Source of the DNA: Streptomyces afghaniensis 772
GTDB lineage: Bacteria; Actinomycetota; Actinomycetes; Streptomycetales; Streptomycetaceae
Assembly (NCBI GenBank): GCA_000415505.1
Contig: KE354184.1
Coordinates: 1-34,549, forward strand
Direction: 5' to 3'
DNA length: 34,549 bases
The translations under genes were made by a program, and so were the position numbers. Position 1 is the stretch's first letter. Every line of letters starts with the position of its first letter. Below, piece after piece: positions 1 to 34,549 of this stretch. The notes below the pieces were generated by a model, which saw only the letters and a list, made by a program, of their open reading frames with translations, was not told the DNA's origin and did no database searches.

Positions 1-248
1 GCAGTCCGCGAAGGCCCAGCCGCTCACCCCTGGGGAAGGGCGCCACCACGTCCTTCACGATCACCTACGTCCGGGGCGAGGCGGACTCCCCGAAGAGCCT
101 TGCCGTCCGGAAGGCGTCCTTCGCCCTGCCAGGCGCCACCGCGGACGCACGCGACCTGCCGTGGTCGTACGGCGAGGTCGCCAGGAGGGACGGGAGCGGC
201 GGCGCGGCGCAGGCCTCGGTGAGCGGCTTCGAGTCCTCGGGCGACTGA
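1..248 (+). CDS. C-terminal end of a probable secreted protein (DUF4232-like, tentative); truncated by window edge
   Basis: The last roughly 80 codons of a gene that begins outside the window, ending at the TGA at 246-248. The frame from position 3 gives a beta-strand-like sequence (SFTITYV, then LAVRKASFALPGA) with a Gly/Ser-rich end (VSGFESSGD). The spacing of a basic or Gly turn, a strand and a PGAT-type turn near the C-terminus resembles DUF4232, a family of secreted actinobacterial proteins, but this is a weak resemblance. Upstream of about position 33 another frame gives the more protein-like SAKAQPLTPG. Removing one G from the run at 32-35 would join the two as LTPGKGATT, so a one-base error is possible. 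It is convergent with the DUF2786 gene, only 7 bp away. Confidence 0.5.
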   Translation, partial: SPRRPSRSPLGKGATTSFTITYVRGEADSPKSLAVRKASFALPGATADARDLPWSYGEVARRDGSGGAAQASVSGFESSGD

Positions 249-255
249 CGGCAGG

Positions 256-1356
256 TCAGCGCAGCGGCGGGCGGTGGCCGACCTGGGCGCGGTCCGCCGC
301 CTGTGCGCCCTCCGACCAGCCCGCCGCGTCACGCACGCCGCGCAGGCGGGTCGTGGTCGTCTCCGGAAACATCCGGTCCAGCCGGCCGGTGACCGCCACC
401 TCTCGGGAGGCGAGGACCGGGAGCAGGTCCTGTGTCACCTGGGTCTCGGCGGCAGCCGCCAGACGGGTGCCGATGCGGTGGGCGTAGGCCGCGAGGAAGG
501 ACTGGCGGAACGTCTTGGTGCGCTTGCGGCCGCCCGCCCGCTGGGCGGCTTCCGCCTTCGTCATCGCGGTCGTGGCCTGCACCAGGAGTGAGGTGTAGAG
601 GAGTTCGACCGCTTCCAGGTCGGTTTCGAAGCCGACGACGGTGGAGAAGCCGAGGGGCTCGTTCCACACCGCCCGGCAGTGGTTGGCGGCGGCGACGGCG
701 TCCAGCAGCACCGCCTTGGCCTGCTCGTACGGCGGTTCGACACCGATCCGGCAGGCCCCGGGCGTCTCGGGCGAGGGTGCCCGGGCCGCGAGCAGCGCCT
801 CGTCGACACTGTGCCGGGCCATCAGCTCCTGCGCCTTGGCGCTGAGCGCCTCCGCCTCCTCCGGGAACCCGGTGGCCTCCGCCTTGGCGAGCAGGGCGCG
901 GATCCGGCCGAGCATCCGGGACTCTGTCCTCGGCTCCCCGGGTGAGTCGTCGAGGGACTCGAGCACGGGCAGGCGCAGCAGCAGGCGGTACAGCTCCAGC
1001 ACGGCGGTGGCGTACGAGAAGCGGTCGGTGCGGGGCGGGGCCTCGGCGGGAAGTTCCGCGAGCTGCGCGCTCCAGCGGCGGCCGCGCGGGCGGTCGTGCG
1101 GCACCTGCGCGCGGATCAGTGCCGCCACCAGTCGTACGTGTACGTCGTCCAGTTCGCGCCGCACGATGCGTACGACGTCGGCCGGCTGCCAGCCGCGCCG
1201 CCAGGCCGCCGCCACGAACTCCGCACCGCGCCGGGCGAGTTCGTCATCGGCCGCCAGGTCGGACGCGAGCAGGGACGCGCCGGTGTCGAGGGCCGTCTCG
1301 CCGGTGTCGTACAGGGCGGCCTCGAACGCGCGGTCGACGGTGGTGGGCGTACTCAC
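256..1356 (-). CDS. DUF2786 domain-containing protein
   Basis: A 366-residue cytoplasmic protein of unknown function. The recognisable part is a DUF2786 segment (MLGRIRALLAKAEATGFPEE, then EALSAKAQELMARHSVDEAL) in the middle, followed by the C-terminal region that usually accompanies it in actinobacteria, with a basic stretch (GGRKRTKTFRQSF). No transmembrane segment or signal peptide is seen. I chose the GTG at 1356 (VSTPTTVDRAF). The frame stays open to 1440, but a start there would put coding sequence across the palindrome and promoter of the divergent gene, and the extra residues look non-coding. No Shine-Dalgarno sequence is visible before the GTG. The gene is head to head with the ClpC2-like gene and may share its operator. 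Function cannot be inferred further. Confidence 0.85.
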   Translation of the reverse strand: MSTPTTVDRAFEAALYDTGETALDTGASLLASDLAADDELARRGAEFVAAAWRRGWQPADVVRIVRRELDDVHVRLVAALIRAQVPHDRPRGRRWSAQLAELPAEAPPRTDRFSYATAVLELYRLLLRLPVLESLDDSPGEPRTESRMLGRIRALLAKAEATGFPEEAEALSAKAQELMARHSVDEALLAARAPSPETPGACRIGVEPPYEQAKAVLLDAVAAANHCRAVWNEPLGFSTVVGFETDLEAVELLYTSLLVQATTAMTKAEAAQRAGGRKRTKTFRQSFLAAYAHRIGTRLAAAAETQVTQDLLPVLASREVAVTGRLDRMFPETTTTRLRGVRDAAGWSEGAQAADRAQVGHRPPLR

Positions 1357-1405
1357 GGGGCCGATGGTGCCATGCCGGCACGGGCGGCCCGGCAGGCGGG
1401 ACAGA

Positions 1406-1455
1406 GTGTCAACTCGCGGTTGACACCCGGCGGGGCGCAACCTACGGTTGACACC
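1406..1455 (+). promoter_or_regulatory. Leaderless promoter overlapped by a GTGTCAAC-N5-GTTGACAC operator plus a third half-site
   Basis: A perfect inverted repeat has arms GTGTCAAC (1406-1413) and GTTGACAC (1419-1426) around a 5-bp spacer. A third GTTGACAC lies at 1447-1454, 28 bp downstream of the second. A -35 box TTGACA (1420-1425) is separated by 17 bp from a -10 box TACGGT (1443-1448). The -10 is followed by 7 bp and then the ATG at 1456, so transcription should start at or next to the A of the start codon, and no Shine-Dalgarno sequence is present. The operator arms cover the -35 and the -10/start region, which is the geometry of a repressor site. The likely repressor is the HTH-bearing product of the gene itself (inference). 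Confidence 0.7.
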
Positions 1456-2199
1456 ATGACGACGAACCCCGACATCACGTCATCCGTGCGCCTCGACGAC
1501 CTGATCGCGGCCATCAAGACGGTGCACCAGGAACCCCTCGAACAGCTCCAGGACGCGGTGCTCGCCGCCGATCACCTCGGCGAGGTGGCCGACCACCTGA
1601 TCGGCCACTTCGTGGACCAGGCCCGACGTTCGGGTGCCTCCTGGACGGACATCGGCAAGAGCATGGGGGTCACCCGGCAGGCCGCGCAGAAGCGCTTCGT
1701 GCCGAAGGAGTCGGCCGACCTCGACCCGAGCCAGGGCTTCAACCGCTACACGCCCCGCGCCCGCAACACGGTGATGGCCGCGCACAACGCGGCCAAGTCC
1801 GCGCGCAACGCCGAGGGCGTGCCCGAGCACCTCGTCCTCGGTCTGCTGGCCGAGCCCGACGGCCTCGCCGCGAAGGCGCTCGTCGAGCAGGGCGTCTCCC
1901 TCGACACGGTGCGCGAGGCGGCGACCGCCGCACTGCCGCCGGCCGTCGAGGAGGCCCCCGAGCTGGTGCCGTACGGCCAGGCCGCGAAGAAGGTTCTGGA
2001 GCTCACGTTCCGCGAGGCCCTGCGCCTCGGCCACAACTACATCGGCACCGAGCACATCCTGCTCGCCCTGCTGGAGCACGAGAACGGCGAGGGCGTCCTC
2101 AGCGGCCTGGGCATCGGCAAGGAACGGACCGAGCAGTACGTGGCGGAGGTGCTGGAGAAGATCGTGCAGGCACAGAAGGAGACACCGGACGGGGCGTGA
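1456..2199 (+). CDS. ClpC2-like protein: HTH plus stand-alone ClpC N-terminal domain
   Basis: A 247-residue protein with no ATPase module. Residues 61-82 (ASWTDIGKSMGVTRQAAQKR) look like a helix-turn-helix. Residues 94-160 and 171-237 are the two Clp_N repeats; the second (AAKKVLELTFREALRLGHNY, then IGTEHILLALLE) is almost the ClpC consensus. Stand-alone HTH + Clp_N proteins match mycobacterial ClpC2 (Rv2667, about 250 residues). From memory, that protein is reported to bind cyclomarin-type antibiotics through its Clp_N domain, sparing ClpC1, and to repress its own promoter. The same role is inferred here: a cytoplasmic decoy and autoregulator, or an adaptor for ClpC clients. The mRNA appears leaderless (see the 1406-1455 promoter). 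It is divergent from the DUF2786 gene. Alternative reading: a general stress regulator with a Clp_N sensory domain. Confidence 0.85.
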   Translation: MTTNPDITSSVRLDDLIAAIKTVHQEPLEQLQDAVLAADHLGEVADHLIGHFVDQARRSGASWTDIGKSMGVTRQAAQKRFVPKESADLDPSQGFNRYTPRARNTVMAAHNAAKSARNAEGVPEHLVLGLLAEPDGLAAKALVEQGVSLDTVREAATAALPPAVEEAPELVPYGQAAKKVLELTFREALRLGHNYIGTEHILLALLEHENGEGVLSGLGIGKERTEQYVAEVLEKIVQAQKETPDGA

Positions 2200-2230
2200 C
2201 GGGTCCGCCGAGCTGCGGGCAGTCGTGCCA

Positions 2231-2254
2231 CTGGGGCCACACGGGTGGGCCCAG
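2231..2254 (+). terminator. Possible terminator of the ClpC2-like gene
   Basis: A hairpin about 30 bp after the stop codon: CTGGGGCCAC pairs with GTGGGCCCAG around the loop ACGG, with one mismatch in ten pairs. No T-run follows, which is common in Streptomyces. Confidence 0.4.
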
Positions 2255-2600
2255 CCGCACCCCCGCTCCGCCGGGCTGCCCGCCCGGGCGGGGGCCGGGA
2301 CCTAGGCCGGCCATCGCGGCTGACGGAGACCCCGCCCGGAGCGGGGTCGGGCGGCCACCGCCCCGGCCCCGGACGGCGCCCCCGACGTGATCGGGGCCGG
2401 CCGGCCACCGTGCCCGGGCGGCGCTCGAGACCGCGACCGCACCAAGGCCGGGACAGCCACCGTGGCCGGGGCGGCGGCTGCGACGATGACGGGCACCATG
2501 GCTGGGACGCACCCCAGAGCGGGACGGCCACCGCGACTGGGACGGCGACCGAGCCGAGGCCGGGACCGGCGCGGCCACCGCGACGGGGACCGCGACCGGG

Positions 2601-2670
2601 ACAGCCACCGCAACCCGAACCCGGACCAGAACAGCCACCGCAACCCGAACCCGGACCAGGACAGCCACCC
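2601..2670. repeat. 30-bp tandem repeat, two near-identical units plus a partial third
   Basis: 2601-2629 and 2631-2659 are identical over 29 bases (starting ACAGCCACCG, ending CCGGACCAG). A third copy begins at 2661 and breaks after nine bases. Diverged units with the same ACAGCCACCG or ACGGCCACCG core extend left to about 2450. On the minus strand the array reads as GTGGCTGT(C/T)CTGGTC units. The array lies directly upstream of the polymerase gene. Confidence 0.8.
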
Positions 2671-2723
2671 GGGCCGGGCCGTGGTGAGGGGGCGTTGTCA
2701 GACCCCCCTGGCACACTCGCAGC

Positions 2724-4410
2724 ATGGCCGACCGGTGGGCGCTCGCTCCGGCCGAGGATGGTGGCGTGGACGTCGCCCCCCTCGGTCCGGACGGGGTGCC
2801 CGCCGGGCCGGTGCGGCGGGAGGCGGATCCCGCCGAGGCCGTACGGAGCCGTCCCGGCGTCACGCGGTGGGTGTGGCGGTCCACCGCCGAGGTCTACCCG
2901 CGCCTGCTCGCCACGGGGGTGCGAGTCGAGCGGTGCTACGACGTCGAGGCCGCCGAGACGCTCCTCCTCGGCCACGAGGGGCGGTACGGGGAACCCCGCT
3001 CGGCCGGGGCCGCCCTGGCCCGGCTGCGCGGCGGCCCCGTACCGCCCGATCCGCCGCAGCGTTCCGCCGAACCGGGCTCCCAGTCCTCCCTGTTCGAACC
3101 ACAGGGCGTCCACCTGCCCCTGGCGGACCTCCTCGCGGTCTACGCCGAGCAGCAGAAGCGGCACGCGCAGGCCGAGCACCCCGAGCGGATGCGCCTGCTG
3201 ACCGCCTCCGAGTCGGCCGGCATGCTGGTGGCCGCCGAGATGAACCGCGCCGGGCTGCCCTGGCGCGCCGAGGTCCATCGCACGGTGCTGCACGACCTGC
3301 TGGGCGAGCGGTACGCGGGCGGTGGCGAGCCGCGCCGCCTGGCCGAGCTGGCCGACGAGGTGTCCGCGGCGTTCGGCCGCCGGGTGCGGCCCGATCTGCC
3401 CGCCGACGTGGTCAAGGCCTTCGCGCAGGCCGGGATCAAGGTCGCCTCGACCCGCCGCTGGGAGATCGAGTCCGTCGACCACCCGGCCGTGAAACCCCTG
3501 CTGGAGTACAAGAAGCTGTACCGCATCTGGGTCGCCCACGGCTGGTCCTGGCTCCAGGACTGGGTGCGCGACGGTCGCTTCCGGCCCGAGTTCCTCGCGG
3601 GCGGGACGGTGACCGGGCGCTGGGTGACCAACGGCGGGGGCGGGCTCCAGATCCCCAAGGTGATCAGGCGGGCCGTGGTCGCCGACCCCGGCTGGCGGCT
3701 CGTCGTCGCCGACGCCGACCAGATGGAGCCGCGCGTCCTCGCCGCGATCTCCCGCGACCCCGGCCTGATGGAGGTGGCCGGCCGCGACAGCGACCTGTAC
3801 CAGTCCGTCTCCGACCGCGCCTTCTCCGGCGACCGCGCCCAGGCCAAACTCGCCGTGCTCGGCGCGGTCTACGGCCAGACCTCCGGCGACGGCCTGAAGA
3901 ACCTCGCCGCGCTCAGACGCCGCTTCCCCCGCGCGGTGGCGTACGTCGACGAGGCGGCCCGCGCCGGCGAGGAGGGCCGGCTCGTGCGGACGTGGCTCGG
4001 CCGGACCTGCCCGCCGGCAGCCCGGGGGAGACGACGCGACGGAGGAGGCCGGCATCCCGGCCACCGACGAGGAGCAGCCCGACAGCGGACAGTGGGTGCC
4101 CGGGTACGCCTCCACCAACGCCCGCGCCCGCGGCCGCTTCGCCCGCAACTTCGTCGTCCAGGGCAGCGCCGCCGACTGGGCCCTGCTGCTGCTCGCCGCG
4201 CTGCGCAGATCCTGCGCGGACCTGGCGGCCGAGCTGGTCTTCTTCCAGCACGACGAGGTGATCGTGCACTGCCCCGAGGAGGAGACGGAGACGGTCGTCG
4301 CGGCGATCCGCGAGGCGGCGGCCCTGGCCGGCCGGCTGACCTTCGGGGAGACGCCGGTGCGGTTCCCGTTCACGACGGCGGTGGTGGAGTGTTACGCGGA
4401 CGCCAAATAG
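2724..4410 (+). CDS. Family A (Pol I-like) DNA polymerase, annotated in actinobacteria as bifunctional 3'-5' exonuclease/DNA polymerase; frameshifted
   Basis: About 561 residues once a frameshift is repaired. A short N-terminal domain in the exonuclease position lacks an obvious DxE motif. It is followed by the polymerase palm and fingers: TVTGRW (about 293), GGLQIPKVIRR in the template-binding region, motif A VVADADQMEPRVLA (Asp near 330), and motif B RAQAKLAVLGAVYG (about 371-385). Motif C (FFQHDEVIVH) and the end of the protein lie in a different frame, from about 4030 to the TAG at 4408-4410. One extra G in the run at 4024-4028 explains the shift. If real, the mutation removes motif C and inactivates the enzyme. 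Motif A differs from the DYSQIELR of Pol I, so this is a paralogue, probably for repair, not polA. No Shine-Dalgarno sequence precedes the ATG. Confidence 0.8.
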
Positions 4411-4429
4411 CCCAATAGCCCAGTAGCCC
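4406..4429 (+). repeat. 8-bp tandem repeat carrying TAG stops in all three frames
   Basis: Three units, AATAGCCC, AATAGCCC and AGTAGCCC, start inside the polymerase stop codon. Because the unit is 8 bp, the TAGs at 4408, 4416 and 4424 fall in three different frames. A short AGCCC/GGGCT hairpin follows (4426-4442) in the 38-bp gap between the convergent genes. Confidence 0.7.
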
Positions 4430-4448
4430 GACAGCCGGGCTCACGGTG

Positions 4449-7400
4449 TCAGTCGGTGGGAGCGAGCAGCTCGCGGAGTTCGGTGACCACCGCGTGCGCG
4501 TCGGTCCCCTCCAGTGCCGCGAGAGCCGAGCGCCACTCCTCGCGTGCCGCTCCGGCCTGCCCCCGTTCCCGTAGCAGCAGCCCGTGCTGGTGGCGGGCGA
4601 GACCGCCGGCGTAGTGGTCGGCGCGGGCGTCGGCCCGGTCCAGCAACTCGGCGCACTCGCGGGCGGCCCGCCCGGTGCTGCCCAGCAGTCGCAGCGCGCG
4701 GACCAGGCCGAGCCGGGTCTGGGACTCGCCGTGCCAGTCGCCGTGGCCGCCCAGGATGCGCAGACTCTCCTCGAAGTGCGGGAGGGCGGCGGCCGGTTCC
4801 CCGAGCCGCAGATGGGCGTACCCGATGTTGCAGTGCGCGGAGTGCCGCACGATCACGGCGCCGATCTCGTCCCCGATGGCGAGCGAACGCCGGTGCTGCT
4901 CGATGGCGGCCCGCGGGTCGGTGTGCTCGTAGAGGTTGCCGAGGTGGCTGTGGGTGACGGCCTCGCCGTACGGGTCGTTCAGCTGCCGTGCGTACTCCAG
5001 GCTCCGGGTCAGCGCCTCGCTCGCCTCGGCGTGCCGGCCGAGCCCGTCGAGCAGCAGACCGCGGTTGTTGAGGCAGCGGCGGATCCAGGACGGGTCGTCG
5101 AGCCGTCGCCAGATGGCCAGCGCGCGGTCGTTGAGGTCGAGGGCGTCGCTCTGGCGGCCGGTCAGGAAGTGCAGCCCGGCGAGGTCGACCAGCGCGTACG
5201 CCTCCGCGGCCGCGTCCCCGAGCCGCCGCGCCACGCCCAGACCGGCCCGGCCGAGCACCTCCGTCTCGGCGACGCGGCCCCGGCGGTGCGCGCAGGGGAG
5301 GATCAGCCGTACGAGAGTGGAGACGAGGCCCGCGCGCCGCCGGCACGGGTCGTCCGCGTACCGCTCGACCAGGGTGACGACGTTCGCCAGCTCGCTGTCG
5401 CCCCAGGCGAAGGCCTCCTCGGGGCTGCCGAAGGGGGCGACGGTCTCGACGTGCGCCGCGTGCCCGGGCGGCTGGGCCGCGGTGGGGCGGCGACGGTCGT
5501 CCTGGTCGGGGCCGGGCTCGACGATCGCGACGAGCACCCGCTCGGCGACGGCGGCGTACCAGCGCAGGGCGGTTTCGCAGGCGTCGGTGCCCTCCGTACC
5601 CCACTCCCCCGCCAGCTCACGGGCGAAATCGCGGACGAGGTCGTGCGGCGCGTAGCGGCCGTACGCCGGCTCCTGGAGCAGGGCCACGTCGACGAGGCGG
5701 TCCAGGGCGGCCTCGGTGCGGCGTTCGCCCGTGCCGGTGAGGCGGGCGAGCAGGGGTGCGCCGTACGTGGGCAGGTCGAGCGCCCCGATACGGCGGAGGG
5801 TGAGGGCCGCGTCCCGGTCGGCCTCGCGCTCGGAGCCGGCGAGCGCGTCGTGCGCGACGGCCAGGGAGCGGCGCACACTCAGGTCGTCGTACTCGAGGTG
5901 CCGCAACCGCCCTTCCGTCTCGGACAGTTGCCCGGCGAGGACCTCCGGTGTGAGGGCATGCCGGGCGGCGAGCCGCGCGGCGACGACGCGCAGGGCCAGG
6001 GGCAGCCGGCCGGTGAGTTCGACGAGACGGCGGGCGGCGTCCGAACCGCCCAGGCCGTCCCGCCCCGAGGCCGCGGCCAGGAGCGCCGCGCTCTCCTCGT
6101 CCGACAACGGGCCGAGCGGAAAGCGGGCGACGCCGTCGAGAGCGGTGAGCGGCGAACGGCTGGTGACGATCACCGCGCACCCGGCACCGCCCGGCAGCAG
6201 CGGCCGTACCTGCGCGGCACTCGCGGCGTCGTCCAGCACCAGCAGCGTGCGGGTCGGCGCTAGGAGCGAGCGCAGCAGAGCGGATGCCGCGTCGGGGCGT
6301 TCGGGGATGCGGCAGGGCTCGGCCCCGAGGTCACGCAACAGGGCGGTGAGCGCCTGACCTGGGGTCAGAGGGGCCATGCCCGGGGTCGCACCGTGCAGGT
6401 CGAGGTAGAGCTGCCCATCGGGGAAACGTTCCGCCAACTCGTGCGCGACGTGCAGCGCGAGTGCGCTCTTGCCGACGCCGGGCATGCCGCTGATGACGGC
6501 GGCGGGGAAAGCCGGGGTGTTCGGGGCACTGGAGGCAGTCGGGCCGCTCGGGGACGGCGGTCCCGGTGTCGTGAGGGAGCGGCGCAGGGCGTCGCGTACG
6601 GCGGCACGCCCCGTGAAATGCGCCGGCGGCGGGGGAAGCTGAGCGGGCGGCGGCTGAGCGGACGAGGGTGGCCTCCCCACGGCCCCCCGCAACACCTCCA
6701 CATGCGCCTCCCGCACCCCCGGCCCCGGCTCGATGCCGAGTTGGTCGACCAGTCGGGTGCGCAGGTCGCGGTGGACGGCCAGGGCATCGGCCTGGCGGCC
6801 GGTCCGGTGCAGGGCGAGCATGAGCTGGCGGTGGTACACCTCCCGCAGCGGGTACTCGGCGGTCAACGCCGCCAGCTCCGGCACGAGCCCGTCGAGACGC
6901 GGGCCGCCCAGCGCCAACTCGGCGTCGTGGCGCCACTCCAGAAGCAGCAGCCGGGCCTCGCGCAACCGCCGTGCGAGGGCGTACCCGCCCACCTCGGACG
7001 GCAACCCGGCGAGCGGCGCACCCCGCACAGCGCGAGCGCGGCGGCGCACTCACGCACGACGCGCTCCCATTCCTGCCCGGCGTGCGCGGCCCGCGCCGCG
7101 GCGACGTGGGCATCGAACACATGGACGTCCAGCTCACCCTCGTCGACCCGCAGCACATACCCGGACGGCACGGTTCGCAGCCGCTCGGGGGCGTCGAGCA
7201 CCCGCCGCAACCGGGCTATGTGGTTGTGCAGCGAGGCCTGGGCGGAAACGGGCGGCGCCCCGCCCCACAGCGCCTCCTTGAGCGACTCGACGGAGACGAC
7301 CCGTCCGGCGTCGAGCAGCAACGCGGTCAGCAGCACCCGGGACTTGGGACTCGCGACGTCCCTCGCTTCGCTCCGGCCGCGCCCGTTGACGTCGTAGTAC

Positions 7401-7486
7401 AGCGCCGGCGACCCGAGCAGCCCGAAGCGCAGCCCGCACCGCTCACCGGAACCGTCCTCGCTGCCCGAACAGGCAGATGCCCCCAT
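4449..7486 (-). CDS. AfsR-like SARP transcriptional regulator (winged helix-BTAD-NB-ARC-TPR); frameshifted
   Basis: About 1,012 residues when one base is restored. Order of domains: OmpR-type winged helix (from about 17, LRFGLLGSP; PKSRVLLTALLL; WGGAPPVSAQASLHNHIARL), BTAD (about 115-265), NB-ARC ATPase with Walker A GMPGVGKSA near 334 and Walker B LLVLDDA near 413, and TPR-like repeats from about 700 to the end. This is the AfsR architecture: an ATP-dependent activator of secondary metabolism or development. The start is the ATG at 7486, preceded by GGGGGGCGTGAG. The frame breaks near 7021-7027: the upstream part ends ECAAALAL and the downstream part resumes in another frame at RGAPLAGLPSEVGG. 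An added base restores the family-typical LWRGAPL. As written, only about 155 residues plus a tail would be made. It is convergent with the polymerase gene. Confidence 0.85.
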
Positions 7487-7849
7487 CTCACGCCCCCCGT
7501 CTCCCCGCACCACCGCCCTTGACGATTTTCCGCCCCCGGGGCAGCGGTTTTCCGCCACCTTCGTTCTCATGTTCTCCACCGGAACAGCCCCGCACAGGCC
7601 GTCGTCCGTCATGGTTCGGCGACTTCACGCCAATCGGCAGACGACGCAACGGAGAACCGTTGGCCACATGTTAGCGATCCGTTGGCAAACCCTGATGTGA
7701 TCACTACGTCGGATCTGGCCCGGCGGCGCGCGCGTCTGGACGCGCAACTCGGGGGAGTGTCGCCGCCGCGGCCGGGTCCGGGTCCCGGTCGGCGGAGGTG
7801 AACGGCCGGGGCCCCACCAACTTCCTGCCGCCTGGCGCAGTCCTCGGCG
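7487..7849. other. 363-bp intergenic region upstream of the SARP gene
   Basis: No credible coding frame. The region lies between the SARP start and the glycosyltransferase stop (both genes leftward), so it must hold the SARP promoter. It contains the CCGTTGGC repeats at 7647-7686. The stretch 7740-7830 is plain high-GC sequence with overlapping CCGGGTCC runs and no clear hairpin. Confidence 0.6.
7647..7686. promoter_or_regulatory. Direct repeat CCGTTGGC spaced 22 bp, with an adjoining inverted half-site
   Basis: CCGTTGGC occurs at 7657-7664 and again at 7679-7686, exactly 22 bp apart (two helical turns). The first copy also pairs with CAACGG at 7647-7652 across AGAA to form a perfect 6-4-6 inverted repeat. 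A loosely related GCCAATCGG lies at about 7629. SARP proteins bind heptamer direct repeats spaced by 11 or 22 bp, so this is a candidate SARP (possibly autoregulatory) site, 160-200 bp upstream of the SARP start. Confidence 0.45.
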
Positions 7850-8743
7850 TCAGATGACCGGCGGCCGCCCCAGCCGCGTGAGCCGCCACACCGTCCGCCA
7901 GCGCATGGGCCGCCGCTCACCGGCCGACTCCCGTACGCCTTCCACGAACCCGCCGAACCATGCCCGCAGCCCCGCACGCGACCGGTTCCGTGCGAGGGTG
8001 AGCAGCACCCAGACGCCGAGGTGGACGGGGACGAGCGCGAGCGGCAGCCGGCGGCGGGCCAGCCAGACCCGGTTGCGGGCGTTCACCCGGTAGTAGATGG
8101 CGTGCCGGGCGGGCGAGGTCTTCGGGTGCTGGAGCAGCAGTTCGGGCGCGTACAGGATGCGCCAGCCCGCGTCGGCCGCGCGCCAGGCCAGGTCGGTCTC
8201 CTCGTGCGCGAAGAAGAACTCGGCGGGCCAGTCGCCGACTTGGTCGAGCATGGCCATCCGCAGCGCGTGCCCGCCGCCGAGGAACCCGGTGACGTACCCG
8301 CCCCGCAGGGGGTCCGAGTTGCCGATCCGGGGCACGTGCCGCTGCTGCGTCTCGCCCAGCTCGTCGGCGATGCGGAAGCCGACGATGCCGAGCCGCTCGT
8401 CGGCGGCGTACAACTCCTGCACGCGGCGCAGCACATCGGCGTCGACGAGCAGCCCGTCGTCGTCCAGATCCACGACGACGTCGATGTCGCCGAACTCCCG
8501 CAGCCGCGCGAGGGCCGCGTTCCGGCCGCCGGGACAGCCGAGGTTCTCGTCGAGCTCGATCGGGGTGACCTCGCCGGGCAGCGACAGCCGCCGGGCGAAC
8601 TCGGGCAGCGGGCAGCCGTTGCCGACGATCACGATCCGCTCGGGCGGCACGTCCTGCTTGGCCACGGACCGCAGCAGCGCGTCGACCTCCTCGGGCCGAT
8701 TGCCCATCGTCACCACGGCGACGGCGATCCTGGGCGCCCCCAT
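7850..8743 (-). CDS. Glycosyltransferase family 2
   Basis: 297 residues. The N-terminus has the GT-A pattern of family 2: VAVVTMGNRPEEVDALLRSV, then NLGCPGGRNAAL and an acidic nucleotide-sugar/metal site VVDLDDDGLL near residue 95. An acceptor-region loop FFAHEETDLAWRAADAGW sits near 175-192 and HPKTSPARHAIYY follows. The C-terminal part (LPLALVPVHLGVWVLLTLA) is a hydrophobic helix with basic flanks, suggesting membrane association. Relatives of this type transfer rhamnose or similar sugars to cell-surface polymers; the exact donor and acceptor cannot be read from the sequence. The ATG at 8743 has a GAGGTGAGG ribosome site. The 208-bp gap to the divergent AraC-type gene holds both promoters; no consensus boxes stand out. 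Confidence 0.85.
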   Translation of the reverse strand: MGAPRIAVAVVTMGNRPEEVDALLRSVAKQDVPPERIVIVGNGCPLPEFARRLSLPGEVTPIELDENLGCPGGRNAALARLREFGDIDVVVDLDDDGLLVDADVLRRVQELYAADERLGIVGFRIADELGETQQRHVPRIGNSDPLRGGYVTGFLGGGHALRMAMLDQVGDWPAEFFFAHEETDLAWRAADAGWRILYAPELLLQHPKTSPARHAIYYRVNARNRVWLARRRLPLALVPVHLGVWVLLTLARNRSRAGLRAWFGGFVEGVRESAGERRPMRWRTVWRLTRLGRPPVI

Positions 8744-8951
8744 GTCCTCACCTCGTCCCGGTCGGCAACTGACGGGTTGCCGGGCGATGCTAGCCGTTCA
8801 CGGTAAAGACCCCTTAAGTACGCCTGCCGGACGGCGGTGCGCCTACGCCGTTCGGCGGATGCGGCACCCGACCCGATCGGGCACAGGATGTCGGGTGCGG
8901 CAGGGTGCGCGCTGCCTAGCGTGGTGATCACCGAAGAGGAAGGAACCGGGC

Positions 8952-9833
8952 GTGCTGGAGCGGCTCAACCAGGCGATGGAGCACATCGAGCGCCATCTCG
9001 ACGAGTCCGTGGACGGCGCCGAACTGGCGCGGATCGCGACCACGTCGGAGTACCACCTGCGCCGGATGTTCTCTGCGCTGGCAGGTATGCCCCTGTCGGA
9101 GTACATCCGCCGCCGACGGCTGACGGTCGCGGGCTCGGAAGTGCTCGCGGGCGGCGAGACGCTGCTGGAGATCGCGGTGCGCTACGGCTACGGCTCGGGC
9201 GAGGCGTTCGCACGGGCGTTCCGCGCGATGCACGGCGTGGGTCCGGGCGAGGCCCGGCGCACCGGCGCCGCGCTCGTCTCCCAGCCCCGGCTGACCTTCC
9301 GCCTCACCATCGAAGGGAGCAGCAGCATGCACTACCGAGTAGTGGACCGCCCGGCCTTCACCGCCGTCGGCTTCAAGACCCGGGTACCGCTCGTGCACTC
9401 GGGCCCGAACCAGGCGATCGTCGACTTCGTCCGGGGGCTCGACAAACAGGCCCTGGAGCAGCTCGGAAAGCTCTCGGACCTGGAGCCGCACGGCATCGTC
9501 GCGGTCTGCGACGACCTGGACCCGAGCCGCGCCGAGGGCACCGAACTCGACTACTACCAGGCAGCGCTCACCACGGCGTCCGCACCGGCCGGCGCCCCCG
9601 CGGGCACCACCACCCTGCCCGTCCCGCCCGGCACCTGGGCGGTCTTCACCGCCTCCGGCCCGGCACCGCGGGCCATCCAGGAGCTGTGGCGGGACGTGTT
9701 CACCGAGTGGTTCCCGTCCAACCCGTACCGCAGCCGCCCCGGCCCGGAGATCCTCCGGACCGACCTCTCGGCGGACGGGACGACAGCGGACGCCGAGCTG
9801 TGGCTGCCGGTGGAGCGGGAGACGAGCCGCTGA
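8952..9833 (+). CDS. AraC-family regulator with GyrI-like effector-binding domain
   Basis: 293 residues. The two AraC helix-turn-helices are at the N-terminus (about 1-105: DGAELARIATTSEYHLRRMF and LLEIAVRYGYGSGEAFARAF). A GyrI-like/Bacterial effector-binding (SOUL-like) fold follows (about 125-293: YRVVDRPAFTAVGFKTRVPL, then PPGTWAVFTASGP and a C-terminal AELWLPV). This Rob/SoxS-like layout usually senses small amphiphilic or toxic molecules and activates detoxification genes. The start is the GTG at 8952, supported by GAGGAAGGAACCGGGC just upstream. The divergent glycosyltransferase is a possible target. It ends 53 bp before the convergent permease, with a strong shared terminator between them. 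Confidence 0.9.
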   Translation: MLERLNQAMEHIERHLDESVDGAELARIATTSEYHLRRMFSALAGMPLSEYIRRRRLTVAGSEVLAGGETLLEIAVRYGYGSGEAFARAFRAMHGVGPGEARRTGAALVSQPRLTFRLTIEGSSSMHYRVVDRPAFTAVGFKTRVPLVHSGPNQAIVDFVRGLDKQALEQLGKLSDLEPHGIVAVCDDLDPSRAEGTELDYYQAALTTASAPAGAPAGTTTLPVPPGTWAVFTASGPAPRAIQELWRDVFTEWFPSNPYRSRPGPEILRTDLSADGTTADAELWLPVERETSR

Positions 9834-9836
9834 ACG

Positions 9837-9879
9837 CCGAGAGCCCCGGGCCGGAATCGGTCCGGCCCGGGGCTCTCGG
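9837..9879. terminator. Bidirectional terminator between the AraC-type gene and the permease
   Basis: A perfect 19-bp stem around the 5-base loop ATCGG (9856-9860), with arms at 9837-9855 and 9861-9879 (core GAGAGCCCCGGGCCGG). It sits between two convergent genes and can serve both. Confidence 0.85.
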
Positions 9880-9885
9880 GGGCGG

Positions 9886-11358
9886 CTACCGCGGCGCGGC
9901 CGTCTCCGCGGTGTCCTTCCGGCGGGCCCGCTCCCGGACCAGCGAGATCGCGATCACCAGCGCGGCGACGAGCACCGAGAGCAGCACCTGGCTGCGGCCG
10001 CCGCCCTCCTTGCCGTCGGTGAGCATGTAGAGGAGGACGAACGTGATCATCCCGATCGTCGCCCACGTCAGATAGGGGAACAGCCACATCCGGACGACGA
10101 GCTTCTCCGGGCTCTCGCGCAGGATGATCCCCCGCATCCGTAGCTGCGAGAAGCAGATGACCAGCCAGACGAAGAGCGCGACGGCGCCCGAGGAGTTCAG
10201 CAGGAACTGGAAGACCGTGTCCGGCCACAGGTAGTTGAAGGCGACCGCCACGAAGCCGAAGACCACGGAGGCCAGGATCGCGGCCTGCGGGACACCTCGC
10301 GGGTTCGTCCGCGCGAAGGAGTGCGGGGCGTCGCCGCGCTGCCCGAGGGAGAAGGCCATCCTGGAGGCGGTGTAGAGGCCGGAGTTGAGACAGGACAGCA
10401 CGGCGGTCAGCACGATGAAGTTCATGATCTCGCCGGCGTGCGGGATGCCGATCGAGTCGAGGGCCGCGACGTACGAGCCCTTCTTCTCGATCGCGGGGTC
10501 GTTCCACGGCAGCAGGGCGACCACGACGAGGATCGAGCCGACGTAGAAGACACCGACCCGCCAGATCACGCTCCTGGTGGCCTTGGCCACCGCCCGCCGC
10601 GCGTCCGAGGACTCACCGGCGGCGAGGGTGACGATCTCGCTGCCCATGAAGGAGAAGACGACCAACAGGATGCCGGTGAGGATCGCCCCCGGTCCGTTCG
10701 GCAGGAAGCCGCCGTGCTCGGTGAGATTTCCGAATCCCGTGGAGGCGTGGTCGGAGCCGGGCAGCACACCGAAGATGGCCAGCCCGCCGAGGACGATGAA
10801 GCCCGCGATGGCGACGACCTTGATGCCGGCGAACCAGAACTCGAACTCGCCGAAGGAGCCGACCGAGGCCAGGTTCGTGGCGGTGAGGACCGTCATCACG
10901 ATCAGGGCCCAGGCCCACTGCGGTACGGCCGGCACCCACCCTTCCAGGATGACGGCGCCCGCGGTCGCCTCCACGGCGAGGACGACGACCCAGAAGAACC
11001 AGTACAGCCAGCCGATCGAGAACCCGGCCCAACGGCCGAGCGCTCGGTCCGCGTAGGCCGAGAAGGACCCGGAAGTCGGGTTGGCCGCGGCCATCTCGCC
11101 GAGCATCCGCATCACGAAGACGACCAGGGCGCCGACCAGTGCGTAGGACACGAGGATGCCGGGCCCGGCGGCGGCGATGCCGGAGGCGGAGCCCACAAAG
11201 AGACCGGCACCGATCACCCCGCCGATGGCGATCATGGACAGATGGCGGTTCTTGAGACCGGCCTTCAGACCTGCCTGCTGCTCCGGAGGCTGACCACTGG
11301 TGGACGGAGCGGTATCAGGGGTCAGTGAATCGGGGGGACGTGTAGTCATGTTCGACAT
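9886..11358 (-). CDS. Amino acid permease (APC superfamily, GabP/AnsP-like)
   Basis: About 490 residues with twelve predicted membrane helices. The family signature is clear at the N-terminus: LKNRHLSMIAIGGVIGAGLF, then GEMAAANPTSGSFSAYADRA and the conserved SFMGSEIVTLAAGE and ASRMAFSLGQRGDAP. These are typical of the proton-coupled amino acid transporters GabP, AnsP and CycA. The substrate is probably an amino acid or GABA but is not determinable here. The start is uncertain: ATG at 11358 (MSNMTTRPP), ATG at 11349, or a GTG at 11412; none has a strong ribosome site. The PucR gene lies upstream on the same strand, 285 bp away, with a near-palindrome in between, suggesting PucR or another regulator controls uptake. 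Confidence 0.9.
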   Translation of the reverse strand: MSNMTTRPPDSLTPDTAPSTSGQPPEQQAGLKAGLKNRHLSMIAIGGVIGAGLFVGSASGIAAAGPGILVSYALVGALVVFVMRMLGEMAAANPTSGSFSAYADRALGRWAGFSIGWLYWFFWVVVLAVEATAGAVILEGWVPAVPQWAWALIVMTVLTATNLASVGSFGEFEFWFAGIKVVAIAGFIVLGGLAIFGVLPGSDHASTGFGNLTEHGGFLPNGPGAILTGILLVVFSFMGSEIVTLAAGESSDARRAVAKATRSVIWRVGVFYVGSILVVVALLPWNDPAIEKKGSYVAALDSIGIPHAGEIMNFIVLTAVLSCLNSGLYTASRMAFSLGQRGDAPHSFARTNPRGVPQAAILASVVFGFVAVAFNYLWPDTVFQFLLNSSGAVALFVWLVICFSQLRMRGIILRESPEKLVVRMWLFPYLTWATIGMITFVLLYMLTDGKEGGGRSQVLLSVLVAALVIAISLVRERARRKDTAETAAPR

Positions 11359-11532
11359 CCATGGGGTCGTTGGGAGTGCCGTGCTGTGCGTCAGGAGGGA
11401 CGGTCGGGGCACTGACGATTCCCGGAAGCGTTCACGGTGCGGTTCGCGGAATCCGGATGTCGTGCCGGTGATCGGGTCGTCACCGCACGTCCGCGTTTCG
11501 CTCCGTCTCCTCGTGGGAGGTGGGCCGCATCA

Positions 11533-11556
11533 CTTGCGGAAATGGATTTGCGCAAG
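11533..11556. promoter_or_regulatory. Near-perfect 24-bp palindrome upstream of the permease
   Basis: CTTGCGGAAAT-GG-ATTTGCGCAAG has 10 of 11 symmetric pairs, lies about 175 bp upstream of the permease start and 110 bp past the pucR stop, and sits in a locally AT-richer stretch. A second small inverted repeat, GTTTGT/ACAAAC, lies at about 11583-11602. This is a candidate operator for control of the permease. Confidence 0.5.
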
Positions 11557-11643
11557 CGTATGGGGGTTCATGGGGTCAAATGTTTGTGAAGGCTGAACAA
11601 ACTCGACCTCGATGGCTGTACGACCGGCCAATGCGGAAGCGGT

Positions 11644-13311
11644 TCAGCCGGTGGGCGGCAGCCGCAACTGGAGCATGGCCAGCAGCCGCTGGTCGGGACG
11701 GCTGAGATCGAGGCCGGTCAGCTGCTCGGCCCGGCGAAGGCGGTACCGCAGCGTGTTGGGGTGCACATGGAGCTGTGCGGCCGCCGCTCGTATGTCACCG
11801 AAGGAGTTGAGGTACGTCAGAAGCGTCTCGGCGAGCCGGCCCTGATGCCGGCTGTCGTGCGAGACCAGGGCCGTCAGCCGGGGATCCCGTATCTCGGGGT
11901 GGGCGGAGAGCAACGTCAATATCTCGCTGACCAGCACCTCCGCCTGGATGTCCGGCAGCGCGGCGACGGCGACGGTCACTCCGGCGCTCACCATGGCGTC
12001 GAGTATGCGGTCGGCCTCCCGGCGTGACTCGAAAACGTCCCCGAGCCCCGGCACCAGGCAACCGACCGAGCCGCGCAGTGGCAGGCCGAGGTGGCGGCGT
12101 GCGGCGTCGGTGATCTCCTGGGCCCAGCCGCGCAGCGTGTCCGTGTCGACGCCGCGGGGCAGCTGGGGCAGCAGCACATAGATACGGGGATCGACCTGGG
12201 TGACCAGGGCGCTGCGGTGCCGGGCGGCGATGTGCACGGAGACCAGGTTGGTGACCTCGGAGTGAGTCAGTTCCGGTGCGGCGGCGCCCTCCGGGATCTC
12301 GTACCCCTCTGTGGTCCCGTATGCCTCTGTGGTCCCGTACGAGAAACCCAGCACGGCGGCCGGGCGGCCGGCGTCGAATCCCAGGTGCGTGGCCAGCGGC
12401 TGCGGTCCGGTGCTCCCGTCGAGGAGTCCGGCCAGCAGGGTCCGGGTGAGCGTCACATCGTCCGAGAGCTCCCGGCGACGGCGCACGAGATGGAGCGCCG
12501 CGACCCGGGCGGCACCCAGCAGTGCCTGGCGCGAGCGTTCGGACAGCGGAACCGAGCCCTCCTGCACCCAGATGGTGCCCAGCTGCCGGTCCCCGGACCT
12601 GATCGCCACTGCGAGCCGACGACGGATGCCCAGCTCGGGGTGGCTGTCGATACCGATCACCTCGTCGCTGGAGTGCAGGTGCTGGAACACGCCCCACTCG
12701 CGCAGCTTCGCCAGATACCCTTCCGGTCCCTGCCAGCCGAGGATGGAGCGCCGGCGCAGGTCGTCCGCCTCGTCGGAGTCGGTGGTGCGGGAGTAGGCCA
12801 GCACCCGGTTCGCGGCGTCCTCGATGCTGACGATGCCGCTGGTGAGGATGGCGGTGGTCTGGGCGAGCGAGAACAGGTCGCCCTCCTCGGCCCCCATGCC
12901 CGGCCCGCCCGGCGGTGCGTCGTCGAGGGCGGCCCGGGCCAGCGCGTTCACCTGCTCCCAGCGTGCTTCGCTGCGCAGCGAGAGCAGGGCGACCCCGGCC
13001 TCGGCAGCGGTCTCGCTGAGCGCCGCGGCCTGGCCTGGCCCGTCCAGCTTGACCACGACTGCGGCGGCTCCGTCCCGCCCGGCGGCCCGTAGCGCGGGGA
13101 AAGCGGCCCGGCCCCGGGCACCGATCACGAGAACCAGCTCGCCCGGCTGCGCGGTCGGCGGATCCTCCGGATCGAGCAGCGAGACGCCACGGATCTCGAC
13201 GTCCAGCCCGGCGGGAGCGGCCTGCACCTCCACCAACGAATCACCCAGCACCATCAGCAACTGACGCAGGCCGATGCTCGCTGCGGTGGGAGACACTGCG
13301 GCCGGGTCCAT
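11644..13311 (-). CDS. PucR-family transcriptional regulator
   Basis: 555 residues from the ATG at 13311, chosen because GGAGG (13324-13320) precedes it by 8 bases; a GTG at 13329 has no such site. The N-terminal region is the PucR purine-catabolism-like domain (LRQLLMVLGDSLVEVQAA, GELVLVIGARG). The middle is GAF/GGDEF-like (LRGSVGCLVPGLGDVFESRR, then EADRILDAM). The C-terminal PucR helix-turn-helix is LTYLNSFGDIRAAAAQLHVH, then PNTLRYRLRR (about 505-535). Family members sense nitrogen metabolites and regulate catabolism or uptake, which fits the downstream permease. A six-residue tandem duplication (YGTTEA/YGTTEG) interrupts the middle. The gene starts only 60 bp after the tRNA-Thr gene on the same strand, with a terminator in the gap, so its promoter placement is unusual. 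Confidence 0.9.
   Translation of the reverse strand: MDPAAVSPTAASIGLRQLLMVLGDSLVEVQAAPAGLDVEIRGVSLLDPEDPPTAQPGELVLVIGARGRAAFPALRAAGRDGAAAVVVKLDGPGQAAALSETAAEAGVALLSLRSEARWEQVNALARAALDDAPPGGPGMGAEEGDLFSLAQTTAILTSGIVSIEDAANRVLAYSRTTDSDEADDLRRRSILGWQGPEGYLAKLREWGVFQHLHSSDEVIGIDSHPELGIRRRLAVAIRSGDRQLGTIWVQEGSVPLSERSRQALLGAARVAALHLVRRRRELSDDVTLTRTLLAGLLDGSTGPQPLATHLGFDAGRPAAVLGFSYGTTEAYGTTEGYEIPEGAAAPELTHSEVTNLVSVHIAARHRSALVTQVDPRIYVLLPQLPRGVDTDTLRGWAQEITDAARRHLGLPLRGSVGCLVPGLGDVFESRREADRILDAMVSAGVTVAVAALPDIQAEVLVSEILTLLSAHPEIRDPRLTALVSHDSRHQGRLAETLLTYLNSFGDIRAAAAQLHVHPNTLRYRLRRAEQLTGLDLSRPDQRLLAMLQLRLPPTG
12306..12339 (-). repeat. 18-bp in-frame tandem duplication inside pucR
   Basis: Sixteen identical bases at 12306-12321 and 12324-12339, period 18, adding six residues (YGTTEA next to YGTTEG) to the PucR protein without breaking the frame. 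Confidence 0.8.
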
Positions 13312-13330
13312 GATCGTCGCCTCCAGCACA

Positions 13331-13365
13331 AAGGGCCAGGTCAGAGATCATCTGACCTGGCCCTT
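13331..13365 (-). terminator. Strong hairpin between tRNA-Thr and pucR
   Basis: A perfect 15-bp stem (AAGGGCCAGGTCAGA with its complement) around the loop GATCA. In the transcription direction it follows the tRNA 3' end by 6 bases and ends in a short T-run, just before pucR. Confidence 0.85.
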
Positions 13366-13371
13366 GAGAAG

Positions 13372-13445
13372 AGCCGCCTTCGGGATTCGAACCCGAGACC
13401 TACGCATTACGAGTGCGTTGCTCTGGCCATCTGAGCTAAGGCGGC
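13372..13445 (-). tRNA. tRNA-Thr, anticodon CGT
   Basis: A 74-base cloverleaf: 7-bp acceptor stem GCCGCCT/AGGCGGC, D stem GCTC/GAGC, anticodon stem ACGCA/TGCGT with loop CTCGTAA (anticodon CGT, reading ACG), T stem TCGGG/CCCGA with loop TTCGAAT, discriminator T. CCA is not encoded. It lies between the peptidase terminator and the pucR terminator. No consensus -35/-10 pair is obvious upstream. No integrase or att-like duplication is next to it. Confidence 0.97.
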
Positions 13446-13516
13446 GCGCTGTCCGCACTATGGTGCGATCAGCAACGACGGTAAGTCTACACAGTTTCCG
13501 AGGGTGCTCCGCACCA

Positions 13517-13541
13517 GCCCCGGAGGCTGGGTCTCCGGGGC
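13517..13541 (-). terminator. Terminator of the S33 peptidase gene
   Basis: A perfect 9-bp stem GCCCCGGAG/CTCCGGGGC around the loop GCTGGGT, 11 bases after the stop codon in the leftward direction. Confidence 0.7.
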
Positions 13542-13552
13542 CGGCGCAGGGG

Positions 13553-15187
13553 TTATGAGCAGCGCTTGCCGTCCGTGGGTGGGGTGCCGCGCAGGAGGTA
13601 CGCGTTGATCGTGCGGTCGATGCAGGAGCTGCCGCGGCCGTACGCGGTGTGCCCGTCGCCCTCGTAGGTGAGCAGGCGGGCCGAGGAGAGCTGGCCCGCC
13701 AGGGCCTTCGCCCAGCGGTACGGGGTCGCTGGGTCGCGGGTGGTGCCGACCACGACGATGGGGGCGGCGCCCTTCGCCTCGATGCGGTGCGGCTCGCCGG
13801 TGGCGTGCACGGGCCAGTACGCGCAGTTCAGGGAGGCCCACGCCAGGCCCTCGCCGAAGACCGGGGACGCCTTCTCGAACGTGGGCAGCGCCCTGCGCAC
13901 CTCGTCGGGGGTGTCGAAGGCGGGGGGCAGGTCCAGGCAGTTCACGGCCGCGTTGGCGAACATCAGGTTGCTGTAGCCGCCGTCGGCGTCCCGCTCGTAG
14001 TAGCCGTCGGAGAGGACGAGGAGGCCGGAGCCGTCGTTCTTCTTCATCGCGGACGTCAGCGCCTCGCGCAACTGCTGCCAGGCGCCCTCGTCGTACATGG
14101 CCGCGATCACGCCCGTCGTGGCGAGCGACTCGGTGAGGCGGCGGCCGTCGGGGGCGCCGGTGGCGGCCGGCCGCGCGTCCAGCTTCTCGAAGAACGCCTT
14201 GAGGTTCTCGCCGACCTGCTCGGGCGAGGTGCCCGCGCCGCCCAGCGGGCAGTCCTTGAGCCGTACGCAGTCCCGCGCGAACGACCGGAACGCCGTCTCG
14301 AAGCCCGCCGTCTGTTCGAGGTTCAGCCGCCGCGCGGGCAGCGACGGGTCCATCGCGCCGTCCAGCACCAGCCGGCCCGCCCGTTCCGGGAAGAGCCCGG
14401 CGTACGTCGCCCCGAGGAACGTTCCGTAGGAGGCGCCGACGTAGTTCAGCTTCTTGTCACCGAGCGCCGCCCGCACGATGTCCATGTCCCGGGCCGCCTC
14501 GACGGTGGACACATGGCGCAGCAGCCGGGGCGAGTCCGCGCCGCAGCCCTCGGCGAACGTCCGGTACGCCCTGACCAGTCCGTCGGTCTCCTTGACGTCG
14601 TCGGGTGTGTTGTCCGTCTGCGTGTAGGTGTCCATCGCCGGCCCGTTCAGACACCTGACGGGCTCGCTGCGGGCCACGCCGCGCGGGTCGACCGCCACCA
14701 TGTCGTAGCGGGCACGGACCTCGGCCGGGTAGCCGATGCCGGCGTACGCCTGGACGTAGCCGATCGCCGAGCCGCCCGGCCCGCCGGGGTTCACGAGCAG
14801 CGAACCCAGCCGCTTCCCCGGACCTGTGGCCTTCTTGCGGGCGACGGCGAGCCGGACGTCTCCGGCGGCCGGCTTGGCGTAGTCGAGCGGCGCCTTGATC
14901 GTGGCGCACTCGAAACCGGAGACGCCGCAGCCGCGCCAGGCCGGCTTCTGTCCGTAGTACGGAGTGAGCGCCGCGGGGGTGGCCCGCGGCAGCGCGACCA
15001 GTGCCGCTTGCTCCGCCGCGGCCGTGGCGGACGTCGTCGAGCTCCCGGAGGAGCAGGCGGAGACGAGCAGCACGGCCGTGGCGAGGAGGCCGGCCGCGGT
15101 CCTGGCTCCGCCGCGGGTCCGGCGGTGCAGACCGCCGGAACGGGAGACAGAGCGGTCGGCGGAGCGGGGGGTGCGCCTTGTGTCCAT
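13553..15187 (-). CDS. Secreted alpha/beta-hydrolase, tripeptidyl aminopeptidase-like (S33, Tap/Slp family), probable lipoprotein
   Basis: 544 residues. A basic n-region is followed by a hydrophobic stretch and a lipobox LLVSAC (Cys45), so the protein is probably exported and lipid-anchored. The mature part is an alpha/beta-hydrolase: oxyanion region VNPGGPGGSA near 133, nucleophile elbow GASYG (Ser253), catalytic Asp485 (TTRDPATP) and His513 (GDGHTAYG), with the TAP C-terminal region. It matches mycelium-associated Tap/SlpD/SlpE peptidases, which release N-terminal tripeptides from extracellular proteins. The ATG at 15187 lacks a Shine-Dalgarno site; a -10-like TACGCT lies 6 bases upstream, suggesting a leaderless mRNA. 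It is downstream of holB on the same strand, 133 bp away, likely with its own promoter. Confidence 0.9.
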   Translation of the reverse strand: MDTRRTPRSADRSVSRSGGLHRRTRGGARTAAGLLATAVLLVSACSSGSSTTSATAAAEQAALVALPRATPAALTPYYGQKPAWRGCGVSGFECATIKAPLDYAKPAAGDVRLAVARKKATGPGKRLGSLLVNPGGPGGSAIGYVQAYAGIGYPAEVRARYDMVAVDPRGVARSEPVRCLNGPAMDTYTQTDNTPDDVKETDGLVRAYRTFAEGCGADSPRLLRHVSTVEAARDMDIVRAALGDKKLNYVGASYGTFLGATYAGLFPERAGRLVLDGAMDPSLPARRLNLEQTAGFETAFRSFARDCVRLKDCPLGGAGTSPEQVGENLKAFFEKLDARPAATGAPDGRRLTESLATTGVIAAMYDEGAWQQLREALTSAMKKNDGSGLLVLSDGYYERDADGGYSNLMFANAAVNCLDLPPAFDTPDEVRRALPTFEKASPVFGEGLAWASLNCAYWPVHATGEPHRIEAKGAAPIVVVGTTRDPATPYRWAKALAGQLSSARLLTYEGDGHTAYGRGSSCIDRTINAYLLRGTPPTDGKRCS

Positions 15188-15320
15188 CCTGCGAGCGTAA
15201 CTCTGGGCGACGAAATGGATGCCCAGCGTGCGTGTCGTGCCTCGTACGAGTTACGGCGTCAATTCCTCGTCTGCTTCGTGCGCGGCGCCAGGCGGTACCA
15301 GGCGGTGGCGCTCTGCCGGC

Positions 15321-16526
15321 TCAGCCCGCTCTGAGTGCCATCGTCATGGCCTCCACCGCGAGCAGCGGGGCCACGTTGCGGTCGAGGGCGTCGCTGCAGG
15401 CGGCGATCGCCTCGATGCGGCGGAGCGTGGACTCCGGAGAGCTGCCGCGGGCGAGGCGCTCCAGGGCGTCCTCGGCGTCGGCGTTGGCGATGGCCACGCG
15501 GGAGCCGAGCTGGAGGGCGAGGACGTCGCGGTAGAAGGCCGTGAGGTCGGTCAGGGCGAGGTCGAGGCTGTCACGCTGCGTGCGCGTTCTGCGGCGCTTC
15601 TGCTTGTCCTCCAGGTCCTTGATCACGCCCGCCGTGCCGCGCGGCATCCGGCCGCCCTGGGCCGCGCCGAGGGCGGCCCTCAGCTCCTCGGTCTCCTTGG
15701 CGTCCGTCTCCTCCGCGAGCTGCTTGGCGTCCTCGGCGGCCGCGTCGACGAGCTCCTGGGCGGCCTTGAGCGCGCCGCCGATGTCCTCGACCCGCAACGG
15801 CAGCCTGAGCACGGCGGCACGGCGCTCGCGCGCGGCCGGGTCGGTGGCCAGGCGGCGGGCCCGGTCGACATGGCCCTGGGTCGCGCGGGCCGCCGCGGCG
15901 GCGACGCCGGGCTCGATGCCCTCCCGGCGTACGAGCATGTCGGCGACGGCGTCGACCGACGGCGTGCTCAGGTTCAGGTGGCGGCAGCGGGAGCGGATGG
16001 TCGGCAGGACGTCCTCGATGGAGGGGGCGCACAGCAGCCAGACCGTGCGCGGGGCGGGCTCCTCCACGGCCTTGAGGACGGCGTTGGCCGACTTCTCGTT
16101 CAGCCGCTCGGCGTCTTCGACGAGGATGACCTGCCAGCGGCCGTTCGCCGGTGACGTGAACGACTTGCGGACCGTGTCGCGCATGTCGTCGGCGAGGATC
16201 TGCGTGCCGACCGCGGCGACGGTGGTGACGTCGGCGTGCGTGCCGATCAGCGCCGTGTGACATCCGTCGCAGAAGCCGCAGCCCGGGGAGCCGCCGAGGG
16301 CCCGGTCCGGGCTGACGCACTGCAGGGCCGCCGCGAACGCCCGCGCCGCCTGGTTCCGCCCGGCCCCGGGCGGGCCCGTGAACAGCCACGCGTGCGTCAT
16401 CTTCGACGCCTCGGGCGGGGGAACGTCGGTCCCGGCCGCGGTGACCAGGGCGTCGGCGTCCCGCGCGGCGGCGTCCAGCTGCGCGCTCACCCTCTCCTGC
16501 CCGACGAGGTCGTCCCACACGGTCAT
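15321..16526 (-). CDS. holB: DNA polymerase III subunit delta' (clamp loader)
   Basis: 401 residues. Part of the clamp loader that opens and loads the beta sliding clamp. The AAA+ fold starts MTVWDDLVGQERV. The Walker A position reads GPPGAGRNQ (51-59), lacking the usual Lys-Ser/Thr, as expected for a delta' subunit that does not hydrolyse ATP. The zinc module is C70, C83, C86, C89 (CGFCDGC). VILVEDAERLNEKSANAVLKAVEEP and the sensor region SRCRHLNL follow. A charged insertion near residues 270-310 (QLAEETDAKETEELRAALGA) is typical of actinobacterial forms. Start ATG at 16526. tmk lies upstream, 152 bp away, same direction: a conserved Streptomyces pairing in which tmk, holB and topA supply DNA replication. 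Confidence 0.95.
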   Translation of the reverse strand: MTVWDDLVGQERVSAQLDAAARDADALVTAAGTDVPPPEASKMTHAWLFTGPPGAGRNQAARAFAAALQCVSPDRALGGSPGCGFCDGCHTALIGTHADVTTVAAVGTQILADDMRDTVRKSFTSPANGRWQVILVEDAERLNEKSANAVLKAVEEPAPRTVWLLCAPSIEDVLPTIRSRCRHLNLSTPSVDAVADMLVRREGIEPGVAAAAARATQGHVDRARRLATDPAARERRAAVLRLPLRVEDIGGALKAAQELVDAAAEDAKQLAEETDAKETEELRAALGAAQGGRMPRGTAGVIKDLEDKQKRRRTRTQRDSLDLALTDLTAFYRDVLALQLGSRVAIANADAEDALERLARGSSPESTLRRIEAIAACSDALDRNVAPLLAVEAMTMALRAG

Positions 16527-16678
16527 GGGTCACGCCGCCCTTTCGTCACGTTCCACGGTGCCGGATCCATTGTGGGGGTGACCACTGACAACGCCTGCCC
16601 TCGCCTGCTCCCCCGGGCCCGGCCCGTGGCCCGTCTCCGGCGTCGGCCCGGGCTTCCCTGGCGGACGAGCCGGAGGCC

Positions 16679-19600
16679 TCAGCGGCCCCGGCCGCCCTTG
16701 CCCCGGCGCCCCCGCCCCTCGTCCGGCTCGTCCTCGTGCGGTCCGAGCAGCTCGTCCGCCAGCGACGGCAGGTCGTCCAGCGGCGTCTCCTCCGCCCAGT
16801 CGGACCGCGGGCGGCGAGGCCGGCCCTCGGCGTCGACCTGGGGCAGCTCGCGCGTACGGTCCTCGGTCCCGTCGGGCCGGGCGGCCGGGGCGTCCTTCCG
16901 GAAGTACCCGGGCGGCACCCGGTCCGCGGGTTCGTCCCCGCGTACGGGCGGCAGCACGGCCGTCTCCTCGGCGTCCCCCGGCCGGACCGGAGGCAGCACG
17001 GCCGTCTCGTCGCCCGCCCCGGAGGGCACCTGGGGCAGCACCTCGGTCTCGTCCCCGGAACCGGATCCGGACCAGGACCCGGAGCTGGGGCGAACCGGCG
17101 GCAGTACCTCCGTCTCCTCCCCGCCCCCGGCGGAACCGGCGGCTTGGGCAGCTCGGCCGTCACCTCGGCGTCGGACCCACCGGAGGTCCCGCCCCGGCCC
17201 TGCTCCTCGTCCCGCACCGGGCGCAGCACAGTCGTCTCGTCCGCCGAGCCGCCCGGTGTCACCACGGGCGTGGGCACCGTCGCCGCGTCCTGAGCGGCCG
17301 TCGAACCGGAGGCACCCCGCGGGGCAGAGCTCTTCGGCCCGGCCTCCGCGGCAGCGGCCGCCGCCTCCGCCAGACGCCGGGCCTCCTCGGCCCGCAGCAG
17401 AGCCTCCTCGGCCTTGCGCTGCTTCTCCAGGCGGAGCGCCTCGGCCTCGGCGCGCAGCCGGGCCTCTTCCTCGGCCTGCTTGCGGCGCCGCTCCTCCTCG
17501 GCCTTGCGGCGGGCCTCCTCCTCGGCGCGGGCCTTCTCCTCCGCGAGGAGCCTTGCCCGCTCCTCCTCGGCCTTCTTGCGCGCTTCCTCGGCCCGCCGCC
17601 GGGCCTCCTCCGCCTGCCGTTCGGCCTCGCGCCGCTGCGCCTCCTCCAGCTCGCGCCGCTTGCGCTCCTCCTCCTCGGCGCGCAGCCTGGCGAGCTGCTC
17701 CTGGCGCTCACGCTCCAGGCGCTCCTCCTCCGCCTTGCGGGCAGCCTCTTCCTCGGCCTTCCGGCGGGCCTCCTCCTCGGCCTTCTTCCGAGCCTCCTCC
17801 TGGGCCTTGATCTCGGCCTCGGACAGCGGCAGCACCTGGTCGAGCCGGTGCCGGATGACGGTCGTGACGGCCTCGGGCTCCTGGCCCGCGTCCACCACCA
17901 GGTACCGCCCGGCGTCGGCCGCGGCCAGGGTCAGGAAACCGGCCCGCACGCGCGCGTGGAACTCGGCCGGCTCCGACTCCAGCCGGTCCGGCGCCTCGGT
18001 GAACCGCTCGCGCGCCGTCTCCGGCGCGACGTCCAGCAGGACGGTCAGATGCGGCACCAGTCCGTTCGTGGCCCAGCGGTTGATCCGGGCGATCTCGGTC
18101 GGCGACAGGTCACGGCCCGCCCCCTGGTAGGCCACGGACGAGTCGATGTACCGGTCGGAGATGACGACGGCGCCGCGCTCCAGGGCGGGTCGCACGACGG
18201 TGTCGATGTGCTCGGCCCGGTCGGCCGCGTACAGCAGCGCCTCCGCGCGGTGCGACAGGCCCTCGCTCGACACGTCCAGCAGGATCGACCGCAGCCGCTT
18301 GCCCACCGGCGTGGCCCCCGGCTCGCGCGTCAGCACGACCTCGTGGCCCTTGCCCCGGATCCACTCGGCGAGCGCCTCGGCCTGCGTGGACTTCCCGGCC
18401 CCGTCGCCGCCCTCCAGCGCGATGAAGAAACCGGAGGCGGCGGGCGCCTGGTCCGGGTCGTCGCCGCGGAGCAGCGCGTCGCGCAGGTCCTGGCGCAGCG
18501 GTACTCCGGAACGGTCGTCGACCTTGGCCAGCACCAGCGCGGCCACCGGCAGCAGCAGGGCGCCGGCCAGCATCAGCGTGAAGGCCGCGCCGCCGTGCGC
18601 GAAGACGAACTTGCCGCTCTCCAGCCGGTGCGGCCCGATCCCCGCCGCCACCACCGGGGCGATCACGGCGCCGAGCGCCACGCAGACCCGGACGACCGCG
18701 TGCAGGTGCTCCGTCGTACGGGACCGCCGGTACTCCTCGGTCTCCTGGTCGAGCAGTGTGTGGCCGATGTTGGCGGACATGCCCGCGCCGACGCCGGCCA
18801 GCGCGAGGATCAGCAGCACGCTGGTGACGTCCGGGACGAGCCCGGCGGCCAGCAGCGCGACACCGGTGAAGGCGATGGCCAGCGCGAGCAGCCGGCGGCG
18901 TGACAGGGCGGGCAGCAGCGCGGGCGCCGTACGGATGCCGACGACGACACCGCCGGTCAGCGCGCCCACGAACAGCCCGTAGAGCACGGGGCCGCCGCCC
19001 AGGTCCTTGGCGTGCAGCACGGCCACGGCGACGGCGGCGGACACCGCGGCGGCGACGGCCGCGCAGGCCAGCACCAGCAGCGGCATCACGCCGGTGCGGC
19101 CCTTGTCGGCGCCGGCGGTCGTCTTCGGGCGGCGCAGCCCCTCGAGCGGCGACCGCGCGCGCGGGGTGCGCGTGGCGGGCAGCTCCAGGAAGGTCAGCAC
19201 GGACAGGGAGGCGGCGAACAGCCCCGCCGCCACGTAGGAGGCGAGGGCCGCCTGGTGCTGCCCGAACCAGTCGATGCCGGCGCCCAGGAGGTTGTTGAAC
19301 AGGGACGCGACGACGAGCGCGACGGCCGCGAGCGGGATCGCGACGAAGCCGGTGCGCAGCGACAGGCGGCGCAGCGCGTCCATGTGGTCCGGCAGCGGCC
19401 GGACCGTCGCGCCTTCCGGCGGCGGGGGCGGCAGCAGCGCGGGGGCCGCGCTCTCGCGGCACACCGTCCAGAACCGCTCGGCGACTCCGGTCACGAAGGC
19501 CGTGACGAGGAGGACGGCCAGCGCGTCCTCGGGCGTCCAGTCGATCCACAGCGGCGCGACGATGAGCAGCGCCGCACGCAGCCCGTCCGCGCCCACCATG

Positions 19601-19956
19601 GTCCAGCGGCGGTCCAGCGGGCCGTCCTGGGAGGTGAGCGCGGTGAGCGGGCCGAGGAGCACGGCGCCGAACAGGAGCGTCGCCAGGATGCGCACCCCGA
19701 AAACGGTCGCCACTGCGAACGCCACGCCCCGGTAGCCGCCCCCGAACGAGCCCTCGGCGACAGCCGCTTGGAGGGCGAGGACGACCAGCACGAGAAGGGC
19801 GAGGGTGTCGCCCACGCCGCCCACGAGCTGCGCGCTCCACAACCGCTTCAACTGCGGACGGCGCAGCAGGGCGCGGACGGCACGCTCGCGGGAGTCCGCG
19901 ACAAGGGCGTCGTCAGGGGCCGGCTGAGAGGCCGTTGGATGCTCGGCTCGCGTCAT
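16679..19956 (-). CDS. tmk: MFS transporter-like domain fused to thymidylate kinase, with coiled coil and repeat tail; frameshift near the tail
   Basis: A giant dTMP kinase of about 1,092 residues after correcting one frameshift. Residues 1-490: MFS-like membrane domain with about ten to twelve helices (LKRLWSAQLVGGVGDTLALL at the start). About 508-705: the kinase, with P-loop GGDGAGKST near 513-521, REPGATPVG, and DRYIDSSVAYQG near 600 (DRx motif and LID region); it phosphorylates dTMP to dTDP. About 711-870: a long charged coiled coil of KAEEEARR-type repeats. Then a low-complexity tail with five copies of (D/E)ETxVLPxV(R). The frame breaks near 17117-17128 (C/G runs); the correct tail ends at 16679 with RGRRGKGGRGR. 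Without correction the tail becomes Arg-rich nonsense. Start ATG at 19956; a -10-like TAGGCT lies 6 bases upstream with no Shine-Dalgarno site, suggesting leaderless translation. Confidence 0.92.
16940..17242 (-). repeat. Five (D/E)ETxVLPxV(R) repeats in the tmk tail
   Basis: Read on the minus strand, DETTVLRPVR, EETEVLPPVR, DETEVLPQV, DETAVLPPVR and EETAVLPPVR occur in order, separated by Gly/Ser/Pro/Arg-rich linkers. The frameshift falls between the first and second copies. Each copy has the Thr-x-x-Val/Leu spacing recognised by FHA domains after threonine phosphorylation. Confidence 0.75.
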
Positions 19957-20065
19957 GCGTTCAGCCTATCGGGAGCCACCGACACCCCGGGAAGCCCGGC
20001 CTGGCATGCGCACGCCCCGACACCGAAGTGTTGCCGGGGCGTTCGCTTTCCGAACCCTGGGCGAA

Positions 20066-20090
20066 GATCCGGACCTTGGAGGTCCGGATT
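20066..20090 (-). terminator. Possible terminator of topA
   Basis: A perfect 10-bp stem ATCCGGACCT/AGGTCCGGAT with a 3-base loop, about 45 bases after the topA stop. The gap 20090-20130 also carries three CGAACGG-type direct repeats. Confidence 0.6.
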
Positions 20091-20133
20091 CCGAACGGGT
20101 CCCGCGGGATCCCGAACGGGCCCTGAACGGTCC

Positions 20134-22965
20134 TCAGTCCTCCGCCGGCTCGGAGGCGGTCGCCGTCTTGGCGGCCGCCTTCTTCGCGGTGGTGGTCTTC
20201 TTGGCCGTCGTCTTCTTCGCGGTCGTGGTCTTCTTCGCCGCGGTCTTCTTGGCCGCCGTCGTCTTCTTCGCCGGAGCCTTCTTGGCCGCCTTCTTCGCAG
20301 TCTTCTTCGCGGGCCCCTTCGCGCGCTTCTCGGCGAGCAGCTCGAAACCGCGCTCCGGGGTGATCGTCTCGACGCTGTCACCGGAGCGCAGGGTCGCGTT
20401 GGTCTCGCCGTCGGTGACGTACGGCCCGAAGCGGCCGTCCTTGACGACGACCGGCTTCTCGCTCACCGGGTCGGTGCCCAGCTCCTTCAGCGGCGGCTTG
20501 GCGGCCGCCCGGCCACGCTGCTTCGGCTGGGCGTAGATCGCCAGCGCCTCCTCCAGCGTGATCGTGAAGAGCTGCTCCTCGGCCTGGAGCGAGCGCGAGT
20601 CCGTGCCCTTCTTCAGATACGGGCCGTAGCGGCCGTTCTGCGCGGTGATCTCCTGGCCCTCGGCATCGGTGCCGACGACGCGCGGCAGCGACATCAGCTT
20701 CAGGGCGTCGTCGAGGGTCACCGTGTCCAGGGACATCGTCTTGAACAGGGACGCCGTGCGCGGCTTGACCGCGTTCTTGCCCGTCTTCGGGGTGCCCTCG
20801 GGGAGGATCTCCGTCACGTACGGGCCGTAGCGGCCGTCCTTGGCGACGATGGTGTGGCCGGTGGCCGGGTCCGTGCCCAGCTCGTAGTCGCCGCTCGGCT
20901 TGGCGAGCAGCTCCTCCGCGAGGTCCACGGTCAGCTCGTCCGGCGCCAGGTCGTCCGGGATGTCGGCGCGCTGGTGCTGCTCGGTGTCCTTCTCGCCGCG
21001 CTCGATGTACGGCCCGTAGCGGCCGACCCGCAGCACGATGTCGTTGCCCACCGGGAACGACGACACCTCGCGCGCGTCGATCGCGCCCAGGTCGGTCACG
21101 AGTTCCTTGAGGCCGCCGAGGTGGTCCCCGTCGCCGTTGCCGGCGTCGGCGGCACCGCCCCCGCCTGTGCCCTCACCGAAGTAGAACCGCTTCAGCCACG
21201 GCACGGACTGCGCCTCACCGCGGGCGATGCGGTCGAGGTCGTCCTCCATCTTGGCGGTGAAGTCGTAGTCGACGAGCCGCCCGAAGTGCTTCTCCAGGAG
21301 GTTGACCACGGCGAAGGACAGGAAGGACGGGACGAGCGCCGTGCCCTTCTTGAACACGTAGCCGCGGTCCAGGATCGTGCCGATGATCGACGCGTACGTC
21401 GACGGGCGGCCGATCTCGCGCTCTTCCAGCTCCTTGACCAGGGAGGCCTCGGTGTAGCGGGCCGGAGGCTTGGTGGCGTGCCCGTCGACCGTGATCTCCT
21501 CGGCGCTCAGGGCGTCACCCTCGGAGACCTGGGGCAGCCGGCGCTCGCGGTCGTCGAGCTCGGCGTTCGGGTCGTCGGCACCCTCGACGTAGGCCTTGAG
21601 GAAGCCGTGGAAGGTGATCGTCTTGCCGGACGCGCTGAACTCGACGTCCCGGCCGTCGGCCGCCGTGCCGCCGATCTTCACCGTGACGCTGTTGCCGGTC
21701 GCGTCCTTCATCTGGGAGGCGACGGTCCGCTTCCAGATCAGCTCGTACAGCTTGAACTGGTCGCCGGTCAGTCCGGTCTCGGCAGGCGTGCGGAAACGAT
21801 CACCCGAGGGGCGGATCGCCTCGTGGGCCTCCTGCGCGTTCTTGACCTTCCCGGCGTACGTCCTCGGCTGCGGCGGCAGATAGTCGGCGCCGTACAGCTG
21901 CGTGACCTGGGCGCGGGCGGCGGCGACCGCCGTGTCGCTCAGGGTCGTGGAGTCCGTACGCATGTACGTGATGTAGCCGTTCTCGTACAGCTTCTGGGCG
22001 ATCTGCATCGTCGCCTTCGCGCCGAAGCCGAGCTTGCGGCTGGCCTCCTGCTGCAACGTCGTCGTACGGAACGGGGCGTACGGCGAGCGGCGATAGGGCT
22101 TGGACTCGACGGACCGGACCGCGAAGCTCGTGTTCTCCAGGGCTGCGGCCAGGGCGCGGGCGTTCGCCTCGTCGAGGTGGAGGGTGTTCGCGCTCTTCAG
22201 CTGTCCCAGGGAGTCGAAGTCGCGGCCCTGCGCGACCCGCCTGCCGTCGACGGTCTGGAGGCGTGCGACCAGCGACGACGGGTCCGACGAGTCTCCCGCA
22301 CGGCCGGTCGCGAAGGTGCCCGTCAGGTCCCAGTACTCAGCCGAACGGAAGGCGATGCGCTCGCGTTCCCGCTCGACGACGAGCCGCGTGGCGACCGACT
22401 GGACTCGGCCCGCGGACAGCCGCGGCATGACCTTCTTCCACAGGACCGGCGAGACCTCGTAACCGTAGAGACGGTCGAGGATGCGGCGGGTCTCCTGGGC
22501 GTCGACGAGCTTCTGGTTGAGCTGGCGCGGGTTGGCCACGGCGGCCTGGATCGCGGCCTTGGTGATCTCGTGGAAGACCATCCGCTTGACCGGGACCTTG
22601 GGCTTGAGCACCTCCTGGAGGTGCCAGGCGATGGCCTCGCCCTCGCGGTCCTCATCGGTGGCGAGGAAGAGCTCGTCGGAGTCCTTCAGCAGATCCTTGA
22701 GCTTCTTGACCTGCGCCTTCTTATCGGCGTTGACCACATAGATCGGCTGGAAGTCGTGTTCGACGTCCACACCGAGGCGGCGGACCTCGCCGGTGTACTT
22801 CTCGGGCACCTCGGCAGCGCCGTTGGGAAGGTCGCGGATGTGCCCGACGCTCGCCTCGACTACGTAGCCGGGGCCCAGGTAGCCCTTGATCGTCTTCGCC
22901 TTGGCAGGCGACTCGACGATGACGAGTCGGCGGCCGCCCTGTGCGGTCTCGCTGGTCGGGGACAA
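20134..22965 (-). CDS. topA: DNA topoisomerase I (type IA)
   Basis: 943 residues from the TTG at 22965 (LSPTSETAQGGRRLVIVESP). Relaxes negative supercoils. TOPRIM domain with VESPAKAK at the start and DEDREGE near 103; active-site Tyr near 334 in YITYMRTDS; LSAGRVQSV core motif. The C-terminal domain has four GRYGPY-type TopC repeats (VGRYGPYIERG, DGRYGPYVTE, NGRYGPYLKKG, DGRFGPYVTDG) and no cysteine zinc fingers. It ends in a Lys-Thr-Ala-rich tail of AKKTTAKK repeats, described in Streptomyces TopA as DNA-binding and processivity-promoting. The frame is open upstream to 23097, but those residues are Arg/Pro-rich and the homologous N-terminus begins at the TTG. tmk and holB follow downstream on the same strand. 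Confidence 0.96.
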   Translation of the reverse strand: MSPTSETAQGGRRLVIVESPAKAKTIKGYLGPGYVVEASVGHIRDLPNGAAEVPEKYTGEVRRLGVDVEHDFQPIYVVNADKKAQVKKLKDLLKDSDELFLATDEDREGEAIAWHLQEVLKPKVPVKRMVFHEITKAAIQAAVANPRQLNQKLVDAQETRRILDRLYGYEVSPVLWKKVMPRLSAGRVQSVATRLVVERERERIAFRSAEYWDLTGTFATGRAGDSSDPSSLVARLQTVDGRRVAQGRDFDSLGQLKSANTLHLDEANARALAAALENTSFAVRSVESKPYRRSPYAPFRTTTLQQEASRKLGFGAKATMQIAQKLYENGYITYMRTDSTTLSDTAVAAARAQVTQLYGADYLPPQPRTYAGKVKNAQEAHEAIRPSGDRFRTPAETGLTGDQFKLYELIWKRTVASQMKDATGNSVTVKIGGTAADGRDVEFSASGKTITFHGFLKAYVEGADDPNAELDDRERRLPQVSEGDALSAEEITVDGHATKPPARYTEASLVKELEEREIGRPSTYASIIGTILDRGYVFKKGTALVPSFLSFAVVNLLEKHFGRLVDYDFTAKMEDDLDRIARGEAQSVPWLKRFYFGEGTGGGGAADAGNGDGDHLGGLKELVTDLGAIDAREVSSFPVGNDIVLRVGRYGPYIERGEKDTEQHQRADIPDDLAPDELTVDLAEELLAKPSGDYELGTDPATGHTIVAKDGRYGPYVTEILPEGTPKTGKNAVKPRTASLFKTMSLDTVTLDDALKLMSLPRVVGTDAEGQEITAQNGRYGPYLKKGTDSRSLQAEEQLFTITLEEALAIYAQPKQRGRAAAKPPLKELGTDPVSEKPVVVKDGRFGPYVTDGETNATLRSGDSVETITPERGFELLAEKRAKGPAKKTAKKAAKKAPAKKTTAAKKTAAKKTTTAKKTTAKKTTTAKKAAAKTATASEPAED
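20158..20325 (-). repeat. Lysine-rich repeats encoding the TopA tail
   Basis: Irregular repeats around TTCTTCGCGGTCGTGG on the plus strand encode tandem AKKT, AAKK and TTAKK units at the TopA C-terminus. Confidence 0.85.
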
Positions 22966-23042
22966 CTTCGCTCTTCTCTCCGGTCGACGCTGGGGCCTCC
23001 CCAGGGTTCGCCTCCCGGGGTCGGGTCGTGGTGACGCTGCGG

Positions 23043-23073
23043 AGTGTGACGGTACATCCCGCCCCCGTGTCAA
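23043..23073 (-). promoter_or_regulatory. Possible topA promoter
   Basis: On the minus strand TTGACA (23073-23068) is a full -35 consensus. The best downstream -10-like hexamer, CACACT (23048-23043), is 19 bp away, longer than ideal. It lies about 80 bp upstream of the TTG start. Confidence 0.35.
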
Positions 23074-23211
23074 ACGGGAAAAGCCCGCAACGGCCACTCG
23101 AACGGTAACCCGACTACCACCATTCCTGCCGCCCGGAGTGCCCGGAGCCGGCCCGGGCCCATGCGGAGGGCAACCTCTCGGTCACCCACAGGCGCGGCGC
23201 CGGCACGGGCC

Positions 23212-23409
23212 TCAGAGGCGGGTGAAGCACCAGGTTCCGGCCGCCAGGGCCAGCACCGCGACGACGCTCGCGAGGGTCGCCGACGCGACGGGGCTCACGC
23301 CCTGGGCGACGGGCCGATGCCGGCGGACGCATGTCACGGTCCACGCCAGCAGTCCGCCTCCGAACAGGGAGAACACCGCTCCCGCGAAGATCGCCGGTTC
23401 GCTCTCCAT
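23212..23409 (-). CDS. Small membrane protein, unknown function
   Basis: 65 residues from the ATG at 23409. Two predicted membrane helices (IFAGAVFSLFGGGLLAWTVT and ASATLASVVAVLALAAGTW) flank a basic loop (CVRRHRPVAQ), a typical hairpin topology. An upstream in-frame extension to 23544 looks non-coding. The position between the methyltransferase gene and topA matches a small hypothetical gene at this place in S. coelicolor (SCO3544, from memory). No family function is known to me. A GGGG stretch lies about 10 bases before the ATG, a weak ribosome site. Confidence 0.65.
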   Translation of the reverse strand: MESEPAIFAGAVFSLFGGGLLAWTVTCVRRHRPVAQGVSPVASATLASVVAVLALAAGTWCFTRL

Positions 23410-23711
23410 GGCTCGCCGTGCCCCTTTTCTCCGGTCCGCGTCTCCCCAGCCACGGGAGGCTGACACGCGTGGGCGGCGGGCAGGCGAACCGGAGGTGAAC
23501 GCCGGGGCGACACAGCTGCGGATCGGGGACTTCCGACCCCCCACGGACCGTTTCGGGCGAGGTGTTCAAATCGACTCGAATTTGTTGGCGAGTCTCCTCG
23601 ACGAGGGCCCCGTGGTGTGTGGGACGGGGGCGGTGGGACGTGAGGGGTGAGCGCGGAGCGTGCACCGTGGGGCGCTGGTGGTCCCCTCGGCAGGGGTGCC
23701 TGCCGGGTCCC
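23410..23711. other. 302-bp intergenic region between the methyltransferase and the small membrane protein
   Basis: No convincing gene. A local AT-rich island at 23566-23590 contains the near-symmetric CAAATCGA...TCGAATTTG and may be part of the promoter of the small membrane protein. The hairpin at 23689-23704 closes the methyltransferase transcript. Confidence 0.5.
23689..23704 (-). terminator. Short hairpin after the methyltransferase gene
   Basis: GGCAGG/CCTGCC, a perfect 6-bp stem with loop GGTG, starting 7 bases beyond the stop codon. Confidence 0.35.
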
Positions 23712-25241
23712 TCAGCGGACCGGCTCCAGGAATCCCTGCTCGACGAGCAGCCGGATCTGCGCCGGAGTGCGGTCGCGCAGCAGCACCGGGTCCTCGCCGA
23801 TCAGCTGGGCGATGGCGTCGAGGATGCGACCGGCGCTCATCGTGCCGTCGCACACGCCCGCGAAGCCCGCGCCGACCGTGTCCACCCGGGTCGCCCTCCG
23901 CATGCCGCGGTTCTGGCGCAGCACGACATGCTCGGGGTCCTCCGCGCCGGGCAGCCCGACCTGTTCCTGTACGACCTCCGCGCCGAGCCGGAAGTGTCCT
24001 TCGAGCAGGGCGGCGTCGTCGTGGTCGCGCAGGTAGTCGAGCCGGTCGAAGTGGGCCCGGATGGTGTCCCCGAGCGGCTGCTCGACCGGATGCGGCCACT
24101 CCTCCACCGTGACCGAGGGCACGGCGGCGCCCGTCCTGCGCAGGGTGATCCAGCCGAAGCCGACGGCCTTCACCTTGCGCGCCTCGAACTCGTCGAGCCA
24201 TGCGTCGTACCGCGCCTGGTACTCCGCCACGTCCTCACGGTGGTCGCCCGCGTCCCGCAGCCACAGCTCGGCGTACTGATTGACGTCCTGTACCTCGCGC
24301 TGCACGATCCACGCGTCGCAGCCCCGGGGCACCCACGCCCTGAGCCGGTCCTGCCAGTCCTCCCCTTCCACGTGCTGCCAGTTGGCGAGGAACTGCGCGA
24401 ACCCGCCCTCGTTCAGCCGCTCCCCCGCCTCCTGAACGAGCGTGCGGCACAGATCGTCCCCGCCCATCCCGCCGTCGCGGTAGGTGAGCCGGGCGCCGGG
24501 AGAGATCACGAACGGCGGGTTCGAGACGATCAGGTCGTACTTCTCGTCGTCCCGCACCGGCTCGAACAGGGAGCCCTCGCGCAGCTCGGCGGCCGGAGTG
24601 CCGGACAGCGCCAGGGTGAGGGCGGTGATGTGCAGCGCGCGCGGGTTGAGGTCGGTGGCCGTCACGCGCGTGGCGTGATGGGCGGCGTGCAGCGCCTGGA
24701 TGCCGGAGCCGGTGCCGAGGTCGAGCGCGGCGGCGACGGGCGTACGGACCGTGATGCCGGCGAGGGTCGTGGAGGCGCCGCCGACTCCCAGGACGACTCC
24801 CTCGTCACGCCGGCCGATCCCGCCGGCGCCACCGACCGCGCAGCCCAGGTCCGACACGATGAACCAGTCCTCGCCGCCCGGCCCGCCGTACGGCCGTACG
24901 TCCACGGTGGCGGCGAGCTCGTCGCCACCGACGCGCGTCAGCCAGCCGCTCTCCAGGCAGGCCTCGACGGGCAGGACGTCCGCCACGCGCGCGCGGGGCA
25001 CGGGCTGCTGAAGGAGGAACAGCCGGACGAGCAACTCCAGCGGCGTGTCCCCCCGGGTCGCCCGGAGCGCGGGCACGGTCTCGCTCCGGGCCAGGGCCGC
25101 GTACGCGGGGGCGCCGAGCAGTTCGAGCAGCCCGTCGGCGGTGAAGGAGGCTCCGAGCAGGGCGTCCCGGAGCCGGGCGGCGACATCGGGACGGTCGGAG
25201 GAGGGCAGCGGGGACAGGGGTGACTGGCTGGCGTTACTCAC
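23712..25241 (-). CDS. Class I SAM-dependent methyltransferase, NPPF type (DUF7059-like N-terminus)
   Basis: 509 residues from the GTG at 25241. The N-terminal ~150 residues (LRDALLGASFTADGLLELLG) resemble the all-alpha DUF7059-type region of actinobacterial methyltransferases. The central catalytic fold has SAM motif I LDLGTGSGIQALHAA, acidic motif TATDLNPRALHIT and the catalytic motif VSNPPFVISPG. NPPF/NPPY enzymes methylate amino nitrogens: adenine or guanine in rRNA (RsmC-like) or glutamine (PrmC-like). The substrate here is unknown. The C-terminal part (VEEWPHPVEQPLGDTIRAHF) is family-specific. The start is weakly supported: GGGGGC lies immediately before the GTG, and longer starts look non-coding. 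It is followed by a hairpin and by the small membrane protein gene on the same strand. Confidence 0.85.
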   Translation of the reverse strand: MSNASQSPLSPLPSSDRPDVAARLRDALLGASFTADGLLELLGAPAYAALARSETVPALRATRGDTPLELLVRLFLLQQPVPRARVADVLPVEACLESGWLTRVGGDELAATVDVRPYGGPGGEDWFIVSDLGCAVGGAGGIGRRDEGVVLGVGGASTTLAGITVRTPVAAALDLGTGSGIQALHAAHHATRVTATDLNPRALHITALTLALSGTPAAELREGSLFEPVRDDEKYDLIVSNPPFVISPGARLTYRDGGMGGDDLCRTLVQEAGERLNEGGFAQFLANWQHVEGEDWQDRLRAWVPRGCDAWIVQREVQDVNQYAELWLRDAGDHREDVAEYQARYDAWLDEFEARKVKAVGFGWITLRRTGAAVPSVTVEEWPHPVEQPLGDTIRAHFDRLDYLRDHDDAALLEGHFRLGAEVVQEQVGLPGAEDPEHVVLRQNRGMRRATRVDTVGAGFAGVCDGTMSAGRILDAIAQLIGEDPVLLRDRTPAQIRLLVEQGFLEPVR

Positions 25242-25274
25242 GCCCCCATTGTGGCCGCCGACACCGGTATCGCA

Positions 25275-25300
25275 CGCGCCCGTGCCGGGCAACGGGCGCG
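25275..25300 (-). terminator. Probable terminator of the lipoprotein gene
   Basis: A 9-bp stem (CGCGCCCGT/ACGGGCGCG) around an 8-base loop, about 70 bases after the lipoprotein stop and before the methyltransferase start. Confidence 0.5.
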
Positions 25301-25369
25301 GCTCGGCGGACCGCCCGGGCAATCACTCTGATACTCGGCAGTCCCGCCCGCCTCGGAAATGCTCCTCGC

Positions 25370-25933
25370 TCAGCTCTGGGTCGCCGGCGCCGTGGCCGCC
25401 TTGCAGCTGTCCTGCCGGGCCATCGCCTGGCCGACCTCGCCCTCCTCCAGGGTCCGGAGCGCGTCGTTCCCGCTCTTGCCCAGCTTGTCGAGCTCCGTGG
25501 CGATGTCCTTGAGGCCGTCCGCGAACTTGCCCTGGTCCTTGGTGTCGAGCCCGTCGACCTGCTTCTTCAGGGAGGCGTACGAGGAGGAGATCGCGTTGAG
25601 CTCCTTGACGGCGTCCTGCTGCTTCTTCTCGCCGTTCTCGACGTCCGGCGCCCCGGCCTTGGTCACCGCGGCCCCGATGGCCTTGTAGGCGTCGGACATG
25701 TCCTGGAAGGCCTGTGCGTCGGTCTTCTGGACGTCCTCCGGCTTGCTGTTGTCCGAGGTTTCCTTCTGGATCGAGGCATTGGCCGACTCGATCTTCTTGG
25801 CCTGCGGCTGCACGGCGTCGCAGACCTCCTTGGCCCAGGAGTCCAGCTTCTCGTTGTCGTCGCCGCCGCACCCCGACAGCGCCAGTACCAGTACCGCACC
25901 GCCGGACAGTGCGGCCGCGAGCTTCTTGTTCAC
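25370..25933 (-). CDS. Small lipoprotein, unknown function
   Basis: 187 residues from the GTG at 25933, preceded by GGAAGGGA at a workable distance; an ATG at 25951 is an alternative. Signal peptide and lipobox VLALSGC near residue 22 predict export and lipid anchoring. The mature protein is helical and highly charged (DSWAKEVCDAVQPQAKKIES; KKQVDGLDTKDQGKF) with two cysteines far apart (KEVCDAV and RQDSCKAA), likely forming a disulfide. No enzymatic motif is seen. It corresponds in position to SCO3546 in S. coelicolor (from memory). It lies downstream of hppA on the same strand, separated by a terminator. Confidence 0.85.
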   Translation of the reverse strand: MNKKLAAALSGGAVLVLALSGCGGDDNEKLDSWAKEVCDAVQPQAKKIESANASIQKETSDNSKPEDVQKTDAQAFQDMSDAYKAIGAAVTKAGAPDVENGEKKQQDAVKELNAISSSYASLKKQVDGLDTKDQGKFADGLKDIATELDKLGKSGNDALRTLEEGEVGQAMARQDSCKAATAPATQS

Positions 25934-26079
25934 CGGTTTGGTCCCTTCCATGGCTCTCGGCCCCGGAACATACACGCCAGATGCACGGCAACCGCACGCC
26001 GAACGTCTATTAAGACCCTTTTGTAACCTTTTGCACCAAGCGAGAGAAGCCTCACGACGCGATGGTGCACACACACAGA

Positions 26080-26117
26080 GCGGGCGGGCGACGCGTCAAC
26101 GCGCGCCGCCCGCCCGC
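26080..26117 (-). terminator. Terminator of hppA
   Basis: An 11-bp perfect stem (GCGGGCGGGCG/CGCCCGCCCGC) with a 16-base loop that itself can form a GCGT/ACGC mini-stem, about 30 bases after the hppA stop. Confidence 0.65.
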
Positions 26118-26145
26118 ACCTTGAGCTGGGGCTTGGACGACCTCC

Positions 26146-28551
26146 CTACGAAACCACCGCCGGGTCCGCCGACTTGGGCTTCGCATCGGCGTTGTCTTCG
26201 TCACCCATGGCGATTCCACGCCGCTTTGACACGTACACCGCGCCGACGATCACGAGGAACGCCAGGGCCGCGACCAGGATCCGCACCCCGATGCTCTTGT
26301 CGGCGCCGTAGGAGAACTTGATCACCGCAGGCGCGATGAGCAGCGACACCAGGTTCATGACCTTCAGCAGCGGGTTGATCGCGGGACCGGCGGTGTCCTT
26401 GAAGGGGTCGCCGACGGTGTCGCCGATCACGGTCGCCGCGTGGGCCTCACTGCCCTTGCCTCCGTGGTGGCCGTCCTCGACGAGCTTCTTGGCGTTGTCC
26501 CAGGCGCCACCGGAGTTGGCCAGGAACACCGCCATCAGCGTGCCCGCACCGATCGCGCCCGCCAGGAACGCGCCGAGCGGCCCGACACCGAGCGTGAACC
26601 CGATGAAGATGGGCGCCATCACGGCGAGCAGACCGGGCGTGGCCAGCTCGCGCAACGCGTCCTTGGTGCAGATGTCGACGACCTTGCCGTACTCCGGGGT
26701 CTCGCTGTAGTCCATGATCCCGGGCTTCTCGCGGAACTGCCGCCGGACCTCGTAGACCACGGAACCCGCCGACCGCGACACGGCGTTGATCGCCAGCCCC
26801 GAGAAGAGGAAGACGACCGCCGCGCCCGCGATGAGACCCACGAGGTTGTTGGGCTGCGAGATGTCCATCATCAGGCTCATCGGGGCACCGTCCCCGCTGA
26901 GCTTCTCGCCCACGTCCCGCGCGCCGGTGAAGATCGCGTCACGGTACGACCCGAACAGCGCCGCCGCCGCGAGCACGGCCGTGGCGATCGCGATGCCCTT
27001 GGTGATCGCCTTGGTGGTGTTGCCGACCGCGTCCAGGTTCGTGAGCACCTGCGCGCCCGCGCCCTCGACGTCGCCGGACATCTCCGCGATGCCCTGCGCG
27101 TTGTCGGAGACCGGCCCGAAGGTGTCCATCGCGACGATCACGCCGACCGTGGTGAGCAGGCCGGTGCCCGCCAGCGCCACCGCGAACAGTGCCAGCATGA
27201 TCGACGTACCGCCGAGCAGGAACGCCCCGTACACGCCGAGGCCGATCAACAGGGCGGTGTAGACGGCCGATTCGAGACCCACGGAGATACCGGCGAGGAC
27301 GACGGTGGCCGGGCCGGTGAGCGAGGTCTTGCCGATGTCCCGGACGGGACGCCGGGTGGTCTCGGTGAAGTAGCCGGTCAGTTGCTGGATCAGGGCGGCG
27401 AGCACGATACCGATGGCCACCGCGACGAGCGCGAGGACCCGCGGGTCGCCGTCCTTGCCCGTGATCGCCGCGTCGGTCACGCCGTCGAGCTCCGAGTACT
27501 TCCCGGGCAGGTAGACGAAGACGGCCACGGCCACCAGCACGAGCGAGATCGCCGCGGAGATGAAGAACCCGCGGTTGATGGCGCTCATGCCGCTGCGGTC
27601 GGCCCGCCTCGGCGCCACCGCGAAGATGCCGATCATCGCGGTGATCACACCGATCGCCGGCACGAGCAGCGGGAATCCGAGCCCGGCGTCGCCGAAGGCC
27701 GCCGTGCCCAAGATCAGCGCGGCGACCAGGGTCACGGCGTACGACTCGAAGAGGTCGGCCGCCATGCCCGCGCAGTCGCCGACGTTGTCGCCCACGTTGT
27801 CGGCGATGGTCGCGGCATTGCGCGGGTCGTCCTCCGGAATGCCCTGTTCGACCTTGCCGACCAGGTCGGCGCCGACGTCGGCGGCCTTGGTGAAGATGCC
27901 GCCGCCGACACGCATGAACATCGCGATCAGCGCGGCTCCGAGACCGAAGCCTTCGAGCACCTTCGGCGCGTCGGCCGCGTACACCAGCACCACGCAGGAG
28001 GCGCCCAGCAGGCCGAGGCCCACTGTGAACATGCCGACGACGCCGCCCGTGCGAAATGCGATCTTCATCGCTTTGTGCGATACCGCGGTGAGATCTTTTT
28101 CCGGCTCGCCTGCCGCCGGAGTGGCTTCCCGCGCCGCCGCGGCGACACGCACATTGCTGCGCACGGCGAGCCACATGCCGATATAGCCGGTGGCCGCCGA
28201 GAACGCCGCTCCGATCAGGAAGAACACCGACCGTCCGGCACGCTGATTCCAGTCGTCCGCGGGCAGCAGCATGAGCAGGAAGAACACGACCACGGCGAAT
28301 ACGGCGAGCGTGCGCAGCTGACGTGCCAGATAGGCGTTCGCGCCTTCCTGGACCGCCGCCGCGATCTTCTTCATGCTGTCGGTGCCCTCGCCGGCCGCGA
28401 GTACCTGGCGCACCAGGACGCCCGCGACCACGAGTGCCGCCAGCGCGACGACCGCGATGACCACGACGAGAACGCGGTTGCCATCGGTCAGTACGGCGGC
28501 TGCGAGGTCTGTGGGATGGCCCGACTGTGGTGAGAGAGAAAGCCCCGCCAT
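26146..28551 (-). CDS. hppA: Membrane-bound proton-translocating pyrophosphatase, K+-independent type
   Basis: 801 residues, about 16-17 membrane helices. Couples hydrolysis of pyrophosphate to proton export across the membrane. The pyrophosphate site DVGADLVGKVE is at 225-235, followed by DDPRNAATIADNVGDNVGDC and a second acidic site DNVGD; the C-terminal substrate loop contains GDTVGDPFKDTAGPAINPL. The residue after GNTT near 511-514 is Lys (GNTTKAITKG), the marker of K+-independent H+-pumping enzymes; K+-dependent enzymes have Ala. This agrees with the known S. coelicolor enzyme. AAGGAGG precedes the ATG by 4 bases, so the start is firm. No Na+-pump features were checked further. Confidence 0.96.
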   Translation of the reverse strand: MAGLSLSPQSGHPTDLAAAVLTDGNRVLVVVIAVVALAALVVAGVLVRQVLAAGEGTDSMKKIAAAVQEGANAYLARQLRTLAVFAVVVFFLLMLLPADDWNQRAGRSVFFLIGAAFSAATGYIGMWLAVRSNVRVAAAAREATPAAGEPEKDLTAVSHKAMKIAFRTGGVVGMFTVGLGLLGASCVVLVYAADAPKVLEGFGLGAALIAMFMRVGGGIFTKAADVGADLVGKVEQGIPEDDPRNAATIADNVGDNVGDCAGMAADLFESYAVTLVAALILGTAAFGDAGLGFPLLVPAIGVITAMIGIFAVAPRRADRSGMSAINRGFFISAAISLVLVAVAVFVYLPGKYSELDGVTDAAITGKDGDPRVLALVAVAIGIVLAALIQQLTGYFTETTRRPVRDIGKTSLTGPATVVLAGISVGLESAVYTALLIGLGVYGAFLLGGTSIMLALFAVALAGTGLLTTVGVIVAMDTFGPVSDNAQGIAEMSGDVEGAGAQVLTNLDAVGNTTKAITKGIAIATAVLAAAALFGSYRDAIFTGARDVGEKLSGDGAPMSLMMDISQPNNLVGLIAGAAVVFLFSGLAINAVSRSAGSVVYEVRRQFREKPGIMDYSETPEYGKVVDICTKDALRELATPGLLAVMAPIFIGFTLGVGPLGAFLAGAIGAGTLMAVFLANSGGAWDNAKKLVEDGHHGGKGSEAHAATVIGDTVGDPFKDTAGPAINPLLKVMNLVSLLIAPAVIKFSYGADKSIGVRILVAALAFLVIVGAVYVSKRRGIAMGDEDNADAKPKSADPAVVS

Positions 28552-28767
28552 TCGTCCTCCTTGACGCTTGGGCTGAGCTCAAGATGTGGACGGGATTGTA
28601 GGTACCGGAACCTGATCAAAACAGAGCGCGATAAGCGGAATTGGCCTTCTGAGGTAATGCCCTGAAAGCATTCTCGGACTGCCCTGGAGCATGCGAATGA
28701 TCGTGAACGAATTCACGCGATGAACGGCACAGGAACTACTGTAAAGGCGAGCACTGACACCCGCACA
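28552..28767 (-). promoter_or_regulatory. hppA 5' region
   Basis: AT-richer than its surroundings. The best -10 candidate on the minus strand is TACAAT (within CCTACAATCCC near 28605), without a good -35. Two symmetric elements are visible: a near-palindrome CTTGGGCTGAGCTCAAG at 28567-28583, next to the ribosome site, and CGTGAA-CGAA-TTCACG at 28702-28717. Confidence 0.4.
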
Positions 28768-28801
28768 TGACGAAGGGCCCCACGGGTGGGGCCCTTCGTC
28801 A
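28768..28801 (-). terminator. Strong terminator of the bldG/anti-sigma operon
   Basis: A perfect 15-bp stem TGACGAAGGGCCCCA with its complement around a 4-base loop, about 23 bases after the anti-sigma factor stop. It separates the operon from the hppA promoter. Confidence 0.88.
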
Positions 28802-28824
28802 GGAACGGTGTGCGCGGTGGCTTG

Positions 28825-29262
28825 TCAGGCCAGGATGGTGGGCGGCGGGGTGGTCGGCCATGTCATCTTGATCGACCCGCCGTGCTCCCCCGCGCTGACC
28901 TCGACATCGTCGACGAGCCCGCTGATGACCGCGAGGCCCATCTCGTCCTCCTCGGCCTCACCGTCGGGGTCACCTGGTCCGGCGCCGGGTCCGCGCTCGC
29001 CGGGGACCGCGTGCGGGGCCTCGTCGCCGACCTCGATGGAGAACTGTTTCTCCTCCTCGATCAGCAGCACCTTCACCGGTGCCGAGATCCCGCCGGTCTG
29101 GTGCAGCCCGACGGCCCGCGTGCAGGCCTCGCCGACAGCGAGCCTGACCTCGTCGAGGACGGCCTCGTCCACTCCGGCCCTGCGCGCCACCGCGGCCGCC
29201 ACCAGTCGGGCGGTCCTGACGTGCTCGGGCAGCGCGCTGAAGCGGAGCTCAACGGTGGCCAT
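28825..29262 (-). CDS. RsbW-like anti-sigma factor (HATPase_c), partner of BldG; orthologue of SCO3548
   Basis: 145 residues from the ATG at 29262, with GAGGGGG six bases upstream. A cytoplasmic GHKL-fold protein of the anti-sigma factor type, directly downstream of bldG, the normal partner-switching arrangement: BldG antagonises it and frees its sigma factor. The N-box reads EACTRAVGLH (45-54), where the usual Asn (EAxxNAxxH) is Arg49. The G1 region is EDEMGLAVISGL (105-116). An acidic, Gly/Pro-rich loop at 88-106 replaces the usual ATP-lid length. The N-box Asn normally coordinates Mg2+, so kinase activity on BldG may be reduced (inference). From memory, this protein interacts with BldG in S. 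coelicolor and has been called ApgA. Confidence 0.9.
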   Translation of the reverse strand: MATVELRFSALPEHVRTARLVAAAVARRAGVDEAVLDEVRLAVGEACTRAVGLHQTGGISAPVKVLLIEEEKQFSIEVGDEAPHAVPGERGPGAGPGDPDGEAEEDEMGLAVISGLVDDVEVSAGEHGGSIKMTWPTTPPPTILA

Positions 29263-29371
29263 GCATCCCCCTCGCAACTACGGGCGTGCTTTTCGAGAGG
29301 CTCCGGGCCGCCGAAAGCCCGGGCCCCCTCGGTCTTCACTTCTGCCGAACTCTTGCCGCGACTTCGGCCGG

Positions 29372-29390
29372 CCCGGGCGCGAGGCCCGGG
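29372..29390 (-). terminator. Intercistronic hairpin after bldG, possible attenuator
   Basis: CCCGGGC/GCCCGGG, a perfect 7-bp stem with loop GCGAG, 8 bases past the bldG stop. The 136-bp gap to the anti-sigma start is otherwise structured GC-rich sequence. It fits the reported monocistronic bldG transcript beside a longer one (from memory). Confidence 0.5.
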
Positions 29391-29398
29391 TCCGGTGG

Positions 29399-29740
29399 TC
29401 AGTCGGTCGCCGCCACCGCTTCCTCGACCGAGGTGTGAATCGGGAACACCTTGGTGAGGCCGGTGATGCGGAAGATCTTCAGAATGCGCTCCTGGTTGCA
29501 GACCAGGCGCAGGGAGCCCTCATGGGCCCGCACACGCTTCAGGCCGCCGACCAGCACGCCGAGCCCGGTGGAGTCGAGGAAGTCCACGCCCTCCATGTCG
29601 ACGACAAGGTGGAAACTGCCGTCGTTCACCAGCTCGACCAACTGCTCGCGCAGCTTGGGCGCGGTATATACGTCGATTTCGCCACCGACCCTGACGATCG
29701 TGCGATCGCCCATGGTCTCGGTCGACAGGGACAGGTCCAC
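29399..29740 (-). CDS. bldG: Anti-anti-sigma factor BldG (STAS domain)
   Basis: 113 residues, the exact family length, from the GTG at 29740 with GGAGG four bases upstream. A single STAS domain: [19 protein letters not shown] at the start and the phosphorylation loop [16 protein letters not shown], where Ser57 is the phosphorylated serine. Unphosphorylated BldG binds anti-sigma factors and releases sigma factors needed for aerial growth and antibiotic production; bldG mutants of S. coelicolor are bald. Its cognate-position partner follows downstream. Divergent from the helicase gene. Confidence 0.98.
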
Positions 29741-29900
29741 GGATCCTCCAGCACCTTGCTATCGAGCGGTCGCCCTTGGGGCACCTCGGCTTCGTCCCCT
29801 GGACGGTTCGCCAGCCGCGATGGCATTCAATCACTTACGGGCAGGCGTGCACGACGCCTTGGCTCCATTGTCCGTCACGCCAGTGACACACTCGGTGCCG
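29741..29900. promoter_or_regulatory. Divergent promoter region of bldG and the helicase gene
   Basis: 160 bp with lower GC3 than the flanking genes and no clear consensus pair. Toward the helicase, CACACT lies 8 bases before the ATG at 29901 with no Shine-Dalgarno site, so a leaderless start is possible. An upstream ATG at 29820 is in frame but the stretch 29820-29900 has poor codon bias and a TTA codon. Confidence 0.45.
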
Positions 29901-32342
29901 ATGGCCAAGAATCACCGATCCGATGGACCCCCGACGGACCCCGCCTCCCGACCCGCGCCGGGCGCGGTCCTGGACCGGCTCGCGTCCGGTCCGAGCAGGG
30001 CTTCGCGCATTACTCATACGGAGCACTTGCCCCCGCGCGAGGGTCGGCATGCCGTCTGGTCGGAACGGATCCGCGCGGAGGTCGTGGCGGCCGTGCAGGC
30101 CGCGGGCATCGAGCACCCCTGGGCCCATCAGGCGCGCGCGGCGGAGCACGCGCTGGACGGCGAATCGGTCGTCGTCGCCACCGGCACGGCCTCCGGCAAG
30201 TCCCTGGCCTACCTCGTGCCGGTCCTGTCCACCCTCCTGGACGGCGCCGAGGCCCCGAACGGCCGCGGCGCGACCGCCCTCTACCTCGCCCCCACCAAGG
30301 CCCTTGCGGCGGATCAGTGCCGCTCCGTGAAGGAACTTTCACATCCGTTGGGCCATTCGGTACGCACGGCCGTGTACGACGGCGACACTCCGTTCGAAGA
30401 GCGCGAGTGGATCCGCCAGTACGCCAACTACGTCCTGACCAACCCGGACATGCTGCACCGCGGCATCCTGCCGTCCCACCCCCGCTGGTCCTCCTTCCTG
30501 AAGTCGCTGAAGTACGTCGTCGTCGACGAGTGCCACACCTACCGCGGCGTCTTCGGCTCGCACGTCGCCCAGGTGTTGCGCCGGCTGCGGCGCCTGTGCG
30601 CCCGCTACGGCTCCTCACCCGTGTTCCTGCTGGCCTCCGCCACTGCCGCCGAGCCCGCGGTGGCCGCCCGCCGCCTCACCGGTCTGCCGGTGGTGGAGGT
30701 CGCCGACGATGCCTCCCCGCGTGGTGAACTGGTGTTCGCACTCTGGGAACCGCCGCTGACCGAGCTGCACGGCGAGAAGGGCGCCCCCGTCCGCCGCACG
30801 GCCACCGCCGAGGCCGCCGACCTGCTCACCGACCTCACCGTGCAGGGCGTGCGCTCGGTCGCCTTCGTGCGGTCCCGGCGCGGTGCCGAGCTGATTTCCG
30901 TCATCTCCCAGGAGCGACTGGCCGAGGTCGACCGGTCGCTGGCCCGGCGTGTCGCGGCGTACCGGGGCGGTTATCTGCCGGAAGAGCGCCGCGCACTCGA
31001 ACAAGCCCTCCATTCGGGTGAACTGCTGGGCCTCGCCGCGACGAACGCCCTCGAACTCGGCATCGACATCTCCGGCCTGGACGCGGTCGTCATCGCCGGC
31101 TACCCGGGCACACGCGCCTCCCTGTGGCAGCAGGCGGGCCGGGCCGGGCGGTCCGGGCAGGGGGCGCTGGCTGTCCTGGTCGCCCGTGACGACCCGCTGG
31201 ACACCTTCCTCGTCCACCACCCGGAGGCCCTGTTCGACCAGCCCGTCGAGTCGACGGTCCTCGACCCGGACAACCCCTACGTGCTGGCCCCGCACCTGTG
31301 TGCGGCCGCCGAGGAACTGCCCCTGACGGACGAGGACCTCGACCTGTTCGGCCCGGCCTGCGAGGACCTCCTTCCCCAGCTCGAAGCCGCCAAGCTGCTG
31401 CGCCGCCGCACCAAGGCCTGGCACTGGACCCGCCGCGAGCGGGCAGCCGACCTCACCGACATCCGCGGTGAGGGCGGGCGCCCGGTCCAGGTCGTCGAGG
31501 CCGGCACGGGCCGGTTGCTCGGCACGGTCGACGCGGGCGCCGCGCACTCGACCGTCCACGAGGGGGCGGTCCACCTCCACCAGGGCAGCACGTACCTGGT
31601 GCGGTCGCTGGACCTGGAGGACTCCGTCGCCCTCGTCGAGGAGGCAGCCCCGCCCTACTCCACGGTCGCCCGCGACACGACGTCGATCTCCGTGCTGGAA
31701 ACGGACGTCGAGGTCCCCTGGGGCGACGGCCGCCTCTGCTACGGCTCCGTCGAGGTCACCAACCAGGTCGTCTCCTTCCTCCGCAGACGGCTCATGACCG
31801 GTGAGGTGCTGGGCGAGACGAAACTCGACCTCCCTCCTCGTACGCTGCGCACCCGGGCCGTGTGGTGGACCGTCACCGAGGACCAGCTCGACCGCGCGCG
31901 GATCAACCCGGAGATCCTCGGCGGCTCCCTGCACGCCGCCGAGCACGCGTCGATCGGCCTGCTGCCCCTCTTCGCGACCTGCGACCGCTGGGACATCGGC
32001 GGCGTGTCGATCCCGCTCCACCCCGACACGCTCCTGCCCACGGTCTTCGTCTACGACGGCCACCCCGGCGGCGCGGGCTTCGCTGAGCGCGCCTTCCACA
32101 CCGCCCGCACCTGGCTGACCGCCACCCGCCAGGCCATCGCCTCCTGCGAGTGCGACGCCGGCTGCCCGTCCTGCATCCAGTCTCCCAAGTGCGGCAACGG
32201 CAACGACCCGCTGCACAAGAGGGGCGCGGTGCGGCTGCTCACGGTGCTGCTGGAGGGGGCTCCCGAGGAGAAGGAGGCGGAGGCGCAGGAGCGGCCGACG
32301 GAAGGCCCGAGGGAACCGACGGAGGCCCCGCCCGCGCCCTGA
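29901..32342 (+). CDS. DEAD/DECH-box helicase with C-terminal zinc (DUF1998/MZB) domain, MrfA/YprA-like
   Basis: 813 residues from the ATG at 29901 (an ATG at 29820 would add 27 residues). Superfamily 2 helicase: Walker A VVATGTASGKS near 91-101, motif II VDECH near 209, SAT motif III (LASATAAEP), and motif VI QQAGRAGRSGQ. The C-terminal region carries CECDAGCPSCIQSPKCGNGN (about 751-770), the four-cysteine zinc site of the DUF1998/MZB domain. This matches Bacillus MrfA/YprA-type helicases, implicated in mitomycin C damage repair; the same role here is inferred. The last ~35 residues are Glu/Pro-rich and overlap the 3' end of the convergent pilus gene by 104 bp. It corresponds to SCO3550 in S. 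coelicolor (from memory). Confidence 0.93.
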   Translation: MAKNHRSDGPPTDPASRPAPGAVLDRLASGPSRASRITHTEHLPPREGRHAVWSERIRAEVVAAVQAAGIEHPWAHQARAAEHALDGESVVVATGTASGKSLAYLVPVLSTLLDGAEAPNGRGATALYLAPTKALAADQCRSVKELSHPLGHSVRTAVYDGDTPFEEREWIRQYANYVLTNPDMLHRGILPSHPRWSSFLKSLKYVVVDECHTYRGVFGSHVAQVLRRLRRLCARYGSSPVFLLASATAAEPAVAARRLTGLPVVEVADDASPRGELVFALWEPPLTELHGEKGAPVRRTATAEAADLLTDLTVQGVRSVAFVRSRRGAELISVISQERLAEVDRSLARRVAAYRGGYLPEERRALEQALHSGELLGLAATNALELGIDISGLDAVVIAGYPGTRASLWQQAGRAGRSGQGALAVLVARDDPLDTFLVHHPEALFDQPVESTVLDPDNPYVLAPHLCAAAEELPLTDEDLDLFGPACEDLLPQLEAAKLLRRRTKAWHWTRRERAADLTDIRGEGGRPVQVVEAGTGRLLGTVDAGAAHSTVHEGAVHLHQGSTYLVRSLDLEDSVALVEEAAPPYSTVARDTTSISVLETDVEVPWGDGRLCYGSVEVTNQVVSFLRRRLMTGEVLGETKLDLPPRTLRTRAVWWTVTEDQLDRARINPEILGGSLHAAEHASIGLLPLFATCDRWDIGGVSIPLHPDTLLPTVFVYDGHPGGAGFAERAFHTARTWLTATRQAIASCECDAGCPSCIQSPKCGNGNDPLHKRGAVRLLTVLLEGAPEEKEAEAQERPTEGPREPTEAPPAP

Positions 32343-32730
32343 CCTCCGCCGTGAACGGCCCCCGGCCCGACGCCGCCGTCACGTCCGAGGTCTCTCCGAC
32401 GACCTCGCACCGCACGAGCCGGACGCCCTGTGCCCGGGCCACCCGGCCGGCCCGGGCGCAGGCCGCCGTACCGCCCTCGGCCCAGTGGTCCGCCGCCGCG
32501 AGCGCCGCGAGATCCGCACCGCCCGCCGCACGGTGCCGGATCACGACGGCCTGCCCCAGCGCGAGGACGACGCCGAACACCACGCACAGGACGGCGATCG
32601 CCCCGGCACTCCAGACGGTGGCGGACCCCTGGTCCGATGCGACACCTCGCAACGGCCTGCGCCCCGCCTCCCGGCGCCCCGCGTCCCGGCGCCTCGCACC
32701 CCGCCCCCGCCTCTGCGGCCGCCGTCTCAT
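32239..32730 (-). CDS. Rv3654c-family TadE-like protein
   Basis: 163 residues. An Arg-rich N-terminus (about 30 residues) is followed by GSATVWSAGAIAVLCVVFGV and a hydrophobic helix, then GQAVVIRHRAAGGADLAALA and AADHWAEGGTAACARAGRVA, the pattern of the small pseudopilin-like proteins called Rv3654c-family or helicase/secretion-neighbourhood TadE-like. The C-terminal tail is Pro/Ser-rich. It starts in an ATGA overlap with the TadE gene upstream and ends tail-to-tail inside the helicase gene. Role inferred: minor pilin or pilus assembly factor. Confidence 0.85.
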   Translation of the reverse strand: MRRRPQRRGRGARRRDAGRREAGRRPLRGVASDQGSATVWSAGAIAVLCVVFGVVLALGQAVVIRHRAAGGADLAALAAADHWAEGGTAACARAGRVARAQGVRLVRCEVVGETSDVTAASGRGPFTAEVRARAGPPSVPSGLPSAAPAPPPPSPREPPPAAP

Positions 32731-33092
32731 GTGCCCACCCCCACCGTCTCCTCCACCGACGCCACGGCCTCCTCCCGCACGGCGAAGGACAGGCCGCGCA
32801 GTACCGGCGGCTCGGCCACGACGACCACCCGGACATGTTCCGCGCCCCGGTCGACGGTGACCTTCGCGCCGGGCGGTGCCGCCTCACGGGTCAGTCGCAC
32901 GACCGCGTCGGGCGGGTCCTGGCGGGCCGCCGCGCGGGCGCCCGTCCTCGCCGCGTCCACGCACTGGATCTGCGCGGCCACGACCAGCAGTCCCCACACC
33001 AGCGCCATCGCGAACATCACCAGCACGGGCAGCACCACGGCCGACTCCGCCGTGACGAACCCCCGGTCCGCGCCCCGCTCACATCCGCGCAT
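32727..33092 (-). CDS. TadE-family protein (minor pseudopilin)
   Basis: 121 residues. Basic N-terminus, then GFVTAESAVVLPVLVMFAMA, with the Glu and hydrophobic helix expected for TadE-type prepilin-like proteins, and VQCVDAARTGARAAARQD-like residues after the helix. The C-terminus is a globular beta domain (AKVTVDRGAEHVRVVVVAEP). Membrane or pilus-associated. The start ATG at 33092 overlaps the DUF4244 gene by 14 bp and is preceded by GAAGGAAG. It overlaps the next gene by ATGA, so these are one operon. Confidence 0.88.
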   Translation of the reverse strand: MRGCERGADRGFVTAESAVVLPVLVMFAMALVWGLLVVAAQIQCVDAARTGARAAARQDPPDAVVRLTREAAPPGAKVTVDRGAEHVRVVVVAEPPVLRGLSFAVREEAVASVEETVGVGT

Positions 33093-33288
33093 CGAGGGCT
33101 TCCTTCACGATGTTCTGGAGCTCCGCGCTGACCGCGCCACTCGTGACGACCTTGTAGAGCACCACCGCGAAGGCCACCGCCGCGACGATTCCCATCGCGT
33201 ACTCGGACGTGACCATCCCCGCGTCCCTCCGTGCCGCACGCGCCCCGCACACCAGGGCACCCACCCGTGCCCGTACCGCCTGATACAT
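33079..33288 (-). CDS. DUF4244 protein, probable Flp-type pilin
   Basis: 69 residues from the ATG at 33288, chosen because GGGGG precedes it by 5 bases; the frame is open to 33378 but the extension looks non-coding. After a basic segment (CGARAARRDAG) comes MVTSEYAMGIVAAVAFAVVL, with a Glu in the position typical of prepilin helices, then YKVVTSGAVSAELQNIV. The small size and the setting beside TadB, TadC and TadE suggest the major pilin of a reduced Tad/Flp system (inference). A cleavage motif similar to Gly/Glu processing sites cannot be placed with certainty. Confidence 0.85.
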   Translation of the reverse strand: MYQAVRARVGALVCGARAARRDAGMVTSEYAMGIVAAVAFAVVLYKVVTSGAVSAELQNIVKEALDARM

Positions 33289-33304
33289 CTCGACCCCCGT
33301 GGGA

Positions 33305-33317
33305 AAGTTCCGAACTT
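33305..33317. promoter_or_regulatory. Perfect 13-bp palindrome upstream of the pilin gene
   Basis: AAGTTC-C-GAACTT, 17 bp before the DUF4244 start, in the 79-bp gap after the TadC-like gene. It may be an operator, or a small hairpin in the pilin leader. Confidence 0.35.
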
Positions 33318-33367
33318 CTGTTGCCAACCGCTGACTTGTTCCGCCGCTGATCCGGGTCTTTGCCGCC

Positions 33368-34156
33368 TCACGCACCACCCCCTCCGAGCACCCCGCCCGC
33401 GAGCCCGATCACCACGGGCAGCACGCCGACCGCGATGAACGCGGGCAGGAAGCACAGCCCGACCGGCGCGCTGACCATGACGCCCACTCGGCGCGCCCTG
33501 GCCGTCGCGGCGCGCCCCCAGTCGGCACGGACCTCGGCGGCGAGGCGTGCGACCGGCGTGGCGGCGGGCAGTCCGGACACATCGGCCCGTTCGAGCAGCC
33601 GGGCCAGGCCTCCGGCGCCCGGGAGGGCGGCCAGCCTCCGCCAGGCCGGGCCCGGTTCGCCGCCCAGCCGTACCTCAGCCGCACCGTGGGCGAGGGCGTC
33701 GCCCACCGGGCCGCCCAGGGCCTCGCCCACCGCCTGTGCGGCGACCACCGGGCCGGCGCCCGCCGCGATGCAGGCAGCCAGCAGGTCGGCGGCCAGGGGC
33801 AGTTGCCGCGCTGCCTCGGCGAGGTCGGGTGCCCGCGTGTCCGCACCGGCCGCCTCCTGCCGCAGCCGCCACCGCCACATCCCCACCGCGCCGGCCAGTC
33901 CGACGGCGACGCCGACCGGGCCGCCGATCAGCGCCCAGCCGGCGCATGCCACGCCGACGGGCACCGACCATCTGCGCGCGGCCCGGCTCCAGGCGAGGCG
34001 CGGGGCCGGAGCGGTCGCTTCGCGGGGCGACAGCTCGGCCAGCCGACGCCGCATCCTGCGGCGGCGCCCCGCCTCCTCGAGCCGGCACACCGACCACCGG
34101 AGAACCAGCAGAACCCCCACCGTTACCCCCAGCCTGTGGACAACTTCCCCGCTCAT
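33368..34156 (-). CDS. TadC-like inner membrane protein (type II secretion F family)
   Basis: 262 residues from the ATG at 34156, which overlaps the stop of the upstream TadB-like gene (ATGA). Several membrane helices (VTVGVLLVLRWSV; WALIGGPVGVAVGLAGAVGM; VGLCFLPAFIAVGVLPVVIG). The T2SSF domain lies between (LPLAADLLAACIAAGAGPVV, then EPGPAWRRLAALPGAGGLAR). It forms the inner membrane platform of the Tad pilus with TadB. Confidence 0.85.
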   Translation of the reverse strand: MSGEVVHRLGVTVGVLLVLRWSVCRLEEAGRRRRMRRRLAELSPREATAPAPRLAWSRAARRWSVPVGVACAGWALIGGPVGVAVGLAGAVGMWRWRLRQEAAGADTRAPDLAEAARQLPLAADLLAACIAAGAGPVVAAQAVGEALGGPVGDALAHGAAEVRLGGEPGPAWRRLAALPGAGGLARLLERADVSGLPAATPVARLAAEVRADWGRAATARARRVGVMVSAPVGLCFLPAFIAVGVLPVVIGLAGGVLGGGGA

Positions 34157-34549
34157 GCCGCCACCTCCGCACCCCGCACGATCCGCTGCACCCACCACAG
34201 CCCGAGGCCCTCCAGCACACCGCCGGCCACCAGACAGCCCAGGCCCGCCGTGGTGTGCAGCAGGACATGGAGGGGGTCGGCGCCGAGAGCGGTGCCGATG
34301 AGGAGCCCCAGGGCCGGCAGCCCGGCGAGCAGCACCGCGGTGGCCCGGGCACCGGCCAACTGGGCGCGCAGGTCGGACCGTTGGTCCCGTTCGGCGCGCA
34401 GGGCGGCGGCGAGCCGGTCGAGTCCCGCCGCGAGCCCCGCGCCCTGGTCCACGGCGACCCGCCAGCACGCCGCGAGTCCCCGCAGTCCCTCGGCACCCGG
34501 CTGGGCGGCAGCGGTCGCGAGCGCGTCCGGCACGTCACCGCCGAACCGT
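34153..34549 (-). CDS. TadB-like inner membrane protein, C-terminal part; truncated by window edge
   Basis: The last ~131 codons of a T2SSF-family gene that continues past the right edge. The visible part begins FGGDVPDALATAAAQPGAEG, followed by LDRLAAALRAERDQRSDLRA and three hydrophobic segments (ARATAVLLAGLPALGLLIGT; VLLHTTAGLGCLVAGGVLEG). The GGDVPDAL and LRAERDQR elements are typical of TadB. A TadA ATPase gene is expected further right. Confidence 0.85.
   Translation of the reverse strand, partial: RFGGDVPDALATAAAQPGAEGLRGLAACWRVAVDQGAGLAAGLDRLAAALRAERDQRSDLRAQLAGARATAVLLAGLPALGLLIGTALGADPLHVLLHTTAGLGCLVAGGVLEGLGLWWVQRIVRGAEVAA

Follow-up and report, generated by a model that had tools for sequence, protein, structure and literature searches.

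An ATPase-free ClpC2 with an intact autorepression signature at a conserved Streptomyces locus

Background

In mycobacteria, ClpC2 has been described as a cyclomarin-responsive autorepressor (PMC10030653). The motif CGTCAAC-n5-GTTGACG is reported to lie directly 5' of clpC2, often in two copies, where it covers a promoter described as putatively leaderless (Taylor et al. 2023, PMC10030653); the seven species in the legend of Fig. 4b of that paper include no Streptomyces. A published idea is that the C-domain of the protein holds the DNA. According to a further report, ClpC2 of M. tuberculosis (Mtb) is triggered by, and buffers, desoxycyclomarin only, not ilamycin or an ecumicin analogue; ecumicin and rufomycin/ilamycin bind it less well than desoxycyclomarin does, and the binding of the ecumicin analogue by its C-domain is weak, at 43.8 uM (PMC12913811).

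The name ClpC2 is also used in the literature on Streptomyces Clp proteases, where it denotes a Clp ATPase that partners ClpP (PMC9765437, PMC12607617); the protein described here shares only the name and differs in having no ATPase. No account of an ATPase-free ClpC2 in Streptomyces was found in the open-licence PMC literature. Streptomyces is the genus that makes cyclomarins and rufomycins. As to how producers protect themselves, it has been suggested that a ClpX-like gene carried by a rufomycin-like cluster plays this part (PMC8068612).

Here we describe a ClpC2-like gene in a stretch of 34,549 nucleotides from Streptomyces afghaniensis 772 (hereafter the window), for which a reading of the sequence alone (the sequence-only reading) had proposed a self-resistance decoy against ClpC1 inhibitors. 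The results would extend the ClpC2 sense-and-sponge circuit, known from mycobacteria, to Streptomyces; almost all orthologs read retain both operators. We conclude that the gene encodes a genuine ClpC2 with an intact autorepression signature at a conserved locus, for which homology suggests a sense-and-sponge role and to which cyclomarin is an imperfect fit.

Domain build and family identity

The gene (window 1456-2199, forward strand) encodes a protein of 247 residues in which a helix-turn-helix (HTH) N-domain precedes two Clp_N repeats and which contains no ATPase, as the sequence-only reading had it (Table 1). That reading also held that mycobacterial ClpC2 has the same build, and the fold comparison agrees: the best matches are all ClpC2 domains, the C-domain from both M. 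smegmatis and Mtb and the N-domain from Mtb. Models of Clp proteins match the N-terminal part only and the AAA+ modules are absent, so that the protein is not a Clp/Hsp100 ATPase. It combines two Clp_N repeats lacking an AAA+ module with the ClpC2-specific N-domain, including the dimer residues D46 and R57. The domain build, fold and salt-bridge residues of the dimer are thus all shared with mycobacterial ClpC2 (Rv2667 and the M. smegmatis protein; PDB 8ADA, 8AD9, 8B9O). The salt-bridge pair known from Mtb, D46 and R57, is invariant in 132/132 proteins, and R186 and R190, corresponding to Mtb R185 and R189, are kept in 98/98 proteins of the genus. From its sequence we take the window gene to be the Streptomyces ortholog of ClpC2, a predicted ATPase-free mimic of the ClpC1 N-terminal domain (NTD).

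Mean entropy is 0.25 at residues 61-81, the HTH region, against 1.22 at residues 93-157. The 8ADA crystal covers residues 4-72 and stops short of the predicted recognition helix (74-81). This predicted HTH offers an alternative, or an addition, to DNA contact through the C-domain.

Table 1. Coordinates of the ClpC2-like gene, its control region and its neighbours in the window, and of the clpC2 gene near a cyclomarin-type cluster in genome G160
Feature	Position	Strand	Basis or remark
Divergent neighbour, DUF2786 protein, conserved synteny	256..1356	-	neighbour scan, synteny
Operator 1, GTCAACTCGCGGTTGAC	1408..1424	.	exact match to core of published ClpC2 operator (motif: PMC10030653)
-35 box TTGACA, within operator 1	1420..1425	+	17-nt spacer to -10
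Operator 2, CGCAACCTACGGTTGAC	1436..1452	.	2 mismatches; ends 3 bases before ATG
-10 box TACGGT (TANNNT), within operator 2	1443..1448	+	7 nt before ATG
ClpC2-like gene, 247 aa	1456..2199	+	domain matches, orthology, fold matches
Helical N-domain / dimer part, residues 13-59	1492..1632	+	fold match, conservation
Predicted helix-turn-helix, residues 63-81 (helices 63-70 and 74-81)	1642..1698	+	strongly conserved
Double Clp_N domain, residues 95-236, putative ClpC1-NTD mimic	1738..2163	+	domain and fold matches
F95 = ClpC1 F2 = Mtb ClpC2 F96, kept	1738..1740	+	98/98 genus, 29/35 other genera
Y173 = ClpC1 F80 = Mtb ClpC2 F172, F to Y	1972..1974	+	residue counts
E182 = ClpC1 E89 = Mtb ClpC2 E181, kept	1999..2001	+	98/98 genus, 30/35 other genera
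Neighbouring gene downstream, 3'-5' exonuclease/DNA polymerase family; frame interrupted near 4.02 kb	2724..4410	+	neighbour scan
clpC2 of G160, locus L287 (G160:C124:1500-21300)	17472-18218	-	cyclomarin-type genes end 6.6 kb away

The domain in PDB entries 9p2p, 9p39 and 9p4h, named ClpC2, is 99% identical over 154 residues to the protein of another genome of the genus (G192) and at most 84% identical to those of the other loci listed; it comes from another species and, like the window protein, has tyrosine at the F80 position. A Streptomyces-type ClpC2 domain has therefore already been solved, and no relevant paper carrying these codes was found in the open-licence PMC literature. The view that such proteins are little described in this genus thus holds for the papers, as far as the open-licence PMC literature goes, and not for the structures.

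The antitoxin RelI (PDB 9SDC) is weakly similar to the window protein in the N-domain/HTH part (phmmer 5.3e-5, residues 34-87), and some RelI homologs have been suggested to have emerged from ClpC2 (PMC13284704). RelI, however, has 85 residues, is paired with a toxin and, according to its authors, gives no evidence of DNA binding. The 247-residue window protein carries a Clp_N module and lies between a DUF2786 gene and a polymerase-family gene, which sets it apart from the RelS-RelI toxin-antitoxin pairs.

Distribution and gene neighbourhood

At E<=1e-40, orthologs were found in 167/199 genomes of the genus. The other 32 gave none at this threshold, and a repeat search of three of them at 1e-20 yielded ClpC1-like matches and no others; ClpC2 is therefore not universal in the genus. 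In the wider class, 49/197 genomes have an ortholog at 1e-34, 14 of the 49 being of the same genus, the window's own included. Of 80 named loci, 79 of them titled Streptomyces and one Kitasatospora, and some cut by contig ends, 75 have the DUF2786 gene in divergent orientation and 75 have the polymerase gene downstream. In the window, whose assembly has 1724 contigs, the frame of the latter gene (2724-4410) is broken, and in another genome (G009) the gene is one open frame of 562 aa; the break is an assembly error or a pseudogene. Overall, the window gene has the look of a widespread member of the known ClpC2 family and not of a resistance gene peculiar to one strain.

A second copy at E<=1e-40 is present in 1/199 genomes (G157). 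This diverged ClpC2 (L272:7710-8426, G157:C92) is 55% identical and has an altered operator pair of its own, GACAAC-N5-GTTGAC. We considered it as a cluster-borne decoy and rejected the idea: the ten genes scanned there, the second copy itself included, contain no NRPS or PKS, its neighbours being S1, membrane-protein, ABC, methyltransferase, permease, Trk, DUF3159 and histidine-kinase genes and one gene with no match.

Operators and promoter

The operator motif, its duplication, the leaderless layout and two of the three key cyclomarin residues are common to the window gene and mycobacterial clpC2. The core GTCAAC-N5-GTTGAC lies just upstream of the gene, its second copy with two mismatches, and since the -10 box stands 7 nt before the ATG, the transcript is, by layout, probably leaderless. 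A generic consensus promoter scan detected no promoter-like site in the region upstream of clpC2 in the window. When the genes of 133 distinct proteins, the window's included, were searched within 150 bp of the start at <=2 mismatches, at least two operator sites were found in 128, one in 4 and none in 1, mostly at -47 to -49 and -19 to -20 (-48 and -20 in the window). All 80 named loci have two or more sites, the start having been chosen with the help of the operator, and the genes of 124/132 proteins are preceded by TTGAC, a spacer of 16-19 nt and a TANNNT that stands 4-10 nt ahead of the start chosen. Because the published ClpC2 operator lies twice over the promoter and at least two sites recur in 128 of the 133 proteins' genes, autorepression of the window clpC2 is a well supported prediction.

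A longer 19-mer, TGTCAAC-N5-GTTGACA, occurs at <=1 mismatch solely 5' of clpC2 in 6/6 other genomes of the genus that were scanned, with 0 matches for its reversed control; both genomes of other genera that were scanned (G340, G376) have a single match away from clpC2, and G376 additionally has one reversed-control match. The 17-mer at <=1 mismatch has 31 sites in the genome of the window versus 8 for its reversed control, which, together with the matches of the 19-mer elsewhere in other genera, shows that the core motif also occurs apart from ClpC2. Within the window, 18 operator-like sites at <=3 mismatches compare with 9.83 expected. A regulon beyond clpC2 was nevertheless rejected: of the four exact 17-mers in the genome, the other three lack the flanking T...A and form an incoherent set: by eye, one precedes a Ser/Thr kinase-like ORF, one falls between other ORFs and one is located within a MarR-like ORF. 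Elsewhere in this genome, a 183-aa protein that has no Pfam match is weakly similar to the ClpC2 N-domain (L005:1297-1848, G000:C515; E 0.003), and there is a one-mismatch operator some 50 bp ahead of the start listed for it.

Ligand-contact residues

Conservation of the ligand-contact residues had been put forward as a check on the decoy proposal, and the outcome is divided. The cyclomarin contacts F96 and E181 of Mtb ClpC2 are retained as F95 and E182, the equivalents of F2 and E89 of ClpC1, whereas F172, at the F80 position, is replaced by Y173. At position 173, the genus has Y in 78 and F in 20 proteins (n=98), and other genera have F in 29, Y in 5 and V in 1 (n=35); the ridge formed by F95 and Y/F173 is aromatic in 98/98 proteins of the genus. 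One list of ClpC1 mutants engineered to resist cyclomarin includes F80Y (PMC6395927), and yet, by the title of PDB 3wde, this variant has been crystallised bound to cyclomarin A, for which reason Y173 probably reduces cyclomarin binding without abolishing it. Given this change, cyclomarin A is not necessarily the ligand that suits Streptomyces ClpC2 best. At the position of ClpC1 L92, 95/98 ClpC2 proteins of the genus have phenylalanine (F185); L92F in ClpC1 is an ecumicin-resistance change (PMC6395927), which fits the weak binding of the ecumicin analogue by the Mtb C-domain. The decoy proposal is supported in part: the protein is of the ClpC2 type and its gene has the operator known from the cyclomarin-responsive autorepressor, but the tyrosine weakens the case. 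Of the other inhibitors proposed as decoy ligands, ecumicin and rufomycin/ilamycin look less likely because of their poorer binding to Mtb ClpC2 and their failure to induce it (PMC12913811).

The ClpC1 N-domain keeps F2, V13, H77, F80, E89, L92 and L96 in the genome of the window, in 25 others of the genus and in 4 of other genera. Eleven ligand positions in ClpC2, of which F2, V13, H77, F80, K85 and E89 come from the literature and R10, V14, Q17, P79 and L88 are ones that we take to be ClpC1 ligand positions, are less variable than random sets from the C-domain (461/20000 sets as low in the genus, 372/20000 overall), a conservation that can equally reflect protein binding or fold constraints; V14 and Q17 are variable among ClpC2 proteins. 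The tyrosine was also considered as the marker of a single Streptomyces-specific step, which was rejected, as the Y/F label needs 8 changes on a tree of 132 proteins (bootstrap trees give 7-10, and well-supported branches force 4 of the changes, with the bootstrap unsettled and column 173 left in).

Cyclomarin-type and rufomycin-type clusters

Among 199 genomes of the genus, 39 have a match to the Trp_DMAT prenyltransferase family, as against none of 14 control genomes. A separate search of the genome of the window for this family gave 0 hits, which says little by itself, as no control genome gave a hit there either. Distances to clpC2 were compared by eye, with not every clpC2 place listed and more neighbours possibly hidden, and two Trp_DMAT places were seen within ~12 kb of clpC2, in G160 and G022. 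The neighbourhood in G160, a genome of another species, is an unexpected lead and the part of this work most worth following. Its cyclomarin-type cluster contains an NRPS end with methyltransferase and thioesterase domains, a prenyltransferase, an acetaldehyde dehydrogenase, an HMGL/DmpG aldolase, a methyltransferase and an FAA hydrolase. With the presumed roles of these genes, the set would fit the four-gene ADH cassette mentioned for cyclomarin (PMC8068612) and the formation of ADH from valine and pyruvate (PMC8401383). Past the cluster follow GT2, a BTAD regulator, the polymerase gene and clpC2, in the same order as in the window, with 6.6 kb from the hydratase to clpC2, and the ClpC1 N-domain of G160 is wild type.

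At high identity, the G160 prenyltransferase was found in 1/392 genomes of the genus (next 45%), and a search of 394 class genomes found it at 82% in G761, which also has the NRPS and the four-gene cassette. The 100 kb read around the G761 cluster has no match to clpC2, the polymerase, GT2 or DUF2786, so that linkage holds for one of two cyclomarin-type clusters. By our estimate, the chance of one cluster landing that near clpC2 in a 7.5-Mb genome is roughly 0.2%, although several families and places were examined. In the single-contig genome G013, a region with a PKS, a NO synthase, P450s, a prenyltransferase and a multimodular NRPS (L320-L321, G013:C1:7630000-7669999) has the gene set given as the rufomycin recipe (PMC8401383) and is predicted to be a rufomycin-type cluster; the sole match to the window protein in G013 at E<=1e-20 is ClpC1-like, and no clpC2 was found. 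There is no ClpC1-NTD match in 80 kb around this cluster or in 100 kb around that of G761.

A cyclomarin-type cluster may have settled by the clpC2 of its host because the inducible sponge makes the host immune, the locus being ready-made immunity that cyclomarin producers exploit, and rufomycin producers would have no use for clpC2 because rufomycin escapes ClpC2 rescue in Mtb. We advance this only tentatively and think it rather unlikely; G160 and G013 fit the pattern, which G761 does not show in the 100 kb read. With the comparison of the three genomes, one specific answer to how producers survive their own ClpC1-directed peptides becomes testable.

The second place, in G022 (L286, G022:C120:44500-64400), was dropped, as six ORFs scanned there include no NRPS; a beta-eliminating (tryptophanase-like) lyase gene lies beside the Trp_DMAT gene, which is ~12 kb from clpC2. 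Two more distant prenyltransferases, in G533 (44%) and G175 (40%), have no NRPS match of >=300 aa in the 40 kb and, to the contig end, ~25 kb read. In G519 (L328, G519:C24:605000-624999), a relative of 34-37% identity shares 20 kb with an NRPS-like match (608 aa, 36%).

Proposed mechanism and alternative explanations

We consider it probable that ClpC2 is a dimeric HTH autorepressor whose C-domain copies the N-terminal docking domain of ClpC1 and which, released by ligand, spares ClpC1. At rest, a ClpC2 dimer would occupy the two operators overlapping its own leaderless promoter. A ligand of the ClpC1 N-domain, be it a cyclomarin-like peptide or an exposed hydrophobic or misfolded protein, would fill the C-domain, whereupon ClpC2 would lose DNA binding, clpC2 would be switched on and the protein would accumulate as a sponge, sparing ClpC1. 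The domain build, orthology, operator and promoter layout and conserved ligand ridge can be read from the sequence itself; dimerisation, DNA binding, ligand release and the sponge effect are expected from the mycobacterial experiments.

The protein might instead be a sensor or adaptor in proteostasis, its C-domain mainly binding misfolded or tagged clients or competing for ClpC1 adaptors, with antibiotics incidental. We regard this as a possible but lesser candidate: ClpC2 is common in the genus while cyclomarin-type prenyltransferases are rare, and E199, which we take to be the equivalent of the phosphoarginine-site glutamate of B. subtilis ClpC, is kept in 131/132 proteins, but the other glutamate of that site, E124, is kept in just 69/132, and the aromatic ridge suits peptide antibiotics as well. 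Heat induction and a holdase idea reported for mycobacterial ClpC2 (PMC10030653, PMC12913811) also favour such a role. Were ClpC2 simply left over from a ClpC duplication, autoregulated but without any part in ligand binding, its apparent absence from 32/199 genomes would be expected, but conservation across the class sample extends to the ligand ridge, the dimer residues, the HTH and the two operators, and we find this reading barely credible.

The original proposal, a producer's self-resistance decoy in this strain, fares little better, and we hold it to be very improbable. Since F2, F80 and E89 are intact in the ClpC1 NTD encoded by this genome, a producer would need protection, and G160 offers a cyclomarin-type cluster close to clpC2. 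Against it, the genome of the window has no cyclomarin-type prenyltransferase match at E<=1e-20, no NRPS or PKS family occurs in the 10 neighbouring genes scanned (window 256-19956), and, as far as these neighbours and cyclomarin-type genes go, clpC2 does not sit with a producing cluster; the gene is too widespread and its neighbours too conserved, the one second copy is outside a cluster as far as its neighbours were scanned, and the G761 cluster has no clpC2 in the 100 kb read. That the window clpC2 is a producer's private resistance gene is accordingly disfavoured.

Other Clp_N proteins were noticed. The genome of the window encodes a 323-aa protein with three Clp_N stretches and no ATPase match (L003:1501-2472, G000:C109). 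Mycobacteriophage proteins of 221-235 aa, annotated as ATP protease or Clp ATPase, have two Clp_N repeats and no ATPase domain match (L341:768-1475, Myrna gp251; L342:810-1475, Phabba), and are possibly phage-borne mimics of the ClpC1 NTD.
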